Source of the DNA: Candidatus Iainarchaeum sp.
Lineage (GTDB): Archaea; Iainarchaeota; Iainarchaeia; Iainarchaeales; UBA10219
Reading direction: 5' to 3'
DNA length: 64,000 bases
Assembly: GCA_018304425.1 (NCBI GenBank)
Contig: JAGVWE010000007.1
Coordinates: 25,804 to 89,803 of the forward strand
Position 1 is the stretch's first letter; the number at the start of each line of letters is the position of its first letter. A program made the position numbers and the translations under genes. The notes under the pieces are model-generated. The model was not told where the DNA came from. It did not search any database and saw nothing but the letters and a program-made list of their open reading frames with translations. This document shows, in pieces, positions 1 through 64,000 of the stretch.

Positions 1-2
1 AG

Positions 3-818
3 CTGGGCAAGAGTTTCCGCGTGAACCCCTTGAAGGCAGTCATGCCTGCCGTGCAAGCCTCGCTGGAACGACAGGGCTTCGGGCTCGAGCCGCTCTCCTT
101 TTCCCCGGAAGCGTTCCGGGTGCCGGGGGAAAACATTGAGCTTGGCAAGACTCCGGAGTATGCCCTGGGCTCGATTGCCGTGCAGGAAGCGAGTTCCATG
201 GTTCCAGCGCTCGTCCTGGCCCCGCAGCCCGGCCAACTCGTGCTGGACGCCTGTGCCGCGCCGGGCAGCAAGACCTCGCAAATGGCGGCGCTCATGGAGA
301 ACCAGGGCGGCATCCTGGCCTTGGACGTCAACCGGGAACGCGTGAAGTCCTTGAAGTTCACCCTGGGCCGGCTGGGCGTGGCGAATACCGTGGTTGCCTT
401 GAACGATGCCACTAAAACCGCGTTTCCCGCCTTGTTTGACCGGGTTTTACTGGATGCCCCGTGCTCGTCCGAGGGCCTGGTCCGCAAGCGCCTGGATGCC
501 TTAAAGGGCTGGAGCCCCCGCCTCGTGGAATACAAGGCCAGGCTCCAAAAAAAGCTCATCCTGAAAGCCTTTGACGCGTTAAAGGAGGGCGGGCAACTGG
601 TTTACTCGACGTGCACGCTTTCCCCAGAGGAAAACGAGGAAGTGGTGCAGTTCCTACTCGCCGAGCGGCCCGCGGCCGGGTTGTTGTCGGTGAGGCTTCC
701 CGGGTTCCGGTTTCGTCCCGGCCTCTTGGAGGGCCTGGAGGCGTGCGCGCGCGTCTTGCCCCAGGACAACGACTCGGAAGCCTTTTTCGTGGCGCGCCTC
801 GGGAAGGGAAAAGCATGA
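3..818 (+). CDS. RNA (cytosine-5)-methyltransferase, NOL1/NSUN family, 5' end missing
   Basis: This enzyme transfers a methyl group from S-adenosylmethionine to C5 of cytosine in tRNA or rRNA. The reading frame is open to the window edge and begins in mid-domain (LGKSFRVNPLK resembles the start of the NSUN fold), so the true start lies upstream; the GTG at 21 is probably internal. Visible motifs are the SAM loop DACAAPGSKTSQM (about residue 78 from the GTG), the catalytic DAPCSSEG and the second cysteine in YSTCTLSPEENE. The next gene overlaps its stop by four bases (ATGA). Family assignment is firm; the exact target base is not readable. Confidence 0.93.
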   Translation: MGKSFRVNPLKAVMPAVQASLERQGFGLEPLSFSPEAFRVPGENIELGKTPEYALGSIAVQEASSMVPALVLAPQPGQLVLDACAAPGSKTSQMAALMENQGGILALDVNRERVKSLKFTLGRLGVANTVVALNDATKTAFPALFDRVLLDAPCSSEGLVRKRLDALKGWSPRLVEYKARLQKKLILKAFDALKEGGQLVYSTCTLSPEENEEVVQFLLAERPAAGLLSVRLPGFRFRPGLLEGLEACARVLPQDNDSEAFFVARLGKGKA

Positions 819-1105
819 CCTTTGAACCCGTGTCGGACGCCGAAGCCCGTCGGCTGGTGAATGCCTTGGCCCAACAATTCGGCGAAGGCATGCGCGGGTT
901 CTTCGAGGGAAAAGTGTTTTTCGCGCGCGGCAACCACGCGTGGCTCGCGACTAGGGAATGCATGGAACTTATTCGGTCCTGCCGCGGCGTGAACGTCCAA
1001 CAGCCGGGGTTGCTGGCGTTGGTGGACGTGAAGGCGTGCACGCCGTCCAGGGAACTCGCCGGCCTGCTGCAGGCCGTTTCACCTGGTTTAGGCAGATTTG
1101 TTTAA
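815..1105 (+). CDS. Small PUA-like/NIP7-like protein coupled to NSUN gene
   Basis: A 96-residue protein whose ATG overlaps the stop of the methyltransferase gene (ATGA), so the two are probably translationally coupled. The composition and the pattern FFARGNHAWLATRE followed by a short beta-rich stretch recall the pre-PUA part of archaeal RNA-binding proteins that accompany rRNA or tRNA methyltransferases. That family link is inference from context and pattern; no signature residue proves it. It converges on and overlaps by four bases the gene on the opposite strand. Confidence 0.55.
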   Translation: MTFEPVSDAEARRLVNALAQQFGEGMRGFFEGKVFFARGNHAWLATRECMELIRSCRGVNVQQPGLLALVDVKACTPSRELAGLLQAVSPGLGRFV

Positions 1106-1965
1106 GCGGATGGGCTCCTTGTTGGATGCCCGGCCTCTTGCGGCCGTGAACCGGTTACCGGGTGCGTGGCGGGCAGCCGGGTCACGCACAGGGATTGCAC
1201 GTACAGGTGGCTACTGGGCTGCTCCTGCCATTCATTGCGGAGTTCGGCGTGGAGGCCCTGCGAGGCGAACGCCTGCCTAATGTTGCTGTCGCTCATGAGT
1301 TCGGGGCGAATGACTTCGATGTAGGCGCGTCCGTCAGGTGTCAGTATCTGGTTCAGTAAACCGGCCAGGTACTTGGGGTGCAGGGTCTGCGTTTCGCCGG
1401 CATGGCAGACGACGAAGTGGAATGTTTTGCCTTGTTTCACAAATCTAGAGATGAGCCGCTCAATGCGTCCCACGCGATAATCGTCAAGTTCCTTGAATGG
1501 ATATATGGCCTGCTTTGGGGCCTTGGGAGTCGGGCGGGCCACTCTTTCACGTGGAAGCGGCGGCCTGCGCAGGCCCGTTGCGGTGACCTCCACGGTGTCT
1601 TTGAACAAGGTCTTGATGCCGCGGGCGAGAATTGCGTTTCCGGCGCTGAGCTCGAGCACCCGCACCTGCTCTGTTTCAGGGATTTCGGTCTGCTTTTTCC
1701 CGACTTCGGTTCCAAGGTCGGTTCTGAAGACTTCCACGAATTTCCGCCGGCCGCTGTGCGTGTAATAGGCTAGATTTCGTCTCCCACGTATGCCGACCAG
1801 GTCCTGCCTGCGCGCCCGCTGGAACATCCGGGCTTCTGACGTCCGGCCGCTGAGCCTTCCGCGTATTTTGATTCCAAGGGTCTTCAGCCGGGTTCGGGTT
1901 CCCTGTGCGGCCCTTTGCAGTGTTTCCATTAAGCGGCGCATAGCTACCCTAGATATGGGCGCCAT
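1102..1965 (-). CDS. Hypothetical protein, possible Rossmann-fold methyltransferase
   Basis: A 287-residue protein with a very basic N-terminal 70 residues, then a stretch VRVLELSAGNAILARGI near residue 103 that resembles the SAM-binding loop of class I methyltransferases (consensus VLDxGxGxG, here degenerate). A later segment FHFVVCHAGETQTLHPKYL could be the strand 4 region. An AT-rich TATA-like stretch lies at about 1973-1985, just upstream of the ATG, and tRNA-Ile follows further upstream on the same strand. I do not recognise the family; the methyltransferase suggestion is weak. Confidence 0.5.
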   Translation of the reverse strand: MAPISRVAMRRLMETLQRAAQGTRTRLKTLGIKIRGRLSGRTSEARMFQRARRQDLVGIRGRRNLAYYTHSGRRKFVEVFRTDLGTEVGKKQTEIPETEQVRVLELSAGNAILARGIKTLFKDTVEVTATGLRRPPLPRERVARPTPKAPKQAIYPFKELDDYRVGRIERLISRFVKQGKTFHFVVCHAGETQTLHPKYLAGLLNQILTPDGRAYIEVIRPELMSDSNIRQAFASQGLHAELRNEWQEQPSSHLYVQSLCVTRLPATHPVTGSRPQEAGHPTRSPSA

Positions 1966-1990
1966 GGAAGAATAAAAGCTTTATGGGGAG

Positions 1991-2065
1991 TGGGCAGGGG
2001 CGGATTTGAACCGCCGACCTCTCCGTTATCAGCGGAGTGCTCCAACCAGACTAAGCTACCCGCCC
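1991..2065 (-). tRNA. tRNA-Ile (GAT)
   Basis: The complement folds as a complete tRNA: acceptor GGGCGGG pairs with CCTGCCC (one G-T pair), the anticodon loop is CTGATAA with anticodon GAT, and the T arm has GGCGG-TTCAAAT-CCGCC. The discriminator is A. No intron is present. It is divergent from tRNA-Gln with 80 bases between them. Confidence 0.95.
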
Positions 2066-2107
2066 AAGGGGCTGACAAGCCGGATTCCACCTAATTCGGT
2101 AGGAAAA

Positions 2108-2119
2108 CCTTTATATGCC
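2108..2119. promoter_or_regulatory. TATA box for tRNA-Gln (possibly shared with tRNA-Ile)
   Basis: The sequence CCTTTATATGCC ends about 27 bases before the first base of tRNA-Gln, the usual archaeal TATA spacing. Its complement reads CATATAAAGG and could also serve the divergent tRNA-Ile about 45 bases away, although that spacing is long. Confidence 0.6.
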
Positions 2120-2145
2120 TTTTCAGCGCCCTTACTGTAGGCTTT

Positions 2146-2311
2146 AGCCCCATCGTCTAGTGGCCAAGGATACAGGGCTTTGAACCCGCCCTTTTCTTTC
2201 TTTGAAAGAAAGAAAAGTGCAGGGTGCCCAAAAGAAAGAAACGGCTCTTTTGGTGTGCCTTCAATGTGGGGAAGATACCCTGGGACAGGAGTTCGAATCT
2301 CCTTGGGGCTA
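2146..2311 (+). tRNA. tRNA-Gln (TTG) with a 93-base intron
   Basis: Exon 1 is 2146-2183 and exon 2 is 2277-2311, joined at the canonical position 37/38. The spliced tRNA has acceptor AGCCCCA/TGGGGCT, anticodon loop CTTTGAA with anticodon TTG, stem CAGGG/CCCTG and T arm AGGAG-TTCGAAT-CTCCT, with discriminator A. The four bases ACCC occur on both sides of the intron, so the cut could be shifted by up to four bases without changing the product. This tRNA is the substrate for the GatDE amidotransferase encoded at 6.5-11.5 kb. Confidence 0.93.
2184..2276 (+). other. tRNA-Gln intron containing a 27-base near-perfect palindrome
   Basis: The intron begins inside the anticodon loop and holds, at 2191-2217, a 13-base-pair stem of alternating C/T and G/A runs around a single central base (CTTTTCTTTCTTT facing AAAGAAAGAAAAG). 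A second GAAAGAAA motif follows at about 2243. Such an intron is much longer than the roughly 15-30 bases typical of archaeal tRNA introns. Confidence 0.8.
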
Positions 2312-2363
2312 TCCGCTCACGCGGCGGATGGGCGCGCATACGTCGGCCCATCTGCGATGGGCC
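2311..2363. repeat. Hairpin pair immediately 3' of tRNA-Gln
   Basis: ATCCGC at 2311-2316 pairs with GCGGAT at 2324-2329, and GGCCCATC at 2345-2352 pairs perfectly with GATGGGCC at 2356-2363 around a three-base loop. They sit between the tRNA and the TATA box of the next gene, and resemble the hairpin clusters beside the tRNA-Pro genes. Confidence 0.75.
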
Positions 2364-2386
2364 ATAAATAGTCTCGTGGTGCAACA

Positions 2387-2575
2387 ATGGGTTTCCTGGA
2401 TTTCCTGAAAAAAAAGGGCGGGCAACCAGCCGGCGGAGAAGGCCTCGCCGAAGGCAAGTACGCCGAGGCCTGCACGCTCTGTGGGAAAGCCCCCACCGAC
2501 AAGAAGTGGATGGCCCAGTTCTTCCACAAGAAATGCTTCCGCAAGATGAAGAAAGCCGGGAAAGGAATGATATAG
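2387..2575 (+). CDS. Small zinc-binding protein (62 aa)
   Basis: The protein has an N-terminal amphipathic segment MGFLDFLKKKGG, then CTLCGK near residue 29 and a later HKKC near residue 48, giving a Cys2-His-Cys set suitable for one zinc ion. The C-terminus is lysine-rich, suggesting nucleic-acid contact. A TATA-like CCATAAATAG at 2361-2370 lies about 20 bases upstream, so the message is probably leaderless and the ATG is well placed. The family is not recognised. Confidence 0.7.
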   Translation: MGFLDFLKKKGGQPAGGEGLAEGKYAEACTLCGKAPTDKKWMAQFFHKKCFRKMKKAGKGMI

Positions 2576-2611
2576 CGCAGCGTTGCGAATGAAAAACAAG
2601 ATGGGCAAAAA

Positions 2612-3229
2612 ATGACGCACGATGCAAGAAAGCACTGGGAGAGTATTTATCAAGCGAAAAAATCCGATGAATTGAGTTGGCATCAGGAGAAACCCGAAAC
2701 ATCGCTTAAGTTGATTGTTGAAACCGGGTTGGGAAGGGATGCCGGCATAATCGACGTGGGGGCAGGAGACTCAAAGCTGGTGGACAATCTTCTTGACCTC
2801 GGTTTTAAGAACATAACCGTCTTGGATGTTTCCCCAACTGCATTGGAGCGGGCGAAGAAAAGGCTAGGAAGCAGGGCGGTCAGCGTTAAATGGGTGGCCT
2901 CTGATTTGAGGGAATTTGAAACAGGCGATAGCTACGACCTTTGGCATGATAGAGCAGTTCTCCATTTCTTGACCAACGAAGAAGACATTAATCGCTATGT
3001 GGAAGTCGTGAGACGGGTCTTGAAACCAGGGGGTTACTTGATTGTCTCGGCCTTCTCATGGAGGGGGCCAACGAGGTGCAGTGGGCTGGACACACGGCAA
3101 TACTCCGAGGCCTCCATGGAAAAGTTGTTCAACGATTTTGAGCGCATAAAAAGCTTTGAAGAGGAGCATGTAACCCCCTGGGGGGCCGGCCAGATTTTCC
3201 TTTGGAGCGTGTTCAGGAAAAAGGGATGA
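2612..3229 (+). CDS. Class I SAM-dependent methyltransferase
   Basis: A 205-residue single-domain methyltransferase. It opens with HWESIYQAKKSDELSWHQ, typical of the small thiopurine/tellurite-type methyltransferases, has the SAM loop IIDVGAGDSKLVDNLL near residue 45, the acidic strand-2 end in ITVLDVSPTALE, DLWHDRAVLHF as strand 4 and VLKPGGYLIVSAFS as strand 5. The substrate cannot be read from sequence. The gene is AT-richer than its neighbours, which hints at acquisition from elsewhere. Confidence 0.88.
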   Translation: MTHDARKHWESIYQAKKSDELSWHQEKPETSLKLIVETGLGRDAGIIDVGAGDSKLVDNLLDLGFKNITVLDVSPTALERAKKRLGSRAVSVKWVASDLREFETGDSYDLWHDRAVLHFLTNEEDINRYVEVVRRVLKPGGYLIVSAFSWRGPTRCSGLDTRQYSEASMEKLFNDFERIKSFEEEHVTPWGAGQIFLWSVFRKKG

Positions 3230-3311
3230 AACCGGATGGAGGGCGTCAATAGGGTGACTGAACCGAGCCGGCAAGGGAATGATTTAAATAGTGGGAAAGG
3301 CTAATTCTTTT

Positions 3312-3929
3312 GTGACCCGGAAACCGAAGACGCCGAGGCGTGCCGCGTTCGTTCTAAGCAACAAGACCAAGCGCTTGCCGTTGCCGGTTTTCACGCCACA
3401 CGAATTAGAGCACCGGATAAAGTTGCAGAAGCTTTTGAGCCCAGTCCAGTTATCGGAGCTCCGCACGCTTCCCGTGACGGTTTCCACCAACGTGTTTCGT
3501 CACGCGCTGCCCACCCTGGAACGAGTGCTTCAAACCCATGGAATGAGCGAAGCCCAGATTCGGGCCGCCGTGCAAGCCGCGCCCTGGGATGCCTTGCGGC
3601 GGATGGGCGGCCGGCATGAGCTCGTGGAAGGCAACCTGACCGGCTTGCTGGCTATTCGTCGTCTCCTCAACGGCCAGGCGTTCCCGGACTTCATCCGGTT
3701 CGCGGCGGCCTCCCCCGGTAGCATTTCTTCCCTCGTAACAGTCATTGAAGCGCATAGGGAAAGGGTTTCGCTGGACGAAGCAAAGGCCCTCCTTGTGGCC
3801 GATTACACGGATGTAGCGAGCATGGAACGCGGGCTTGGGTTGCTCCGGCAGCGGGCCGCTGAAAGAGCCGCGAAGCAACGGGAAAGCCGCGGCCCCAGTC
3901 AGCCGCGCATGTTCCGCGCGCACGCCTGA
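3312..3929 (+). CDS. Hypothetical helical protein (205 aa)
   Basis: I chose the GTG at 3312 because a TATA box (GATTTAAATA, about 3279-3288) lies some 24 bases upstream, as for a leaderless message; the in-frame GTG at 3291 would sit against the TATA box. The protein begins with a basic stretch and is otherwise alpha-helical and rich in Arg, Ala and Leu, ending in a charged tail with many Arg/Gln. No domain is recognised. It converges with the glycerate kinase gene, 16 bases apart. Confidence 0.6.
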   Translation: MTRKPKTPRRAAFVLSNKTKRLPLPVFTPHELEHRIKLQKLLSPVQLSELRTLPVTVSTNVFRHALPTLERVLQTHGMSEAQIRAAVQAAPWDALRRMGGRHELVEGNLTGLLAIRRLLNGQAFPDFIRFAAASPGSISSLVTVIEAHRERVSLDEAKALLVADYTDVASMERGLGLLRQRAAERAAKQRESRGPSQPRMFRAHA

Positions 3930-3945
3930 TTTCTCCGGGCTTTCC

Positions 3946-5304
3946 TCAGCCCAACAACGCAATCTGCACGTCCATGACATTGGTCTTCGTGTAGCCCGTC
4001 ATCACGAGGTCCCCGAGTTTCGCGAAGAAGGCGTGCGAGTCGTTGTCGTCCAGGAACTTTTTCCAGTCCAGGCCCAGCGCATGGGCGCGGGCCAGCGTGG
4101 AAGTCGTGGCAATCGCTCCGGCCGCGTCGCTGGTTCCGTCGATGCCGTCGGTTCCAATCGAGCACAGCAAGGCGTTTTCGAGTTCACTCAATTCCTCGCA
4201 GCCGCCCAACACGAGTTCCAGGTTCCGCCCACCCCTGCCCTTTCCCTTCACCTTCACCGTGGTCTCGCCGGCCGCCAACAAGGCCAGCGGCCGGAACTTG
4301 TGCTGCCGGGCGGCCAGCTTCAACCCGCTGGCCAGCTTCCAGCCCGCGTTCCGCGCTTCGCCGGCCAGTTTGTCGCTGAAGACCAGGCAGTGGATGCCGA
4401 GCTCGGAAGCCCGTTTCTTCAAGGCATTCAAGGCCACGGCGTTGTTCAGGATGACCAGGTTGTGCACGCTCCGGAAGCACTTGTCCTTTTTCTTGGGCGT
4501 GTCCCCGGTTTTTTTCCGGATGCCCTCCACCAGGTGCCGCTTGGCCGTGGCCGGACAGTTGTCCCACAAGCCATGGTTTTTGAGGACCAGGACAGCCGAG
4601 GCAAACGTGCATTCATCGGGGGCCGTGGGGCCGGAAGCGATGACGTCCAACGCGTCCCCGATGACGTCGGAGACGAGGAGGCACAGCAGGGTGGCCGGGG
4701 CCGCGGCCTTCGCCAATTGGCCGCCCTTCACCCTGGAAAGGTGCTTGCGCACGCAATTGAGTTCCCGGATGTTCGCCCCCGCTTTCAGCAGCCGGGAGGT
4801 GAGTTCCTGTTCGTCTTTCAGGGACACGCCTTCCGCCGGCAACGGGAGCAGGGCGCTGCCTCCCCCCGAGACCAGGCAGAGGATGAGGTCCTTTTCGCCC
4901 GCGCTTTTGGCGAGGTCGAAGATTTTTTTCGCGCCCTCGACCCCTCGCTGGTCCGGAAGCGGGTGCGCGGCCACGTTGACCTCGATTTTTTTGGTGGGCA
5001 CGGCTTCCACCGTGTTCACGACGCCGCCGGAAATCCAGTCCCCCAGGACTTCCTCGACTACCAGGGCCATCAAGCCCGAGGCCTTGCCGAAGCCGATGAC
5101 GTACACGTGTTCGAAGGCCTTGAGGTCGAAGGACTTGTTGCGGACGCGCAACCGCGAGCCGCTGAGCTTCAGTTCCCGGTGCAGGGCCCGTTTCACGTCG
5201 ATTTCCTCGAACACGGCTTCCAGGAGTTCCAGGCACTGGCCGCGCAGCCTTGCCTCGGAACTCTCGCCCTTGACCAGTCCGGCGGCGTTTTCAATCAGCG
5301 GCAT
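3946..5304 (-). CDS. Glycerate 2-kinase, MOFRL/GCK family
   Basis: The enzyme phosphorylates D-glycerate to 2-phosphoglycerate with ATP, feeding modified Entner-Doudoroff or serine-linked carbon into glycolysis. At 452 residues it has the family's full length. The N-terminal DUF4147 domain shows VYVIGFGKASGLMA and LVSGGGSALLPLP; the C-terminal MOFRL domain shows LLAAGETTVKVKGKGRGG and IGTDGIDGTSDAAGA. It is the last gene of a tight leftward run: its ATG directly follows the stop of the cupin gene with no spacer, indicating co-transcription with gatE-nnrD-cupin. Confidence 0.95.
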   Translation of the reverse strand: MPLIENAAGLVKGESSEARLRGQCLELLEAVFEEIDVKRALHRELKLSGSRLRVRNKSFDLKAFEHVYVIGFGKASGLMALVVEEVLGDWISGGVVNTVEAVPTKKIEVNVAAHPLPDQRGVEGAKKIFDLAKSAGEKDLILCLVSGGGSALLPLPAEGVSLKDEQELTSRLLKAGANIRELNCVRKHLSRVKGGQLAKAAAPATLLCLLVSDVIGDALDVIASGPTAPDECTFASAVLVLKNHGLWDNCPATAKRHLVEGIRKKTGDTPKKKDKCFRSVHNLVILNNAVALNALKKRASELGIHCLVFSDKLAGEARNAGWKLASGLKLAARQHKFRPLALLAAGETTVKVKGKGRGGRNLELVLGGCEELSELENALLCSIGTDGIDGTSDAAGAIATTSTLARAHALGLDWKKFLDDNDSHAFFAKLGDLVMTGYTKTNVMDVQIALLG

Positions 5305-5658
5305 TCATTTTCGCCCATAGCGGTCGGAAAACCGTTTTTCATCGTGTTCCAGGAACTTCCCAAAGGAAACCTCCAACACGCGTACGGGGTTTTTGCCGGC
5401 ACTCAACCGGTGCCTTTGGCCGCGCCGGATGAACACCTGCTTTCCCCTGGCGGCCCGCATTTTCCTGCCATTCACCTGGATGGTGCCCTGCCCGTCCAAG
5501 ACCACCCAGTACTCGTCGCGCCTGCGATGCGATTGCAGGGAAAGCGCTTGCCCGGGCTTCACGGAAATGATTTTGACCGTGCACTCCACGTTCAAGGCCA
5601 GGAGCTCGAATTTCCCCCAAGGCCGTTGAACGGTTTTGACGCGTGGCTTGCCTTTCAT
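5305..5658 (-). CDS. Cupin, mannose-6-phosphate isomerase type II-like
   Basis: The protein is a single beta-barrel cupin. It begins with VQRPWGKFELL, which matches the start of the phosphomannose isomerase domain of bifunctional ManA/ManC proteins; the metal-binding part is SLQSHRRRDEYWVVLDGQG, and RRGQRHRLSAG supplies the last histidine. It probably interconverts or binds a sugar phosphate. The ATG at 5658 overlaps the upstream stop as ATGA; an in-frame ATG at 5673 is less likely. It lies between nnrD and glycerate kinase in an overlapping operon. Confidence 0.88.
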   Translation of the reverse strand: MKGKPRVKTVQRPWGKFELLALNVECTVKIISVKPGQALSLQSHRRRDEYWVVLDGQGTIQVNGRKMRAARGKQVFIRRGQRHRLSAGKNPVRVLEVSFGKFLEHDEKRFSDRYGRK

Positions 5659-6536
5659 CACTTGAATCCCCATTTTTTGAGCAGCCTGGGAATGACGATG
5701 AGGAAGTCCGAGGCAATGAACGTATAGCCCTTGACGGCGTGCAAGATGTCTCCGGCCCTCCCATTGAGGTAAGCGGCTGCGCAGGCAACGTCGAGGAGGC
5801 CGTTCTTGCTTGCCGCGAGGCCCAGGCAGATTCCAGCCAGGACATCCCCGGTTCCGCCCACGGTCATGCCCGCGTTCCCGGTCTTGTTGACTTTCGTGGT
5901 CTTGCCGTCGGACACGACGTCAAACCTTCCCTTCAACAGCACCACGCACCGGTGCTTTTTCGCGGCAGCCTCCACGGCCTTGATTTGCTTGGAGAGCTCC
6001 TTGGGCAGCTTCTTGCCCGTGAATGCCTCGAATTCCTTCGCGTGCGGGGTAATCAGGGCAGGGCCCTTGAACTTCAAGCCCTTGGCGGCCTTCAAGGCAT
6101 CCGCGTCCACGATAAGCGGTTTCCTGATTTTGGGGAGCACCCTGCGCACGAAGGACCTGGTTTCCGGGTCGAGGCCCATGCCAGGCCCGATTAAGACGGC
6201 GTCCGCCTTGGCCGCCTCGGCCAGCACTTCCCGGACATGCCTTTCACCAAGGTGGCTGCCGCGCAACTTCAAGGTGATGAGGTCCGGAGAAAACGAGTTG
6301 ATGACCCAGGCCACTTTCTCAGGCGCCATGACCCTGACCAAGTCGATGCCGGTCCGCAGCGAAGCCAGGGCCGCCTGCGCTCCCAATGCGGGTGCGCCCA
6401 CCAGTTCATTGCAGCCGCCCACCACCAGGGCCACGCCGTTCTCCCCCTTGTGGGAGTCGGGGCGTCTCTTCCGGGCGCACCGAACCACGTCCGCCGGACT
6501 GCACAACCACACCATCTGCGAACCGGGCTTCGTCAT
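5658..6536 (-). CDS. nnrD: ADP/ATP-dependent (S)-NAD(P)H-hydrate dehydratase
   Basis: This repair enzyme dehydrates damaged NAD(P)HX back to NAD(P)H using a nucleoside diphosphate or triphosphate. The ribokinase-like fold is shown by GENGVALVVGGCNELVGAP, VLIGPGMGLD, PLIVDADALKA, ALITPHAKEFEAFTG and the phosphate loop NAGMTVGGTGDVLAG with the catalytic Asp. The epimerase domain (NnrE) found fused in many organisms is absent, and the length of about 290 residues fits the single-domain form. Its ATG overlaps the gatE stop by four bases, and its stop overlaps the cupin start. Confidence 0.95.
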   Translation of the reverse strand: MTKPGSQMVWLCSPADVVRCARKRRPDSHKGENGVALVVGGCNELVGAPALGAQAALASLRTGIDLVRVMAPEKVAWVINSFSPDLITLKLRGSHLGERHVREVLAEAAKADAVLIGPGMGLDPETRSFVRRVLPKIRKPLIVDADALKAAKGLKFKGPALITPHAKEFEAFTGKKLPKELSKQIKAVEAAAKKHRCVVLLKGRFDVVSDGKTTKVNKTGNAGMTVGGTGDVLAGICLGLAASKNGLLDVACAAAYLNGRAGDILHAVKGYTFIASDFLIVIPRLLKKWGFK

Positions 6537-8440
6537 TTCCTTCCCGTCCTGGCCTCGATCTCCTTTTTCAGCAGGCCCGAAACCATGCTTCCCGGGATTT
6601 TCCCCCGCGCTTCCCGCATGACTTCCCCCATCACGGCCTGGAATGATTGCATGCCTTTCTCCTTAATAATTCCTTCGTTGCGGGCCACGATTTTCTGCAC
6701 AATGGCCAGGGCTTCCACGTCGCTGGCCCGGGAGGCACCGGCCTCCGCCATGATTTCCTCGAACGGAGCCGCCGGCTTTTTCGCCCACGCCCCCAGCACG
6801 CCCAGCACGGCTTCCTTCACCAGCACGCCCTCTTTTTGCGCTGACAGCACGCGTTCCACCATTTCCCGGGAAACGTTGTCCACGTCCACGCCCTCGCGCT
6901 TGAGCTTGGTCAGCCCCTCCAACAACAGCACGGCCGTCGAAGTGGGCTCGAAGCCCCGCTTCACGAGGTCCGCGAAAAACCGGGCCTCGTTGCTGAGCTT
7001 CATCTCGTTGGCCAGCTTCTCGCCGAGCTTCAATTCCTTGGAGTAAAACCGAAGCCGTTCCTCGGCGCTCTGTGGCAGGTTCTTCCGCAGCCCTTCCACG
7101 CGCGCGGCATCCGTTTTCACGGTCGGCAAATCGGTTTCAGGGTACATCCGCGCCGCACCCGGCAGGGGCCGCAGGTACTCGTTGTTGCCGTCGGGCAGCG
7201 GCCCCCTCGTCTCTGGGGGAACGCCTTTCAGCGCCTGCCTGCAGCGCTCGACCAGGATTTTCATGGCTTCTTCGGCCTTGCCGGGTTCCTCGCAGACCAG
7301 CACAAAGGCATCCAAGGCATCCTCGCGCAGGCCCAGTTGCCGGGAAAGGCCTTTCACGTCGGCCTCGGTCAAGCCATAGTTGGGCAGTTCATCCGAGTGC
7401 AGCAAGCCCGCTATGCCGAGCCTAGCCTTCAGGTAGCCGGCCAGTTCCTTTCCGAAGCGCCGGCCGGGCTGGACTTCCCGGCCCAGGATTCCCTTGAAGC
7501 CCTTGAGCCGGAGGCCCAGCACTTTTTTTCCCTGCCGCACGCCGTCCGCGAAGAACTTGCACGCCGAACCTTCGGCCAACGCACTCACGTCCAAGGCATT
7601 GGGCACCAAATCGGCTTCCTTCACCCGCTTCAGGAGTTCGCCCCGGATTTCCAGCAAGGCCGCCTGCCGCTGCGCTTCCCTTCGCACGAACTCGTCCAGC
7701 AAGTCGAGTTCCTGCACGCCCTTCAATTCCACGCGCGTCCCCCCCCGGATGCTCACGTTGACGTCCTGCCGGATGGTGCCGAGGCCGCGCCGCGCCTTGC
7801 CCGTGAGCCGCAGGAGTTCCCCGATTTTTAGGGCCACTTTCTTGGCGTCCTCCGGGGAATGGATGTCAGGCAGCGTCGCAATCTCGATGAGGGGAATGCC
7901 CTGCCGGTCCAGCCGGTAGACGACTTCCTTGTCGCCGCGCACCACGGGCCTTGCCGCGTCCTCTTCGAGGACAATGGTGTCGATGCCGAGGCATTTCCCG
8001 TTGAAGTCCAGGCAGCCGTTGGTGGCGATGAGGGCCGTCCGCTGGAAGGAACTGGTAGTTGAACCATCCACCACCATCTTCCGCATGACGTAGATGTTGT
8101 CCACGAGGTGGGCTTTCAGGAGCAGCGCCACTTCCAGGACGGTGTCAAAGGCCTCCGCGTTGAAGGGCCGCACCGGTTCCTCGTCGGTTTCCACGAGGCA
8201 CGTGGTGTCGGAATAGGCCTGGTAGGCAAAGGTCTGCCCCTTCTGGTAGGCTTCGAGTGCCGCGGGGTCGTATTCACCCAGCTCGGACATGACCGGCCGA
8301 ATCCTTCGTTTCACGAGGATGTCGGGCGCGTCCTCACGCATGACGCTGGGACAGTTGCAGAACAGTTTCCGCGTGTTGAGCTGCTGGTGGCATTCGAGGC
8401 CGCATTTGAGGCCCAAGGCCAGGTAATCGAGGTCCGGCAT
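6533..8440 (-). CDS. gatE: Glutamyl-tRNA(Gln) amidotransferase subunit E
   Basis: GatE with GatD converts Glu-tRNA(Gln) to Gln-tRNA(Gln), an archaea-specific route. The 635-residue length fits the family. The GatB/E cradle domain begins with YLALGLKCGLECHQQLNT and includes FNGKCLGIDTIVLEEDAAR, RQGIPLIEIATLPDI and GTIRQDVNVSIRGG; an AspRS-type insertion follows and the C-terminal helical and YqeY-like tail ends in MQSFQAVMGEVMREARGK, which contacts tRNA. It heads the operon gatE-nnrD-cupin-glycerate kinase and has its own TATA box. Confidence 0.98.
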   Translation of the reverse strand: MPDLDYLALGLKCGLECHQQLNTRKLFCNCPSVMREDAPDILVKRRIRPVMSELGEYDPAALEAYQKGQTFAYQAYSDTTCLVETDEEPVRPFNAEAFDTVLEVALLLKAHLVDNIYVMRKMVVDGSTTSSFQRTALIATNGCLDFNGKCLGIDTIVLEEDAARPVVRGDKEVVYRLDRQGIPLIEIATLPDIHSPEDAKKVALKIGELLRLTGKARRGLGTIRQDVNVSIRGGTRVELKGVQELDLLDEFVRREAQRQAALLEIRGELLKRVKEADLVPNALDVSALAEGSACKFFADGVRQGKKVLGLRLKGFKGILGREVQPGRRFGKELAGYLKARLGIAGLLHSDELPNYGLTEADVKGLSRQLGLREDALDAFVLVCEEPGKAEEAMKILVERCRQALKGVPPETRGPLPDGNNEYLRPLPGAARMYPETDLPTVKTDAARVEGLRKNLPQSAEERLRFYSKELKLGEKLANEMKLSNEARFFADLVKRGFEPTSTAVLLLEGLTKLKREGVDVDNVSREMVERVLSAQKEGVLVKEAVLGVLGAWAKKPAAPFEEIMAEAGASRASDVEALAIVQKIVARNEGIIKEKGMQSFQAVMGEVMREARGKIPGSMVSGLLKKEIEARTGRK

Positions 8441-8462
8441 GCAATCACTAATTCACTTCCGC

Positions 8463-8480
8463 GAAAAGGTTTATAATGTC
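8463..8480 (-). promoter_or_regulatory. Promoter of the gatE operon
   Basis: On the minus strand the stretch reads ACATTATAAACC, a good archaeal TATA box, about 30 bases ahead of the gatE ATG at 8440. Confidence 0.65.
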
Positions 8481-8577
8481 TTTCAACGCCTTTTGCCGGG
8501 CTTCAGGCGCGCGCACTGGTTGCGGCTTATGAAAGCGAATTTCCCTTCCGGCGGGCCCCTGCCCTTGCTCGGGCCCT

Positions 8578-9456
8578 TCACTCGAAGTAGGCCATGGTTT
8601 CCTCGCGTATCTGGTCGGCGAGTTCCGCGTCCCGCACGACCTGCACTTTGATTGAAACCGGTTTTTCGTGCAGGAATTCCAGCAGCCAGCCCAGGTCGAA
8701 TTCCTTCAGGTTGCTGGCCGAATTGAGTTTGTAGAGCATTTCCTCCCGGGCCTGGGTCGGGAAATAGGCCCTGGCCACGTAGTCCCCGACCACTAGGACG
8801 TCGGAGTCCAGCGCGACCAAGGCGTTGTACCGGAGTTTCACGGAAGCCCCAAGGTGTTCCGCCATTTTCGCGAGCGCGTTCCCATGGCATTGGTCCATCA
8901 TGCCGCCGGAGTTGACGAGGATGTAGCATTCGGTGCGCGAAACCAGCCGCGCCAGGCGGTGGAGTTCCTCCCGGGACAGGCCGATGAGCGAGTAGACGTG
9001 CTTCCAGTGGAAGACAGAGGGCTTGCCGGCTTCGTTGGGGTATTCGAAGTAGTTGAACAAGAGGAACCGGTAAAAGTCGAGGATGGTTTCGAAGCCGTAC
9101 TTGGCGTAGTCTTGCCGCGGCATTTCAGCGTTCTCCTGGAAAGGGTTTTCATTCAACGATTTTTCGAGGCTGGAAACCAGGTTCCGGAGGTTCTTCAGCC
9201 ACCGGGGGCTCAAGGCATACTTGCGGTCGGTGCAGGAGAGGATGCCCTCGGCCGCCATTTGCCGCAACGATTTGTGGATGGCCTGGTAGCTTACCTCGAC
9301 GCCGTGCCGGGACTTCAGCTTGGAGTACACCTGCGTGAGCGTCAGCGGCCAGTCCAGGGAGAGCACGGACACGATGGCGTCGCGCGTGGACTTGGGTTGA
9401 ACCGTTGGAACAGCCGTTCCCAGGCTCACCGGCTGGTATTGAGTCACGAGATCCAT
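8578..9456 (-). CDS. Winged-helix DNA-binding protein with C-terminal sensor-like domain
   Basis: A 292-residue protein. Residues about 25-80 form a winged-helix unit (STRDAIVSVLSLDWPLTLTQ, then HGVEVSYQAIHKSLRQMAAEG as recognition helix and wing), like TrmB or PadR-type archaeal regulators. The rest is a mixed domain with YAKYGFETILDFYRFLLF and YILVNSGGMMDQCHGNA, which could bind a ligand or be a degenerate phospholipase-D-like sensor domain as in some TrmB proteins. The ATG at 9456 was chosen because longer frames run into tRNA-Asn. Target genes are unknown. Confidence 0.7.
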   Translation of the reverse strand: MDLVTQYQPVSLGTAVPTVQPKSTRDAIVSVLSLDWPLTLTQVYSKLKSRHGVEVSYQAIHKSLRQMAAEGILSCTDRKYALSPRWLKNLRNLVSSLEKSLNENPFQENAEMPRQDYAKYGFETILDFYRFLLFNYFEYPNEAGKPSVFHWKHVYSLIGLSREELHRLARLVSRTECYILVNSGGMMDQCHGNALAKMAEHLGASVKLRYNALVALDSDVLVVGDYVARAYFPTQAREEMLYKLNSASNLKEFDLGWLLEFLHEKPVSIKVQVVRDAELADQIREETMAYFE

Positions 9457-9483
9457 GCTTTTCCTTGCCTCGCCCGTGGGAGC

Positions 9484-9552
9484 TGCCAGAGTCGGATTCG
9501 AACCGGCATCACCTGAGTAACAGTCAGGCATCCTTCCATTGGACTATCTGGC
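9484..9552 (-). tRNA. tRNA-Asn (GTT), slightly irregular
   Basis: The complement has anticodon stem CCTGA/TCAGG with loop CTGTTAC (anticodon GTT), D stem TCC/GGA and a T loop TTCGAAT. The acceptor pairs GCCAGA with TCTGGC, only six clean pairs, and the T stem GCCGG/CCGAC has one C-A mismatch; the whole is about 69 bases. It lies directly upstream of, and in the same orientation as, the winged-helix gene. Confidence 0.82.
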
Positions 9553-9638
9553 TTTGAGCCGGTTATCATGGCATTATACCTTACTTCGACCTTTTATTTA
9601 ATCACTTCGACAAATTTTACGTCATTTTCACGCTTAAG

Positions 9639-9655
9639 TGATGTATTTATAACAT
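9639..9655 (+). promoter_or_regulatory. TATA region of the Lrp-type regulator gene
   Basis: The AT-rich intergenic stretch 9560-9676 carries GTATTTATAAC about 25-35 bases before the ATG at 9677, the expected position for a leaderless archaeal gene. The region is divergent between this gene and tRNA-Asn, so binding sites for the regulator itself would be expected here, but no clear inverted repeat was seen. Confidence 0.5.
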
Positions 9656-9676
9656 AATTGTAGTCATTTATTCGGT

Positions 9677-10120
9677 ATGCTGGACAAAAAGGATGCAATT
9701 ATCCTGGACAGCCTGCGCCAGAACAGCCGCAAAACCGTCAAGGAAATCGGCCGCGAAACCGGCATTCCCCGCACCACGGTTTTCGAGCGCATCAAGCGCA
9801 TGGAGCACAACCAGGTCATCAAAGGCTATTCCGTGAAACCCGATTACGAGAAAATCGGCTTTCCCACCACGGCCTTCACCATGGTCGCCCACAACGGTTC
9901 GGCCGGCGTATCCCAGAAGTCCGTGGCCAAGGAAATCGCGAAACTCCCCGGAGTCTATGAAGTGCAAATAATTGCCGGAGAATGGGACATGCTCGTCAAG
10001 GTGCGTGGCAGGTCCTTGGAATCCATCGGTGACCTAGTAGTGGGAAGGATGCGGGACATTACGGGCATTGCCAGGACGCTGACCTACTCCGTTTTCTACA
10101 CCATCCGCGAAGACTGCTGA
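9677..10120 (+). CDS. Lrp/AsnC family transcriptional regulator
   Basis: At 147 residues this is a full-length Lrp/AsnC protein. The N-terminal helix-turn-helix is LDKKDAIILDSLRQNSRKT followed by VKEIGRETGIPRTTVFERI; the C-terminal RAM/AsnC ligand domain shows TMVAHNGSAG, PGVYEVQIIAGEWDMLVKV and ends with the dimer strand TLTYSVFYTI. Such proteins respond to amino acids and often repress their own gene. It lies beside gatD and between two tRNA-Gln/Asn-related loci, but a link to amide metabolism is only inference. Confidence 0.95.
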   Translation: MLDKKDAIILDSLRQNSRKTVKEIGRETGIPRTTVFERIKRMEHNQVIKGYSVKPDYEKIGFPTTAFTMVAHNGSAGVSQKSVAKEIAKLPGVYEVQIIAGEWDMLVKVRGRSLESIGDLVVGRMRDITGIARTLTYSVFYTIREDC

Positions 10121-10144
10121 CGGTTGAAAACGCTCCCGGTTCCC

Positions 10145-11470
10145 TTACTCCGGCTCAAAGCAGTCGATGCGGCTCGAGGCCGTGATTTCGCCGCGCAGGT
10201 TCTCAGGCACTTTTTTCACGGCTTCCTCGCGCTTGAAGTTGCCCAGCAACCACGCCAGCTTCACGAAAGCGGTTTCGGGCAGCAGGTCTTCCGCGAAAAC
10301 GACGCCAATCTCGGAGAGCCGCCGCAGGTTCGTGTAGACGTACGGGTGCACGCGGCCATACAGGCATTGGGCGGTCATCACCACCACGCAGCCGGATGCA
10401 ATCAGTTTCTTGAGCGCCTCGTAATTGGGCAGGTTTTCCGGGGTGTTGGTGGGCATGTGTCCCATCCCAGTTCCCTCTACAACGAGGCCTTTGAACCCGT
10501 GCTCCAAGTAGAACAGGATTTCCTCGGGGTGCATGTTGGGGTGCGACTTGAGCAGCCCGACCTTTTCCTCGAACCCGTCCTTCACCGTGAACGGCTTTTT
10601 CTTGTCCACCCTGGGATAGTCCTTTTTCAGGTACTCGACCCTTCGCTCGTTGAAGTGCACGCGGGCAATCGGCTGGTCGTTGACCGCCTTGAAGGCATCC
10701 CGTCGGGAGGTATGCATCTTCCGCGCCTTCGTTCCCGGCAGAACCACGCAGGCCTGGTCATCCGAGGTCTCATGCATGCAAATGGCCACTCCCGCGAAAT
10801 CCGTTTGCTTGATGAATTCGGCCGCGCACAGGAGGTTGATGGCGGCATCACTCGAACCCCGGTCCGAGCTCCGCTGGCTGCCCACTAGGAGCACGGGCAC
10901 CGGCGGGTTTTCGAGGGCAAACGACAGCGCGGCCGAGGTATAGGTTAGGGTATCCGTGCCATGGCCCAGGATGATTCCCTTGGCGCCGTCCCGGATGGCG
11001 GCCTGGATGGCTTGGACCATGAGTTTGTAGTGCGAGAACCGCATGTCCTCCGACATCAGGTTGGCCACGTGCCTGGGCTCGAAGTTCGCGACCCGCGTGA
11101 GTTCCGGGAACATGGCAATCAGGTCCTCGGTCGAAAACGAGGCATACACCCCGCCCGTGGAATAGTTGACGCGGCTGGCAATGGTTCCCCCCGTGTGCAG
11201 GACCACGATTTTCGGGAGGGAAACATCCATTTTCAGGGCCTGGCTTTTCACGCCCGCCTTCGCGGAGGGTTCCCCGGTCTTCTTCAACTCCATGCCGGCT
11301 TCCACGCGCACGCCCATGTTGTAGCCGGTGTGGAGCTTGAGGGAAAGCGTTTCAGGGTCGGCCGATGGAAGGACGTGGCCCCGGAACGACTGCCCGTTCT
11401 TCGCCAACTCGACGAAGTCGCCTTCCTGGACCCCGGATTTCCGGAGCAATTCCCGGTAATCGGCTTTCAT
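10145..11470 (-). CDS. gatD: Glutamyl-tRNA(Gln) amidotransferase subunit D
   Basis: GatD is the asparaginase-like subunit that releases ammonia for GatE. The 441-residue protein has an N-terminal SH3-like barrel (EGDFVELAKNGQSFRGHVLP), then the type I asparaginase core with both catalytic threonine motifs, VVLHTGGTIAS and ILGHGTDTLTYTS, followed by VLLVGSQRSSDRGSSDAA and VVEGTGMGHMP. Start ATG at 11470 fits the family; the frame remains open upstream by chance. It is not in the gatE operon but 2 kb away and on the same strand. Confidence 0.98.
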   Translation of the reverse strand: MKADYRELLRKSGVQEGDFVELAKNGQSFRGHVLPSADPETLSLKLHTGYNMGVRVEAGMELKKTGEPSAKAGVKSQALKMDVSLPKIVVLHTGGTIASRVNYSTGGVYASFSTEDLIAMFPELTRVANFEPRHVANLMSEDMRFSHYKLMVQAIQAAIRDGAKGIILGHGTDTLTYTSAALSFALENPPVPVLLVGSQRSSDRGSSDAAINLLCAAEFIKQTDFAGVAICMHETSDDQACVVLPGTKARKMHTSRRDAFKAVNDQPIARVHFNERRVEYLKKDYPRVDKKKPFTVKDGFEEKVGLLKSHPNMHPEEILFYLEHGFKGLVVEGTGMGHMPTNTPENLPNYEALKKLIASGCVVVMTAQCLYGRVHPYVYTNLRRLSEIGVVFAEDLLPETAFVKLAWLLGNFKREEAVKKVPENLRGEITASSRIDCFEPE

Positions 11471-11524
11471 AGCGTTAATTACAGCTGAACGGTTTTTAAG
11501 CCATTCCCAGCCGAATTTTTGACG

Positions 11525-12208
11525 ATGCGATTTGTTTCCCTGTTTTCCGGCGGCAAGGACTCGACCTATGCGCTCTACTGGGCATTGCGGGAAGGCCACC
11601 AGCTGGCCAGCCTCCTCACCATCCGTTCTTCCTATGCCGAGTCCTACATGTATCATTTGCCCAACATCCACCTGACGGAGGTCGCGGCCGAGGCCATGGG
11701 CTTTCCCCTCGTGGTCGCGGAAACCAGCGCCGGCAAGGAAGCCGAGCTCCAGGTCCTGGAGGACTCCCTGGCCGACCTCAAGGAAAGCCAGGGCATCGAG
11801 GCCGTGGTCTCCGGGGCCTTTGCCTCCCGCTACCAGAAGGAACGCGTGGACCGGATATGCGAAAAGCTCGGCCTTGAAAGCCTGGCGCCCCTCTGGGGCC
11901 GCGACGGCGAAGACCTCTTGAACGACATGCTGGCCGCAGGCTTCAAGTTCATGCTCGTCGCCGTGGCCGCGCAGGGCCTGGACGAGAAATGGCTGGGCCG
12001 GCTCATCGACGAAAAAGCGGTTTCCGACCTCAAAGCCCTGCACGAAAAATACCAGGTGAGCCTGGTGGGGGAGGGCGGCGAATTCGAGTCCCTCGTGGTT
12101 GACTGCCCGCTCTTCCGGAAAAAAATCGAAGTCGTTTCCGCGGAAAAAAAGTGGGACGGCTGCCGTGGCGAACTCGCCATCAAGGAAACCAGGCTCGCCC
12201 CAAAATAA
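11525..12208 (+). CDS. dph6: Diphthine-ammonia ligase
   Basis: This ATP-dependent ligase performs the last step of diphthamide formation on elongation factor 2. The PP-loop motif FSGGKDSTYALYWA is at residue 6, and the family signatures HLPNIHLTEVAAEAMG, AVVSGAFASRYQKERVDRI, PLWGRDGEDLL and LVGEGGEFESLVVDCPLF are present. The length of 227 residues matches the archaeal single-domain form. It is divergent from gatD with a 54-base spacer; ATG at 11525 gives the usual MRFVSLFSGGKDS start. Confidence 0.95.
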   Translation: MRFVSLFSGGKDSTYALYWALREGHQLASLLTIRSSYAESYMYHLPNIHLTEVAAEAMGFPLVVAETSAGKEAELQVLEDSLADLKESQGIEAVVSGAFASRYQKERVDRICEKLGLESLAPLWGRDGEDLLNDMLAAGFKFMLVAVAAQGLDEKWLGRLIDEKAVSDLKALHEKYQVSLVGEGGEFESLVVDCPLFRKKIEVVSAEKKWDGCRGELAIKETRLAPK

Positions 12209-12222
12209 TCAAATGCATGGAG

Positions 12223-13188
12223 TCAAAGGCATTGCTCGAGAGGTTCCTCGGCCCACACGCTGGCACGGCTCCAGTCCCTAATCGTTTCCTCGCCGAGCCT
12301 TGGCTCCCAGGCCAGCTTGCATTCGTAGTCGAACTCGCAGCCCTCGCAGAGGAATTCCTGGAGGCACGTTTCCGCTTCCAGCCGGTCCCGGCCCTGGACC
12401 GTGGCCTTGCACCGCCCCTCCCCCGGCTGGCCAGAAGCCTTCACCAGGAATTCTTCGACGGCCTTTCCCGCGTCCCCGCCCCGGGCTTCCAGCCGAACCC
12501 GGTAGTTGCCGGCCTCCCGTATCTCGAGGGGCAGCGACAAGCCGGTCTCCCCGGCCGGCGCTATTTCCCCCACTTCCCGGTTGACGGGCCCCGAGTGGAG
12601 GGCTTCGACCGGTTTCCCGTCAAGGACTGAAAGCCGGTAAACCCTGGCCGAAACGATGACGTCAGAAGCCTTTGCCTGCCCGGCATTCTTCACCTTGAAA
12701 GAGACCAGCGGCGAATCGACGCCCAACTCCATTTCGCGCGGCGCGCGCACGCCGGCCAGCTCGAGTTGCGCGGGTTTCCTTCCAAGGTAAGCAGTGCAGA
12801 GGTTGAGGCCCTGTTCTTCGACGCAGCGGAAGCCCACTTCCAGCAAGGCATCGCGTTCCACCTGCAGCCTCCGCTCGTCCGCGGCCACGAGGCAGCCCGG
12901 GCCGATGTTCTGCCGCGGGCAACACCGCAGGACATCCATGCAGCGGAAGTTCACGGACCGGGTCATGGAATCCAGGGCATCGGCCAAAACCATTTCGCCT
13001 TGCCGGAACTCCACGTTCTTTGAAAAAACCTTTCCATTGAGGCCCTCGGCGGCGTCCAGCGATTCCAGCAGCGCGTGCTGGAGCGGGGCCCTGGGCGCGA
13101 AGCCCGGCAAAATATAGGCAAAGAAAATCCACAGCAGGGCCAGGGCCGCAACCGCGACCGTCAAAAGCTTGAAGGGGGATTCGGCCAT
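12223..13188 (-). CDS. Membrane-anchored extracytoplasmic protein with CARDB-like domain
   Basis: A 321-residue protein with one N-terminal membrane anchor (residues about 9-29, LLTVAVAALALLWIFFAYIL) and a large outer part. The outer part is cysteine-rich (FRCMDVLRCCPRQNIGPGC; later CLQEFLCEGCEFDYEC) and has a beta-sandwich segment resembling CARDB/Ig-like domains (VDSPLVSFKVKNAGQAKASDV). It probably faces the outside and is disulfide-stabilised. It follows a small membrane gene by only four bases, so the two likely form an operon. No specific function is recognised. Confidence 0.72.
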   Translation of the reverse strand: MAESPFKLLTVAVAALALLWIFFAYILPGFAPRAPLQHALLESLDAAEGLNGKVFSKNVEFRQGEMVLADALDSMTRSVNFRCMDVLRCCPRQNIGPGCLVAADERRLQVERDALLEVGFRCVEEQGLNLCTAYLGRKPAQLELAGVRAPREMELGVDSPLVSFKVKNAGQAKASDVIVSARVYRLSVLDGKPVEALHSGPVNREVGEIAPAGETGLSLPLEIREAGNYRVRLEARGGDAGKAVEEFLVKASGQPGEGRCKATVQGRDRLEAETCLQEFLCEGCEFDYECKLAWEPRLGEETIRDWSRASVWAEEPLEQCL

Positions 13189-13192
13189 GGCC

Positions 13193-13432
13193 TCACCTCG
13201 CGAACGTGGCCCGCACGTGCCATTTCAGCAGCCACTCGAAGATTTTTTTCAGCACCAGCAACCCCACGAACAGGTAAAGCAAGGACGTTACGTCTCCCGT
13301 CAGCAAAAAATAGCGCCGGAAGTAATCCGCCCACACCTCGAGCCGGAACAGGAACCAGACCACAACGCCCAGGGCCAGCAACACCAGCAACAGCTTTTCC
13401 GCCAAATCCAGCCAAGCCAGCAGCCGCCGCAC
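13193..13432 (-). CDS. Small membrane protein (79 aa, two membrane segments)
   Basis: Two hydrophobic helices are visible, LLLVLLALGVVVWFLF and VTSLLYLFVGLLVLKKIFEWL, separated by a charged loop with aromatic residues. The gene sits immediately upstream of the membrane-anchored cysteine-rich protein and downstream of the DNA ligase gene on the same strand, so it may be a partner subunit of the former. The family is not recognised. Confidence 0.65.
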   Translation of the reverse strand: MRRLLAWLDLAEKLLLVLLALGVVVWFLFRLEVWADYFRRYFLLTGDVTSLLYLFVGLLVLKKIFEWLLKWHVRATFAR

Positions 13433-13476
13433 GTCAAAGACCCCTTAAACTATGGTTTGACGGCTTAATAAACGTT

Positions 13477-15372
13477 TCAGGCGCTGTCATCGCCTTTCCC
13501 ACTTTCCTGGGTTTTCTGCGCCTTCTGCCGGGCAAACATGTCCCGGATTTCCTTGGTGGAAGTGGCTTCCTCGGCCTTCTTGTCCGTGCGGAAGGAAACC
13601 AGGCGCGGGAATCGCAACGCGTATCCCGGCTTGCCGGCTTCCCGGCCGCAGGCATGCACCGGGCTGCGCGTGATTTCGTCGGCGCGCACCTCGATGACGT
13701 GCACGGGCTCGGTCCACACGTCGGGTTCAAGGCCGGACTCCACGCGCGCGGGCTTCCGGTTGGCCTTGATTTTCTTCAAGCGCTCCTCCCATTCCGCGAG
13801 CTGGGCCTCGCTCAAGCCCGTGCCAATCTTGGCGATGCTTTCAAAGCAATCCCTTTCCCCATTGTAGGCGGCGGCCAGCAAGGCCCCCAACCCGAACCGG
13901 GTGCGGATGCCCTTCCCCTTGAAGTAACCGATGACCGCCAAATCCACGGAGTCCTGCAACTCGCCCTTGTAACTGCGCTTCAGTTTTATCCACGCGAACT
14001 TCCTCGCACCCGCGATGTACTTCGCGTCCAGGTCCTTTGCGACGATGCCTTCCAGGCCCTGCTCGATGCACCGCGTGAAGAAAGCGTCCACGGCTTCCGG
14101 CTCCTTCGTCACTATCATCGGCGTCACGTCCAGCACCCCGCCCCTTTCCACGATTCGCTCCAGGGTTTTCCTGCGCTCCCGGAACGGCAAGGGCATGAGG
14201 TTTTTTCCGTCCACCATCATGACGTCAAAGGCGAACAACTTCAGCGGCAGCTCCTCGGAAGCCCTTTCGATGCCGTGCTTGCGCTTCCGCTGGATGGTCA
14301 CCTGGAAGGGGAAGAACTCCCCGGTTTCCTCGTTCACCGCCAGGGCCTCCCCCTCGATGATGGCAGTCCGGGCCTTCAAGTGGGTTTTGACGCCTTCAAT
14401 GACTTCGGGGAACATGGGTGTTACATTCTCGCTGCGGCGGCTGAAGATGCTTACCTCGTCTTCCCTCTTGTGCACCTGCAGCCGGAAACCGTCGAACTTT
14501 CCCTCCACCATGCATTCCCCGAGCTTTTCCACGATTTCTCCCGCTGAAGGCAGCCGCTCGGCCAGGGTGGGCCGGATGGGCACGCCAGGCGTCAGCTCCA
14601 CGGCATCCAGTCCCTTGAGGCCCTTTTCCTTGAGCAACCGCGCGATGTCCCCCAAATCCGAGTGAATGTTGTACTTTTCCTCGATGCGTTCCCGCAGCAG
14701 CTGCCGCACGCGCCGCTCGAACTCCTCTCCCCGCTTTTCCTCTTTTTTTTCCTTGAGCTCGGCCTCGATTTTTTCGGCGGCCCGCTTCTCCTTTGCCAAA
14801 AATTCTTTCGAGTAAACGACGGCCAAGGCGTCCATCAAGGTGGGGTCGCCGATGCCCAGCCGCATGGCCCCCAACGGAATCCTTGTGACGAATTTGGCTT
14901 CCAAGGGAGAGGCGCTGTTCAGGAGCTCGGCCAGCAGCTTGAGCTTCTGCTCCTGGCTACCGTGGCCCGAGGCCTTCGCGATGCGCAAAAAGTTGTCGTA
15001 CACCTTTTCGACGGACAGTTTTTCGCGGAAGAGACTTTGCTGCCGCTTTTTTTCCGCGATTTCCTGGGCCACCAGGCCGAGGTCGCCGAGTTTCTGGAAC
15101 CGCTTCCCGACTTCCTCCCGCGCGTACCCAGAAGTCATGGCCAGGGCCTCTTCCACGAGCTTCTCCCCCAAGCCGATGTCATAGCCCTTGAAGCCCGGGG
15201 CAATCTGGCCCTGGCACAGGTAAATGACCTTGGAGACAACGGCGGCATCGGTCTCCCGCTCCCGCAGGAGCCCCCCCAGCAGGGAAGTCATCTCCAGGCG
15301 CGAGGCAGCGGCCTCGATTCGCTCCCAGTAACCGGCCAATTTCCCGAATTCCATGCCATCATAGGGAGTCAA
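13477..15372 (-). CDS. lig: ATP-dependent DNA ligase
   Basis: The replicative and repair ligase seals nicks using ATP. The 631-residue protein has the N-terminal helical DNA-binding domain, the adenylation motif EGKFDGFRLQVHK with nucleophile Lys, the later motifs IFSRRSENVTPMFPEV, IIEGEALAVNEETGEFFPFQ, LFAFDVMM, EGIVAKDLDAKY and FAWIKLKRSY, and an OB domain ending with LRFPRLVSFRTDK. A low-complexity lysine/glutamate stretch lies near residue 210. It is divergent from the KaiC-like gene. Confidence 0.97.
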   Translation of the reverse strand: MTPYDGMEFGKLAGYWERIEAAASRLEMTSLLGGLLRERETDAAVVSKVIYLCQGQIAPGFKGYDIGLGEKLVEEALAMTSGYAREEVGKRFQKLGDLGLVAQEIAEKKRQQSLFREKLSVEKVYDNFLRIAKASGHGSQEQKLKLLAELLNSASPLEAKFVTRIPLGAMRLGIGDPTLMDALAVVYSKEFLAKEKRAAEKIEAELKEKKEEKRGEEFERRVRQLLRERIEEKYNIHSDLGDIARLLKEKGLKGLDAVELTPGVPIRPTLAERLPSAGEIVEKLGECMVEGKFDGFRLQVHKREDEVSIFSRRSENVTPMFPEVIEGVKTHLKARTAIIEGEALAVNEETGEFFPFQVTIQRKRKHGIERASEELPLKLFAFDVMMVDGKNLMPLPFRERRKTLERIVERGGVLDVTPMIVTKEPEAVDAFFTRCIEQGLEGIVAKDLDAKYIAGARKFAWIKLKRSYKGELQDSVDLAVIGYFKGKGIRTRFGLGALLAAAYNGERDCFESIAKIGTGLSEAQLAEWEERLKKIKANRKPARVESGLEPDVWTEPVHVIEVRADEITRSPVHACGREAGKPGYALRFPRLVSFRTDKKAEEATSTKEIRDMFARQKAQKTQESGKGDDSA

Positions 15373-15417
15373 TGGCCTTAAAACCCTTGTTCCCAGCCTT
15401 TCCAGGCCCCCAACAGG

Positions 15418-15436
15418 GAAATATTTAAATGGCCGA
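15418..15436 (+). promoter_or_regulatory. TATA box of the KaiC-like gene
   Basis: GAAATATTTAAATGG lies about 35-45 bases before the ATG at 15469, in the divergent region shared with the ligase gene. Confidence 0.55.
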
Positions 15437-15468
15437 ACTCCCTATATTCTGCCGTTCCAGGGACTTGC

Positions 15469-16115
15469 ATGGCGAAACCAGGTGCATCGGCCGAAGACGG
15501 GGGCGGCAGCACTTCCACGGGCATCCAAGAATTGGCACCTTTCTGGGGGGCGGTTTCCCCAAGGGAGCCGTGGTCCTCGTGGCCGGTTCCTCGGGCAGCG
15601 GCAAGACCATTTTCTCGTTCAACTGGCTGTTCGACGGCGCCCGCAAGGGCGAGAACGGCGTCTACGTCACCTTCACCGAGCCCCTGTTCAAGTCCGTGAA
15701 AAACCTGGAAGTCATGGACTTCTACGACCGCAAGCTCATCGAAGACGAGACCATCAAGATCCTGGACATCCGCGACCTCTACGCCGAGCAAGGCTTCGAC
15801 GCCCAGCGCATCCTGGACACCGTGGAACGGCAGGTCAAGGAAACCAACGCCAAACGCCTCTGCATCGATTCCGTGACCGCGATCGCCTACAACCTGGACG
15901 ACAAGGCGAAGACCCGGAAATTCATTTTCGTGGACTCGCTGTCCACGATGCTGATTTACAACCGGCCGGACGTCTTCGCGCGGTTCATCCACAGCGTGCT
16001 CGTGAAAATCCGGCTGAACTCCATCAGCGGCCTGCTGTTGTTCATTGAAACGCAGGCGGACCGGGAAGTCCGCGCCGAAATCGCACAGTTGTGCGACAAG
16101 GTCCTGCGGGTCTAG
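15469..16115 (+). pseudogene. KaiC/RadA-like ATPase, frameshifted and apparently fused across two genes
   Basis: The natural start is ATG 15469 (MAKPGASAEDGGGSTSTGIQ), but the conserved continuation GGGFPKGAVVLVAGSSGSGKT is in another frame; one extra G in the TTGG at 15532-15535 would restore a continuous RecA-type domain. Walker A is GSSGSGKT. Two Walker B-like strands follow closely, RLCIDSVTAI and FIFVDSLSTML, whereas one is normal, so the rest of a KaiC domain and the start of a second paralogue seem deleted. An alternative ATG at 15429 yields a continuous frame with an atypical N-terminus. It may be non-functional or mis-assembled. Confidence 0.7.
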
Positions 16116-16121
16116 GGGCTT

Positions 16122-16514
16122 TCACCAGCCGTCTGTTTTGAGGTTTTTCACGCGGTCGAAATGTTTGCGGTTGTTGGTGACCAAGATGGCCTCATGGCAT
16201 ACTGCGATGGCCGCAATCATGAGGTCCAGTACTTCGAGGCGGTTCCCCTTGCGGATGAATTCTGCGTCGAGTAGGGCGACCTGTTCGGCGGCATCAACTT
16301 CGAAGGGAAGCGGTTGTAGCGAGGCCAGGAATTTCCTCGCAAGGTCGAGGCTGGCAGGCGTGCCATACAGCCGCTCTCCAACCAGCACTTCGTATATGTT
16401 GATGCAGGTAGTGGCGATTTCCTTGTCCTGCTCCGGTAGTTGCCGTAATTTTGCGGTCGCAGCCTCTTTTCCGCGAAGATAGGCGATGATGCAATCGGAG
16501 TCAAGGATTATCAT
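16122..16514 (-). CDS. VapC-type PIN-domain toxin (pair 1)
   Basis: A 130-residue PIN ribonuclease. Acidic residues of the active site are visible in IILDSDCIIAYL, INIYEVLVGERLYG, NRLEVLDLMIAAIA and ILVTNNRKHFDRV. Such toxins cut tRNA or rRNA when not bound by their antitoxin. Its start overlaps the end of the upstream antitoxin gene by 14 bases. It converges with the KaiC-like gene, seven bases away. Confidence 0.9.
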   Translation of the reverse strand: MIILDSDCIIAYLRGKEAATAKLRQLPEQDKEIATTCINIYEVLVGERLYGTPASLDLARKFLASLQPLPFEVDAAEQVALLDAEFIRKGNRLEVLDLMIAAIAVCHEAILVTNNRKHFDRVKNLKTDGW

Positions 16515-16755
16515 GCATTCTCGCCTGTCGTTTCCAGAATGATGCCGTCGAGTCTTTCCTCAGTCGCCTGTACAAGGCCAGCCGCTTTTCGGCTTCCTCA
16601 TCGGTCATCGGGATGCTGCCGAAATACTTCATGAGGTCGGGTTGTTCCTTTTCCGCCAGCCGCTCGAGCAGGTCGCTGAAGCTCTCGCCTTCGTGCTTGG
16701 CCCTGATGAGCTTCTCATAGACCTTGCCCTTGATGGTAAGGGTTTTGAAGACCAT
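16501..16755 (-). CDS. VapB-type antitoxin (pair 1)
   Basis: An 84-residue protein starting MVFKTLTIKGKVYEKL, the pattern of the archaeal DUF217/COG1753 antitoxins, with GESFSDLLERLAEKEQ as the second helix and a C-terminal toxin-binding tail. I chose ATG 16755 because a TATA-like ATTAAATATATG (minus strand) lies just upstream, which rules out the longer frame from 16812. It is encoded immediately upstream of its toxin and probably represses the pair. Confidence 0.8.
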   Translation of the reverse strand: MVFKTLTIKGKVYEKLIRAKHEGESFSDLLERLAEKEQPDLMKYFGSIPMTDEEAEKRLALYRRLRKDSTASFWKRQARMHDNP

Positions 16756-16866
16756 GCTATGTTTAAGGTTAAACATATATTTAATCCTTGCTTCCATCCT
16801 TTTAAGCAACAAACTATTTTTAAGGCAATTGTCGTAATATTGGTGTGTTCGGAGAGTAGATTAATA

Positions 16867-16896
16867 TAGCCATAAAGCAATATAGCTATATGGCTA
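16867..16896 (+). promoter_or_regulatory. Operator-like inverted repeats over the start of VapB (pair 2)
   Basis: TAGCCATA at 16867-16874 is mirrored by TATGGCTA at 16889-16896, and a perfect palindrome TATAGCTATA lies between at 16881-16890. The repeats span the ATG at 16890, the expected site for autorepression by a toxin-antitoxin complex. Confidence 0.65.
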
Positions 16897-17138
16897 CAAC
16901 TACGTTGCGGGTGCAACTGCCGGAGGAAAAAGCCAGAAAGGTGCGGGAGCAAGCCATGAAACGCTTCGGTTATTCGAAAGGGGCCATCAGCAAGGCGCTC
17001 AATGTGGCCTTGGATGAATGGTTGGGGAAGGCGAAACCAGCCAAACCGCCTATCACGGCCAAGGACTTGTTAGGGCGGCTGAGTGGCGTAAAGGAGTCCT
17101 CCGTGGAACTCCAGCACAAGGCTCGTGACTATTGGTAG
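16890..17138 (+). CDS. Antitoxin-like protein (pair 2)
   Basis: An 82-residue basic protein. It starts with a beta strand TTLRVQLPEEKA and helices KVREQAMKRFGYSKGAISKALN, resembling ribbon-helix-helix antitoxins, followed by a tail (TAKDLLGRLSGVKESSVELQ) suited to toxin binding. Its end overlaps the PIN toxin start by seven bases. Inverted repeats over the start suggest autoregulation. Confidence 0.75.
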   Translation: MATTTLRVQLPEEKARKVREQAMKRFGYSKGAISKALNVALDEWLGKAKPAKPPITAKDLLGRLSGVKESSVELQHKARDYW

Positions 17139-17551
17139 GCTGTGCCATGTATTTGCTGGACACCAACATTTTTTTGGAAATCCTCCTCGATGGCGCACGC
17201 GCCACCGAATGCCTGCGCCTGCTCTCCCTTTTGCAGGGCGAACGGCTGTCTGCGGTTGTTTCGAAGTTCGCGGTTTATTCGATTTGCCTGATTCTTTTCA
17301 GGAAAAAACAACCCGATCTGGCCCGGGATTTCCTGGCCTATCTGGATTCCCTTCCAACCCTGCAAATCCATGGGACCTCCCTTGAGGAGGATGCCGAAGC
17401 CTTCGCCAGCGCGGAGAAATTTGGCCTTGACTTTGACGACGGCCTGCAGTTTACGGTTGCCAAGCGCTTGAGCGTGGAAGCCATCGTCTCCTTTGACCGG
17501 GACTTCGACAAGACCCCCTTGAAGCGCCTGGAGCCAAGTCAAATCCTTTGA
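17132..17551 (+). CDS. PIN-domain toxin (pair 2)
   Basis: A 139-residue PIN protein whose frame begins with a GTG at 17132; the ATG at 17147 giving MYLLDTNIFLEILL is the likelier start. The conserved acidic residues are in YLLDTNIFLEILL, AEKFGLDFDDGLQFTVAK and IVSFDRDFDKTPL. It differs from the other two PIN families in this window and pairs with the preceding antitoxin. Unlike the neighbouring toxins it is on the plus strand. Confidence 0.85.
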   Translation: MVGCAMYLLDTNIFLEILLDGARATECLRLLSLLQGERLSAVVSKFAVYSICLILFRKKQPDLARDFLAYLDSLPTLQIHGTSLEEDAEAFASAEKFGLDFDDGLQFTVAKRLSVEAIVSFDRDFDKTPLKRLEPSQIL

Positions 17552-17565
17552 CGAGAACCGCTGTT

Positions 17566-17770
17566 TCACTCGGCTTCCGTTTCCTGTCGTCTGACCCGAA
17601 GGAAGATGCCCGCCGCAATCAGGGCCGCGAGCGCCATCGTGAGTTCGTCGTACTCGGGGATGACGTTGAGGGTGTTGCGGCTGCCGAAGGCGCTGGTCGT
17701 GGTTGGACGGGAAAACCGCTCGTTTCCCATATCGTCAGTAAAACATTTGGCGGTGAAATATGACAGTCGA
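17566..17770 (-). pseudogene. C-terminal stump of a surface protein, copy 1
   Basis: On the minus strand, in a frame different from the VapC gene that overlaps it, the sequence encodes YFTAKCFTDDMGNERF, then NTLNVIPEYDELTMALAAL, a membrane segment, RRQETEAE and a stop at 17566. This matches the extreme C-terminus of the full-length surface protein at 22513-26325. No start codon or N-terminal domain belongs to it, so it is a stump lying at the 3' end of vapC copy 1. Confidence 0.85.
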
Positions 17771-18149
17771 ATATTCTGTTGAGCCCTGGTACGCGCTTGA
17801 AATGCCTGGCGTTCCCGGTCAACAGGGTTTCCCGGGCTTGGAGGGCAATGGCCGCAATCATGCAGTCCTGTGGTTCGATGGGTTGGCCGGTTTGCCAGAG
17901 TCCTTGCTGGATTTCGCCTGCCTCGTTTGCGGCTTGGGCATCCAATGGCAGGGCAGGCAGGGAGGAAAAGAGTTCGCGGACGCGTTGCCTTTCTTCTTTT
18001 CCGGCGCGGTGGAGGCTTTGAATGACTTCAAACACGGTGATAGCCGTCGTCAGCAACGGTTCGCCTTTTCGCTTCAACTCCTCCGCCTTGGCGGCCGCAC
18101 CCTTTTCTCCCCTGATAAGGTCAATGACGTAGCTGGTGTCAAGAATCAT
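17619..18149 (-). CDS. VapC-type PIN toxin, paralogue copy 1, with read-through tail
   Basis: Residues 1-130 are a PIN toxin: MILDTSYVIDLIRGEKGA, TTAITVFEVIQSLHRA, QPIEPQDCMIAAIALQA and LLTGNARHFKRVPGL hold the active-site and phosphate-facing residues. The frame then runs on for about 46 residues through the surface-protein stump in another phase, so the natural C-terminus has been replaced. ATG 18149 overlaps the antitoxin stop (ATGA). It is about 85 percent identical to copy 2 at 19948-20523. Confidence 0.85.
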   Translation of the reverse strand: MILDTSYVIDLIRGEKGAAAKAEELKRKGEPLLTTAITVFEVIQSLHRAGKEERQRVRELFSSLPALPLDAQAANEAGEIQQGLWQTGQPIEPQDCMIAAIALQARETLLTGNARHFKRVPGLNRIFDCHISPPNVLLTIWETSGFPVQPRPAPSAAATPSTSSPSTTNSRWRSRP

Positions 18150-18382
18150 GGACGGAAGCCTTCCATGAGGGCGCGACTCCGCGCCAGGCCGGTGGCTCTC
18201 GACGCTTGCACGGCTTCCTCCACCGTTGCCGTGGTCTTCTTGGACAGTATGCCCGCGAATTTCGTCAAATCCGTTTTGTTGGTGAGCCTGCAAATCACTT
18301 GGCTGAAGCTCTCCCGCGCTTTTTTGCTGGAGGCCAGGCGCTTATAGGCGTCCACCGTAATCGAAATCGTTTTCGTTGCCAA
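18146..18382 (-). CDS. VapB-type antitoxin, paralogue copy 1
   Basis: About 78 residues, LATKTISITVDAYKRLAS followed by ESFSQVICRLTNKTDLTKF, an archaeal DUF217-type antitoxin. I prefer the TTG at 18382 because the TATA box at 18413-18420 would be too close to an ATG at 18406, and copy 2 also conserves a TTG at this place. Its stop overlaps the vapC start. Confidence 0.78.
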   Translation of the reverse strand: MATKTISITVDAYKRLASSKKARESFSQVICRLTNKTDLTKFAGILSKKTTATVEEAVQASRATGLARSRALMEGFRP

Positions 18383-18400
18383 TCTCCCACCTACACATAC

Positions 18401-18420
18401 ATACACATACGTGTATTTAA
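18401..18420 (-). promoter_or_regulatory. Promoter and operator of vapBC copy 1
   Basis: ATACAC and GTGTAT form an inverted repeat separated by ATAC at 18401-18416, next to a TATA box (TTAAATAC on the minus strand, 18413-18420). The same arrangement is present at copy 2. Confidence 0.65.
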
Positions 18421-18458
18421 GGCTTTGGCTGGAAAAGTGGTCGCCCTCGTTTATGCCA

Positions 18459-18568
18459 TTAAACGGTTTTCCCGCGTTCCATGCGCCTAATCCATCCGAA
18501 GGCGAGCGCGGCCAGTAGTACGGTCAAGGCCAGCGTGTAGTCCTCGTATTCTGGGTTCACCTCGGTTA
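18459..18568 (-). pseudogene. C-terminal stump of a surface protein, copy 4 type
   Basis: The minus strand encodes LTEVNPEYEDYTLALTVLL, a membrane helix ending FGWIRRMERGKTV and a stop at 18459. The stump begins exactly where the AbiEii-like gene ends, in a different frame. Its tail RRMERGK resembles that of the stump at 20848 (RRRERGK), so these two are closest relatives. Confidence 0.8.
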
Positions 18569-19345
18569 ATGCTTTTTCAGCCCATTTTTTTGAATCCGTT
18601 CTTCAATTTCTTTTTTCACTTGGGGAAAGGAAGGCAGCGGGCCGCCAACCAGCCCACCCAAGTCCCGTTCCCAACTGCCTTTTTTTTCGTCCACTTTGGC
18701 CCAGAAACCGTCTGGCGTGAACCGGAGCCCGGCATGCGCCATTTTCCTGCTTATGAGCCCCGGTTCGGCGGGCACGCCTCTTCGTTTCAGCAGGTGCCAG
18801 AGGTCGTAGACGTCCCTGGCCTTGTTTCTTTCATGGATTGCCCTGATTTTTTCGGCAAGGATTTCTTTTTCGTCCATGGCAAACAGATTGAATGGCCGGA
18901 TCTCCCGATAAATCGGGGCATACGGAAACGTTTGAACGGGCAGCAGCACGCGTTCCCTCAAGCTGATGTTGACGGCAAGGGAGGTTAGGCTTTCCTTGCT
19001 GCCGTCGTAAAGCGGCCCCCTTGCCTGCACGTAAACGTTTGTGCTCCTTTCAAACGCTTCCACGGTTGCCTTCGCCTTTACGTCCAGCAAGCTGAAAAGG
19101 CCGGGTAACCGCGTAAAGAAATTTTTTGGCTTGAAGCCTTTTCCAGCCGTGAAGTCGAGGTCTTCGCTGAAACGGTCCAACTTGTACGCCTTGTATAGGC
19201 AGGTTCCGCCTTTAAAGACGAGCTTGCTCCCGAACTCCCGGTAAATGTTTATCAAGGCCAGGTCCTGCAGGTAATCCAATTCCGTGAGCCGGAGGCTGAG
19301 GCCCTTGAATTTTGCGACGGCCTGCAGTTCTTCACGCTTGAGCAT
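18566..19345 (-). CDS. AbiEii-like nucleotidyltransferase toxin (type IV toxin-antitoxin)
   Basis: A 259-residue protein of the AbiEii/AbiGii family. The nucleotidyltransferase motif LVFKGGTCLYKAYKLDRF followed by SEDLDFT near residue 44 is typical, and ILAEKIRAIHERNKARDVYD near residue 165 is the conserved helix with lysine and aspartate. Such toxins add nucleotides to RNA and give phage resistance by abortive infection. The start overlaps the AbiEi-like antitoxin gene by 14 bases, and its stop overlaps a surface-protein stump. Confidence 0.92.
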   Translation of the reverse strand: MLKREELQAVAKFKGLSLRLTELDYLQDLALINIYREFGSKLVFKGGTCLYKAYKLDRFSEDLDFTAGKGFKPKNFFTRLPGLFSLLDVKAKATVEAFERSTNVYVQARGPLYDGSKESLTSLAVNISLRERVLLPVQTFPYAPIYREIRPFNLFAMDEKEILAEKIRAIHERNKARDVYDLWHLLKRRGVPAEPGLISRKMAHAGLRFTPDGFWAKVDEKKGSWERDLGGLVGGPLPSFPQVKKEIEERIQKNGLKKH

Positions 19346-19919
19346 GCAGCGCCTCCCGCAATTTTTTGGCCCAGCCCCTCGCCTTTTTCGCGTGAAGCAA
19401 AAGCCTGTCCCTGTTGATTTTCCGCTTGTTGTTTTTTATGATGTCCACGGCCTCGGCCAAAGACATTTTCCTGGTCGCCAAGGCGTCCACGATTGCTTTT
19501 TCTTTCTCGGCCAAGAAGATTTCCCGGCCCTGGTAGGTCGTCCGCTGGAAGCCGGTGAAGGCGGTTTCCTTGATTTTGATGAATTCAATCCGGGCGTTCC
19601 CATAGGAAACGATTTTTTTCTTCCTCTTCCGGGTCGTGATTACATGGATGGTGAACGGCAGTTGCTCCGTCAATTTATGGTAGTTTAACGCCGCCCAGCA
19701 CGAGATATAACTTGGCCAGACGATCCATGACGCCACGAGGAATGAATCCGTTTCCAGCGTGTACTTGCCCTTCTCGATTTCGTGGAGGACGCCCGCCTTT
19801 TTCAGCCGGTGTGCGACGAGGTACGCGTAATCAATGCCTTTATGGAGCGTGTCGGCGAGGTCCCTGGCCGTAAAAACCGGGTACGGCTTTAATGCCTCCA
19901 GCTCCTTCTTTTTTATCAT
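19332..19919 (-). CDS. AbiEi-like antitoxin
   Basis: A 195-residue protein with an N-terminal winged helix (FTARDLADTLHKGIDYAYLV, AGVLHEIEKGKYTL) and the AbiEi C-terminal domain with SWIVWPSYISCWAALNYH and FQRTTYQGREIFLAEKEKAIVD split over two conserved stretches. It represses its operon and counteracts the AbiEii-like toxin encoded just downstream. The low GC compared with the flanks suggests acquisition. Confidence 0.9.
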   Translation of the reverse strand: MIKKKELEALKPYPVFTARDLADTLHKGIDYAYLVAHRLKKAGVLHEIEKGKYTLETDSFLVASWIVWPSYISCWAALNYHKLTEQLPFTIHVITTRKRKKKIVSYGNARIEFIKIKETAFTGFQRTTYQGREIFLAEKEKAIVDALATRKMSLAEAVDIIKNNKRKINRDRLLLHAKKARGWAKKLREALHAQA

Positions 19920-19947
19920 TCCACCAACCTTATCAAAACTGATATGA

Positions 19948-20523
19948 TTAGCCGCCCAACAATTTATAAGGCTTTTCGCTGGTGTTGCCGCCTAATCCCT
20001 GCAAACGCCATGGCCGCCAGGATAACGGCCAGCGCCATCGTGAGTTCGTCGTATTCGGGGATGACGTTGAGCGTGTTGTGGCTGCCGAAGGCGCTGGTCG
20101 TGGTTGGACGGGAAAACCGCTCGTTTCCCATATCGTCAGTAAAACATTTGGCGGTGAAATATGACAGTCGAATATTCTCTTGGCGTTCCTGGTCAACAGG
20201 ATTTCACGGGCTTGAAGGGCAATGGCCGCAATCATGCAGTCTTGTGGTTCGATGGGTTGGCCGCTTTGCCAGAGCCCTTGCTGGATTTCGCCTGCCTCAT
20301 TCGCGGCTTGGGCATCCAATGGCAGGGCGGGCAGCGAGGAAAAAAGTTCTTGGACGCGTTGTTTTTCTTCTTTTCGGGCACGGTGCAGGCTTTGAACTAC
20401 TTCGAACACCGTGACGGCCGTCGTCAGCAACGGTTCGCCTTTCTTCTTCAATTCCTCGGCTTTGGTGACCGCACCCTTTTCCCCCCGAATCAGGTCAATG
20501 ACATAGGTGGTGTCAAGAATCAT
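19948..20523 (-). CDS. VapC-type PIN toxin, paralogue copy 2, with internal deletion
   Basis: It matches copy 1 closely from MILDTTYVIDLIRGEKGA to LLTRNAKR, but nine residues equivalent to HFKRVPGLN of copy 1 are missing through a clean 27-base in-frame deletion. That segment contains the conserved NxxHF motif of VapC proteins, so activity is doubtful. The frame continues for about 60 residues through the surface-protein stump in another phase. ATG 20523 overlaps the antitoxin stop. Confidence 0.8.
   Translation of the reverse strand: MILDTTYVIDLIRGEKGAVTKAEELKKKGEPLLTTAVTVFEVVQSLHRARKEEKQRVQELFSSLPALPLDAQAANEAGEIQQGLWQSGQPIEPQDCMIAAIALQAREILLTRNAKRIFDCHISPPNVLLTIWETSGFPVQPRPAPSAATTRSTSSPNTTNSRWRWPLSWRPWRLQGLGGNTSEKPYKLLGG
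19964..20165 (-). pseudogene. C-terminal stump of a surface protein, copy 2
   Basis: In a different frame from vapC copy 2 the minus strand encodes RPTTTSAFGSHNTLNVIPEY, then DELTMALAVILAAMAFAGIR and a basic tail with stop at 19964. Upstream of IPEY it is nearly identical to copy 1, while the membrane segment and tail differ, so the two copies share one history on one side only. Confidence 0.85.
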
Positions 20524-20756
20524 TGTTGGAGGCCTTCCATTAGGGCGCGACTGCGTGCCAGGCCGGCAGCCCTTGACGCTTGCACGGCCTTTTCCATGGT
20601 GGCCGCGGTTTTCTTGGACAAGATGCCCGCGAATTTCGTCAAATCCGTTTTGTTGGTGAGCCTGCAAATGACTTGGCTGAAGCTTTCCCGTTCCATTTTA
20701 CTAGAAGCCAGGCGCTTGTAGGCGTCCACCGTAATCGAAATGGTTTTCGTCGCCAA
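20520..20756 (-). CDS. VapB-type antitoxin, paralogue copy 2
   Basis: About 78 residues, starting ATKTISITVDAYKRLAS and nearly identical to copy 1. The TTG at 20756 corresponds to the start chosen for copy 1; a GTG at 20765 in the same frame is the alternative. Its stop overlaps the ATG of vapC copy 2. With an intact antitoxin and a damaged toxin, this pair could act as an anti-addiction module against copy 1, which is inference. Confidence 0.78.
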   Translation of the reverse strand: MATKTISITVDAYKRLASSKMERESFSQVICRLTNKTDLTKFAGILSKKTAATMEKAVQASRAAGLARSRALMEGLQQ

Positions 20757-20775
20757 AGCTATCACCTACACATAC

Positions 20776-20795
20776 ATACACATACGTGTATTTAA
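20776..20795 (-). promoter_or_regulatory. Promoter and operator of vapBC copy 2
   Basis: The inverted repeat ATACAC-ATAC-GTGTAT at 20776-20791 is followed by the TATA box (TTAAATAC on the minus strand). It is the same as at copy 1, so one antitoxin could control both operons. Confidence 0.65.
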
Positions 20796-20847
20796 GGATT
20801 TGGTTGAAACCGCCTTCTCTGCCCAGTCTGCCCGGTTTGCCCAGGCC

Positions 20848-21093
20848 TCACCGGTCTTTCCCGCGTTCCCTGCGCCGGATGTGCGCGAACGCCATCGCCA
20901 CCAGGGCCACGGCTAGCAGCAGGGTTAGGTCATCGTACTCGGGGATGACGTTGAGGGTGTTGGGGCTGCAGGCGCTCGTCGTGGTGTAGAGGTCGTCGGC
21001 CACCACGCGGATGTAATAGTCGCCGCTGGTGATGTCGCAGTTCCAGGCGTACACGCAGTTGATGTCTTGAGGTCGCAGACGGGTGGAGACCAT
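20848..21093 (-). pseudogene. C-terminal stump of a surface protein, copy 3 (81 codons)
   Basis: The frame MVSTRLRPQDINCVYAWNCD runs into DYYIRVVADDLYTTTSACSP, NTLNVIPEYDDLTLLLAVAL and the tail RRRERGKDR. It aligns along its length with the end of the 1270-residue surface protein (CLYSWTCDVTIGNYYLRVEA and following). Its ATG overlaps the stop of the upstream ATPase gene (TGATG). It could be translated as a small membrane protein, but it lacks a signal peptide and most of the last beta-sandwich domain, so a remnant is more likely. Confidence 0.82.
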
Positions 21094-22469
21094 CAGCCGA
21101 ATGTTTCTTCAAGATCCTTCAAGTCATAGAGGTCGGCGTTTTTTTCGTCGATCTTTTTTTCCTTGAATGATTTCGCGAATAGGCAATACCGTTCCGTTCT
21201 GTGCTCTTTGAACCAGCTTACTTTTTCCGCTTTTTGTTTGAGTTTTCGCAGCAGGCTCTCGGCATCGACTTTTTCTTTCCACTTGCATTCGCAGAAGAGT
21301 GCGCTTTTTTTTGCCTTGCTAAGGCCCACGATGTCTATTTCTTCGCCTTTATCCCACCAGCTGCCGATGAGGTAGTCCTTGAAGGCGGCATTTTTGGACA
21401 GCCGGTCTCGGCACACCTCTTCGAACCCTTTGCCGATGAAGGCGTTCAGTTCGGGCTCTATTTTCTCGTTTAAGAGGTTTTTCTGCTTGCGTTGTTCTAC
21501 GTAATCCATGTTTTCAAACACGAAGCGGAACCAGAAGCGGAAGAAAGGGTCTTTCAGTTTGTAGATGCCTTTCCTCGATTTTTCCTTTCGCTCAGTAATG
21601 GGCACGGCACGCTCGACGAGGTCAAGGTCAATCAATACGCCAAGGTATTTGTTTACGGTGCCTTTTTCCAGGCCCGTGTCGTTGACGATGCGCCCGATGC
21701 CGGTGTTGCCCTTTGCGATGGCGGCCACGATGGAAAAATAGTTTCTCGGCTCGTCCAGTTCCTCCCGCAGCACGAACATCGGGTCCCGGAACAGGAAGGA
21801 CTGCTTTTCCAGGATTTTTTCCCCGATATTGGAAACCAGCGTTTTCGTGTAATCAAATTCAAGCAGGTAGGCAGGGGTGCCACCGAGCACCGCGTAGTAA
21901 CTGATTTGTTTTTTGATGTCCATCGTTTTCGGGAAGAAATGGCGGGCTTCGCTGAAATCAAGGGGGTCAAGCTTCATTTGATGTGTTCGCCTCCCGTAGA
22001 GGGGACTCTTATAGCCGAGGAGTTTTTCCATCATGGAGACGCTGGAGCCGCATAAGACGAAGAGGCAGGGCATGTGTTGGAGTGCCTTATCCCAGTGGTC
22101 TTGCAGAATGGAGGGCAGCGAGGGGTTAGCTTGTACGAAGTAAGGGAACTCGTCCAGGAATACGGCGAACGGTTTTTGCTTCAGTTTTTCGGCGAAGTAG
22201 GAGAAAACGGAGTCGAAGTTGCCAAAGGGCCTTGAATTCAGTTGTTCATCGTTGAAAAACTCGGCGCAGGCCCTGCTGATATGCTCCAATTGCTTGTGTT
22301 CGGATTCCTGCCGGCCCAGCAGGTAAACAGCGGGATGATTTTTTGTGAATTCCCTTAGTAACTCGGTTTTGCCGATTCTACGTCTGCCGTATACTACGGC
22401 TAGCACTGGCTTTTTTGCCGACCAAAGCGTTTCAAGCAACTGTAGTTCCTTCACCCGGTTGTAAAACAT
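21093..22469 (-). CDS. Archaeal ATPase (ATPase_2/DUF234 type)
   Basis: A 458-residue protein. The ATPase part has Walker A VVYGRRRIGKTELL at residue 27, Walker B FAVFLDEFPYF and LFVLCGSSVSMMEK as sensor. A winged helix (GNTGIGRIVNDTGLEKGTVN) follows, then the DUF234 C-terminal domain with an endonuclease-like strand pattern EEIDIVGLSKAKKSALFCEC-KWK. The family is common in archaeal accessory regions but its role is not established. Its stop overlaps surface-protein stump 3. The gene is AT-richer than the neighbouring surface gene. Confidence 0.9.
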   Translation of the reverse strand: MFYNRVKELQLLETLWSAKKPVLAVVYGRRRIGKTELLREFTKNHPAVYLLGRQESEHKQLEHISRACAEFFNDEQLNSRPFGNFDSVFSYFAEKLKQKPFAVFLDEFPYFVQANPSLPSILQDHWDKALQHMPCLFVLCGSSVSMMEKLLGYKSPLYGRRTHQMKLDPLDFSEARHFFPKTMDIKKQISYYAVLGGTPAYLLEFDYTKTLVSNIGEKILEKQSFLFRDPMFVLREELDEPRNYFSIVAAIAKGNTGIGRIVNDTGLEKGTVNKYLGVLIDLDLVERAVPITERKEKSRKGIYKLKDPFFRFWFRFVFENMDYVEQRKQKNLLNEKIEPELNAFIGKGFEEVCRDRLSKNAAFKDYLIGSWWDKGEEIDIVGLSKAKKSALFCECKWKEKVDAESLLRKLKQKAEKVSWFKEHRTERYCLFAKSFKEKKIDEKNADLYDLKDLEETFG

Positions 22470-22512
22470 AGTAAACTCTAAAGTATACTACTTATGAGAA
22501 TACTATTTAAAC

Positions 22513-25500
22513 CTATGGTTTGGCCGCCCGTCGCACGCGCAGGAAGATGCCTGCCGCGATCAGGGCCGCGAGCGCCATCGTGATTTCGTCGTACTCGGGG
22601 ATGACGTTGAGGGTGTTGGGGCTGCAGGCGTTGGTTTTGGTGAACCCGTCGTCGGCTTCGACGCGGAGGTAGTAGTTGCCTATCGTTACGTCGCAGGTCC
22701 AGGAATAGAGGCAGCTGGTGTCATCCGGGTTGCAGGCCGCCGTGGTCTGGCTGATGTTGCCGATGATGAGGTTGGTGTTGTTGGCGCAGGTGCTGGCGTC
22801 CGTGCCGTAATAAATGCTGAAGTTGACGTCGTCGAGGTCGGCATCGTCGGCTGTCCATGTAATGTCGTAGGGGGTTGGAACGGTGCAGCTCTGCCCGCTG
22901 CCCGTGGGCGCCACGCTGCTCACGGCCGGCGCATCGTTGGCGCTGATGAGGACGCTGCCGGACTGCTGCTTGATTTGCTTCTTGTTGAGGACACTGTTCC
23001 AGATGAAGACTGAGTCTAAGTCTATATGTGCAAAACCAAGATTATCTAATCTTTGCCCAAATATGATTTTTTGGTCTTCATCACTCATCGTGGTATTACC
23101 CGAACTGGCCCTAAGAACGCCATTAACATACAATCTTCCGCCAACAGTAGTATTCGCCGTCCCTGCGACATGTATCCAGGTATTTTGAGGGAGTGTATCT
23201 ACTGCAGTCAACAAGTTAGCGGTGCCCGACGCACCATATACTAAAACAATATCCTGAGGGAAAGCATCAGCAGCGGTTCTAAAATCGAAAGGTGCAGGAA
23301 AGTTATTATTCGTTGATCCATTTTTTTCGACCATGGGATTATATACTGCAGATTGTGCTCTTACCCAATATGCTACAGTAAATGCCGTGCTAAGACTAGA
23401 AGTCAAATCTGCAATCTCGACTTTGTCATCTACCCCATCAAATTTCAAGTCAGTGTATTCAGCCGGTGTCATAGGGGTGTTCGTGTCCCATCTCGGGCCG
23501 GAAAGCAGTTCCCCATGCTTGTTGCCAGACGTTGCATCCCAGGCCCGGATGGCGTTGCTGTCGTCTTTGTTGAAGTTCCACGCGCTGACCAGCCCGCTTT
23601 CCGTGCCCATTAGTTGTTTGGGCGTGCTGTCTTGTCCAATGTTCTTGGCTTTGTCGTAGACGTTGACGTCGATGAAGTAGTTTTGGTCTGCGAGGCCAGC
23701 GGGGTTCCAGTCGTAGAAGCATAGCACGTTCTGGTCGAAGAAGTAACGGGGTTCGCTGGCGTAACTGGTTCCGCCGGGCGCACTGCAGTTGGCGTCGTTG
23801 GTGGGGTTGCGGGCGAGTTGGGCGAGGTTGACGTCGGCAGCGAATTTGCCTGACGTGTTGAAGTCGGCCGCGTAGAGGCTCGCGTAGAGGCTTGCATAGA
23901 GTTCGTCTTCTTCGCGGAAGTTGCCACTAGCTGGGAGGGGAGCGTAGGAAGTGTCTCTCACCGTGAACTTGACGAGGATGTTGCCGTCCGTTTTCTGGTA
24001 GTGCGAGCCGCCTTCCGGCCAAAGCAGGTTGGCGTCCGGTCCGTTCGTGGTATGCGTGCCACAGTAGTTGTTGCAGCGGTTTATGTAGCCGCTTTCTTGG
24101 TGGATGAAACAGGTGTTGCCGCCCGAGCATTGCCCGGAAGCAGTGCAGGCCGGGTTGCAGCCCCATTGGTTGATGAAGTCCGTGGGCCAGGCGGACGTGA
24201 TGTTGGCGGTGGTGGCCGCAATGTTGAAGTCGATGTCAGCATAGTAGGTGGCTACGCCTAATGTGCCGGTACTGATATTGCAGGGCGCGAACAGGAGGTT
24301 GAAGTCGTACTCGGTGCCGCCCGTGTAGCTGCCGGCACAGGTGATGTTCGCGGTGTTGTCGGGGGCGCTCGAATAGGTGCGTGAACAGCCGGTGGGTAGC
24401 AGGGGCGCGCTGACGAGGGCAAACGTTTTGTAGGGGATGTCGGGGGAGTCAATTAGGGGGTCGTTGCAGGTGTAACCGACTTGTTGGGGCGCCGGTACGA
24501 GGGGCGTGGCATGGTTGCCGCGTATGGGGGTGAGGAGCGATGTCGCATAGTGGGGCTCGATTTTGAAGCCTAGGTTGCCGCTGACATTGGGCATGACTTT
24601 GAGTCTCACGAGGTATTGGTGGGTGTTGGTGTCCGTGGTTGTCAGGTTGAAGGTGAAGTTGGAGTCGGGACTGCAGGCCATGTTGTTGCCGTCTCCGGCG
24701 CGGCCCACGAGGTCGCTGGGGCAGGTGGCGGGCGCGTTGGCGCCGTTGAGGTCAATGCTCGCGTAGAGGACGGCCGCGTTCCAGTCATCAATCCAGTCCA
24801 TGGGGTACATGCGCCACGCGCCTCCCGAGGTCCCGCCGTCGGCTGAAAGGTTGAGGTCTTCGGCCTGGATGTCGGTTGTTCTGGGATGGTTTGCCCAGCG
24901 GCAGGGTTTGACGGTGATTCTTCCAGCGTACGGGGTGCCGCCGGCCAAAGTAGTAGTGGCGTTGCCGTCGTCTCCAACGTAATTGGTGTCGGTGAGCGTC
25001 CAGTGGGGGTTGCGGAGGCCGGCCGTGTTGCCCGTGGTTCCAAACCAGCCGTTGGGGCTGAGGGGGCTGTCAATGAAGTCAACGATTTCCCAGCGGGGAA
25101 GGTTGAGGTCGATGGGCTCCCACAGTGCCCCCCCGAGTATGGGGTCTGAGAAGCATTTGTTGCCCGCGAAGGCGGTGGAATTGTTTGGTACGTAGCTAAT
25201 GGGTTTGCCTTGTCTTACGCCTGCGTCCACGTTGTGGTCGCCGTACGGCGAATCCCATTTTCCGACGGCGCCCGCCGAATAGCGCAAGCCAAAGTTGTTG
25301 TCGATGCTGCGGTGGATGTTGCTCATGATGTTGTAGTCGATGACGTAATTGGTGTCCAGGATGAAGGCCGTGTCGGGCGTGCAGTAGGGGAGTTCCCCGT
25401 TGGTGTCGATTTCGCCGTTATTGGCGTTTCCGGCGTACACCATGCCTCCCATGCTGGTGTGGCTGACGAGGGAGCGGGTGCCGTTCTCGACTTTGACGCA

Positions 25501-26325
25501 GTTGATGTTGTTGCCGGTCAATTCGAGTCCATGGTAGATGGCGTTCACGTTCCAGTCATCGATGAAGTCCAGGGTGTAGGGTTGGGCACCGCAGTTGCCG
25601 AGGTTGCTCTGGTCGTAAAAACGCACGTCCAGGCGCTGGGGGTGGTTCACGAACCGGCATGGAATGGCGGTAGTCCATTTCCCCGCGCATCCGATGATTC
25701 CCCCGGGGCACATCGGGGGCGGGGTGCCACAGGCTGTGCAAGTATTCGGGTTGGGGCAAATCAGTCGTTCGGCGAGGTAGCTGGTGGTGGGGGTCGTGGA
25801 GGTGCAACCGCATCCTTGTCCGGGGGGAACGCAGGCACCGAACGCGGTCTTGGCGCCGCCGATGCAGGCGCCGCCTCCGAGGTTAGCCGTCGTGTTGACC
25901 GCCCATCGGGGCCCGACTCCGGACTTGTTCTCGTCGTTGATGCATTGCCAGCCGACTTCATAGGCCAAGGTCTTGCTGGGGCCGTTTCCACAACTCCAGA
26001 TTGCGTTGAAGCTGGGACATGTTTCGATGCTGATGTTCTCGTCGTAGCTGGGATCAAGCCCCAGGGCTTCGGTCATTTCGAGTTCGAAGGCCCCGGCCGC
26101 GCGTTGGGTTAAGGGTCCAAGGCCTTGGTCTAGGCCGGGGGCATAGGCGTCGATGGGAGTGCAGGAGTCAACTCCTCCCGCCGTCGTCGCACACGGGGTT
26201 CCGGCGCCTCCCGAGTTCGGGCCGCCCCAAGTCAATTCCATGGCGTGTCCGGTGAGGATGGCGGATAGGGCCAGGGCGAGCGCCACCAGCGTCCATCCGG
26301 TCGGCCATCGGATCTGTTTACCCAT
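22513..26325 (-). CDS. Large cell-surface protein with LamG domain and PEF-CTERM-like tail
   Basis: A 1270-residue secreted protein. A signal peptide is visible at residues about 12-28 (WTLVALALALSAILTGHAM). The body is rich in Asn, Thr, Gly and scattered Cys, as in archaeal surface proteins. Near residues 950-1115 a LamG/concanavalin-like domain appears (LVSAWNFNKDDSN, FDGVDDKVEIADL, WIHVAGTANTTVGGRLYVNG). A final Ig-like domain precedes NTLNVIPEYDE, one membrane helix and RVRRAAKP, resembling archaeosortase PEF-CTERM signals. The DNA of the LamG segment is clearly AT-richer than the rest. Confidence 0.85.
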   Translation of the reverse strand: MGKQIRWPTGWTLVALALALSAILTGHAMELTWGGPNSGGAGTPCATTAGGVDSCTPIDAYAPGLDQGLGPLTQRAAGAFELEMTEALGLDPSYDENISIETCPSFNAIWSCGNGPSKTLAYEVGWQCINDENKSGVGPRWAVNTTANLGGGACIGGAKTAFGACVPPGQGCGCTSTTPTTSYLAERLICPNPNTCTACGTPPPMCPGGIIGCAGKWTTAIPCRFVNHPQRLDVRFYDQSNLGNCGAQPYTLDFIDDWNVNAIYHGLELTGNNINCVKVENGTRSLVSHTSMGGMVYAGNANNGEIDTNGELPYCTPDTAFILDTNYVIDYNIMSNIHRSIDNNFGLRYSAGAVGKWDSPYGDHNVDAGVRQGKPISYVPNNSTAFAGNKCFSDPILGGALWEPIDLNLPRWEIVDFIDSPLSPNGWFGTTGNTAGLRNPHWTLTDTNYVGDDGNATTTLAGGTPYAGRITVKPCRWANHPRTTDIQAEDLNLSADGGTSGGAWRMYPMDWIDDWNAAVLYASIDLNGANAPATCPSDLVGRAGDGNNMACSPDSNFTFNLTTTDTNTHQYLVRLKVMPNVSGNLGFKIEPHYATSLLTPIRGNHATPLVPAPQQVGYTCNDPLIDSPDIPYKTFALVSAPLLPTGCSRTYSSAPDNTANITCAGSYTGGTEYDFNLLFAPCNISTGTLGVATYYADIDFNIAATTANITSAWPTDFINQWGCNPACTASGQCSGGNTCFIHQESGYINRCNNYCGTHTTNGPDANLLWPEGGSHYQKTDGNILVKFTVRDTSYAPLPASGNFREEDELYASLYASLYAADFNTSGKFAADVNLAQLARNPTNDANCSAPGGTSYASEPRYFFDQNVLCFYDWNPAGLADQNYFIDVNVYDKAKNIGQDSTPKQLMGTESGLVSAWNFNKDDSNAIRAWDATSGNKHGELLSGPRWDTNTPMTPAEYTDLKFDGVDDKVEIADLTSSLSTAFTVAYWVRAQSAVYNPMVEKNGSTNNNFPAPFDFRTAADAFPQDIVLVYGASGTANLLTAVDTLPQNTWIHVAGTANTTVGGRLYVNGVLRASSGNTTMSDEDQKIIFGQRLDNLGFAHIDLDSVFIWNSVLNKKQIKQQSGSVLISANDAPAVSSVAPTGSGQSCTVPTPYDITWTADDADLDDVNFSIYYGTDASTCANNTNLIIGNISQTTAACNPDDTSCLYSWTCDVTIGNYYLRVEADDGFTKTNACSPNTLNVIPEYDEITMALAALIAAGIFLRVRRAAKP

Positions 26326-26433
26326 CCATTCCCCTCAATTCAACCCCTATACTAATAGTGTTTGTCTAATATAATACGGATAGGATTAAATTGTTTGCCT
26401 TTAAAAGCATTTCCGGCACCCAATGGTTTCAGG

Positions 26434-26506
26434 GGGCGTGTAGTCTAGTCTGGTAGGATACCAGCTTTGGGAGCTGGCGACCTCGGTTCAAATCCGGGCA
26501 CGCCCA
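26434..26506 (+). tRNA. tRNA-Pro (TGG), intronless
   Basis: Acceptor GGGCGTG pairs with CACGCCC, the anticodon stem is CCAGC/GCTGG with loop TTTGGGA (anticodon TGG), the T loop is TTCAAAT and the discriminator is A. The 3' half from the anticodon loop onward, 26465-26507, is repeated exactly at 29653-29695. Confidence 0.96.
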
Positions 26507-26615
26507 TCCTTTTAAAGCCGCTTTTTTTCTTGGCTGGGCTGGGGGAGCCGCTTCTAGTGCCAAGCCTGCTTTGTCTATCAGGGCAGGGCCTGCACGAAGA
26601 TTATTATGCCTGGTG

Positions 26616-27821
26616 TTAAAACCGGATGGCGGGTTCTTTTTCCGTGAGCCATTCTTGGAGGTTCTTGTTTTCTATTTCGATGTTTTCTTCGGTGCTTTTG
26701 CTTGTCTTTCCGGGGTAGAGGATGGTTGCTTTCAGGGCCTTGTTTTTTTTGCAGAATTCCATCAGGCCTTCCTTTTCCCTTTTTGGCAGGTTTTCGGAGT
26801 AACAAACGTTTATCGGCAACAGGCTCGTTTTTTTCTTTGCGACGAAATCGACTTCCCCGGCGTTTTTCCAGTAATAGGCCTCGAATCCCCGGTGCTTGAG
26901 TTCGATTGCAACTGCTGCCTCGGCAAGCCTGCCCCTGTCTTCGGTGAATGACTTTGAAGCGTATTGCTGCATTCCCAAGTCAAAGGCAAAGACCTTTCTG
27001 GGCTTTGAAAGGGATTCCTTTAGGGAGAACGAAAAGAACGGGACCTGGAAAACCAGGAAGGAGGCTTCCAGGTAACCCAGGAACTGTCTTATCGTGTCGT
27101 ACGACAAGCCAAGGGCGACCCGCATTTTTTTCAGGCTTACTTGTTTTCCGGAGTTCGTCAACAGGTAAAACGCAAGGTTTCGTAAAGCCGCAGGGTCTCT
27201 CACGTCATGCCGCGTAATTATGTCTTTAATCAAGGCGAGTTCGAAATAGGACTCCAACAATTTTTCTTTTTTTTCGGGGTGCAAGGCGACTTCAGGGTAG
27301 CCCCCAATCTTGAGGTAGGCGTTAAGGCCTTTCTTGGTTACGCGCTGAAACTCGCTGAAAGAAAAAGGCAGTACTTGAAAACCAATCCCCCTTCCACCCA
27401 AAGAAGTCGCAAACTCGCTGCTCAAGAGCTTTGCGGAAGAACCCGTGACTATTACCTGGCACTGCCGTGTGTCGACGGCCCTTCGGACCCATTTCTCCCA
27501 TCCCTCGACTAATTGCACTTCATCGAAGACAAGGGTGTCTTTCGCCTTCAAGCCGTCTGCAAAAGCGTCCAGTAAATCGGTGTTCAACGAGCCCACAAGC
27601 TTCGGGTCTTCCAGGTTGACGTACCGTGTCAACGTGTTCTCCGGCATTTTTTTCAGAAGCCTTCGGGCGACAACGGATTTCCCTGAACGCCTGGGGCCAT
27701 ACAAGAAAACGACGTTGCGACTGCCCACGAAGGGCAGTATGTCATCTTCAACGTCTCTTTTGAAGGTAGTCTCTTTGACGGCCCATTTTTCCAGAAGCTC
27801 GCCTAATTCCCTTGAAAGCAT
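26616..27821 (-). CDS. AAA-type ATPase, AAA_14/DUF4143 family (module A)
   Basis: A 401-residue protein. Walker A is VVFLYGPRRSGKSVVARRLL near residue 40, Walker B is LVFDEVQLVEGW, and VIVTGSSAKLLSSE is the sensor region. The C-terminal DUF4143 domain includes LAFYLLTNSGKQVSLKKM and a nuclease-like stretch AYYWKNAGEVDFVAKKK. Genes of this kind are scattered in archaeal and bacterial accessory regions and may act as self-protecting mobile units, but the function is unknown. It lies between tRNA-Pro genes and has a palindromic operator upstream. Confidence 0.9.
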   Translation of the reverse strand: MLSRELGELLEKWAVKETTFKRDVEDDILPFVGSRNVVFLYGPRRSGKSVVARRLLKKMPENTLTRYVNLEDPKLVGSLNTDLLDAFADGLKAKDTLVFDEVQLVEGWEKWVRRAVDTRQCQVIVTGSSAKLLSSEFATSLGGRGIGFQVLPFSFSEFQRVTKKGLNAYLKIGGYPEVALHPEKKEKLLESYFELALIKDIITRHDVRDPAALRNLAFYLLTNSGKQVSLKKMRVALGLSYDTIRQFLGYLEASFLVFQVPFFSFSLKESLSKPRKVFAFDLGMQQYASKSFTEDRGRLAEAAVAIELKHRGFEAYYWKNAGEVDFVAKKKTSLLPINVCYSENLPKREKEGLMEFCKKNKALKATILYPGKTSKSTEENIEIENKNLQEWLTEKEPAIRF

Positions 27822-27840
27822 GAAAAACCGGTGCGCAAAC

Positions 27841-27881
27841 GAATATATAAAGGGTTACGTTACAACGTAACCCTATATAAA
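27841..27881 (-). promoter_or_regulatory. Perfect 22-bp operator flanked by two TATA boxes
   Basis: GGGTTACGTT and AACGTAACCC form an inverted repeat with two bases between (27852-27873). TATA-like sequences flank it on both sides (ATATATAAA at 27843-27851 and TATATAAA at 27874-27881). The proximal box is about 20-25 bases before the ATPase ATG at 27821. This predicts tight regulation by a dimeric DNA-binding protein. Confidence 0.75.
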
Positions 27882-27900
27882 GGCTCAAAAAACGCTGTTG

Positions 27901-28107
27901 GCGGGTTTAAACCCCCAAACAGGATGTAAGCCGGGCCAGGCCTATGCAACGCATAGGCCGTTTCCCCGAAGACTTTGTCTTCGGGGCCTCGTCTCCCAAC
28001 AGGGAGACAAGGTCGCAGGCCTTTTGTAAAAAGGCGTGCGAGGCGAAGCCGAGCCAGTTCCATGCCGTGCATGGAACCTTTTCGCAGGCCTTTTGTAAAA
28101 AGGCCTT
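27901..28107. repeat. Cluster of at least six consecutive hairpins
   Basis: No gene is seen here. Perfect or nearly perfect stems follow one another: 27903-27914 (GGGTTTAAACCC), 27939-27959 (GGCCTATGC/GCATAGGCC), 27964-27986 (CCCCGAAGAC/GTCTTCGGGG), 27991-28008 (GTCTCCC/GGGAGAC), 28019-28035 (GCCTTTT/AAAAGGC), 28057-28077 (GTTCCATGC/GCATGGAAC) and 28087-28105 (GGCCTTTT/AAAAGGCC). The last ends two bases before tRNA-Pro. Confidence 0.88.
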
Positions 28108-28230
28108 GGGCGTGTAGTCTAGTCTGGTAGGATACCAGCTTTGGGAAAGCCTTTTTTGCTTGCGCAAAAAACCCTTGGGAAAAGGGCTTCCAGCGTGCTG
28201 GCGACCTCGGTTCAAATCCGGGCACGCCCA
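28108..28230 (+). tRNA. tRNA-Pro (TGG) with a 50-base intron
   Basis: Exons 28108-28146 and 28197-28230 together match the intronless tRNA-Pro at 26434. The intron, at the canonical anticodon-loop position, contains hairpins of its own: TTTTTTGC/GCAAAAAA around TTGC, and CCCTT/AAGGG. The exact cut can move by one base because either the A at 28146 or the T at 28196 could be position 38. Confidence 0.9.
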
Positions 28231-28269
28231 TCATAGTATAGTTCCAATCAGCTTGTCCTTGTGGGTAGC

Positions 28270-29529
28270 TTACCTTTCAAGGAGCCATTTCCAGGCAGGC
28301 GTCACCCTTGTCTTGCCGATTCGGGTTTCTTGGTCATACGTTATGATGATGCCTTTCCTGCCGCCAAATCGTTGGATGGCTTCCTCTAGGCCCCTGGTTT
28401 CGCGTTTCTTGTTTTCTTCGGTGAGCGTGTGGCACACCTGTATGCAGGCATCCTTGGTTAGGAAGTCGCATTCAAATCCGTTCTTGTAATAGTTTATTTC
28501 AGTGTTGCCACGGCGGAACAATTCCGTGAACACAATGTTTTCCAGTATTCTGCCGGGGTCTTTTTCGGTGTTGTAGTAGTTGATGAAGCCATGGTCGCAG
28601 ACATAGGCCTTTTTCAGGTAGGCCGATTCCTTTTTGAAGGATTTTTGTTTTGCATTGACAAAGAAGCAAAAGTATGCGTCTTCAAGGCATTTCGAGTATT
28701 TCTGTATAACGGAGGTGCTGGATTTGTAGCCACTGCTTTTCGCAAAGTTGTTGAATTTGTTCATTGAGTACTCGGAAGCATATTGCCTCGTGAGGTTCTT
28801 CATGAGCAACCGCATCAGTTCGATGTTCTCTACCTTGAACCGCTCGACGATGTCCTGGAATAGCGTGGTTTTGAAGTATTGGTCGATGAACTCCAGCTTC
28901 TTTTCCAGCACTATTTCCGGGAACCCACTCAGGTGCATGAACTCGTCAAACGCTTTTTTTACGGCTGCTTTGGTTCCATTGAACTCCCAATTCCTGCCCG
29001 GGCGGATGCCCCGTATTCCAAGGAATTCCTTGAATGACAAGGGCATCACTTGAATGGGATAGTCCCGTCCCCTCACGGCAGTGGCGATTTCCTTGCTTAA
29101 AAGCCTCGAATTGGAGCCGGTGACATAAACCCGATAAGCTTCGTCGTTCACGCGCCTGACGAATTTTTCCCAGCCCGCCACATTCTGGATTTCGTCAAAA
29201 AAAAGCAGGGGTCTTTTGTCCGGGTAAAGCTCGCCATAAGCTTCCAGTGCCAGCCCCAGCTGGCTGGCTTTCATTTCCGAAATCCGTTCGTCCTCGAAAT
29301 TAAGGTAGAGAAAATCAACCAAATCCAAACCCTTTTTCAGGTGTTCCTGCATGATCTGGTAAAGCATGTAGGTTTTGCCGGCCCTCCTGGGACCAAGGAT
29401 TACGAAAACCTTGTTGACCTCCTTGAATTCAGGCACTTCGACGTCTCTCTCGAATGCCTTCGGCAGCCCCCTTGAATGAAAACCCGCAATGGCTTCCTTG
29501 ACGGCTTTCTTTATCTCGACATCCAGCAT
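28270..29529 (-). CDS. AAA-type ATPase, AAA_14/DUF4143 family (module B)
   Basis: A 419-residue ATPase with Walker A FVILGPRRAGKTYMLYQIMQ near residue 41, Walker B LLFFDEIQNVAGWEKFV, sensor VYVTGSNSRLLSKEIA and a DUF4143 C-terminal part with INYYKNGFECDFLTKDACIQ. It is a distant relative of module A, not a recent copy. A TATA-like ATTTAAAT at about 29552-29559 lies 25 bases upstream of the ATG. It occupies the whole space between two tRNA-Pro sequences. Confidence 0.9.
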   Translation of the reverse strand: MLDVEIKKAVKEAIAGFHSRGLPKAFERDVEVPEFKEVNKVFVILGPRRAGKTYMLYQIMQEHLKKGLDLVDFLYLNFEDERISEMKASQLGLALEAYGELYPDKRPLLFFDEIQNVAGWEKFVRRVNDEAYRVYVTGSNSRLLSKEIATAVRGRDYPIQVMPLSFKEFLGIRGIRPGRNWEFNGTKAAVKKAFDEFMHLSGFPEIVLEKKLEFIDQYFKTTLFQDIVERFKVENIELMRLLMKNLTRQYASEYSMNKFNNFAKSSGYKSSTSVIQKYSKCLEDAYFCFFVNAKQKSFKKESAYLKKAYVCDHGFINYYNTEKDPGRILENIVFTELFRRGNTEINYYKNGFECDFLTKDACIQVCHTLTEENKKRETRGLEEAIQRFGGRKGIIITYDQETRIGKTRVTPAWKWLLER

Positions 29530-29560
29530 ACTATACTAGCCCCCCAACAGCTATTTAAAT

Positions 29561-29645
29561 CTTTCTTTTAAAAGAAAGAATTATGGCAAAATTGTTCTCT
29601 TAAAAGAATGCTTTTGCCTGCGGCCATTAGTCTGGCCCGGCAGGC
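29561..29645. repeat. Hairpins upstream of the tRNA-Pro fragment
   Basis: A perfect 18-bp palindrome CTTTCTTTTAAAAGAAAG lies at 29561-29578, similar in composition to the one inside the tRNA-Gln intron. At 29616-29645 GCCTGCGGCC faces GGCCCGGCAGGC with one bulge. They occupy the place where the 5' half of a tRNA would be. Confidence 0.75.
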
Positions 29646-29652
29646 TGCCCCA

Positions 29653-29695
29653 CTTTGGGAGCTGGCGACCTCGGTTCAAATCCGGGCACGCCCAT
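29653..29695 (+). pseudogene. 3' half of tRNA-Pro (TGG), att-like
   Basis: These 43 bases equal positions 26465-26507 of the intact tRNA-Pro, from the anticodon loop through the acceptor end and the following base. No matching 5' acceptor strand lies upstream. A fragment that begins at the anticodon loop is the usual trace of integration by tyrosine recombinases that target tRNA 3' halves. Confidence 0.85.
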
Positions 29696-29714
29696 TCGCC
29701 TTCTATTTTCCCTC

Positions 29715-30839
29715 TTAGCCGATGACCACGCCCAGCCACAAGCCAACCAAATAGGTTACGGTGGCCGCGCCCAGGCCAACCAGCGTCATTTCGAGGCCGC
29801 TGCGGAAAAACGAGCGAAGCGTCACCAGGGTGCGCAACGCGCCCGCCAGGAACAGGGCCAGGCACGTGAAAGCAATCGAGGCCGGCAAGGCCGAGGGCAG
29901 GGGCAGCAACGCGAAGGGCAGGACCGGGACCATTCCGGCCACGGCGAACGCGAAACCCGTGTAGGCGGCAAGGCGCCTGGGAGAATCGAAACTGGCTTCG
30001 CCAATGCCTTGTTGTTCGGTCAGCAGGGCCTTCACGAACTCCGCGGGGGAACGCGCCAACCGCTCGGTGACGGTGCGCGCCTCTGCCTCCGTGAAGCCCT
30101 TGGCCAGGTACGCGCGCCGCAACTGTTCTTTCTTGTCCTCCAAGGCAAAGGCAATGGCCTCGCGTTGGAGGCCCGCGCGGGACTCAAACACTTCCTGCTC
30201 GGCTTTCACCGAAATGTAGTTGGACGCGGCCATCGAGACCGCGCCGGCAATCAGTCCCGCGGTTCCCGCGATGAGGACCGGCGCGGTTGCCTGGCTGGCG
30301 CCTGCAACGCCGGCCACCAGGGCCAGCGTGCTTCCCAGGCCGTCGTTCGCGCCGAGAATCATGCTCCGCAAGACGCCTGCCGAACGCCCGGTTTCCTGCA
30401 ACTGGTCGAACAACTCGACTTCGTGGCTGACTTCCTCGGGCAGCAACTGCTTGAAGAGGGCCTGCGCGCGCTCGTCCTTCCACCGGCTGGCCTGGTCCTT
30501 GTACCTGGCGATGCCATCCACTTCCGCCTTGTGCAGCAAGGGCAGCACCGCGCGTACACCAGCCAGGCGCGCAAGCAGGGCGAGGACCTGGTGCTCAACC
30601 ATCCGCTGGCGCGCGGGCACGGCCTGCCTTAGTTCGTCCAAGAGCTCTCGCCAGTGGCCGGCATGCTTTTCCTCGAAAGACGCCAGGGAACGCAGCAGCG
30701 CGGCCCGCGCCGCGTCCTTGTCCATGGCGGCCAGGGCCTCGTACAGCCACTGGCTGGACACCTCGTCCACGTAATTGGCTTGGAGTTCGCGCACGTCCCG
30801 CGCACGCCATTCAAAGGCATTGGCTGCAGCCATAACCAT
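29715..30839 (-). CDS. Ferritin-like plus VIT1/CCC1-type membrane metal transporter
   Basis: A 374-residue fusion. Residues about 10-145 form a ferritin-like helical domain (NYVDEVSSQWLYEALAAMDK, SFEEKHAGHWRELL with the iron-ligand EExxH pattern, and EEVSHEVELF). Residues 160-374 are the VIT1/CCC1 transporter (SMILGANDGLGSTLALVAGV, AGAVSMAASNYISVKAEQEV, AYLAKGFTEAEA) with five membrane helices. Related membrane-bound ferritins export or store iron or manganese. The gene lies on its own between tRNA-Pro sequences. Confidence 0.92.
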   Translation of the reverse strand: MVMAAANAFEWRARDVRELQANYVDEVSSQWLYEALAAMDKDAARAALLRSLASFEEKHAGHWRELLDELRQAVPARQRMVEHQVLALLARLAGVRAVLPLLHKAEVDGIARYKDQASRWKDERAQALFKQLLPEEVSHEVELFDQLQETGRSAGVLRSMILGANDGLGSTLALVAGVAGASQATAPVLIAGTAGLIAGAVSMAASNYISVKAEQEVFESRAGLQREAIAFALEDKKEQLRRAYLAKGFTEAEARTVTERLARSPAEFVKALLTEQQGIGEASFDSPRRLAAYTGFAFAVAGMVPVLPFALLPLPSALPASIAFTCLALFLAGALRTLVTLRSFFRSGLEMTLVGLGAATVTYLVGLWLGVVIG

Positions 30840-30907
30840 GCCTGTGCCCCGAACAGAATAAATAAAGCGGGGTTATAAAGTTTTCCCTGGCTAAAATCGT
30901 GGGGCCA

Positions 30908-30980
30908 GGGGAGGTAGTCTAGTCTGGCAGGATACCAGCTTGGGGTGCTGGCGACCCGAGTTCAAATCTCGGCCTCCCCA
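30908..30980 (+). tRNA. tRNA-Pro (GGG)
   Basis: Acceptor GGGGAGG pairs with CCTCCCC, the anticodon stem CCAGC/GCTGG encloses TTGGGGT (anticodon GGG), and the T arm CCGAG-TTCAAAT-CTCGG is perfect; discriminator A. It is the third proline tRNA gene within 4.6 kb. Confidence 0.96.
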
Positions 30981-31063
30981 CTGACCGCCACAGCCGGTCA
31001 ACGTCTGTGGACTTTCCCGTGCCGCTTCGCGTCACGGGAAGAGGCCTGCCTTTGGGCAGGCCC
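30981..31063. repeat. Interleaved hairpins 3' of tRNA-Pro (GGG)
   Basis: TGACCG at 30982 pairs with CGGTCA at 30995, while CCACAG at 30988, inside that loop, pairs with CTGTGG at 31005: the topology of an H-type pseudoknot. Two ordinary hairpins follow, CCCGTG/CACGGG at 31016-31038 and GGCCTGCC/GGCAGGCC at 31043-31062. A TATA-like TTTAAATA for proC comes next at about 31081. Confidence 0.8.
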
Positions 31064-31130
31064 CAAGTTGCAGCAAACCTTTAAATACTCCTGTGGATAT
31101 AAGTAGTATGATGAACCTGCAAAGAAGGCG

Positions 31131-31933
31131 ATGTATTCCAGGCCGGTTCCACTGATTTCACTAGCCATCGCCCCAAATTTTTCTGCATCGGTTTCATCGG
31201 CTTCGGCCGCCTTGCCTCCGCGCTGGCTGCCGGGCTCCTCTCTGCCGGCTGGCCTGCGCGCCTGATTTCCGCGTGCACGCGGCGCAACGCTCGGACCATT
31301 GCCGGTGTGCGTTGCACCCGTGATTGGGCGTCCACGCTCCGGAACGCGCGCGTCGTCATCCTCGCGGTCAAGCCGAAGGACGCCGAAGCCGCGCTCACGC
31401 AGGCCCGGCCGCACTTCGCCCGCGACACGCTGCTGGTTTCCGTGGTCACCGGGGTTTCCCTGAAAAACCTGCAGTCTTTTTTCGGCTTGAAGCGAGTCGC
31501 GTACGCCATGCCGAACGTGGCCGCGCGCGAAAATTGTTCGCTTACTGCGCTGTGCTTCAGCCGCGCGTGCACGCGCCAGGACAAGCGCAGGGTGCAGGAA
31601 ATATTCGGCCTGCTCGGCGAGACCCTCTCGCTTTCTGAGCGTGACTTCATGGCTTTCATGTACGCCGACGCTTGCGGCATTGCTATCGTCTCCTATCTCG
31701 TGCAGGCGCTCTTCCTTTCGTTCAACGATTTGGGTCTATCGGAAAAACTTTCGCTGCGCGTCACGCGCGCGCTGCTCCGCGGCACGGCCTCGCTTGCGGA
31801 CACCTGGTCGTTCGAGGAGATAATCGGAATGGTGAAGACTAAGCGCGGCTACACCGAGCGGTTGCTGCAAGCCCTGGACCAGCAACGCGTCGCCAAAGGA
31901 ATTCGGCGCGCGTACGAAAAGGTGGGCCGATGA
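31131..31933 (+). CDS. proC: Pyrroline-5-carboxylate reductase, needs a frameshift
   Basis: The enzyme makes proline from pyrroline-5-carboxylate with NAD(P)H. The Rossmann start FCIGFIGFGRLASALAAGLL is in the same frame as the rest (ILAVKPKDAEAAL, AYAMPNVAARENC, and the C-terminal dimer domain with EEIIGMVKTKRGYTERLL), but no start codon exists in that frame before it. ATG 31131 lies in another frame and would connect if one T were added to the run at 31178-31182; otherwise translation could only start at the GTG 31307, without the nucleotide-binding loop. The stop overlaps proA. Confidence 0.82.
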
Positions 31934-33192
31934 CCTCCATGAAATCGTTGGCCGCTGGGGCGCGCACCGCGCAGTCCGAACTGGCCGCGTCCACTTCCAC
32001 GCAACGCGCGAAAGCCCTGCGCTGGATGGCCAAGGCCGTGCGGAAATCCGGGAACCGGGTCCTGGCCGCCAACCGCAAGGACCTGGCCCGTGCCCGCGTA
32101 AAAGGCGTTTCCGAGGCGTTCCTTGACCGATTACGGCTTAGCGACCGGCGGCTGGAAGAGGCCGTTCAGGCGGTCGAAGAGTTTAGTCGTCGCGAGGATT
32201 TGCTCGGTGAAACCATCGAGGCATGGACGACTTCCGCCGGCCTCCGCATCCGCAAAGTGCGCGTGCCCCTCGGCGTGGTGCTGTTGGTGTTCGAAGCCCG
32301 GCCCCTCGTGTGCCTGGAAGCCGCCATGCTCGCGTTGAAGGCAGGCAACGCCCTCCTGCTCCGCCCCTCCCGCGACGCGGAGAATTCCTGCCGCGAACTC
32401 ATTGCCTGCGTTCGTTCCGCGCTGAAGCATGCCGGCCTGTCCGCCGACTGCGTGGCCCTCGTGCCTCCCGTCGGCGGCAAGCGGAGGCTGCACGAGCTGC
32501 TTGCCTTGCATGGCCTCATCGACGTCGTCATCCCCCGCGGCGGGGCTTCGTTCATCGACTGGGTGCGCTCGCACGCGAAAATCCCGGTCATCGAGACCGG
32601 TGCGGGCAACTGCCACGTCTACGTCGACGCGTCCGCAGACGCATCCGCAAATCTCCGGCAGGCGCTTGCCATCCTCGTGAACGCGAAAACCTCGCGTCCC
32701 TCGGTGTGCAACGCGGCCGAGAAACTGCTCGTGCACAAAGCCATTGCCAGAAAGTTCCTGCCGGTGGCCGTGGCCGCGTTGCGCGAGCGCGGCGTGCGCG
32801 TGCATGGCTGTGAGCGCTCCCGCAAACTCGTGAAGGGGCTTTTGCGTGCCACCGAGGCCGACTGGTTCAAGGAATATCTTGGCCTGGAAATCGCGGTCAA
32901 GGTGGTTGACTCGGTCGACGAAGCCATTGCGCACATCAACCGTTATTCCACGCACCACTCGGAGGCCATCTGCGCGAAGGACCGGAAGGCACTCCGCCGG
33001 TTCCTCGCTGGCGTGGATTCGGCCGCGGTTTACGCCAATGCCAGCACGCGGTTTTCGGATGGGGGTTGTTTCGGCTTCGGCGGGGAAATCGGCATCAGCA
33101 CGCAGAAGCTGCACGCCCGTGGCCCCATGGCCGAGCGGGAGTTGACGTCCTACAAGTACGTGGTGGAAGGCAAGGGCCAGGTGAGGACATGA
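31930..33192 (+). CDS. proA: Gamma-glutamyl phosphate reductase
   Basis: ProA reduces gamma-glutamyl phosphate to the semialdehyde in proline synthesis. The 420-residue length is standard. Signatures are VPLGVVLLVFEARPLVCLEA, NALLLRPSRDAENSC, DVVIPRGGASFIDWV, PVIETGAGNCHVYVD and the catalytic cysteine in NAKTSRPSVCNAAEKLL, with the terminal FGFGGEIGISTQKLHARGPM. Its ATG overlaps the proC stop and its stop overlaps the proB start, so the three genes are one translationally coupled operon. Confidence 0.97.
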   Translation: MTSMKSLAAGARTAQSELAASTSTQRAKALRWMAKAVRKSGNRVLAANRKDLARARVKGVSEAFLDRLRLSDRRLEEAVQAVEEFSRREDLLGETIEAWTTSAGLRIRKVRVPLGVVLLVFEARPLVCLEAAMLALKAGNALLLRPSRDAENSCRELIACVRSALKHAGLSADCVALVPPVGGKRRLHELLALHGLIDVVIPRGGASFIDWVRSHAKIPVIETGAGNCHVYVDASADASANLRQALAILVNAKTSRPSVCNAAEKLLVHKAIARKFLPVAVAALRERGVRVHGCERSRKLVKGLLRATEADWFKEYLGLEIAVKVVDSVDEAIAHINRYSTHHSEAICAKDRKALRRFLAGVDSAAVYANASTRFSDGGCFGFGGEIGISTQKLHARGPMAERELTSYKYVVEGKGQVRT

Positions 33193-34019
33193 CTGAAAAC
33201 CTGTTCGCGGGCACGAAGCGGCTGCTGGTGAAGATTGGCACCAATGCCTTGCTGAAGGACAATGCCCCGGACCGGAGGGCCATGAAGGACTTGGCGCGCG
33301 CGCTTTCCGCGCTGCGGAGGCGCGGCATCCAGTGCGCCCTGGTGTCCAGTGGAGCCATCGGCTTCGGCTGTGAGCGGCTCTACCTCACCCGCAGCACGCT
33401 TAGCCTGGCGCTCCAGCAGGCCTGTGCCGCCGTCGGCCAGGTGGAGTTGATGGCCGAGTACGCGCGCGCCTTCCAGGCCTTCAACCAGCGCATGGCCCAG
33501 GTGCTGGTTTCGGGCGAGAATTTCCGTTCCCCGCAGGCCCTGGCCAACCTGCGCGCCACGGTGGAAGCCTTGTTTGGCCTCAACACCATTCCGGTCTTCA
33601 ACGAGAACGACGCGGTCTCGGTCGCCGAACTCGATAGTGGCAAGCTGTTCTCGGACAACGATGGCCTCACGGCCTTGGTGGCCCTGCACCTGGGTTTCGA
33701 TGGCGTCGTCTTCATCTCGGATGTCGGCGGCCTCTACGAGCGGGGAGCGGGTGGAAACGGCTTTGGGGTGCTGGTCAGGGAAGTGGGGGACGTGTCCGTG
33801 CTCGACTTTTCCGGCCGCGTCGTGGGGGCCAATGGCAAGGGCGGCCTTGCCTCCAAGCTGGCGGCCACCCGGCGGCTCACCGAGCAAGGCATCCCGGTGG
33901 CGCTCGTCAAGAAGGAGAAGGACGCGCTGGACAAGGTCTTCGCGGGCCGCGCCCATGGCACGCTTTTTATGCCTAAGCCGGGAATGCTGGGCGGGGGAGA
34001 AAACCGTGGCAATGATTGA
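33189..34019 (+). CDS. proB: Glutamate 5-kinase (no PUA domain)
   Basis: ProB phosphorylates glutamate to start proline synthesis. At 276 residues it contains only the amino-acid-kinase domain: LLVKIGTNALLKD, ALVSSGAIGFGCERL, PVFNENDAVSVAEL, FSDNDGLTALVALHL, VVFISDVGGLYE and NGKGGLASKLAATRRL. The C-terminal PUA domain of many bacterial enzymes is absent, as in short forms. ATG 33189 overlaps the proA stop (ATGA) and is preferred over longer frames. The next gene overlaps its end by eight bases. Confidence 0.96.
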   Translation: MTENLFAGTKRLLVKIGTNALLKDNAPDRRAMKDLARALSALRRRGIQCALVSSGAIGFGCERLYLTRSTLSLALQQACAAVGQVELMAEYARAFQAFNQRMAQVLVSGENFRSPQALANLRATVEALFGLNTIPVFNENDAVSVAELDSGKLFSDNDGLTALVALHLGFDGVVFISDVGGLYERGAGGNGFGVLVREVGDVSVLDFSGRVVGANGKGGLASKLAATRRLTEQGIPVALVKKEKDALDKVFAGRAHGTLFMPKPGMLGGGENRGND

Positions 34020-34338
34020 CGACTTCCTGAAACTCGACATCCGTGTCGGAAAGGTCATCCAGGTGGAGGAGGCCCCGGACCTCCGGAAGCCGGTCTACAA
34101 GCTGACGATCGACTTCGGCGCGGAAATCGGCGTGAAGCGTTCCCTGGCAGGGGTTCCGCCCAACTACAAAAAGGAGGCCTTGCTCAACCAGCTCGTGCTC
34201 GCGGTAGTGAATTTCCCGCCGCGGCAGATGGGCAAGCACCTCTCAGAAGTGCTCACCTTGGGCGTGGACGACGCCGAGGGGAAGTGCGTGCTCATCAAGC
34301 CCGATTGGGACGTGTTTTTGGGCTCGCGGCTGCACTAG
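34012..34338 (+). CDS. CsaA-like tRNA-binding domain protein
   Basis: A 108-residue stand-alone OB-fold tRNA-binding domain (EMAP-II/Trbp111 type): DDFLKLDIRVGKVIQVEEAP, LTIDFGAEIGVKRSLAGV and LAVVNFPPRQMGKHLSEVLT are characteristic. CsaA homologues bind tRNA and act as chaperone-like factors. It overlaps the end of proB by eight bases, which places it in the proline operon, near tRNA-Pro and proS. A role in tRNA handling there is inference. Confidence 0.92.
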   Translation: MIDDFLKLDIRVGKVIQVEEAPDLRKPVYKLTIDFGAEIGVKRSLAGVPPNYKKEALLNQLVLAVVNFPPRQMGKHLSEVLTLGVDDAEGKCVLIKPDWDVFLGSRLH

Positions 34339-34350
34339 GCCCTGTGTCGG

Positions 34351-34629
34351 CTACTGGTAGGCATGGTTGTGGTGGTCGAAGTCTACGAAGAGAACGAATT
34401 TGATCGCCTTGTCATATTTGAACGTCAGCACAAAGTGCTTGTCGATGTGCACGCGTTGTTCTCCCTTGCGCCCGTGCCGCAGGTGCTTGTAGCGTTCGAT
34501 GGCGGATTCGTCCGAGTTGACGATTTCCTGGATTTTCTTCATCACGATTTCGTACCTGTGGCGGTCGCGCCTGAAAAGCCTGTCAAGGATGGATTTCAGT
34601 TCAGGGGAAAAGTCGTGGGCTAGCGGCAT
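34351..34629 (-). CDS. RelE-like toxin (with DUF2683-type antitoxin)
   Basis: A 92-residue basic protein of the RelE/ParE fold: FSPELKSILDRLFRRDRHRY, ERYKHLRHGRKGEQRVHIDK and KFVLFVDFDHHNHAY show the typical order of helices, strand and final histidines. Such toxins cut mRNA on the ribosome. The ATG directly follows the stop of the antitoxin gene. Confidence 0.85.
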   Translation of the reverse strand: MPLAHDFSPELKSILDRLFRRDRHRYEIVMKKIQEIVNSDESAIERYKHLRHGRKGEQRVHIDKHFVLTFKYDKAIKFVLFVDFDHHNHAYQ

Positions 34630-34893
34630 TTACTTACCTTCGATTTCCTTGCGCAGCTCTTCGATGCTCGTGGGCCGGTAGCCAGGTTTCCTGGCTTGCT
34701 TGTAGTACTCGCGCTGGATTCGGTCCAGCTTCTTCAAATAGCTCGGCTTCACCTTGCGTTCAACCTCGTCTTCGCCGTACATTTCCGCGAACTTGTTAAT
34801 CGCCTCGCTCTTGTCCTTGAGCCCGTACTTGGCCTTGACGACCATCAGCACCCGGTTCGTGTACTCGTTCAGCGAGACCCTGGCGTCCACCAT
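34630..34893 (-). CDS. Ribbon-helix-helix antitoxin, DUF2683-like
   Basis: An 87-residue protein beginning MVDARVSLNEYTNRVLMVVK, then AKYGLKDKSEAINKFAEMYG, the ribbon-helix-helix fold of archaeal DUF2683 proteins that precede RelE-like toxins. The C-terminal tail YRPTSIEELRKEIEGK would wrap the toxin. ATG 34893 follows the family start; longer frames lack support. It is probably the DNA-binding repressor of the pair. Confidence 0.82.
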   Translation of the reverse strand: MVDARVSLNEYTNRVLMVVKAKYGLKDKSEAINKFAEMYGEDEVERKVKPSYLKKLDRIQREYYKQARKPGYRPTSIEELRKEIEGK

Positions 34894-35062
34894 GCATGCA
34901 CCTCCTGTGTATTCGGTGTACACATGGGGTGCATAGGGTTTAGTTAAGGCTTTCGGCTGCATGCGGGTAAAGTAGGCAACGGAATTAATTTAACTATTTC
35001 GTTGATTGTCGTAATAAATGGCTTTTTGGGGGTCTGGGGGGTCCCGGGCAGCAGGGTTCCCA

Positions 35063-35092
35063 AGGTTTAAATAACTGGCTTCCCATATATGG
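35063..35092 (+). promoter_or_regulatory. Promoter region of proS
   Basis: Two TATA-like elements, GGTTTAAATAA at about 35063-35073 and CCATATATGG at about 35082-35091, precede the ATG at 35100. The former has the right spacing for a leaderless message. Confidence 0.55.
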
Positions 35093-35099
35093 TGCGTTC

Positions 35100-36554
35100 A
35101 TGGCCGAAAAAAAGCCTGCCGAAAGGGATGCTTTGCTGGGCATTGGCGTTAAGAAAGCCCAGGACTTCGTGGAATGGTATTCCCAGGTCGTGCTCAAGGC
35201 CGAGCTCGCCGACTACGCTCCCGTCAAGGGCTTCATGGTCATCCGGCCGCGGGGCTACGCGGTGTGGGAAAACATCCAGGCCCACTTCAACCAGTGCATC
35301 AAGGCCTTGGGCGTGCAAAATGCGTACTTCCCGTTGCTGATTCCGGAGAGCTTCTTCAGGCGCGAGGCCGAGCACGCGCAGGGCTTCGCCCCCGAGCTCG
35401 CCTGGATCGAGAAAAAGGAGGGCGAGGAACGCGTGGCCATCCGCCCCACGAGCGAGACCATCATGTATGATTCCTACGCGAAGTGGATCAGGTCCTACCG
35501 CGACCTGCCCCTGCGTATCAACCAGTGGTGCAACGTGCTCCGCTGGGAAGTCAGCCAGACCAAGATTTTCTTGCGGACGCGGGAGTTCCTCTGGCAGGAA
35601 GGCCACTGCGTGTACGAGTCGAAAGAGGACTGCGACCGGGAAGTCCAGCTGATGCTGGAGGAATATCGGAAACTATGCGAGGACGTGCTGGCCATCCCGG
35701 TGCTGACCGGTTACAAGTCGAAGGCCGAGACCTTCGCCGGCGCGCTTTACACCACGACCTTGGAGGCGCTGATGCCGGACGGGAAGGCCCTGCAGTTGGG
35801 CACCTCCCACAACCTGGGCCAGGGCTTCGCGAAAGCGTTCGGCATCGAGTTCCTGGGCCGCGACGAGGAAAAGCACGTGCCCTGGCAGTCTTCCTGGGGT
35901 TTTTCCACGCGCCTGATTGGGGCCCTGGTGATGGTGCACGGGGACGACAAGGGCTTAATCCTGCCGCCCCGCATCGCCTCGGTGAAGGCCGTGGTCGTGC
36001 CCATCGTCTTTGACAAGGGCCGCGAGGCCGTGCTGGCGAAGGCCAGGGAGCTGGCACAGGCGCTCAGCAAAGCCGGCATAGCCTGCCACTTGGATGACCG
36101 CGACGAGTACTCCGCGGGCTGGAAGTTCAACGAATGGGAACTGAAAGGGGTTCCCCTTCGCGTCGAGGTGGGCCCGAAGGACGTCGAAAAAAAGCAGTGC
36201 GTCCTGGTGCGCCGTGACACCGGGGAAAAGGCGTTCGTCAAGGAAACCGATCTGGTGCAGGAAGCGGGGCGGCTCTTGGACGCCGTCCAGGCAGGCCTCT
36301 TGGCGCGCGCGAAGAAGTTCCGCGACGAGAACACCGTGGAAGCCAAGTCGTACGCGGACTTCCAGAAGGCCATCGAGGCGCGCAAGCTGGTGAAGGCCTT
36401 TTTCTGCGAGCAGGAAGCCTGCGAGAAGAAAATCAAGGAAGAGACGACCGCGACCAGCCGCTGCATTCCCTTCAACCAATCGGGTGCCGGCGGAAAATGC
36501 GTCAAATGCGGCAGCCCGGCCAAGCGGTGGGCGTACTTCGCGAAGAACTACTGA
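35100..36554 (+). CDS. proS: Prolyl-tRNA synthetase, archaeal/eukaryal type
   Basis: This class II enzyme attaches proline to tRNA-Pro. The 484-residue length and the start LLGIGVKKAQDFVEWYSQVV fit the archaeal type. Motif 2 is in PLRINQWCNVLRWE and LRTREFLWQEGH, motif 3 in WGFSTRLIGALVMVHGDDKG; the anticodon-binding domain follows (KAVVVPIVFDKG, DDRDEYSAGWKFNEWELKG) and the C-terminal zinc-binding extension contains CEQEACEKK and CVKCGSPAKRWAYFAKNY. Three tRNA-Pro genes and proC-proA-proB are within 9 kb upstream. Confidence 0.98.
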   Translation: MAEKKPAERDALLGIGVKKAQDFVEWYSQVVLKAELADYAPVKGFMVIRPRGYAVWENIQAHFNQCIKALGVQNAYFPLLIPESFFRREAEHAQGFAPELAWIEKKEGEERVAIRPTSETIMYDSYAKWIRSYRDLPLRINQWCNVLRWEVSQTKIFLRTREFLWQEGHCVYESKEDCDREVQLMLEEYRKLCEDVLAIPVLTGYKSKAETFAGALYTTTLEALMPDGKALQLGTSHNLGQGFAKAFGIEFLGRDEEKHVPWQSSWGFSTRLIGALVMVHGDDKGLILPPRIASVKAVVVPIVFDKGREAVLAKARELAQALSKAGIACHLDDRDEYSAGWKFNEWELKGVPLRVEVGPKDVEKKQCVLVRRDTGEKAFVKETDLVQEAGRLLDAVQAGLLARAKKFRDENTVEAKSYADFQKAIEARKLVKAFFCEQEACEKKIKEETTATSRCIPFNQSGAGGKCVKCGSPAKRWAYFAKNY

Positions 36555-36579
36555 TTTACCGCTGCGGTTCGGCACGCGT

Positions 36580-36837
36580 TCACGGATACGGTGAGCGGTT
36601 GGCAATCAGGCCCTCGTGCTTCGTGGCCGGCACTTTTTTCTTTATGTGGATTTTGGAGACGAAGACAACAAATAGGAGAAGCCCCAGGCCCGCCGAATAG
36701 ATAAGCCATTCCCGATAAATAAATTCTCCTTGGGGGCCGGTGAATGTCCCGGTTGCAAGGGCGGCGATGCCAGCTGTCGCCAGCACCAAGCCATTCAATC
36801 CGAGCAAGAGGCCCGTGATTTTTTTTGCCATTCCCAT
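36580..36837 (-). CDS. Small two-helix membrane protein of a duplicated divergent unit (copy 1)
   Basis: An 85-residue protein with two hydrophobic helices (ITGLLLGLNGLVLATAGIAA and WLIYSAGLGLLLFVVFVSKI) and a positively charged C-terminus that ends NRSPYP. The partner gene starts 38 bases away in the opposite direction. The protein at 37795-38049 has the same hydrophobic layout and the same last six residues although the rest differs. No family is recognised. Confidence 0.65.
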   Translation of the reverse strand: MGMAKKITGLLLGLNGLVLATAGIAALATGTFTGPQGEFIYREWLIYSAGLGLLLFVVFVSKIHIKKKVPATKHEGLIANRSPYP

Positions 36838-36874
36838 GATACGTTGTTAAGCGGATTCGCTTATAATTATAGGC

Positions 36875-37180
36875 ATGGCCTCAAACCGATTGAAGGGGGC
36901 TTTTAAGAATGGATACGACTTCTTGGACGCCCTGTCTCTGGTTGGGGACTACTTGGAGGAACCGGGTGAACTCACTCGCTGCCTCGAGGAAGTCGGCGAC
37001 AAGCGGAAGAAAGCGCTTGAGAGAGAATGGAAAAACGCCGAACTCGTCAGCAAACACCGCACCATTCTCACGTCGTGGTCGGAGGACGACCGCTATGCGG
37101 ACGACAGATTTTACCAGAAAAAGCTCCTTGAATGCTATGATGTGAACCGGAAGTTGCGTCGGGCCATGGGCCTGCCCTAG
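36875..37180 (+). CDS. Small soluble protein with SWSEDDRY motif (copy 1)
   Basis: A 101-residue helical, charged protein. The C-terminal part SWSEDDRYADDRFYQKKLLE followed by CYDVN and RRAMGLP is nearly identical to that of the protein at 38079-38372, where the DNA is 55 of 56 bases identical (37070-37125 versus 38262-38317). The N-terminal halves are only distantly similar (CLEEVGDKRKKALE versus CLKEVGEKRDKALA). Family and function are unknown. Confidence 0.7.
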   Translation: MASNRLKGAFKNGYDFLDALSLVGDYLEEPGELTRCLEEVGDKRKKALEREWKNAELVSKHRTILTSWSEDDRYADDRFYQKKLLECYDVNRKLRRAMGLP

Positions 37181-37185
37181 CGGGT

Positions 37186-37449
37186 TCAAAAGAACTGCCG
37201 GTACCATCGCTCGTATTCCTTGTGCGTGCCGACAAAGTAGAACCTGGCTTGTTTCGGCGTTTCAAACACGCGGTACGCGATGCGATGCTGTCCGACTTCG
37301 TCGACGAAATAGTTGGCCCCTCGCTTCAGGTGCCGCTTGAACGGTTGTTCCAGGATTTTCGCAATCTTCTTGGCCACTCTTTCCTTCAACTCGTTGTCAA
37401 GCCGGTTGAAATGGACGGGCCAATTTTCGTCGAATGCTGCCGCATACAT
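37186..37449 (-). CDS. RelE-like toxin between the duplicated units
   Basis: An 87-residue RelE/ParE-fold protein: HFNRLDNELKERVAKKIAKI, FKRHLKRGANYFVDEVGQHR, IAYRVFETPKQARFYFVGTH and the final KEYERWYRQFF. It lies downstream of a ribbon-helix-helix antitoxin gene with a five-base gap. It converges with the SWSEDDRY gene copy 1, six bases apart. Confidence 0.85.
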   Translation of the reverse strand: MYAAAFDENWPVHFNRLDNELKERVAKKIAKILEQPFKRHLKRGANYFVDEVGQHRIAYRVFETPKQARFYFVGTHKEYERWYRQFF

Positions 37450-37454
37450 GCGCG

Positions 37455-37700
37455 TTATCCCTTCAGGTGTTTGGCATGAGCGCCGAGTGCCTGTTCGGGA
37501 GTGAGCAGCCTTCTTTTCCCTTCGCTTATTTCCTTGTCAATGGCATCCAGTTTCCGGTTCACGAGGGTTTCCTCGTCCAGGTACTCGTTTCCAAAGTGGA
37601 CGATGGCCAGCCGGATGGCCTCGGATTGCGTGTTGGCATACCCGTCCTGGACCATGGTTTCCAGGATTTGCTTGGTCTTACCTCGTAAAGCTACGTTCAT
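37455..37700 (-). CDS. Ribbon-helix-helix antitoxin partner of RelE-like toxin
   Basis: An 81-residue protein starting MNVALRGKTKQILETMVQDG, with YANTQSEAIRLAIVHFGNEY as ribbon-helix-helix core and a C-terminal toxin-wrapping tail (KRRLLTPEQALGAHAKHLKG). A short AT-rich promoter (TATAACCTATATG region around 37711-37723) lies upstream. It likely represses this pair. Confidence 0.8.
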   Translation of the reverse strand: MNVALRGKTKQILETMVQDGYANTQSEAIRLAIVHFGNEYLDEETLVNRKLDAIDKEISEGKRRLLTPEQALGAHAKHLKG

Positions 37701-37794
37701 GGCGAAAACCAGTATAACCTATATGCCTCCCTTACGCTTTAAATAGGTTCTGTTTTTGCGTCAAATCGGTACCTACTGTCTTAGGGCAAGCGGT

Positions 37795-38049
37795 TCACGG
37801 ATAGGGTGAGCGGTTGATTGACATTCCTTCGCAACGCATGGGTGCGCGAGGCGTTGTTTGTGGGGTGCCAGTTGGCCTGGCAAAGAGCGCCCAAACCAGC
37901 ACCAGCCAGAAGACGGCTAGCTGGGGTAACAGGCGGAGGAACCGTTCGCTACCCGTTGAGCCAGTGAAGAGGGCAGATAGTGCAATTGCGTGGTAAACCA
38001 TGAATTCCAGGCCAAACAGGGCTGCCAGAACCTTTTCATGGAATTTCAT
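37795..38049 (-). CDS. Small membrane protein of the duplicated divergent unit (copy 2)
   Basis: An 84-residue protein starting at ATG 38049 (MKFHEKVLAALFGLEFMVYH), with two hydrophobic helices and a tail ending SINRSPYP, the same end as copy 1. The 24 bases around its stop (about 37793-37816) match those of copy 1 (36578-36601) with one change. A TTG at 38067 is an alternative start. The partner gene is divergent and starts at 38079. Confidence 0.65.
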   Translation of the reverse strand: MKFHEKVLAALFGLEFMVYHAIALSALFTGSTGSERFLRLLPQLAVFWLVLVWALFARPTGTPQTTPRAPMRCEGMSINRSPYP

Positions 38050-38078
38050 ATTGACTTGTTGCCGCAAACAGAATAAAT

Positions 38079-38372
38079 ATGGATGCCAAAAAAGTGAAAG
38101 GCTTGTTGCAACTTGGCACGGTTAAAAAGATAATCGATTTCTTCATGGAGCCGCTGAAAAGAGAAAATGAGGCATTGAATGCTTGCCTGAAAGAAGTCGG
38201 TGAGAAACGTGACAAGGCATTAGCCAAGCGGGCACAGTTCAAACCCGGCAAAACCTACCTGACGTCGTGGTCGGAGGACGACCGCTATGTGGACGACAGA
38301 TTTTACCAGAAAAAGCTGACCGAATGCTACGATAAAAATACGCGGTCGCGGAAGGCCATGGGCTTGCCTTGA
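38079..38372 (+). CDS. Small soluble protein with SWSEDDRY motif (copy 2)
   Basis: A 97-residue charged protein whose last 36 residues (SWSEDDRYVDDRFYQKKLTE and onward to KAMGLP) are almost the same as in copy 1. The N-terminal half is lysine-rich and helical. A weak TATA-like AGAATAAATATGG overlaps the start. It is divergent from the small membrane protein, as in copy 1. Confidence 0.7.
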   Translation: MDAKKVKGLLQLGTVKKIIDFFMEPLKRENEALNACLKEVGEKRDKALAKRAQFKPGKTYLTSWSEDDRYVDDRFYQKKLTECYDKNTRSRKAMGLP

Positions 38373-38382
38373 CTTCCCGCTG

Positions 38383-38844
38383 TCAGCACACCCCGCACGG
38401 CGGTTCCGTGAACAGGCTCAGATACCATTCCTCGACCGGCTCGTCCACGAGCTTGACGGCATGCGGCCGCAGGAACGCGAACCCGTGTTCCCCATACAAT
38501 TTCTTGGCGGCTTCGTTGCTTTGCCGGACCAGCAGCGTTATTTCCTTGAACCCCTGCTGCTTGATGAAGTCCATGGCAAACTGGAGGAGTGCATGCGCGT
38601 TTCCCTTGCCACGGAATCCCTCGCGGACCACCAAGCCGTTGATGCGCGCGCGGGCCATGTTCAGGGCTTCGACTTCGATGAAGCCGATGAGTTGCCCGCC
38701 CTCGACCTGCTTGAACAGGAACAGTTTTTTTCCGGCCAGCCGCTGCCGGAGCTTGTCCAGGGTGGCTTCGGTGTAGGGAAACTCCTTGCGGATGAGGCTG
38801 CTGATGAGTTCCAGGTCCGTGTCCGCTGCCGGTTGAATCGTCAT
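38383..38844 (-). CDS. GNAT-family N-acetyltransferase
   Basis: A 153-residue acetyltransferase that uses acetyl-CoA. The start TIQPAADTDLELISSLIRKE is typical of GNAT proteins; the acetyl-CoA loop is LVVREGFRGKGNAHALLQFA and the last motif is VRQSNEAAKKLYGEHGF. The substrate could be an amine or a protein N-terminus and cannot be read. It ends 11 bases from copy 2 of the SWSEDDRY gene (convergent). Confidence 0.92.
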   Translation of the reverse strand: MTIQPAADTDLELISSLIRKEFPYTEATLDKLRQRLAGKKLFLFKQVEGGQLIGFIEVEALNMARARINGLVVREGFRGKGNAHALLQFAMDFIKQQGFKEITLLVRQSNEAAKKLYGEHGFAFLRPHAVKLVDEPVEEWYLSLFTEPPCGVC

Positions 38845-38855
38845 AGGCTTCCCCC

Positions 38856-39536
38856 TTACCGCTTGGCCCGCAGGAACTCCTCGATTTCCTGGCTGGAGAC
38901 CGCGCAGCCCCCGAACTTGAGGGCGAACAAGGCGGCTTCCAGGGCCTGGCGGTTGCGCGGCAGCACCTCCTCGAAGTAGCCGCGCTCGTAGGCCAGCGCG
39001 ATGAGTTCCACGGACCTTACCACTCTGATGTCCGAAAGCAATTTAATGAATTCCTTGAGCCTCCCCTCGTTGAGCTTGATGTCCTGCTGGTGCTTGTAGG
39101 CCACGTAGTTCTGCAGCCTCCAGGGGTCCTCGATGAGCATGCGGGTGGTTCGCTCGTCGATGGCGACCATGTGGGCGCGGAGGTTCTTGCACAGGGCCAG
39201 GGTCTCGGCCTCGCCTTTCTGGATGATGGTCAAAGGCTTTCCCTTCGCGAAGAACAGGGTGTTCGCGCTGTCCAGGATTTTCCCGGTCAACTGCTTGACG
39301 GCCGCGTTGCCTGGAATGATTTCAATCCAGCCCTCGTCGACGGCCTGCTGGATGCGCAGCGCGCCCAACTCGAACCGCTTGATGTGCAGCGGCCGTTCCA
39401 CGGTTTCCGCGTACACCGACTGGGGGATGACGAAGGAAACCGCTCCCTCCTGGCCGAGCCCCTTCAGCAGGCGGGTCAGGCACTTCTCGGAAATCGAGAT
39501 AATCGTCGAGGAATCGAAGACCAGTTTCTGCGCCAT
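38856..39536 (-). CDS. PIN-like domain protein (226 aa)
   Basis: The start KLVFDSSTIISISEKCLTRL has the aspartate and strand pattern of PIN nucleases, and QKGEAETLALCKNLRAHMVA followed by IDERTTRMLIEDP gives the second and third acidic positions of the PIN fold in the DUF3368-like order. The remainder is helical. The gene begins 5 bases after the end of the helical protein gene at 39541, so the two form an operon that could be an unusual toxin-antitoxin or RNA-processing pair. Catalytic competence is not certain. Confidence 0.7.
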   Translation of the reverse strand: MAQKLVFDSSTIISISEKCLTRLLKGLGQEGAVSFVIPQSVYAETVERPLHIKRFELGALRIQQAVDEGWIEIIPGNAAVKQLTGKILDSANTLFFAKGKPLTIIQKGEAETLALCKNLRAHMVAIDERTTRMLIEDPWRLQNYVAYKHQQDIKLNEGRLKEFIKLLSDIRVVRSVELIALAYERGYFEEVLPRNRQALEAALFALKFGGCAVSSQEIEEFLRAKR

Positions 39537-39540
39537 GCTC

Positions 39541-40095
39541 TCACTCGAACATTTCCCGCAACGGTTTCAGCCTCGCCGCGATGCCGAAGGTGATGCCTTC
39601 CTCGTCGTGCATGCGCGTCCAGCCAATGTAGTTCTGCACGTCCTCTTTTTCCGCCCCCGTCAGGTCCACGGCCTGGCTGAGGCTCAAGCCCAGGCCATAG
39701 GCGGCGGAAGCCATCTTGAGGCGCGCCTTTTCCTCCATGCTGATGGCGTACCGCCCGAACTCGTGGTCGACTTCCGAGACCACTTCGATGATGGTGTCCA
39801 GGCTCTTGCCGAACTCCTTGGGCTTGCCGCGCGCCAGGCTGTAGGCCGCCAAATCCAGTTCGCGCAGGATTTTGGCCTTGATGGCCGTCCACTGGTGGTC
39901 GATGACGATGTGCCGCTTGGAGACCAGCTTGTTCAAGGAATAGCCGATGAGGGCCAGGTTGGCGTAGCCCCGGTCGTTCACCATGGCCGCGCGCTGGAGG
40001 CAGGCCTCGCTGCTCTCCTTCAATGCAATCGTGTCCTCTATCTGGAACGCCGTCCGCAAGTGCTTGACTTTCTGTTCAAGGTCCCGCAATGCCAT
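39541..40095 (-). CDS. Helical protein partner of the PIN-like gene (184 aa)
   Basis: An all-helical, charged protein (LEQKVKHLRTAFQIEDTIAL, LARGKPKEFGKSLDTIIEVV, LGLSLSQAVDLTGAEKEDVQ). The last stretch resembles a helix-turn-helix with NYIGWTRMHDEEG after it. It is the first gene of a two-gene operon with the PIN-like protein, a position typical of antitoxins, which is inference. I do not recognise the family. Confidence 0.65.
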   Translation of the reverse strand: MALRDLEQKVKHLRTAFQIEDTIALKESSEACLQRAAMVNDRGYANLALIGYSLNKLVSKRHIVIDHQWTAIKAKILRELDLAAYSLARGKPKEFGKSLDTIIEVVSEVDHEFGRYAISMEEKARLKMASAAYGLGLSLSQAVDLTGAEKEDVQNYIGWTRMHDEEGITFGIAARLKPLREMFE

Positions 40096-40172
40096 GTCCT
40101 TCCCCCACCACTAACGCAGTCCAAGAATTTAAGGGTTGCGGCCCAACGGTTTAACGGATCAGCCGTCAAGGG

Positions 40173-40892
40173 TCAAGGCGCCCGGGCGCGCCGGAAACGC
40201 ATGTTGGTTGGGCGCCTTCTACCCAGTTGCGTGGGCGCGGGCGCAAGCTGGGACCGCAGGAATTGCCGTTGCAGGCTTTGCGCAAGGCGCCGCGCCAGCG
40301 AGACCTCCTTGGCGGGAAACTTGGGCGGGCGAAGGTAGCCCCGCCAGCGCCAGGCCGTGAACCCAAGCTTGCCGGGTTTCGTCTGCTGCCAGCGATGGCG
40401 GAAGGCTTCGCCGCGCTTGTTCTGGCGCAGGAAATGGAGGTTGCCTTTTCCGTCCACGAAGAAAATGGGGTGATAGTTTGCCACGACGCCTGGATGCATC
40501 CAGTCCCTTGGATAGTGGCCCTCGAACTTCGTGTCCAGGATGCCGGCATGGCCCATGATGTGGCTGGCGTGCGCATACGCTTCCTGGATTGCTTCCGCTA
40601 CCTTCGTGCGGGTGTTGGCTGCAAACATTCCGGCTGTACTGGCCATGAAGAGAAGAGGGAACCCAGCCTCTGGTGGTACGCCCCCTCCAACCAGGCCACC
40701 GGTTACCCCAATGATGCTCGTGGCCCCCAGTTCGGCGATTCCACGCACGCGTCGTTGTGCCGGAATGTCCGTGATGAATTCCCTGAGGGCCGGGCTCAGG
40801 TGCTGGAAGGGCACGACCACTTCTTTCTGGTGCAGGAGGCGGTCAGGGTTCTGTTCAACCGGTTCCCTGGCCTTGCGCTTGAGCCACGCCAT
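40173..40892 (-). CDS. Hypothetical protein with glycine-rich hydrophobic centre (239 aa)
   Basis: Starting at ATG 40892 (MAWLKRKAREPVEQNPDRLL), the protein has a basic N-terminus, a hydrophobic glycine-rich centre (GATSIIGVTGGLVGGGVPPE and FPLLFMASTAGMFAANTRTK) that could be a membrane hairpin, then a histidine- and aromatic-containing part (AYAHASHIMGHAG, WMHPGVVANYHPIFFVDGKG) and a very basic C-terminus. Longer frames upstream overlap the methyltransferase gene. The family is not recognised. Confidence 0.6.
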   Translation of the reverse strand: MAWLKRKAREPVEQNPDRLLHQKEVVVPFQHLSPALREFITDIPAQRRVRGIAELGATSIIGVTGGLVGGGVPPEAGFPLLFMASTAGMFAANTRTKVAEAIQEAYAHASHIMGHAGILDTKFEGHYPRDWMHPGVVANYHPIFFVDGKGNLHFLRQNKRGEAFRHRWQQTKPGKLGFTAWRWRGYLRPPKFPAKEVSLARRLAQSLQRQFLRSQLAPAPTQLGRRRPTNMRFRRARAP

Positions 40893-40930
40893 GAAACAAT
40901 ACACGCTGGCGGACTTTATTAGGTTTGCGC

Positions 40931-41674
40931 TCAGGGAGGCTTGCCGGGGCGTTCCGATAGCGCGGCCTTCGGCCCTGGAAACTGGCCCACGCGCTTGAGC
41001 ACCGAGTCGAAGACGCCGAGGAGGAGCCGGGCTTCCTTGCGTTCCAGGGGGGTTCTGGCGAGCAGGGCCTTGAACACGGCCAAAGCGTAGTCCTTGTTCC
41101 GGATTTTTTCCCCGCAATGAATGAGGTCCAGCCACTTTTGGATGAGTTCTTCCTTGACGCGCTTGCGCAGGAAACCCTTGTGCACCCGGGTGCCGCGCGC
41201 CAGCGCGGCCTCGTACAAGACGATGGCCACGGCGTGGGAGAGGTTGAGCGTGGGATAGGCGCGGTCAGCGGGAATGGTCAGGGTCAAATCGCATTGCTTG
41301 AGTTGCTCGTTGGTCAAGCCGATGCGCTCGCACCCGAACACGAAGCCGTACACGCTGTCGGTTGTCCTGTGCCTGGCCATGAACGCGCGCACGGGCAACG
41401 GGCTGCGCAAAATCTGCATGCGGTCCTGGGTCTTCGCGCTCGTTGCAACCGCGACGTCGACTCCTCGGAGGGCTTCCTGCAGGGAGTCCACGACCCTCGC
41501 TTTTTGGAGGACGGGAAAACCGTGCATGGCCCGCGCCTTGGCTTCGTCGCCGAGCGCGTCCGCTTTGGGGTTGACGAGCGTCAAGTCCTTGCAGCGGAAG
41601 TTCTTCATGGCCCGTGCCACGGCGCCGAGGTTGCCCGCGTTCTCGGGCTCCACGAGGATGACTCTGGCTTTCAA
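40931..41674 (-). CDS. TrmJ/TrmH-type RNA 2'-O-methyltransferase (SPOUT)
   Basis: A 247-residue SPOUT methyltransferase. The start ARVILVEPENAGNLGAVARA with N and R is the SpoU motif 1; FVFGCERIGLTNEQLKQCDL is motif 2 and PTLNLSHAVAIVLYEAAL is motif 3 at the knot. The C-terminal helical extension is typical of TrmJ, which methylates the 2'-OH of nucleotide 32 in tRNA. The exact position is inferred from the family. Confidence 0.93.
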   Translation of the reverse strand: MKARVILVEPENAGNLGAVARAMKNFRCKDLTLVNPKADALGDEAKARAMHGFPVLQKARVVDSLQEALRGVDVAVATSAKTQDRMQILRSPLPVRAFMARHRTTDSVYGFVFGCERIGLTNEQLKQCDLTLTIPADRAYPTLNLSHAVAIVLYEAALARGTRVHKGFLRKRVKEELIQKWLDLIHCGEKIRNKDYALAVFKALLARTPLERKEARLLLGVFDSVLKRVGQFPGPKAALSERPGKPP

Positions 41675-41752
41675 GGCGTTCCCCCTTTCAAGGCGTTTCC
41701 CTTCCCTTAAATAGGCGTTAACTATATATTCGGGTAATCATTATTCTAATGG

Positions 41753-43078
41753 ATGCAAAAGAATTTATTGCTTTTATTGGCCGCTATAAGCCTTTTCTCG
41801 CTGGTTTATGGGGTTGTTTCCTCGGGGGAAGCCGTCAAGTTCGTCACCGAGGAAAACCGGTTCCTGCACGACAACGAGGAAGCCAAGCAACCCAATTACC
41901 GGATTCTCCACGCCAAGGAACACTACTGGGTCATCCCCGTGGTCGTGGACGAGGAGCCCACCACCTATTTCGCGGTCGGCACCGTCGAAAAAAAGCTGGT
42001 CGCGGACAAGTTCGTGAACCGTCAGCTCTTCAAGACCGCGGACGTGCTGCGGGAGTTCCTCCTCGAAAAGGAGCGCGCCTCCAAGAACCCGCAAGTGAAA
42101 TGGATTGTCACGGGCAGCTATGCCCGCATCTTCGAGAGCCTGGCGCGGATGCTGTCCGATGAGGCCTTCGAGTTGAACACCATTGCCTCGACCGCCAATG
42201 ACCCCAAGGTCTCGGACGAGATTTCCTCGCTCAAGGCCTCGCTGGCCGTGATGAGCGACCTGGCGGAAAACGTGTCCGCGCAAATCGACGAGGCTGCTTC
42301 CTTTGAATCGGATTTCACCACCCAGCCGGACACCGCGAAAACCGATGAGTTCAAGAAAAAGTTTGACGCCGTGTTCGGCTACCTGTTCCAGCTTGAGGAC
42401 AAGGCCCTGGAATACCGTTCCCGCGTCAGCGAGTTGAAGCGGCAAATTTCGGTTTCCGATGCGGAGGCCGACGCGAAGTCCTACATGATCAAGCTCGCCG
42501 AGCCCCCCCAGAACTTCAACGAGATAGGCAACATGGCGATTGCGGGCACGGGGTTGAAGGACGTCGTGGACAAAATCTTCGTGCGCGTGAACTCGCGGCT
42601 GGACAACTTTCTCAACGAGTTCGGGGTGCGCCAGGAGATGAGCAAGGCCTATCTCCTGCTGTACGGTGCGAGCCCCGAGGCGGCCAAGCTCGGCAACTAC
42701 AAGGACCTGCGTTCGGCGGTAAACTACGTGTTAACGCCCGAGAACAAGGCGGTTTGGGCGGACCAGGCCGGGGTCCTCAAACTCGAGGAAAACTGGCGGA
42801 ACGCCGAAAACGCGTACAAGAAAGGCGACTACGTGAAGGCCCAAATCTATGCCGGGGAGGCAGTCAAGCTCATCAAGGGCATCCAGAAGAAGGGCGTGCT
42901 CGTGGTCCAGCAGCCGCCCCTGCTCAGCGACCAGTTGCTGCAGCAAGCCATCATGGCCTTGGCTGGCCTGCTGGTCCTCGTCTTCCTGTTGAAAAACCGT
43001 GAAAAGATCGGGGGCTTTTTCAGGCCCGAGCAAAACCAGTCCGGGGAAAGGCTTGAACTGGGGTGGAAGAATGAATAA
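41753..43078 (+). CDS. Secreted membrane-anchored protein, first of a two-gene unit
   Basis: A 441-residue protein with a signal peptide (LLLLLAAISLFSLVYGVVSS) and a C-terminal membrane helix (QAIMALAGLLVLVFLLKN) followed by a short cytoplasmic tail. The outer part has an alpha/beta start (YWVIPVVVDEEPTTYFAVGT) and long helical segments (EFKKKFDAVFGYLFQLEDKA). A TATA box (AACTATATATTC) lies at about 41719-41730. It overlaps the next gene by eight bases; together they look like an extracytoplasmic complex of unknown role. Confidence 0.78.
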   Translation: MQKNLLLLLAAISLFSLVYGVVSSGEAVKFVTEENRFLHDNEEAKQPNYRILHAKEHYWVIPVVVDEEPTTYFAVGTVEKKLVADKFVNRQLFKTADVLREFLLEKERASKNPQVKWIVTGSYARIFESLARMLSDEAFELNTIASTANDPKVSDEISSLKASLAVMSDLAENVSAQIDEAASFESDFTTQPDTAKTDEFKKKFDAVFGYLFQLEDKALEYRSRVSELKRQISVSDAEADAKSYMIKLAEPPQNFNEIGNMAIAGTGLKDVVDKIFVRVNSRLDNFLNEFGVRQEMSKAYLLLYGASPEAAKLGNYKDLRSAVNYVLTPENKAVWADQAGVLKLEENWRNAENAYKKGDYVKAQIYAGEAVKLIKGIQKKGVLVVQQPPLLSDQLLQQAIMALAGLLVLVFLLKNREKIGGFFRPEQNQSGERLELGWKNE

Positions 43079-44069
43079 GGCCCTGGGCCTGCTGGCCTTG
43101 TTGGCCTTGCTGGTCGCTGCCGTAGGCCCAGCCGTTGCCGCGGTGCCGGCCGTGGTCATCGAACCAAAGTCCGGCGCGGATTTCGTGACCCTCTATCCCT
43201 TGGAAGTCAGTGACTTCGTGGTCAACGTCGAAAACAACGAGCAGCGGCCCGTGGAAGGCCTCTCGTTCATGGTGTCAACCGGCCCCGAACTCGTGTTGAC
43301 CTTGGACGGCAAGGAGTTGCGGGACAAAAACTTTTTCGTGCCCCGACTTGAATCCGGTGAACGGAAGTCCTTTGAAGTCCGGGTGAAAGCCGTTTCCCCC
43401 GCCGACAAGGCCTTGTTGCGCGTGAATTACGGCGTGGAAAGGTACACGCACTCGGTTTCCACTTTCGTGGAAGTGCAGCCCAACCCATTGATGGTGAACG
43501 CGCGGCTGGGCAAGTCCGTGGTGGGCCCGGGCGAGGAGACCAGCGTCTTCCTGGACCTGGTCAACAACGGGAAGCAGGTGCTGTCCGGCGTGCAAGCCGA
43601 ACTCGGCCTGCCGGAAGGGTTTTCCGCGTCCAACCGCTCGTATGCCTTGCAGGACCTGAACCCAGCCCAATCCGTGCTTAACCGGGAGTTCAAGGTCAGG
43701 GCCGGGGAGGATGCCTTGGGCGTGAAGACCCTGGTCGTGCGCGTCGACTACGCGGATGAACGGGGCATGCATTCCCTCGAAAAATCCTTTGAAATCGTGG
43801 TCGAGCAACGCGACAAATACCTCTTGATGTTCCTCGCCGTCCTCTTCGTCTTCGCCGTCCTCAGCCTCATCTTCCAGGGCAGGGAAAAACGGCACAAAAT
43901 CGTAGCACATGGCGGACAGGCTCCGGGCGCGCACCCCGCCGGGCACGGCGTCCACGCGGAAGCCCACGACGCCCATGCAGGGGCAGGCGAGCACGCGAGC
44001 CACGCCCCAATCAAGCGGAAGAAAATCCTGCCCCACCAGAAACCGTTCCAGGAAAAGCGGAAAAGGTAA
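43071..44069 (+). CDS. Secreted Ig-like protein with histidine-rich cytoplasmic tail
   Basis: A 332-residue protein. A signal peptide (KALGLLALLALLVAAVGPAV) is followed by two beta-sandwich domains of NEW3/CARDB type (VSDFVVNVENNEQRPVEGLS and SVFLDLVNNGKQVLSGVQAE), then one membrane helix (YLLMFLAVLFVFAVLSLIF) and a cytoplasmic tail that contains about twelve histidines among Ala and Gly (HPAGHGVHAEAHDAHAGA) before a basic end. The His-rich part may bind metal ions. It overlaps the upstream secreted gene by eight bases. Confidence 0.8.
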   Translation: MNKALGLLALLALLVAAVGPAVAAVPAVVIEPKSGADFVTLYPLEVSDFVVNVENNEQRPVEGLSFMVSTGPELVLTLDGKELRDKNFFVPRLESGERKSFEVRVKAVSPADKALLRVNYGVERYTHSVSTFVEVQPNPLMVNARLGKSVVGPGEETSVFLDLVNNGKQVLSGVQAELGLPEGFSASNRSYALQDLNPAQSVLNREFKVRAGEDALGVKTLVVRVDYADERGMHSLEKSFEIVVEQRDKYLLMFLAVLFVFAVLSLIFQGREKRHKIVAHGGQAPGAHPAGHGVHAEAHDAHAGAGEHASHAPIKRKKILPHQKPFQEKRKR

Positions 44070-44071
44070 GC

Positions 44072-44755
44072 CTATTTTTTCCGGAAGACGAAAACCAGGG
44101 TCTCGCGCGCGTACGTTTTTCCGTGCATGCGCCCCCTCTTTCGGCGCTTCGCGAATTTCTCGAGCTTGAACGTCTTGTCGAATTCCCTGAGGACGTCGGC
44201 GCGCGAGAACAGCGCGGAGCCCACGCCCGTGAACGGGTCCATGACTTGGTTGCCGTGCTTTCGCGGGAGCCTTCCATAAAAACCATCCTCTTTCGAGGCC
44301 AGTGAGAGCGCGTACACGGCTCCGGGCTTGAGGACGCGGCAGAGCTCGGTGCGGTATTTCCGGCGTGCGCTGGCCTTGGCCTGGTGCTTGTAACAGTAGA
44401 TGTCCACGGCGTAGTCGAAAAACCCGTCGGGGTAGGGCCACTTTCGGGTCACATCTCCCACGCGGGCAACGATTTTGCCCTTGCGCTTTCGTTTTTTGGC
44501 GTGGGCCTTGATTTCTTGGATAAGTTCGGGTACGAAGTCCACTGCGTGGGCTTCAAACCCCTTGGAGGCCAGGTAAAAGGAGTTGCGGCCGCGCCCACAG
44601 CCCAGGTCGAGGGACCGCAAACCCCTGTAATCCCTGGTTTTAAGGGCTTTCAAGCCCAGGGGCACGAGGGAGCTGGGCCGCGTCTTGTATGAGGAGGGGA
44701 TGCCCTTGCGGGCGTACTCCTGCTGCCACTGTCTAGGCGTGGATTTCAAGGATGT
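44072..44755 (-). CDS. Class I SAM-dependent methyltransferase
   Basis: About 227 residues from the GTG at 44755, overlapping the end of the GTPase gene by 23 bases; a TTG at 44746 is also possible. SAM-binding is shown by LRSLDLGCGRGRNSFYLASK, AHAVDFVPELIQEIKAHA and VLKPGAVYALSLAS. The region with FDYAVDIYCYKHQ is strand 4. The lysine-rich surface suggests a nucleic acid or protein substrate, but none is identified. Confidence 0.85.
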   Translation of the reverse strand, partial: TSLKSTPRQWQQEYARKGIPSSYKTRPSSLVPLGLKALKTRDYRGLRSLDLGCGRGRNSFYLASKGFEAHAVDFVPELIQEIKAHAKKRKRKGKIVARVGDVTRKWPYPDGFFDYAVDIYCYKHQAKASARRKYRTELCRVLKPGAVYALSLASKEDGFYGRLPRKHGNQVMDPFTGVGSALFSRADVLREFDKTFKLEKFAKRRKRGRMHGKTYARETLVFVFRKK

Positions 44756-45803
44756 CACCGTTTTGCAGCTCGTAGTCATTCGCCACCCGCATGCCGGGGA
44801 ACTTCGCGGAGCCCCACACCCGCACGAAGCGGAGGTTTTGCGCGAGTTCCTTGTGCAGCTGGTTCGCGACATCCTGCACCGTGCTGCCATGCTTCATGCC
44901 CATGGGCGTGCTAAGGTCGGCCTCCGCGCCCGGCTTCTTGGTGTAGATGAGGATCATGTCGATGGCTTCGAAGACCTTTTCCCGCAGCTTTTCGTAGTCC
45001 GTGTCCTGGTAGGTGTTGAACACGAAGGCCTTCTTGTACATCAGCCGGTCGTCGATGGCCTTTGCAAGCTGTGCAAGGCTCGTCAGGGGCTCGTTGAGGA
45101 TGACCTCGGAGTTGGCGTAGCCGGCCGACCGCAGGAAGCCCTGGACCTGTTCGAAAGGGATTTTCAGGAACTGCTTGCCTGCGATGGTGATTCCCGCGAA
45201 CTGGGAGTGCTTGACTTCGACGTCGGGCTTGGACTCGTTGAGGAGGATGTGGGCCTTTTCCAGTTCCCGCCGCACGAGGGCCTCCTCTTCCGGGACGGTA
45301 GCGCAGATGATGACGGCGTCCGCGTTCCGGACAATGGACAGCAGCTGGATGCCGTTCGCCTTCCCCTCCGCCGAGCCTTCGACGAGTGCGGGAATTTCCA
45401 CCAGCTGCACCCAGGAACCCTTGTAGGGCATCATGCCCACGGTCGGTTCCTTCGTGGTGAACGGATAAGGGGCCACTTCGACTTCCGCCTTGGTCAGGTT
45501 CTTGAGCAGCGTGCTCTTCCCGGTGTTGGGAGTTCCGACGAGACAGACCTGGGCCAGGCCCTCCTTCTTGACGTTGATGCTGGCCTTTCCCGAGGTCTTC
45601 TTGGCCTGCTCCTTCTGCTGTTCTATCTGCGCCTTGACTTGCGCGATTTTCCGCGTGAGTTCCCGGAGGAGGTTCTCCGTGCCCTTGTGCTTGGGGGCAG
45701 CGGTCTTCATCTCCTGGAGGGCCACGAGCTTGTCCATCAGGGTGGTGGCTTCGTCGTACTTCTGCTGGGCTTTGAAGTACTCGGGGCCTGCATTGACCGG
45801 CAT
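44733..45803 (-). CDS. DRG/OBG-type GTPase with TGS domain
   Basis: A 356-residue developmentally-regulated-GTPase (DRG) homologue that is thought to act on translation. An N-terminal helical hairpin (ENLLRELTRKIAQVKAQIEQ) precedes the G1 motif LVGTPNTGKSTLL, switch I with YPFTTKEPTVGMM, the G3-like VEIPALVEG and the C-terminal TGS domain (GSTVQDVANQLHKELAQNLR to NGDILEIHA). ATG 45803 (MPVNAGPEYFKAQQKY) matches the family start; the longer frame does not. Confidence 0.93.
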   Translation of the reverse strand: MPVNAGPEYFKAQQKYDEATTLMDKLVALQEMKTAAPKHKGTENLLRELTRKIAQVKAQIEQQKEQAKKTSGKASINVKKEGLAQVCLVGTPNTGKSTLLKNLTKAEVEVAPYPFTTKEPTVGMMPYKGSWVQLVEIPALVEGSAEGKANGIQLLSIVRNADAVIICATVPEEEALVRRELEKAHILLNESKPDVEVKHSQFAGITIAGKQFLKIPFEQVQGFLRSAGYANSEVILNEPLTSLAQLAKAIDDRLMYKKAFVFNTYQDTDYEKLREKVFEAIDMILIYTKKPGAEADLSTPMGMKHGSTVQDVANQLHKELAQNLRFVRVWGSAKFPGMRVANDYELQNGDILEIHA

Positions 45804-45861
45804 AGGCAGGATTGGGAGAAAAAAGGGATATAAACTAAAGCCCTTCGCCTCCAACAAGGGT

Positions 45862-46227
45862 ATGCTGTTGGCGCTCAGGCTCAACGACTACCTCGCCTTG
45901 TTGGCCGTCAACTTCCTGGTGAACGCGTTTTTCGTCTATTACGCGGCCCAATGGACCGGAATCCGGGGCAACTCGTATGCCAAGGCCCTGACCGTGGCGG
46001 CCCTTTCCACGCTCTCCCTGGCCGTCGTGGACTTCCTGTTCTTCGAGAAAATCGCGTACGGCTGGCTGTCCTTCGCGGCCTCCCTGCTTGCCTCCCTGTT
46101 CGCCATCGCCTACGTCTACCAAATCAAGGTCGAACAGGCCCTCGTCGTGTGGCTGGTCACCGGTTTCTTCGCCGGCGTCGCCACCTACTTCTTTGGGCTG
46201 GCCGGCCACGTCACGCCCAGCACGTAA
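45862..46227 (+). CDS. Four-helix membrane protein (121 aa)
   Basis: Four hydrophobic helices are visible (LALLAVNFLVNAFFVYYAAQ, LTVAALSTLSLAVVDFLFF, LSFAASLLASLFAIAYVYQI and ALVVWLVTGFFAGVATYFFG), with few charged residues. It is divergent from the DRG gene by 58 bases. It belongs to no family I recognise; small integral membrane proteins of this type are common in archaea. Confidence 0.72.
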   Translation: MLLALRLNDYLALLAVNFLVNAFFVYYAAQWTGIRGNSYAKALTVAALSTLSLAVVDFLFFEKIAYGWLSFAASLLASLFAIAYVYQIKVEQALVVWLVTGFFAGVATYFFGLAGHVTPST

Positions 46228-46284
46228 ACCCCCGGCAAAGGCAAAACCATAGGTTTTTATAGAAGTCTGCATAATCTGATTAGT

Positions 46285-46545
46285 ATGAATAAGATGAAAA
46301 CCGTGCAATTGGGTGCCCGGGGCCAACTCGTCATCCCCCAGGAGTTCCGCAAGGACTTGGACCTTAGGGAGGGCGAGACCCTGGTGCTGTTCGAGGTAGC
46401 GAATAAACTGGTCCTCAGAAAGCAGGATGCCGTGCTTGAAGCGCTTGAAGACGACTTGAAGGATTGGTGGAAGGTTTCCATTCCGACCCTCAACAAAGTT
46501 TGGGAAGACGAGCCCGAAGGCCTGTGGGAAAAATACTTGAAGTGA
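46285..46545 (+). CDS. AbrB/SpoVT-type antitoxin
   Basis: An 86-residue protein with the swapped-hairpin AbrB fold (TVQLGARGQLVIPQEFRKDL, EGETLVLFEVANKLVLR) and a C-terminal helical tail ending WEDEPEGLWEKYLK that would bind the toxin. A TATA-like TTTTTATAG at about 46253-46261 precedes it. It forms a MazE-like partner of the MazF gene four bases downstream. Confidence 0.9.
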   Translation: MNKMKTVQLGARGQLVIPQEFRKDLDLREGETLVLFEVANKLVLRKQDAVLEALEDDLKDWWKVSIPTLNKVWEDEPEGLWEKYLK

Positions 46546-46549
46546 TGGC

Positions 46550-46876
46550 GTGAAGCAAGGCGACGTTGTTTTGGTCCGTTACCCCTACACGAACCTCGTT
46601 GATTACAAGATTCGGCCCGCCGTCATCGTTTCCAACGAAACGTTCAACAAAGCGCACTCCTCCTTTCTCGCCTGCCCCATTACCTCGAAGCCGACGCTTC
46701 CCGAGTATTGCCTTGAGTTGACGCCGGAAAACTTCCATGGGAAACTGGAAACAAGGAGTTTCGTGCGCACGGACAGCATGGCCGCCGTCGAGAAAGAATT
46801 GTGCTTGAAGGAAATAGGGTTCGTCGAGCCCGCCTTCCTGAAAGCCCTCGTCGAAAAAATCGCCAAAAACTTCTGA
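46550..46876 (+). CDS. MazF/PemK-type mRNA interferase toxin
   Basis: A 108-residue SH3-like-barrel endoribonuclease. GDVVLVRYPYTNLVDYKIRP followed by AVIVSNETFN and FLACPITSKP shows the usual MazF order; the C-terminus DSMAAVEKELCLKEIGF is the last strand-helix. Start is GTG 46550. It would cleave mRNA unless bound by the AbrB-type antitoxin. Confidence 0.92.
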   Translation: MKQGDVVLVRYPYTNLVDYKIRPAVIVSNETFNKAHSSFLACPITSKPTLPEYCLELTPENFHGKLETRSFVRTDSMAAVEKELCLKEIGFVEPAFLKALVEKIAKNF

Positions 46877-46880
46877 TTGC

Positions 46881-47468
46881 TCACGCCCAGCACCTGAACA
46901 CGAACAATTCCTCGAACGAGACCTTCTTGTGTGCGGCCATTTCATGCCGGATGCCGAGCCGTCCCAGCATTTCCCCGGTTTTTTCGGCGCCATTCAAATC
47001 GTTTTGCAGGAAGTACGCACTGCCGCCAGGCGCCAGAAAAAACTTGAACTGTTCCAGGAACTCGTCAAGGAACTGCCTGCCCTCAACCCCGCCGTCCACG
47101 GCCAGGTCCTCGATGCCCTCGCTGGGGAGGTAGGGCGGGTTGAAGACGATGACGTCGAACCGCTCCCCTTCCGGGATTTCCTCGAACAACTCGGATTCCC
47201 GCACCACCAGCTTGGCCTTGAGCTTCAAGCGCTCGAAGTTCAGCCGCGCGTTCTCCAACGCCTTCGGGTTCACGTCCACGGCCCAGACCTCGCGCGCCCC
47301 CGCCAACGCGGCGTTCACGGCTTGTATCCCGGAACCGGTGCCCATGTCCAGCACCCTGTTGCCGGGCTTCACGTCCACGGCTTCCGCCAGCAAATAGGAG
47401 TCCTCACGCGGCTCATACACGCCTTCTAACACCGCAAGCTCCACGTCCTTGAAGAAGGCCTTGCGCAT
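46881..47468 (-). CDS. HemK2/MTQ2-type protein or RNA N-methyltransferase
   Basis: A 195-residue class I methyltransferase with the diagnostic FDVIVFNPPYLPSEG motif (NPPY) used to methylate glutamine side-chain amide. SAM-binding is in NRVLDMGTGSGIQAVNAALA and VWAVDVNPKALENARLNF. The start VYEPREDSYLLAEAV is typical of the archaeal/eukaryal HemK2 group that modifies release factor 1. Its start overlaps the upstream stop by one base. Confidence 0.93.
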   Translation of the reverse strand: MRKAFFKDVELAVLEGVYEPREDSYLLAEAVDVKPGNRVLDMGTGSGIQAVNAALAGAREVWAVDVNPKALENARLNFERLKLKAKLVVRESELFEEIPEGERFDVIVFNPPYLPSEGIEDLAVDGGVEGRQFLDEFLEQFKFFLAPGGSAYFLQNDLNGAEKTGEMLGRLGIRHEMAAHKKVSFEELFVFRCWA

Positions 47469-47791
47469 CAGTGTCCTCCGTGCCCGCCGCCGTCATGGCC
47501 GGCTCCATGGGAGCCGTGGGTGTCATGACCGGCTGCCGGGGCTCCATGGCCTCCGCCATGACCGGCCCCCCTATGGGCCGCTTCCCGGGGCGCGGCCGGG
47601 GCATTCGCGGTCTTCTCCTGCCAGGATGCGGTGAAGAGGTCAAAGGCCAGGGCCAGGAACAGGATGCCCAGCACGGGAGCCAGCACCTGCAAGCCCATTT
47701 GCTGCACGGCGTTGTTGGAGACCGCGTAGTAGAAGGCAAGCAAGGCCAGTGGAAAAAAAACGATTGCCTTGGACCAGGCCTCTAACGCCAT
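47468..47791 (-). CDS. Small membrane protein with histidine-rich tail (107 aa)
   Basis: Two membrane helices (AIVFFPLALLAFYYAVSNNA and MGLQVLAPVLGILFLALAFD) are followed by a tail of about 50 residues with more than ten histidines in Gly/Ala context (AHRGAGHGGGHGAPAAGHD, ending GGGHGGH). The tail could bind metals or be of low complexity. It lies between the HemK2-like gene and the double-thioredoxin gene in one leftward run. Confidence 0.78.
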   Translation of the reverse strand: MALEAWSKAIVFFPLALLAFYYAVSNNAVQQMGLQVLAPVLGILFLALAFDLFTASWQEKTANAPAAPREAAHRGAGHGGGHGAPAAGHDTHGSHGAGHDGGGHGGH

Positions 47792-47797
47792 TTTCCC

Positions 47798-48970
47798 TCA
47801 TCCCTCGCCTTGCCGGAGGTCCTTGCAGGCCGGGTGGTCGGGCAGGACCTCGCACACGCCTTGCTCGAGGTCGGCCACGTGCACCACGTACTTGCAGTCC
47901 ACGACCGCCAACGGCGTGGACCGGACGTTGTAGGCCAGGCTCCGGCTGAACGACTTGTCGAACTCGCTTTTCGCGGTCGGCGCGCATTCCTCCAAGAGGT
48001 TCATGTCCAGGCCGGCTTTTTGGGCCAGCTTGTCGAGTTCTTCCTTTGAAAGCGGCTGCCCCAGCTTGGACGAGGACTGGCAGGCATACATTTCGGGAAC
48101 CGTTGCAACCCCGTCATTCGTGATGTCGCACAATTTGTTGACGAGCTGCTGGTCCAGTTCGTTGATTTTGCCCTGCAACTGCGAGCAGGCCAGGTAACGC
48201 GCGGCGCGCTCGGCTTCCTCCGCCCCGTACTGGTCAACCAGTTTCCGGGAGTCCGTGGGGATGTACGAGTAAATGAATTCAACCTGGTCGCCGAATTTCT
48301 TCCTCGCTTCGTTGAGGTTGATGCGGTTCATGACGCAGGTGGGGCAGTAGGGGTCGTCGAAGACGAAGACGCGCGGCTTTTGCTCGACAAGGCAGCTCTC
48401 GTCGTTGGGCTGGAGGAAGTACTTGGGGTGCGTGGCCTTGTCCAGGTCTGGTTCAACGACGAGGTAGCGGTCCCCCTTCTGGTCGAAGAACCGCTCGAAG
48501 TTGTCCCTGACTTCCTTGTGCTGCCGGATGTCCTCCGACTTGACGAGGATGATGGGCACTTCTTTGACGTTGTACTCCGCTGTCACTTGCTTGCCGCGCT
48601 CGCTTTCCGCGTCCACTTTTTCCAGGTCATACTTGATGCCTTTCTCGTCCAGGAACTCCAGCATGGTGTGCGAGTCCGAGCAGATGGCGCACTTGCTGGA
48701 ATAAAGCAGGATGACGTCCACTGACCGGATGGGGCCCTGGGACTCGCTGGGCTTGGGCTGCGTCGAGCCAAAGCCGGGCACGACTTCGAGGCCTTGCTGG
48801 GGCTGGGTGACCAGCCGCACCATGTAACCGAAGGCCAGCGCACCCACAATCAGGAGCGCGACCAGGTGCAAGGGCAGCCCATTTTCGGTCTTTCCCTTGC
48901 CGGTCCCCGGGCTCTTCGCCTCCGCCTTGGCGCCTGCCTGGGCTTTCACGGGTTTCTTCTTCGCTGCCAT
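47798..48970 (-). CDS. Membrane-anchored double thioredoxin-fold protein
   Basis: A 390-residue protein. A basic N-terminus precedes one membrane helix (LHLVALLIVGALAFGYMV). The first domain is glutaredoxin-like with CAIC (LLYSSKCAICSDSHTMLEFL), the second DsbA-like with CPTC (VFVFDDPYCPTCVMNRINLN) and the cis-proline region STPLAVVDCKYVVH. It probably forms or reshuffles disulfides outside the membrane, which fits the cysteine-rich surface proteins encoded in this window. Confidence 0.9.
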   Translation of the reverse strand: MAAKKKPVKAQAGAKAEAKSPGTGKGKTENGLPLHLVALLIVGALAFGYMVRLVTQPQQGLEVVPGFGSTQPKPSESQGPIRSVDVILLYSSKCAICSDSHTMLEFLDEKGIKYDLEKVDAESERGKQVTAEYNVKEVPIILVKSEDIRQHKEVRDNFERFFDQKGDRYLVVEPDLDKATHPKYFLQPNDESCLVEQKPRVFVFDDPYCPTCVMNRINLNEARKKFGDQVEFIYSYIPTDSRKLVDQYGAEEAERAARYLACSQLQGKINELDQQLVNKLCDITNDGVATVPEMYACQSSSKLGQPLSKEELDKLAQKAGLDMNLLEECAPTAKSEFDKSFSRSLAYNVRSTPLAVVDCKYVVHVADLEQGVCEVLPDHPACKDLRQGEG

Positions 48971-49066
48971 CCAAAAACCATTCCATCCATTCGTGTCGAA
49001 TCAAACAATATACTCATTAAATCAACTGAAACCTTTAATAACATTCAGTTTTCCGAAGGCAAAACC

Positions 49067-49834
49067 ATGTTCGTGGACTCCCACTGCCACTTGGACCAGG
49101 TGCAAGGCCTTGAAGCCCTGGCTTTGCGGGCCCAGGAGGCCGGCGTGGCCCGGATGGTGTCCTGCGCGACTTCCCTGGCCTCCATGGAAGCCCACCTGGC
49201 GCGGTTCAAGGCCCCTGGACCGGTTCTCCCTGCCCTGGGCTTGCATCCCGCGGACCTCGTGGCCTTGGACGATGGAGAAGCCGGTCGGAGCCTGGCCTTC
49301 CTGGAAGCCCACCTCCCGGAAGCCGTTGCCGTCGGCGAAGTCGGCTTGGACTACAAGTACGCGGTTTCAACCGCGCAACGCGCCCGGCAAAACGCGTTTT
49401 TTTCCCGGTTCCTCGCGCTCGCCAAAAAGCACGACAAGCCCTTGAACGTGCACTCGCGGCGCGCCGAGCGGCCGGTGCTGGAACAGCTCATCGCCGAGGG
49501 CGCGCAACGCGTGCTCCTACACTGGTTCACGGGCTCCAGCAAGCTCTGCAAGCTCGCGGCCGCGCAGCAGGGCTACTTCGTCTCCTGTGGGCCCACCCTG
49601 CTCACCAACGAGCTCACGCAAGGGGTTGTGAAGGGCATCCCGCTAGAGAACCTCCTCCTCGAAACCGATGCCCCGGTGCCCTACTCCCTGCCCGACGCCG
49701 CGGCCCCCGAGGCCTCGGAGCCCGCTTGGATTCCCAGGGTGGCCGCGAAAGTGGCCGAACTCCATGGCCTCTCCCTCAAGGAAGTCGAGCGGCAGACTTG
49801 GAAGAATGCGAAAAGCCTGTGGGGGTTCCGCTGA
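49067..49834 (+). CDS. TatD-family metal-dependent hydrolase
   Basis: A 255-residue TIM-barrel hydrolase, probably a 3'-5' nuclease. The metal ligands are in FVDSHCHLDQV, AVGEVGLDYKYA, LNVHSRRAERP, VLLHWFTGSSK and LLLETDAPVPY. ATG 49067 gives the usual MFVDSHCHLD start; a TATA-like CCTTTAATAA at about 49032-49041 is upstream. It is divergent from the double-thioredoxin gene. Confidence 0.96.
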   Translation: MFVDSHCHLDQVQGLEALALRAQEAGVARMVSCATSLASMEAHLARFKAPGPVLPALGLHPADLVALDDGEAGRSLAFLEAHLPEAVAVGEVGLDYKYAVSTAQRARQNAFFSRFLALAKKHDKPLNVHSRRAERPVLEQLIAEGAQRVLLHWFTGSSKLCKLAAAQQGYFVSCGPTLLTNELTQGVVKGIPLENLLLETDAPVPYSLPDAAAPEASEPAWIPRVAAKVAELHGLSLKEVERQTWKNAKSLWGFR

Positions 49835-49941
49835 CCCTGCCAGCGGGCGGTAGGCTTTTAAACCTGAACCGCGTTAATGGATTTACTTACACCAATTCTT
49901 TTGCTTTTTTGGGGTAGACGGGTGGGCTTGAGGGTGAGTTA

Positions 49942-50508
49942 GTGGAATTCGTTACCTTGTTCCTGTTGGAACTCGTGGGAGCCCTGTTGCTGGGGCACGC
50001 CGCATTGGCCGTGTACAAGCCGGCCGGCGGCCGGGGAAAGGCGTTTGCCGGCCTAGCCGGGGCCAGCCGTGTTTCCCGTGGGCTCGCCGCCGACCCACTG
50101 GCAGTTGATCCCCCCGTGATTCAACCGCATTACAAGACGATTGGCACCAACGGCCACAAGCTCGAGGAAAAGCTGCGGGACATGGCTTCCCTGCAGCGCG
50201 CGTTGGCGGAAAAGGTCTCCATGGCCCATCAGCGGTTGTCGGACGTCGAGCGCGGCCTGGTCCTGCGCGAGGCCCGCGCCGAGGACGCGGTCAACCGGAA
50301 ACTCACCAAGCTCGAGAACTTCCGCGCCAACACGGAAGTCGAACTGCTCGCGTTGAAGGAAATCCTGGACGAGATGAGCAAGTCGGCCGCGGCATCCGAC
50401 ACCGGCAAGTACCGGAAGAAAATCGAGGCAGTGGACAAGAACCTCAAGGACCTGGAAAAGGACCTCCACAAAATCATTTACAACCGCTCCAAGCCGGAGA
50501 GCTCCTGA
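49942..50508 (+). CDS. Membrane-anchored coiled-coil protein (188 aa)
   Basis: An N-terminal membrane helix (FVTLFLLELVGALLLGHAAL) is followed by a low-complexity linker and then a long coiled coil (about residues 70-185: LRDMASLQRALAEKVSMAHQ and KKIEAVDKNLKDLEKDLHKI). Start is GTG 49942. The stop is followed directly by the ATG of the ZPR1 gene, so they are co-transcribed. It may be a scaffold at the membrane; no family is recognised. Confidence 0.72.
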   Translation: MEFVTLFLLELVGALLLGHAALAVYKPAGGRGKAFAGLAGASRVSRGLAADPLAVDPPVIQPHYKTIGTNGHKLEEKLRDMASLQRALAEKVSMAHQRLSDVERGLVLREARAEDAVNRKLTKLENFRANTEVELLALKEILDEMSKSAAASDTGKYRKKIEAVDKNLKDLEKDLHKIIYNRSKPESS

Positions 50509-51099
50509 ATGCCTGGCCGCCCAAGAAGCACGGAGATACCCTGCCCGAACTGTTCCAAGAAAGCCTGGTTCGTTGAAGTCTCGCATGACGTGCCCCACTT
50601 CGGCCGAACCCTCTTCACGACCGTGGACTGCCCGCACTGCGGCTTCAGGTTGTCGGACGTGCTTCCCGCGGAATTCCACGACCCGACCTGTTTCACGGCC
50701 GAAGTGAAGAAGCCCAGGGACCTGGAAACGAAAATCATTCGAAGCAGTTCCGGCATCCTGAAAATCTCGAAGCTCGGCGTGTCCGTCGAGCCCGGCAACG
50801 CGGCCGAGGGCTTCATCTCCAACGTCGAGGGCCTGTTGGACCGCGTGGAAGCCGCCTTGAAGGCCATTGCCTTCGATGCCGGCAGCCCGGCCAGGAAGGC
50901 GGCGGAAAAGAAGCTCAAGCAAATCCAGCGCGCCAGGCAGGGCAAGCTCGCCTTCACGGTTACCCTGTCAGATCCCTTCGGCAATTCGGGCATGGTCGGT
51001 TTCCACGTCAAGCAGCGGAAACTGTCGGCCAGCGAAGTCAAGAAACTCCAGACCGGCCTCTCGGTGCTCGAACTGCGGCCGCGCCCGGAAGCGAACTAG
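50509..51099 (+). CDS. ZPR1 zinc-finger domain protein
   Basis: A 196-residue single ZPR1 domain: the zinc ribbon is EIPCPNCSKKAWFVEVSHDV followed by CPHCGFRLSDVL with four cysteines, then the double-stranded beta part (LKISKLGVSVEPGNAAEGFI) and a helical hairpin. In eukaryotes ZPR1 binds and helps fold eEF1A, and archaeal forms probably do likewise. It overlaps the RNase HIII gene stop by four bases (convergent). Confidence 0.94.
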   Translation: MPGRPRSTEIPCPNCSKKAWFVEVSHDVPHFGRTLFTTVDCPHCGFRLSDVLPAEFHDPTCFTAEVKKPRDLETKIIRSSSGILKISKLGVSVEPGNAAEGFISNVEGLLDRVEAALKAIAFDAGSPARKAAEKKLKQIQRARQGKLAFTVTLSDPFGNSGMVGFHVKQRKLSASEVKKLQTGLSVLELRPRPEAN

Positions 51100-51785
51100 T
51101 CCTTTTCCTTCTTCTGCCAGGTCTCGCGCTTTTTCTTGTCCGCGGAAAGGTTTCGCACGTGCTTGGCCGCGATGGAGGCCGCCCCGACTACCGGCTCCAG
51201 GTCATCTCCCTTGACCATGAATTCCACGCCCTTGCTTTTCACTTTCAGGGGGCTGCCGTCAACGACTATCCGGTGTTTTTCGTCGAGGGCCTCGAAGAAG
51301 CCCAGCATGGCGTCCACGGCCTTTGCCTCGATGTCGTTGAGCGTGTGCCCCTTGCGCCGGAGGCGGTCCACGTACTCGGAGTTCAAGGAGAAAACAAGGT
51401 TGGCCAGCGAGTGCTCCGTGACCAAATCGTATTTGGCCGCGACATCGGAGGTCTTCTTGCTGTCCCGCAGCTCGCGCAACCGGTTGGTTGGGCCGAGCAC
51501 GGACGCGATGACGAAGGGCCCGGAGTCCTCGCCCCTGCCGGTCTCGTCCACCCCGATGACCATGGAGTCCGCCAGGCCCAGGCCTTCCAACAGCACCTTC
51601 TTGACTTCGGCGTGGTCCCTGCCCTGGATGGTGAGCTTGCCGGTGTGGTAAAGCGTGAGGGTGCTCGCGCCCATCCGGCAGCGGAGTTCCTCGAACTCGT
51701 TCTTGGTTTCCAGGGAGGGGAAGAGCGAGAGGAACTTCTTGATTGGTTCCTTTTCGTGTTTGCCGAAGTTCAGGACCGCCTGCAT
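51096..51785 (-). CDS. rnhC: Ribonuclease HIII-like
   Basis: A 229-residue RNase H2/H3 that removes RNA from RNA-DNA hybrids. The N-terminal TBP-like domain (RCRMGASTLTLYHTGKLTIQ) characteristic of RNase HIII precedes the catalytic domain with IGVDETGRGEDSGPFVIASV, LRELRDSKKTSD, RIVVDGSPLK and PVVGAASIAAKHVRNLSADK. Start ATG 51785 lies four bases after the upstream stop. RNase HIII is less frequent in archaea than HII. Confidence 0.92.
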   Translation of the reverse strand: MQAVLNFGKHEKEPIKKFLSLFPSLETKNEFEELRCRMGASTLTLYHTGKLTIQGRDHAEVKKVLLEGLGLADSMVIGVDETGRGEDSGPFVIASVLGPTNRLRELRDSKKTSDVAAKYDLVTEHSLANLVFSLNSEYVDRLRRKGHTLNDIEAKAVDAMLGFFEALDEKHRIVVDGSPLKVKSKGVEFMVKGDDLEPVVGAASIAAKHVRNLSADKKKRETWQKKEKD

Positions 51786-51789
51786 GCCA

Positions 51790-52239
51790 TCAACCGTCGA
51801 GCAGGGCATCCGTCAGGTCGTCCGCGGAATCCTCTTCCAGGCGCTTCTCGAAGTCCTTGCCGTACACCTTCTTCAAGTAGTATTCTTTCATGACTTCCTG
51901 CTGGACCGCGGGCATGCGCTCGATGCGCTTCAAGGCGTCCTGGGGCAGCTTGCCCACCATGCTGCGCGCCTTTTCCGCCTTCAACGCGGCCACATGGCCT
52001 TCGAGTCTGGCGATGAACTGGGTTTTCGCGTTCATGCCCTTCAACTGCGTGTACCTTTCCAGGAGCTTCCGGCGTTGTTCTTCGGGGAACGAGTCCATGA
52101 ATTCCGTGTGCTGGGCCATGGCCTGCTTGGCTTCCAGGATTTTCCGCTCCCTATGCCAGTAAGAGCCGCGGCCGACGAAGAACGCGAAATAGTCGGTCAA
52201 GCCCTTGAAGGGCTTCAAGGCCAGGGGGTTGTCAATCAT
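51790..52239 (-). CDS. Hypothetical helical protein (149 aa)
   Basis: A charged protein rich in Lys, Glu, Arg and Leu, predicted almost entirely helical (HRERKILEAKQAMAQHTEFM, KDFEKRLEEDSADDLTDALL). It is the first gene of a two-gene run with RNase HIII, four bases apart. I do not recognise a family and cannot propose a specific role. Confidence 0.65.
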   Translation of the reverse strand: MIDNPLALKPFKGLTDYFAFFVGRGSYWHRERKILEAKQAMAQHTEFMDSFPEEQRRKLLERYTQLKGMNAKTQFIARLEGHVAALKAEKARSMVGKLPQDALKRIERMPAVQQEVMKEYYLKKVYGKDFEKRLEEDSADDLTDALLDG

Positions 52240-52306
52240 GGTCGCGCCAATACCTTGATGCCTTTCCGATTAATAAGCTTTGTCCGCCAAAAAACCGAAC
52301 CAAGGC

Positions 52307-53251
52307 CTATATCCAGCCCACTCTTTTGAACCAGTAATAGGTGAGGGTCGTGAGCAGGGCCATGGTCACCATGATGTACCAGAAGTTGATTTCCGGTAGG
52401 CCCGGGAAGTTCATGCCCCCTATGCTGGCCAGGAGGTTGGGCACCATGGTGATGCTGACCGCTACGGTCAAGACCTTCATGACGTCATTCGTTGCGTTCG
52501 CGTTCGCCAGCAGGTAGCCTTCCATGGCCCGGTTGTTGACTTCCCGGTACATCTCGATGAGTTCAAGGTCGCGGATGACGTGGTCCTGCACGTCCCGGAA
52601 ATAGGGCAGGGTCTTGGAGCTTATTTCGTCGTACTCGGCCTTGACGACGTTGACCAGGGTTTCCTCCATGGGCCACATGCCTCGCTCCAGTTCATAGAGT
52701 TCGCGCTTGAACTTGAACAGCTTTTTCAGCGTTTCCTTCGAGTAATCGTTGACCGCCAGCTCTTCCAGTTCCACCACGCGCTCGTTGAGCTTTTCCAGCG
52801 CGGGCACATAGTCGTCCACTACCTGGTCAAGCAGCGAGTAAAACAGGAACGAGGCGTCCGAGTGCAGGATTTTCGGCTTTTTTTGGCGGATGCGTTCGGC
52901 GACCGGTTCGAGGTTGACTTCGGCTTTGTGGACGCTGATGACGTAGTCTTTGCCGAGGAAAAAGCTGGCCTGGCTTTTCTTGACTTTCTCGCTTTCGATG
53001 ACGAGGGCGTTCACGATGATGAACAAGTGGCTGCCATAGTCTTCGACTTTTGGCCGGTGCCCGCCGTGCGTCGCGTCCTCTATGGCGAGGTGGTGGAGGT
53101 GCAGGGCCTTGTCCAGGGCCTCGAGTTCGTCGCCGGCCCCATCCCACAAGTCAAGCCAGTAGTTGTAGCCCCGTGGCCGTTCGTTCAAGAACTGGTGGAG
53201 GCTCAACTCGATGACTTCTTCCTCGTTGTAGCCCAGGATGCGGGAGGCCAT
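52307..53251 (-). CDS. corA: CorA-type magnesium/cobalt transporter
   Basis: A 314-residue CorA protein. The N-terminal cytoplasmic alpha/beta domain has YNYWLDLWDG and LHLHHLAIEDATHGGHRPKV; long helices follow, then the first membrane helix with the selectivity motif IGGMNFPGLP and the second helix MVTMALLTTLTYYW ending in basic residues. It takes up Mg2+ or Co2+. ATG 53251 is preferred to 53269. A lipoprotein gene is divergent. Confidence 0.96.
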   Translation of the reverse strand: MASRILGYNEEEVIELSLHQFLNERPRGYNYWLDLWDGAGDELEALDKALHLHHLAIEDATHGGHRPKVEDYGSHLFIIVNALVIESEKVKKSQASFFLGKDYVISVHKAEVNLEPVAERIRQKKPKILHSDASFLFYSLLDQVVDDYVPALEKLNERVVELEELAVNDYSKETLKKLFKFKRELYELERGMWPMEETLVNVVKAEYDEISSKTLPYFRDVQDHVIRDLELIEMYREVNNRAMEGYLLANANATNDVMKVLTVAVSITMVPNLLASIGGMNFPGLPEINFWYIMVTMALLTTLTYYWFKRVGWI

Positions 53252-53316
53252 GCCAGATGACAAGTGCAAGGAGGTTAATAAACCTGCTTAAAAGCCTTTT
53301 GTGGCCTGTTTTAGGC

Positions 53317-53868
53317 ATGTGTTGGCTGGGCTGGGCCTTGCTTGCCTTGCTGGCCTTGGCCGGATGTTCCCAGGCGGGAGCAGGCCAGCCGCCAGGGAAT
53401 GAAGGGAATGCATTGAAGCTGAAAGTGGATGGCTTTGGGGTCGGCGAAGAAATTCCCGCGCGGTTCACCTGCGATGGAGCCGACGAGCGCCCCGACTTTT
53501 CGTGGTCGGAGGCCCCGGAAGGCACGAAGTCATTTGCCTTGTCCGTCATCGACTACGACGTCCCCAAGCAGGCGCGCGCCGACGGAATTTGGGCGCACTG
53601 GCTGGTCAAGGACCTTCCGGCGCGCGTCACGCAAGTCAAGGGAAGGGAAAAACTGCCCGTCGGCGCGGTGGAAGTCGCGAACGACTTCGGGCGCGGCGCG
53701 TGGGGCGGCCCCTGCCCGCCCGACCGAAGGCACAACTATTACTTCCGCGTCTACGCGTTGAAGGTCGAGAAGCTCGGCGGCGTGGACTTGGATGACTTCC
53801 ACGAGCGCGCGAAGGCCCAGTCGCTGGCGGTCGCGGAAGTCGTGGCCAGCTACGAGCGGAAGAAATGA
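53317..53868 (+). CDS. PEBP-family (YbhB/YbcL) lipoprotein
   Basis: A 183-residue protein with a signal peptide and lipobox LLALLALAGCSQAG, so Cys would be lipid-anchored outside the membrane. The mature part is a phosphatidylethanolamine-binding-protein fold: RFTCDGADERPDFSW, FALSVIDYDVP, WAHWLVKDLP and GGPCPPDRRHNYYFRVYAL. ATG 53317 places the lipobox 20 residues from the start; ATG 53257 is the longer alternative. The ligand is unknown. Confidence 0.9.
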   Translation: MCWLGWALLALLALAGCSQAGAGQPPGNEGNALKLKVDGFGVGEEIPARFTCDGADERPDFSWSEAPEGTKSFALSVIDYDVPKQARADGIWAHWLVKDLPARVTQVKGREKLPVGAVEVANDFGRGAWGGPCPPDRRHNYYFRVYALKVEKLGGVDLDDFHERAKAQSLAVAEVVASYERKK

Positions 53869-53884
53869 ACCGGGAGGCGTGGAG

Positions 53885-54130
53885 ATGGAACTGTCAACCA
53901 ATTCCCTGATTTTGTGCCTGCGGGCCTTGGACAAGGAGAAACGGGCGCTTGAGGAATCGATTGCCGCCGGCACACTATCCGATGAAGAGGCGGATGCGGC
54001 GGGCCAGGACGTGCTCGACCTGATGAAGGCCCTCGCAGAGGTCGGCACACAATATGAGGCCGCGCGCAAGGCAAACAAGCGCCTCGACCTGCTGCCCGTG
54101 GACGACTTGTTCAAAGCGCTCGAGCGATGA
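53885..54130 (+). CDS. Hypothetical small helical protein (81 aa)
   Basis: A soluble, acidic, helical protein (LILCLRALDKEKRALEESIA and LDLMKALAEVGTQYEAARKA). A GGAG ribosome site lies just before the ATG. It follows the PEBP gene by 16 bases and ends near a promoter-like sequence for the next gene. No family is recognised. Confidence 0.65.
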   Translation: MELSTNSLILCLRALDKEKRALEESIAAGTLSDEEADAAGQDVLDLMKALAEVGTQYEAARKANKRLDLLPVDDLFKALER

Positions 54131-54194
54131 AGGCCGGGGCGCAAGCGGAGGCCGGAACGTATTTATACAGGTTGAACGCCATTAATCGCATGCG

Positions 54195-54596
54195 TTGCAT
54201 CGTCAAGGAAAATCTCTTGAAAAACGTCTTACTCCTGGTCTTGTTGGCCGCCTCCTATTCCCGGTCGCGGAATTTCTGGGGCGCACCCGGTTGGCCACCG
54301 ACTTGCCGCTGGCCGGGGACGTGCTGGTCGCCGTTTCCATCATTGCCGTCATCGCCTGCTTTGGAAACTTCGCGTTCACGTACGAGAAGGTCGGCGCCTC
54401 GGTCCGGCACCGCTTGATTGCCCACTTGTTGTCGGGAATCCTGATGTACGTCATTGGCGTTTCCCTGATTTTCACGCATTTCCTGCTGGCCTTCCTGATG
54501 GGCCCCTTCTTCGTCGTGGACCTGGCGCTTGCCCTGCTGTACGTGGCCAGCGTCCTCTACGACTTCTGGGACCTGTTCCGGATGCATGGGCCCTGA
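54195..54596 (+). CDS. Membrane protein with four helices (133 aa)
   Basis: Hydrophobic helices are visible at DVLVAVSIIAVIACFGNFAF, LLSGILMYVIGVSLIFTHFL and MGPFFVVDLALALLYVASVL, with an N-terminal shorter one. The frame begins with a TTG at 54195; no ATG is available nearer, and a TATA-like GTATTTATAC is at about 54158-54167. An overlapping frame starting at 54127 is likely a shadow. Family not recognised. Confidence 0.6.
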   Translation: MHRQGKSLEKRLTPGLVGRLLFPVAEFLGRTRLATDLPLAGDVLVAVSIIAVIACFGNFAFTYEKVGASVRHRLIAHLLSGILMYVIGVSLIFTHFLLAFLMGPFFVVDLALALLYVASVLYDFWDLFRMHGP

Positions 54597-54616
54597 GCGC
54601 CCACGCGGTGGTAGGC

Positions 54617-54880
54617 CTACTTTTTGTGGAACCGCTTCAGCCACTCCTGCTTGAGCCAGGGCATGGTCGCCTGCTGGAGGGGGAACGCGCCGGCGGAGAG
54701 GAGGGCGTTCAGGTAGGGGTCGGGTGCCTTGGTGAGGAGGAGGAAGTAGAGGACGACGAGGAACGTGGCCGTGGAAAGCACCAGGAGCCGGGTCTTGCTG
54801 GTCTCCCAGGCCTTGTCTCCTTCCACGCGCCGGTTGCGCTCCTTGATTCCGTCGAGGGCCCGCCTGGTTTCGGTATCCAT
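54617..54880 (-). CDS. Small membrane protein (87 aa)
   Basis: A soluble basic N-terminus (ALDGIKERNRRVEGDKAWET) precedes a helix (LLVLSTATFLVVLYFLLLT) and a second, weaker hydrophobic segment (NALLSAGAFPLQQATMPWL). It is convergent with the four-helix membrane gene. The reading frame ends 21 bases from that gene. No family is recognised. Confidence 0.65.
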   Translation of the reverse strand: MDTETRRALDGIKERNRRVEGDKAWETSKTRLLVLSTATFLVVLYFLLLTKAPDPYLNALLSAGAFPLQQATMPWLKQEWLKRFHKK

Positions 54881-54890
54881 GCTTTCACGC

Positions 54891-55013
54891 TCACTTCATG
54901 TACCTTTTCTTTAACTTGGCCAGAGTCAGGGTTTTTGTCTTGCCTGTGTGGATTTCTCGCATTTCCATTTCAATGCCTTTGCTTACCCGCCGCACTTCTT
55001 CTTTGTCGAGCAT
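54891..55013 (-). CDS. Very small antitoxin-like protein (40 aa)
   Basis: Reading the minus strand from ATG 55013 gives MLDKEEVRRVSKGIEMEMRE followed by IHTGKTKTLTLAKLKKRYMK and a stop. The end resembles the common antitoxin tail pattern in which a Gly-Lys-Thr stretch is followed by LxxLKK. No toxin gene is adjacent; it may be a lone antitoxin remnant or an orphan regulator. The frame is intact and basic, and the next gene starts 11 bases downstream. Confidence 0.45.
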   Translation of the reverse strand: MLDKEEVRRVSKGIEMEMREIHTGKTKTLTLAKLKKRYMK

Positions 55014-55093
55014 TGAGGCCTCCGTAAATCGAATGAAAAGTGGCTCAGGGTTGGGTTAACTCATCGTCCCCACGCGGGTCAGAAGGTGTTAAC

Positions 55094-55115
55094 GTCATCA
55101 TCGCCGTCTGATGTG
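55094..55115. repeat. 22-bp direct repeat, left copy
   Basis: The 22 bases beginning GTCATCATCGCC and ending TCTGATGTG recur exactly at 59835-59856; a divergent copy, extended leftward by AGGTGTTAAC, lies at 58621-58645. The three copies bound and split the thrB-thrC-Fic region. Confidence 0.8.
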
Positions 55116-55143
55116 GTAGGTGGTACCGTTTAAGTTTGTATGG

Positions 55144-56082
55144 TTATGGCCGGTCTTTAGCGGTTGTGGCTCCTTTGGAGGAGATGCCGACCACTTTGAA
55201 TTCGGCTCGCACCTTCTTTTTGGCGAAGGCTTCAACCATGGCTTTTCCGATTTGTCGGCCCTTTTGCTTGGCTTCCGTGAGCGCGAAGACGGTGGGGCCT
55301 GAACCGCTGATGGAGCATCCAAGGGCACCCGCTTCCAGGGCCGCGTTTTTTACCTGGTCGAATCCCGGAATCAGGTGTTTTCTGGCTGGTTCGATGACCG
55401 CGTCGCAAATGGATTCCCCGACCAATCGAATGTTCTTCGTGCAAACCCCGGTCACAATGCCTGCGAGATGGGCGGTGTTCCAGACCATTTTTTCGAGTGC
55501 CACTTGCCTGGGCAGGATGGCCCTTGCCGTCTTGGTCGAAATGCTTAGGTCGGGATGGGTGACAACCGCGTAAGCATGCAGTGAACCCAGCGGGATGACC
55601 TGCAAGGGCTTCATGTTCTTTATGAGCACGAAACCGCCCAGCATGCTGGGCGCAACGTTGTCTGCGTGGAAACCGCTTACGGTGGCCTCGGATTTCAGGC
55701 AAGCCGGCAACAAGGCTCTTTTATCCAGCCTTTTTTCCGCCAACCGGTTTATGGCATACGCCGCCGCCACGGCGCTGGCTGCGCTGCTGCCGAGCCCCGA
55801 GCCAATCGGCAGCCCCTTTTCCAGCGTCAATTCTGCCCCCCAGTCCTTTGCTTGCCTCAGCAATCGCAGGGTCTCCTTTGCCGCAATGCCTGCACAGTTT
55901 TTGTCAACGTCGTAGGGAAGCTTTCCGCCGTCGCCCCTGATTTTGGTGATTCTGATTCCGGGTTCGCTTGACTTTTTGGCGGTGACCCTGTCGCCCAGTT
56001 CTTCCAACGCAAATCCAAGGCAGTCGAACCCGGGGCCGACGTTGGCCACGGTTGCCGGCCCGAAACAAGTTACTTTGTTCAT
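55144..56082 (-). CDS. thrB: Homoserine kinase
   Basis: ThrB phosphorylates homoserine in threonine synthesis. The 312-residue protein is a GHMP kinase: the start VTCFGPATVANVGPGFDCLG, the ATP loop KGLPIGSGLGSSAASAVAAA, and the C-terminal GALGCSISGSGPTVFALTEA are all intact. Its ATG overlaps the thrC stop by four bases, so thrC-thrB are one operon. The gene is AT-richer than the preceding housekeeping genes. Confidence 0.97.
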   Translation of the reverse strand: MNKVTCFGPATVANVGPGFDCLGFALEELGDRVTAKKSSEPGIRITKIRGDGGKLPYDVDKNCAGIAAKETLRLLRQAKDWGAELTLEKGLPIGSGLGSSAASAVAAAYAINRLAEKRLDKRALLPACLKSEATVSGFHADNVAPSMLGGFVLIKNMKPLQVIPLGSLHAYAVVTHPDLSISTKTARAILPRQVALEKMVWNTAHLAGIVTGVCTKNIRLVGESICDAVIEPARKHLIPGFDQVKNAALEAGALGCSISGSGPTVFALTEAKQKGRQIGKAMVEAFAKKKVRAEFKVVGISSKGATTAKDRP

Positions 56083-57356
56083 TTCAATGCCTGCCTGATT
56101 TTGCTGATTGTGGGCGCAATGATCAATGGTTTATTCGCGTACTTGCTTGGCGCGGGTATTCCCTTTGAGTGATAATCCAGCGTGGCTTGCGGGTCTTTCA
56201 AGAGGTTTCCCGTGAGAATGCCCACCACGCTTTCGTCTTTTTTGATTACGCCCTTTTTGACCAATTTCCGGATGCCGGCAACGGTGCACGCGGAAGCGGG
56301 CTCGCATCCGATGCCGCAACCGTCCACGACTGCTTTGGCGTCCATGATTTCCGTTTCCCCGACCTGTTCAACCACGCCTTTCGTGAACTGAATGGTTTTC
56401 ACGGCCTTGGCGTAATTGATGGGGCTTCCAATCCGGATGGCGGTTGCAAGGGTTTCCGGCGCAAGCACCGTTATTTTTTCCTTGAAATCCGTCAAATAGC
56501 TTTGATAAAAGGGGTTGCTGCCCGCCGCCTGAATGACCGCCACCCGGGGAACCCGGTGGATGAGTTTGGATTCCTTTAATTCCGCCAAGGCTTTGCCGAA
56601 GGCCGCCGTATTCCCAAGGTTTCCGCCGGGCACCACAATCCAGTCGGGTGCCTGCCAGCCCCGTTGCTGCAACAACTCGAACACGATGGTTTTTTGTCCC
56701 TCCAAGCGGAACGGGTTCAATGAGTTTAATGGATAGAAACCCAGTTTTGGTGCCAGCTCCTTCACGATGCGCATGGCATCGTCAAAATTTCCATTGATTT
56801 GAATGGTTTTTGCGCCATAGGCAAGCGACTGACTCAGTTTCCCCAAAGCGATTTCGCCCTTTGGAATGAATACGACCGCTTTGAGGCCGCCTAGGGCGGC
56901 GTAAGCCGCCATCGATGCCGCCGTGTTTCCCGTCGAAGCGCAGACCACCGTTTTCGCGTTGAAGAATATTGCCATGCTCGTTCCAACCGTCATGCCCCGG
57001 TCCTTGAAGGAACCGGTCGGGTTTTCGCCCTCGTGCTTGGCCCACACTTTTTCGATTCCACAGTAGTGTGATAATCTTCTGTGGCGGTACTGGCGCGTGT
57101 TTCCCTCTGCTCGGCTAACAACGCATTCAGTTGGCAGGGGCGGTAAGAGTTCCTTAAACCGCCAAACCCCGCTTGAGCGGCCTTGTGCTTCGGCAAGGCG
57201 CTCGTCAAATAATTGCCTGGACAAGCGCTGCCGGTTCTTTTGCGGGCTCAACGAAACCTCCAATAAGCCCCCACAATCGCACACCCATCGGGTTCTCGTG
57301 CTTGCATGGGACTTCCCGCATTCGATGCAAACAAGCCGGATTCCCTTCATTGTCAC
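56079..57356 (-). CDS. thrC: Threonine synthase
   Basis: ThrC converts O-phosphohomoserine to threonine with pyridoxal phosphate. The 425-residue protein starts with a zinc-ribbon-like segment (LVCIECGKSHASTRTRWVCD), as in archaeal and plant enzymes, and has the PLP lysine in EGENPTGSFKDRGMTVG, the serine-rich loop VCASTGNTAASMAAYAALGG and the phosphate loop VVPGGNLGNTAAFGKAL. A TATA-like ACTTAAACGG (minus strand) lies at about 57383-57392, 30 bases upstream. Confidence 0.97.
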   Translation of the reverse strand: MTMKGIRLVCIECGKSHASTRTRWVCDCGGLLEVSLSPQKNRQRLSRQLFDERLAEAQGRSSGVWRFKELLPPLPTECVVSRAEGNTRQYRHRRLSHYCGIEKVWAKHEGENPTGSFKDRGMTVGTSMAIFFNAKTVVCASTGNTAASMAAYAALGGLKAVVFIPKGEIALGKLSQSLAYGAKTIQINGNFDDAMRIVKELAPKLGFYPLNSLNPFRLEGQKTIVFELLQQRGWQAPDWIVVPGGNLGNTAAFGKALAELKESKLIHRVPRVAVIQAAGSNPFYQSYLTDFKEKITVLAPETLATAIRIGSPINYAKAVKTIQFTKGVVEQVGETEIMDAKAVVDGCGIGCEPASACTVAGIRKLVKKGVIKKDESVVGILTGNLLKDPQATLDYHSKGIPAPSKYANKPLIIAPTISKIRQALK

Positions 57357-57425
57357 GCCAGCATCGCCATATAGACTAGCGGTATTACCGTTTAAGTTCG
57401 TTTGGGTGGGGTGAGACTTATCGCT

Positions 57426-57593
57426 TCATTTCAGTATCTTGTAGTCCCCGTCGTTCCCGATAATCCGCGTGTAGTGTTCGGTCTGGTCGACCGCGATTTT
57501 GCCGCATTTGCAGGGGCTGAAGGTGCCGCGCAAATCCCCTTCGATGACCTGCTTGCAGTGCGTGCACTTGAGTTTCGTCTTTTTGGGGTTCAT
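57426..57593 (-). CDS. Zinc-ribbon protein (55 aa)
   Basis: Reading from ATG 57593 gives MNPKKTKLKCTHCKQVIEGD and later FSPCKCGKIAVDQTEHYTRI, a Cys4-type zinc ribbon (CTHC with CKC) as in DUF7695-type small proteins, ending YKILK. It lies 14 bases after the Fic gene on the same strand and may be co-transcribed with it. Function is unknown. Confidence 0.75.
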   Translation of the reverse strand: MNPKKTKLKCTHCKQVIEGDLRGTFSPCKCGKIAVDQTEHYTRIIGNDGDYKILK

Positions 57594-57607
57594 GTTGCCA
57601 CGCTCCG

Positions 57608-58543
57608 TTACTCGTTTTCCAACGCATGCAGGTATTGTTTCTTGAACCGCCTCACGAGGCGGACGGCCAATGCCCGTGCATTATTGTTGTAATGGCATTT
57701 CTCTAGGGCGTTGAAGTATTGCTGTTTTTCCTTGGTTTTGATGTCTATCATGGCGTAGCCGTGCTTATTGAGGACGAAGTTCATGACGATGCGGGCGGTC
57801 CGGCCGTTGCCGTCCTGAAACGGGTGGATGCGCACGAGTTTCCAATGAGCCCAGGCCGCCAATTCCAGCGGGCACAACTCTTTTTTCAGCTTCTGGTACT
57901 CTTGAAAATAGTTCTTCATGTCGGGAAGGACGTATTGCGGTGGCGTGAGCTCGAACCGGGAACCGCTCACCCTGTTTTGGTGCGTCTTGTATTGGCCGGC
58001 GATTTTCGGCTTGGTGTCCTTGAAGTACATTTTGTGGATTTTCAGCGCGAGGTCCTCGTCCAGGTCACCTGGATGTTCCTTCACGAATTGAAGCGTTCTT
58101 TGCGCGGCCTTCGCTTCCAGCACGTCGTCCAGAGGCTTGTTCGGGGAGATGTTCTCGCTCAGGAGCAGTTCGACTTCTTTGGGGCTCAAGGTCGAGCCTT
58201 CGATGGAGTTGGTGTTGTAAACGAAGGCCATCACGAAGTTCTGGTCGAACTGTTCTCGCACCGAGGGGGTTTGCTTATGGTATCGGCCCCAGAATTCCTT
58301 GTTTATCCGGTCGGCTTCCGTGATTTCATCCGGCGTCAGGTAGTGCCGGCCTTGGGATTTTGTTTGTTCTGTTTCGACTTCTTCCTCGAATTGGGCCATG
58401 AGTGTCTGGAGTCGGGTTTCGGATGGCTTTTCCGTGCCCACGTATTTCCTGACCTGTTTCCTCCGTCCGGCGGCTAACCGGATGTTTTCCGCCAGGTAGT
58501 AGTATACCTTGCCGCCTTTCCGCAGTTTCGTCAGATAGGCCAT
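57608..58543 (-). CDS. Fic/DOC-family protein 1 with inhibitory helix
   Basis: A 311-residue Fic protein, normally an AMP transferase acting on proteins. The active site is LVRIHPFQDGNGRTARIVMN (HPFxDGNGR). An upstream NTNSIEGSTLSPKE fits the (S/T)xxxE(G/N) inhibitory motif, so it is probably auto-inhibited. The N-terminal 45 residues (KLRKGGKVYYYLAENIRLAA) form a small beta domain shared with Fic protein 2. An inverted repeat flanks the TATA box. Confidence 0.93.
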   Translation of the reverse strand: MAYLTKLRKGGKVYYYLAENIRLAAGRRKQVRKYVGTEKPSETRLQTLMAQFEEEVETEQTKSQGRHYLTPDEITEADRINKEFWGRYHKQTPSVREQFDQNFVMAFVYNTNSIEGSTLSPKEVELLLSENISPNKPLDDVLEAKAAQRTLQFVKEHPGDLDEDLALKIHKMYFKDTKPKIAGQYKTHQNRVSGSRFELTPPQYVLPDMKNYFQEYQKLKKELCPLELAAWAHWKLVRIHPFQDGNGRTARIVMNFVLNKHGYAMIDIKTKEKQQYFNALEKCHYNNNARALAVRLVRRFKKQYLHALENE

Positions 58544-58549
58544 ATCATG

Positions 58550-58587
58550 GTATTACTCACAAATGTTTAAAAATGGGTGAGTAATAC
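58550..58587 (-). promoter_or_regulatory. Inverted repeat flanking the TATA box of Fic gene 1
   Basis: GTATTACTCAC at 58550-58560 and GTGAGTAATAC at 58577-58587 are perfect 11-base inverted repeats; between them lies TTTAAAAA, the TATA box about 25 bases upstream of the ATG. A further half-site GAGTAATAC follows at about 58596. It is a strong candidate operator. Confidence 0.8.
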
Positions 58588-58685
58588 ATAGAAATGAGTA
58601 ATACAAGGGATGACGCCGTTAGGTGTTAACATCATCATCGCCTTCTATTACTTACGGCGATACTATTTTATTGGATGGCCCTCGA

Positions 58686-58742
58686 TTAACGGCCTTTCTG
58701 GCCCTGGATAAGGCGGAGGATGACGTCCTCGTAGGTTTCGCC
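58686..58742 (-). pseudogene. C-terminal antitoxin fragment after Fic gene 2
   Basis: Directly after the Fic 2 stop, in the same frame, the minus strand reads GETYEDVILRLIQGQKGR and a stop. This is the typical C-terminal end of archaeal DUF7557/VapB-like antitoxins (the YEDVIxRLI pattern). No start or N-terminal part is present, so it is a remnant. The 58624-58646 repeat follows. Confidence 0.6.
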
Positions 58743-59711
58743 TTACATCAGCCGCCTGTTTTTGACTTGCTCAATGAAAGTTTTGTGGCAGAATTTTACA
58801 AAAAACTTTTCCCGCCCTGTTTCAACCGATTTTATCAGTGCTTCAAAATATTTTGAGGTTTCCTTTGAAATATTGAGCAATGGATAATCATTGTCTTGCA
58901 ACACTTTATTGAATAATAGCCTGCACATGCGCTTGTTCCCGTCCTTAAAAGGGTGAATCAGGTAAATCTTCAAGTGAACCAATGCAGCAAGCTCCAGGGG
59001 GTGAATGTTTTGGTTTTGTTCAAGCCATTCAAAAAAACCTTTAAATAATTCCTTGACTTTTTCAGGTGGCGGAGGCCGGTAATTTATTTCTTCGCTTTTG
59101 AGGGTCAAAGGATTATACTTTGCAATGATTCTTTGGTCGTCCCTCAACTGCCCCGGCGTTTTGTCCTCAAAATAAGACATCACTATGCCATGCAGCCTCA
59201 AGGCATCTCTTTCACCGAACTTTATTTTTGGCAAAAAATTGAAGCCGGTAATCATGGAACTTGAAATTATCACCTTGCTATTTAGAATCGGTTCAGCTCT
59301 TTTGTCTCTTATGATTTGAAAAGCGGTTTCAACATCAGAAAATCCAACGTCAACCCCTTCGGTCCGGAGCGTTGTGTAAACAAAATCAATTGCCTGCTTT
59401 TTGTAAAACGATTCTTTCCTGTTTTTGCTTAATTTGTTAAATCTTTCAAAAAAGTTGTCTTTAATGCGTTCAACTTCTGCGAGCTCTTTTCCGGTCAAGA
59501 TAGAAGATTTGTATTTGTCAAGCCTTTTTTTATAAAACCTTTCAAGGGCTTTTTCCTCAAGCTCTTTTTCCTTGATTTTCAACCCTTTTTTTGAAGGCTT
59601 TTCTTTGCCCAAATATAAAGACAGTTTTATTACTTTCCTGCCAAACCTGACGGGCTTTTCCAAATAATAATACTCCTTGCCTTTAACCGTTCTTTTTATC
59701 AGCCCAGCCAT
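58743..59711 (-). CDS. Fic/DOC-family protein 2
   Basis: A 322-residue Fic protein with active site LIHPFKDGNKRMCRLLFNKV; the usual glycine after the Asn is Lys, which still occurs in functional Fic proteins. VYTTLRTEGVDVGFSD contains a candidate inhibitory motif. The N-terminal part (RTVKGKEYYYLEKPVRFG) resembles that of Fic protein 1, but overall similarity is low, so they are old paralogues. The gene is markedly AT-rich for this window, suggesting transfer. Confidence 0.92.
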   Translation of the reverse strand: MAGLIKRTVKGKEYYYLEKPVRFGRKVIKLSLYLGKEKPSKKGLKIKEKELEEKALERFYKKRLDKYKSSILTGKELAEVERIKDNFFERFNKLSKNRKESFYKKQAIDFVYTTLRTEGVDVGFSDVETAFQIIRDKRAEPILNSKVIISSSMITGFNFLPKIKFGERDALRLHGIVMSYFEDKTPGQLRDDQRIIAKYNPLTLKSEEINYRPPPPEKVKELFKGFFEWLEQNQNIHPLELAALVHLKIYLIHPFKDGNKRMCRLLFNKVLQDNDYPLLNISKETSKYFEALIKSVETGREKFFVKFCHKTFIEQVKNRRLM

Positions 59712-59713
59712 AG

Positions 59714-59756
59714 AAAGTTATACCTACAATAGGATTATAAATGTAGTTATAACTTT
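59714..59756 (-). promoter_or_regulatory. Inverted repeat flanking the TATA box of Fic gene 2
   Basis: AAAGTTATACCTAC at 59714-59727 and GTAGTTATAACTTT at 59743-59756 form a 14-base inverted repeat with one mismatch. Between them lies ATTATAAAT, about 25 bases from the ATG. The layout is the same as at Fic gene 1 with a different sequence. Confidence 0.75.
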
Positions 59757-59834
59757 TATCGCTGCAAGTTTGAAATCAATGTAGTGACAACTTGTAAAAT
59801 CCAAACTATGGGAGAACGGCCTTTCCGCAACGAC

Positions 59835-59856
59835 GTCATCATCGCCGTCTGATGTG
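59835..59856. repeat. 22-bp direct repeat, right copy
   Basis: Identical to 55094-55115. It lies in the space between Fic gene 2 and the lipoprotein gene, about 10 bases before a TATA-like CCTTTATATT (59868-59877) that probably drives the lipoprotein. Confidence 0.8.
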
Positions 59857-59918
59857 TGCATAGAAACCTTTATATTGGAGAAAGTGCCTAGATATGAGAA
59901 ATATCCTAACGTGATTTC

Positions 59919-60674
59919 ATGAAGCAGTGGGTGGCAGTCGGGCTATTGGTGCTGGTTGTGGTCTTTTCCGGTTGCTTGGATGTGGACAAAGCCCTTAAGA
60001 TCATCAGCGGCGTGAGCGACACGGACGTCAAGCGGATTTCGAGCGCCGTCATCACCTGCGACGCGCCCTACATAAAGTTCGGCGCCAGCTGCTGCCTGGA
60101 CAAGAACGCTAACAAGATTTGCGACGTGGACGAAGGCGCTTCTCCCCCTCCTGTCGCCGAGCCTGCACCCGAACCAGAACCCACGCCCGAACCGGAGCCA
60201 GTCGTGCAGTTCTGTGTGGAACACTTCACCAAAATAGCCGCCAATGCGATGGCCCTGTGCGGCGGCGGCTCCATGGGCAGCGACCCCATCACGGACGCCT
60301 ACGGTTGCCGCGGCGACGCGGGTTACCCGCCCGCCAGCGGCTGCGCGCCGGGAACCACCATGAACAACCTCTACCCGTACGTGGATGGCAGCACGCCGAG
60401 TTATCGTTGCTATGTTTCCCAGCAAATCGGTGCCAGTGCGGCCCCGGCCGGCTGCCCCATCAGCCAAGCCAACACCACCTGCGCGCCCGGCTTCGTGTTT
60501 GACGCTGCGGGTAGCAACCTGACCTGGGGCGGCGGAGGCAGCAGCTGGGGTTGCAACTACACGTGCAAGGAAAGCCCGAACCCCTATGTTTCTAACCCCG
60601 ACTGGCCGTGCGCGAAGCTTGGCTACAAGCCCATCGGCGGGGGCGGCGGCGACACCTGCTGCGCGAAATGGTGA
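59919..60674 (+). CDS. Cysteine-rich lipoprotein
   Basis: A 251-residue secreted protein. The signal peptide and lipobox VLVVVFSGCLDVDKA place a lipid-anchored Cys near residue 19. An N-terminal domain with CDAPYIKFGASCCLDKNANK followed by ICDVDEG is typical of archaeal cysteine-rich surface proteins; a proline-glutamate linker (PEPEPTPEPEP) leads to a second domain with about fourteen cysteines. It probably needs disulfide formation, for which a double-thioredoxin protein exists at 47.8 kb. Family not recognised. Confidence 0.85.
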   Translation: MKQWVAVGLLVLVVVFSGCLDVDKALKIISGVSDTDVKRISSAVITCDAPYIKFGASCCLDKNANKICDVDEGASPPPVAEPAPEPEPTPEPEPVVQFCVEHFTKIAANAMALCGGGSMGSDPITDAYGCRGDAGYPPASGCAPGTTMNNLYPYVDGSTPSYRCYVSQQIGASAAPAGCPISQANTTCAPGFVFDAAGSNLTWGGGGSSWGCNYTCKESPNPYVSNPDWPCAKLGYKPIGGGGGDTCCAKW

Positions 60675-60699
60675 AAGCTTTTTTGCTTTTTCAAAGGCT

Positions 60700-61080
60700 T
60701 TAGCGCCTTCCCATCTTCTTCAGCAGCTTGACCGCGTCGTCATAGGTTTTCACCTTGACAATATTCTTTAGCCCCAGCCGTTCTTTCGTCACGCGGAGGA
60801 TGGTGCTGTTTTCTTTCACGGCAAGGACGGGGATGCCCAGCTTTTCGCAGGCCAGCATGGGAATTCCTCCCAAGGCATTGTAAGGGCACACCAAGGCAGC
60901 GACATCTTTCGCCAGTAAATCGCTTCTCTTCGCCTTTTTCACGGGCACTGGCTTCGGTGCCTTGTCAAGGCCTTGCAGCTCGTGACCGTGAGCGGGGCCA
61001 GCGTGTACGTGACCAAGTGCGGTACCTGTGGAGTAGAGAACTCCACGATGGAGTGTGCGCTGGGCGAAGCTAGGGGGTTC
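60700..61080 (-). pseudogene. DUF3326-like remnant with frameshift
   Basis: The minus strand reads DVAALVCPYNALGGIPMLAC followed by EKLGIPVLAVKENSTILRVT, which matches the C-terminal part of DUF3326 proteins. Upstream in another frame from ATG 61080 comes MNPLASPSAHSIVEFSTPQV and TLAPLTVTSCKALT, which would join if one base were inserted near 60978. The complete family protein is about 340 residues, so most of the N-terminus is lost. Confidence 0.5.
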
Positions 61081-61118
61081 ATGTGCCTGCTTTTTGGTGT
61101 GGCTGCCGCGCTTTCGGC

Positions 61119-61299
61119 TCACGCCTTTTTGGTTCGGGGAAAGCCGTTTTCGTCGACGTAGAAGACGTGCTTGGGATTCTGCGTGCGCGCCTGGTCTTGC
61201 CCGGACGGGGCGAGCTTCACGGTAATCATGCTCTCCGAATAGCACTTGGGGCAGAAATAGTCATGTTTTCATCTCCTTCACGGAATGGTTTTTCGCCAT
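61119..61299 (-). pseudogene. Small zinc-binding protein remnant with frameshift
   Basis: The sequence MAKNHSVKEMKT ends at a stop; the continuation DYFCPKCYSESMITVKLAPS, with CPKC, lies in a second frame and ends NGFPRTKKA at 61119. One base change near 61262 would link them. The result would resemble archaeal 50-60-residue zinc-ribbon proteins. About 120 bases further right (61300-61418) hold no recognisable gene. Confidence 0.4.
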
Positions 61300-61418
61300 C
61301 CCATCCAAGTAGAAGCTGTCAGCCTTGCGGCGGTTTGGCAACTCGCCTGGCGGGCTTCATCGCCACGCAGTTAAGGCTTGAACTTCTTATTATAGGTAAC
61401 GGGATTGCAATGCCAACC

Positions 61419-63008
61419 TTAGCCAGGTTTCTTCATCTCCAATTCATTGATTGTCCCGTCGCGCACCACGAGCACGCGTTGGGCGATTTTGTGGATGAAG
61501 TAGCGGTCGTGGGAAACCGCGAAGATGGCGCCGTCGTAGTTGAGGAACGCGTTTTCGATGATTTCGCGGGCGTCGATGTCCAAATGATTTGTTGGCTCGT
61601 CGAGCAGCAGCAGATTCGGTTTCTCGATGAGGACTTTCAACAGGTTCAGCCGCGACTTCTCCCCCATGGACAGCTGGGAAATCGGCTTGAACACTTCCGC
61701 GTCTTCGACGAACCCCATCATGGACAGGTTTTGCCTTGTCTTGCCCAAGTCCTTGAGCAAGGCGTATATCTCGTCGTAGAGGGTGGCGTGGGTGCTCAGG
61801 TCCTTGAGTTCCTGGTCGGCGTAGCCGAGCTTTCCCTCCTGGTCTAGGATGACTTCTCCGGAGAGCGCCGGAACCCGTCCTTCGATGGTCTTGAACAGGG
61901 TGGACTTGCCCATTCCGTTCTCCCCGATTAAAATAATGCGTTGGTCTGCTCCCACGTTGAGGTTGATGTGGGAAATCAACGGCTTGTCATAACCCACCGT
62001 CAAGTCCTTCAATTCCAGGACCACGGGGCCGTGGATGGGCGAAGCCTCGAAGCGGGTCTTGAACTGTGACTGGTCCAGGTCGGGTTTTTCGACGACTTCG
62101 CGCTTTTCCAGCAGCCTTTCCCGGTACTGGCCTTGCTTGACCTTGGCGGGGCTCTTGCCGATGCGCGCAATCTTGTCCCTTTGCATGGCGAGGTACTTGT
62201 TCTCAAGGCGGTAAGCCGTCTTCTGGGCTTCGAAGGCGGCTTCCCGGGTCTTCACGTAGTCCGAGTAATTGCCCCGGTACTTGGTCCACTTTCCTTTCTC
62301 TATCTTCAAAATCGTGTCGCACACGCGGTCCAGGAAATACCGGTCATGCGTGACCATGAGCACCGTGCCCTTGAAGGCGCGCAAATAGTTTTCCAGGATT
62401 TCGAGGCGCTTGAAGTCCAAGTGGTTGGTGGGTTCGTCCAACAACAGGAAATCTGCGCCCGAGGAAAGGATTTGCGCGAGGGCGATGATGGCGCGCTGGC
62501 CGGTGGAAAGCGAGCCAATGGACTTCTCGAGCCACGATTCCTGCACTTCCAGCGTGCGCAGCACCGACTTGATTTTGCTGGTGGAGCGCGGTTTTTCCGG
62601 TTCGCCCAGCTTGGCCTGCAGTTCCACGTACCGGTCGGTGAGCTTGCTCAATCGGGCGGCGTTGCCCGGCTGGTGGTTGGCCGGGTCGGCCAATTGCAGC
62701 TCGATGGCCTTCAGCTCCTCCTCGAAATCCCCCTGGTGGTGGATGGGGGCGCTCTCCCCAAGGGTCTGCTGCACCGTCTTGTCCGGGTCGAGGTCGATGT
62801 GCTGGGAAAAGTAAGCGGCTTTGCCGTTGAACTCAATGGAGCCCAGGTAATCCACTTGGCCCAAAATCGCCTGGAGGAACGTGGTCTTCCCCACCCCGTT
62901 CCGCCCAATCAGCCCCACCTTGGAACCGTCCACGATGCCCACGCTCTCGTCCAGCAAGAGCTCGTGTTTGCCGATGGAGATGGTGAGGTGCTTGATGGAC
63001 AGGGCCAT
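61419..63008 (-). CDS. ABC-F family ATPase
   Basis: A 529-residue soluble protein with two ABC ATPase domains and no membrane part, the ABC-F layout used in translation or antibiotic protection. Walker A motifs are GLIGRNGVGKTTFLQ and ILIGENGMGKSTLFK; signatures are SLSTGQRAIIALAQ and QLSMGEKSRLNLLK; Walker B motifs end in LLLDEPTNHLD in both halves. The linker between the halves (KTAYRLENKYLAMQRDKIAR) is the P-site tRNA interaction motif region. ATG 63008 fits the family. Confidence 0.95.
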   Translation of the reverse strand: MALSIKHLTISIGKHELLLDESVGIVDGSKVGLIGRNGVGKTTFLQAILGQVDYLGSIEFNGKAAYFSQHIDLDPDKTVQQTLGESAPIHHQGDFEEELKAIELQLADPANHQPGNAARLSKLTDRYVELQAKLGEPEKPRSTSKIKSVLRTLEVQESWLEKSIGSLSTGQRAIIALAQILSSGADFLLLDEPTNHLDFKRLEILENYLRAFKGTVLMVTHDRYFLDRVCDTILKIEKGKWTKYRGNYSDYVKTREAAFEAQKTAYRLENKYLAMQRDKIARIGKSPAKVKQGQYRERLLEKREVVEKPDLDQSQFKTRFEASPIHGPVVLELKDLTVGYDKPLISHINLNVGADQRIILIGENGMGKSTLFKTIEGRVPALSGEVILDQEGKLGYADQELKDLSTHATLYDEIYALLKDLGKTRQNLSMMGFVEDAEVFKPISQLSMGEKSRLNLLKVLIEKPNLLLLDEPTNHLDIDAREIIENAFLNYDGAIFAVSHDRYFIHKIAQRVLVVRDGTINELEMKKPG

Positions 63009-63040
63009 ATGCAATCCCTTGGGTTAGATGGCAGCCAGGC

Positions 63041-64000
<960 letters not shown>

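What the first reader, a model, noticed from the sequence alone, without database searches (positions are those of the whole stretch)
17566..22620. Four consecutive cassettes, each a toxin-antitoxin or ATPase gene ending in a surface-protein C-terminal stump
Reading leftward from the full-length surface gene at 22513-26325: ATPase + stump (20848), vapBC copy 2 + stump (19964), AbiE pair + stump (18459), vapBC copy 1 + stump (17566). In each case the stump begins at, or overlaps, the stop codon of the cargo gene with no spacer, and encodes the same IPEY-like motif, membrane helix and basic tail. Repetition in one orientation suggests a process that places cargo genes at the 3' end of surface-protein genes, or site-specific or homologous exchange using the conserved 3' end. 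I know no described system with this layout. Alternative: accidental gene decay in an island.
Basis: partly seen in the sequence, partly recalled or inferred. Interest (0 to 1): 0.88.

Follow-up and report, generated by a model that had tools for sequence, protein, structure and literature searches.

The report
Cargo genes displacing gene 3' ends
In this archaeal genome an ATPase gene and three toxin-antitoxin modules have been added one after another behind a surface-protein gene, each probably by recombination that gave the gene a new 3' end and left an old 3' end behind as a stump; the same scar around the same kinds of genes in other genomes shows that it is a recurrent way for small selfish modules to enter a genome without breaking the host gene.

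Summary
The four cargo+stump units are real and the coordinates are right. Two corrections: the two vapBC units are 86% identical copies sharing one junction (so three independent junctions), and both VapC genes have lost their own ends. The tail occurs nowhere else in the assembly. Homologues of the cargo ATPase (AAA+ with a PD-(D/E)XK-like domain) in other genomes are also followed by a displaced copy of the 3' end of the intact neighbouring gene: dockerin protein, lipid reductase, trpS, DUF4143 ATPase, trpG, amidase. AbiE and vapBC modules show it too. In the phylum 11 of 53 such modules are flanked by direct repeats, against 0 of 43 control genes (p = 0.0009). Gene copy and stump differ mostly at synonymous sites (23.5 versus 6.5 nonsynonymous), so they descend from two functional alleles, not from decay or a target-site duplication. 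Best reading: incoming DNA carrying a homologous 3' end plus cargo, probably end-joined into a circle, integrates by a crossover in the resident 3' end; repetition builds the array. Known parallels: fungal mitochondrial mORFs, Vibrio immunity-gene arrays, single-crossover duplications in E. coli conjugation. New variant of a known kind. Surface genes are not special. No empty site or recombinase was found.

The parts
22513..26325 (-). full-length surface-protein gene (1270 aa, Laminin_G_3 domain, IPEY tail): the gene whose 3' end is the target
21093..22469 (-). cargo 1: ATPase_2 + DUF234 (STAND/ORC-like AAA+ with C-terminal PD-(D/E)XK-like domain; Walker A GRRRIGKT and D...ExK motif intact)
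20848..21089 (-). stump s4: displaced 3' end (last part of an Ig-like domain, IPEY tail), 77% to the full gene over 171 bp, one frameshift near its start
20520..20765 (-). cargo 2: vapB copy 2
20179..20523 (-). cargo 2: vapC copy 2, native 3' end lost and a further 27 nt deleted; frame stays open to 19948
19964..20178 (-). stump s3; first about 145 nt 98% identical to s1 including the junction, remainder different
19332..19919 (-). cargo 3: gene paired with AbiEii (AbiEi-like antitoxin by position, no Pfam hit)
18566..19345 (-). cargo 3: AbiEii nucleotidyltransferase toxin
18459..18565 (-). stump s2 (NPEY tail only)
18146..18406 (-). cargo 4: vapB copy 1
17778..18149 (-). cargo 4: vapC copy 1 (PIN domain), native 3' end lost; frame stays open to 17619
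17566..17777 (-). stump s1; 88% to the full gene over 116 bp, protein tail nearly identical (7 synonymous, 1 nonsynonymous difference over 30 codons)
26434..26508 (+). parallel case: intronless tRNA-Pro(TGG)
26616..27821 (-). parallel case: AAA_14 + DUF4143 ATPase between two tRNA-Pro copies
28108..28232 (+). parallel case: tRNA-Pro(TGG) with a 50-nt intron, exons identical to 26434-26508
28270..29529 (-). parallel case: second AAA_14 + DUF4143 ATPase
29650..29695 (+). parallel case: displaced 3' half of tRNA-Pro

Best explanation
Each unit is the scar of a gene addition anchored in the 3' end of the surface gene. Incoming DNA carried a homologous 3' end followed by a small cargo module (AAA+/nuclease ATPase, vapBC, AbiE). 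Its free end was joined illegitimately, most simply to itself as a small circle, trimming the cargo's end (VapC lost its C-terminus) and the start of the tail copy. A crossover inside the tail then integrated it: the gene stays full length but ends in the incoming 3' end, the cargo follows with its own promoter, and the former 3' end is pushed behind the cargo as a stump. Repetition at the same tail gives gene - ATPase - stump - vapBC - stump - AbiE - stump - vapBC - stump. Once made, a cassette (R part of tail, cargo, L part of tail) can move by tail-tail recombination, which explains why both vapBC copies share one junction. Shown here: the anatomy, the shared junction, the recurrence with unrelated target genes in other genomes, the enrichment over control genes, the synonymous bias. 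Inferred: the circle, the crossover, the order of events, and retention of the modules through their selfish or addictive nature.
For: Five tails at one locus only, one gene intact. s1 and s3 are 98% identical from the cargo junction for about 145 nt, then diverge inside the tail, as a crossover there predicts. The ATPase's closest relative in the phylum (53%, G001) is flanked by a 126-bp, 90% repeat: the 3' end of the upstream dockerin gene, again at the ATPase's stop. G023: 101 bp, 95%, 3' end of a geranylgeranyl reductase gene; G071: 72 bp, 93%. G074: 3' end of a DUF4143 ATPase. G030: 3' end of a gene read here as trpS. Beyond the phylum: trpG in a Methanosarcinales MAG, an amidase in Anaeroplasma. 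AbiE: G026 3' end of the upstream gene, G065 50/50 bp. vapBC: G023 carries a TA array separated by four copies of one repeat. 11/53 modules versus 0/43 controls, p = 0.0009. Gene copy versus stump: 23.5 synonymous, 6.5 nonsynonymous, pS 0.26, pN 0.02. Precedent: in E. coli conjugation 56 of 60 such clones carried a 109-950 bp duplication from a single crossover with an end-trimmed circle (PMC3240628).
Against: No empty site, donor allele or close relative (nearest are same order) was found, so the order of events is inferred. Most modules tested (42 of 53) show no detectable repeat. Outside the phylum the enrichment is weaker (9/66 versus 11/293, p = 0.004), and several of those nine repeats are intergenic or come from ATPase ends; a protein-level version of the test gave only 8/113 versus 4/283. 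One case (own genome C6) is at a gene's 5' end. Tail identity between units (77-88% over about 100 bp) is low for ordinary homologous recombination. The R parts before the two vapBC copies are only 66% identical, so they do not strongly support the cassette model.
Confidence: 0.57

Rival explanations
1. Homing: the ATPase itself drives insertion. Its nuclease domain cuts an allele's 3' end, and repair from the ATPase-bearing allele brings in the ATPase and a donor 3' end, leaving the native end behind, as fungal mitochondrial mORFs do; toxin-antitoxin modules use the same cut or hitchhike.
For: Nuclease motif D...ExK and Walker A nearly invariant in 37 homologues; C-domain model's best fold matches are PD-(D/E)XK enzymes (Card1, McrC, R2 endonuclease, EcoRV), though weak. 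Single-gene units at unrelated sites: bacterial homologues stay 82-88% alike only from about 90 bp upstream to 20 bp past the gene. A second AAA+ family sits serially at tRNA-Pro in the same window. Identical layout in fungal mORFs (PMC3630166).
Against: vapBC and AbiE units show the same scars without any ATPase beside them. No common target sequence was seen. The structural match of the nuclease domain is weak. No activity is known; the family has been listed as likely defence (PMC4158269, arCOG03166; assignment to this ATPase assumed).
Confidence: 0.2
2. Accidental decay: a tandem array of surface-protein genes with toxin-antitoxin and ATPase genes in between lost its gene bodies by deletion, leaving tails.
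For: Surface genes are often tandem; s4 has a frameshift; GC is lower here than around.
Against: No 5' remnant of any lost gene; cargo ends and stump starts meet without spacer in all four units. The same scar occurs beside single genes for a lipid reductase, trpS, trpG and an amidase, where no array is seen.
Confidence: 0.1
3. Transposition with a long, variable target-site duplication.
For: Repeats flank single modules; some are perfect (50/50 bp in G065).
Against: Repeat length varies from 25 to about 200 bp; no transposase in the units; the gene and stump copies differ mainly synonymously, which a neutral copy would not.
Confidence: 0.08
4. The stumps are small functional genes (short membrane proteins) or silent donors for variation of the surface gene.
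For: Open frames of 33-81 aa; s4 has an ATG overlapping the ATPase stop; s1 keeps the protein sequence of the tail.
Against: Partial Ig domain without signal peptide; start points arbitrary; s4 frameshifted; a sorting tail is a poor site for variation; other genomes' stumps are ends of soluble enzymes.
Confidence: 0.03

Closest known systems
Fungal mitochondrial mobile ORFs with C-terminal hybrids (atp6, atp9, cox2, nad3 in Glomus; atp6 in Allomyces; PMC3630166)
   Same: Inserted ORF brings a foreign C-terminal end that completes the host gene; native C-terminal end displaced downstream; sequence differences fit two functional alleles.
   Different: Theirs are LAGLIDADG or GIY-YIG homing endonucleases in organelles; here AAA+/PD-(D/E)XK-like ATPases and toxin-antitoxin pairs in archaea, in a tandem series of four.
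Vibrio cholerae T6SS effector-immunity arrays by homology-facilitated illegitimate recombination (PMC5361080)
   Same: Serial addition at one anchor with older pieces, including gene 3' ends, displaced downstream.
   Different: There the upstream region of the module is the anchor and the effector is replaced; here the host gene is kept whole and cargo is unrelated to it.
Single-crossover integration of end-trimmed circles in E. coli conjugation (PMC3240628)
   Same: Produces a locus with inserted DNA and a 109-950 bp duplicate of the gene end.
   Different: Laboratory observation with plasmids; not serial, not tied to selfish modules.
Elements integrated at tRNA or gene 3' ends by integrases (SSV-type; phage e14 at icd; from general knowledge)
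   Same: Host gene end replaced by an element-borne copy, old end displaced.
   Different: Units here hold one or two genes and no integrase; repeats are imperfect and of variable length.
Integron cassette arrays (general knowledge)
   Same: Serial one-orientation cassettes rich in toxin-antitoxin genes, each followed by a shared sequence.
   Different: Shared sequence is the coding end of a host gene; no integrase among the cassettes, none searched for genome-wide.

Membership tests
Mitochondrial-type mORF (C-terminal-replacing homing element) | full-length host gene, inserted ORF, displaced native C-terminal copy | tested here: met
Mitochondrial-type mORF (C-terminal-replacing homing element) | inserted ORF is a LAGLIDADG or GIY-YIG endonuclease | tested here: not met
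   ATPase_2 + DUF234, VapBC, AbiE
Mitochondrial-type mORF (C-terminal-replacing homing element) | mobility by cleavage of the ORF-less allele | not testable with these tools
   needs an experiment
Integron | IntI integrase and attC sites | not tested
Integrase-borne element at a gene 3' end | integrase gene inside the element | tested here: not met
   every unit contains only ATPase or toxin-antitoxin genes
Integrase-borne element at a gene 3' end | identical att core in both repeats | tested here: inconclusive
   long identical stretches in some cases (about 70 bp in G023) but no common core
Homology-facilitated illegitimate or end-joined single-crossover integration | duplication of the homologous gene end, about 0.1-1 kb | tested here: met
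   25-200 bp; shorter than the 109-950 bp of PMC3240628 in several cases
Homology-facilitated illegitimate or end-joined single-crossover integration | illegitimate junction with short microhomology | tested here: inconclusive
   cargo and stump meet without spacer and VapC is trimmed, but the donor sequence is unknown
Archaeosortase (PEF/PGF-CTERM type) substrate | C-terminal motif, helix, basic tail, and a sortase in the genome | tested here: inconclusive
   motif-helix-basic tail present; one weak PF09721 hit at 26.6 bits; no NCBIfam hit
VapBC and AbiE toxin-antitoxin systems | VAPB_antitox, PIN, AbiEii domains | tested here: met
   toxicity not tested, and both VapC copies have altered ends
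ATPase_2/DUF234 family | both Pfam domains over the curated cut-off | tested here: met

The most novel reading that the evidence does not exclude
AAA+ ATPases fused to PD-(D/E)XK-like domains (ATPase_2/DUF234 and AAA_14/DUF4143) are autonomous single-gene mobile elements of archaea and bacteria that home into the 3' ends of genes and tRNAs, restoring them with a carried 3' end, and toxin-antitoxin modules parasitise the same route to build integrase-free cassette arrays.
Probability: 0.2. Interest if true: 0.87.

Novelty: new variant of a known kind. Interest (0 to 1): 0.64.

Why it matters
It suggests a route by which the smallest selfish modules, often a single gene or a toxin-antitoxin pair without transposase or integrase, enter and stack up in genomes: they travel with a piece of a host gene's end and leave that gene working. 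The scar is easy to recognise, so the route can be surveyed across genomes. It also proposes a way of spreading for two very common ATPase families (ATPase_2/DUF234, AAA_14/DUF4143) whose function is unknown, and warns that small tail-only ORFs next to toxin-antitoxin genes can be scars, not genes.

Tried and rejected
Relatives of the tail or of the surface protein: none in 87 genomes of the phylum apart from a distant full-length gene in G050 and weak hits, none confirmed in genome contigs or viral contigs, so cargo variation upstream of this very tail could not be tabulated; the test was moved to homologues of the cargo. RNA families: only tRNAs in the region. Tandem duplication of the vapBC unit as the sole origin: rejected because vapBC differs by 12% while the junction/stump block differs by 2% and the distal tails are unrelated. 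Target-site duplication: disfavoured by synonymous bias. A protein-level stump scan was less sensitive than the DNA scan. A possible ATTCG(A/G)CTG motif at the VapC and ATPase junctions is absent at the AbiE junction and was not pursued. PDB search: AAA+ part matches 2qen/2fna (STAND/ORC type) and weakly TnsC; taken only as fold class. Literature searches for DUF234 and COG1672 gave nothing relevant.
Full report
WHAT IS THERE. Reading leftward on the minus strand from the full-length surface gene 22513-26325: ATPase 21093-22469, stump s4 20848; vapBC copy 2, stump s3 19964; AbiE pair, stump s2 18459; vapBC copy 1, stump s1 17566. The five tails align in DNA and protein. In the whole assembly (1.48 Mb, 92.6% complete) this tail occurs in these five places only, and no paralogue of the surface protein is found outside them. 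The cargo is a Pfam ATPase_2 + DUF234 protein, an AbiEii toxin with a partner gene, and two VapB/PIN pairs.

CORRECTIONS. The two vapBC units form one 809-bp block at 86% identity, including the junction to the stump. Within it the junction and first part of the stump (145 nt) differ by 2%, the vapBC part by 12% (p = 6e-5), and the last part of the tail is unrelated: s1 ends like the full gene, s3 does not. So the block is a mosaic with a switch inside the tail. Against the last 146 nt of vapC alone (7%) the contrast is not significant (p = 0.09). Both VapC frames have lost their own stop and read into the stump out of frame; copy 2 has lost 27 nt more. The s4 stump has a one-base frameshift near its start relative to the gene (read). 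Stumps are therefore fragments, not genes.

TEST IN RELATIVES. The window's nearest genomes are only of the same order, and the tail itself is practically absent from them. I therefore asked what lies behind homologues of the cargo. The closest homologue of the ATPase (G001, 53% identical) is followed at its stop codon by the last residues of a dockerin domain, and the gene upstream is an intact dockerin protein with that same end: a 126-bp direct repeat at 90%. In G023 the ATPase sits behind a geranylgeranyl reductase-like gene whose last 30-odd codons are repeated behind the ATPase (101 bp, 95%). In G030 the repeat is the end of a gene I read as trpS, in G074 the end of a DUF4143 ATPase, in G071 a 72-bp sequence behind the upstream gene. 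Outside the phylum, an Anaeroplasma homologue has the end of an amidase gene and a Methanosarcinales homologue the end of a gene I read as trpG, in opposite orientation. AbiE pairs show it at the 3' end of the upstream gene in G026, with a perfect 50-bp repeat in G065, and, in the window's own genome on contig C6, at the 5' end of a glycosyltransferase-like gene. In G023 another contig carries an array of toxin-antitoxin modules separated by four copies of one 70-100 bp repeat lying behind a membrane-protein gene: the same layout as the window with a different repeat. A congener, G032, has two of those modules side by side with a different separator.

STATISTICS. With equal flanks, 11 of 53 cargo modules in the phylum (ATPase 4/14, AbiE 4/28, VapC 3/11) are flanked by direct repeats against 0 of 43 other genes in the same loci, p = 0.0009. 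For 80 ATPase loci from genome contigs it is 9/66 against 11/293, p = 0.004, and several of these nine are intergenic repeats or old ATPase ends. A protein-level version gave 8/113 against 4/283, p = 0.006. All three tests are reported; the first is the cleanest but small.

TWO ALLELES. Over seven coding repeat pairs the gene copy and the stump differ by 23.5 synonymous and 6.5 nonsynonymous changes (pS 0.26, pN 0.02, p = 5e-12; first version). A stump copied from its gene at insertion and then left without function would collect mostly nonsynonymous changes. The two ends therefore most likely come from two alleles that had diverged while both were functional. The segments were chosen as the ungapped aligned parts, which favours conserved stretches, but this is unlikely to turn a neutral pattern into this one.

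MECHANISM. The simplest scheme is integration anchored in the gene end: incoming DNA has the end of the homologous gene followed by cargo; its other end is joined illegitimately; a crossover in the anchor completes integration. In E. coli conjugation, DNA of this kind gave in 56 of 60 analysed clones a duplication of part of the homologous locus (109-950 bp in 14 sequenced clones), explained by a single crossover with a circle that had lost part of the end (PMC3240628). That outcome has the anatomy seen here: gene, cargo, truncated extra end. The trimmed VapC end is what end joining would give. The shared junction of the two vapBC units shows that a finished cassette was copied or moved again together with its tail. 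Shown: anatomy, recurrence, two alleles. Inferred: circle, crossover, order, reason for retention. I give this 0.57.

RIVALS. Homing by the ATPase (0.2): its C-terminal domain carries a nearly invariant D...ExK motif in 37 homologues, the AlphaFold models are confident (pLDDT 95 and 93), the AAA+ part matches 2qen and 2fna (Z 23 and 21, rmsd 2.9 and 3.4 over 296 and 289 residues), and the best, though individually weak, fold matches of the C-domain are PD-(D/E)XK enzymes. Homologues in different bacteria are alike only from about 90 bp before to 20 bp after the gene, so the gene moves alone. But vapBC and AbiE units show the same scar. Decay of a surface-gene array (0.1), transposition with target-site duplication (0.08) and functional stumps (0.03) are disfavoured for the reasons given in the rival list.

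COMPARISON. Fungal mitochondrial mORFs have the same layout: a foreign C-terminal end completes the gene, an endonuclease ORF follows, the native end is displaced (PMC3630166). Serial displacement by homology-facilitated illegitimate recombination was proposed for Vibrio cholerae immunity-gene arrays (PMC5361080). The present case differs in organism, cargo and in keeping the host gene whole through four additions. I found no paper describing it for ATPase_2/DUF234 or archaeal toxin-antitoxin genes, but only an open-access library was searched.

LIMITS. No empty site, no donor, no close relative, no recombinase search, MAG assemblies without read support.

Noticed in passing
window 26434-29695: Serial insertion at a tRNA-Pro(TGG) gene: intronless tRNA, AAA_14/DUF4143 ATPase, intron-containing tRNA with identical exons (75/75), second such ATPase, then a 3' half of the tRNA. 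An intronless exact copy of an intron-bearing tRNA is itself unusual.
   Followed up: partly
L221 (G023 contig C9), 4754-8863: Array of toxin-antitoxin modules (AbrB-like/PIN, MazF-like, three vapBC) separated by four copies of a 70-100 bp repeat with a GCACA...TGTGC hairpin.
   Followed up: partly
L224 (own genome C6:60001-78000), 7851-10024: AbiE pair inserted at the 5' end of a glycosyltransferase-like gene with a 29-bp repeat: the same scar at a 5' end.
   Followed up: partly
L081 (G042 contig C52) and L095 (KSB1): ATPase genes preceded by short copies of ATPase 3' ends, suggesting insertion behind, or loss of, an earlier ATPase copy.
   Followed up: no
L073 (G027 contig C15), 3398-3640: ATPase followed by what looks like the C-terminal end of a repetitive surface protein (TQALDVNGDVNVSS...GELVIST*), whose full-length source is not on the contig.
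   Followed up: no
window 16122-17551: Two further PIN-domain modules in convergent orientation next to the array (16122-16812 minus, 16890-17551 plus), without IPEY stumps.
   Followed up: no
G000:C1:451927-452664 (L006, L022): Single weak exosortase/archaeosortase-like protein among glycosyltransferase-like genes; PF09721 proteins occur in 65 of 87 genomes of the phylum.
   Followed up: partly
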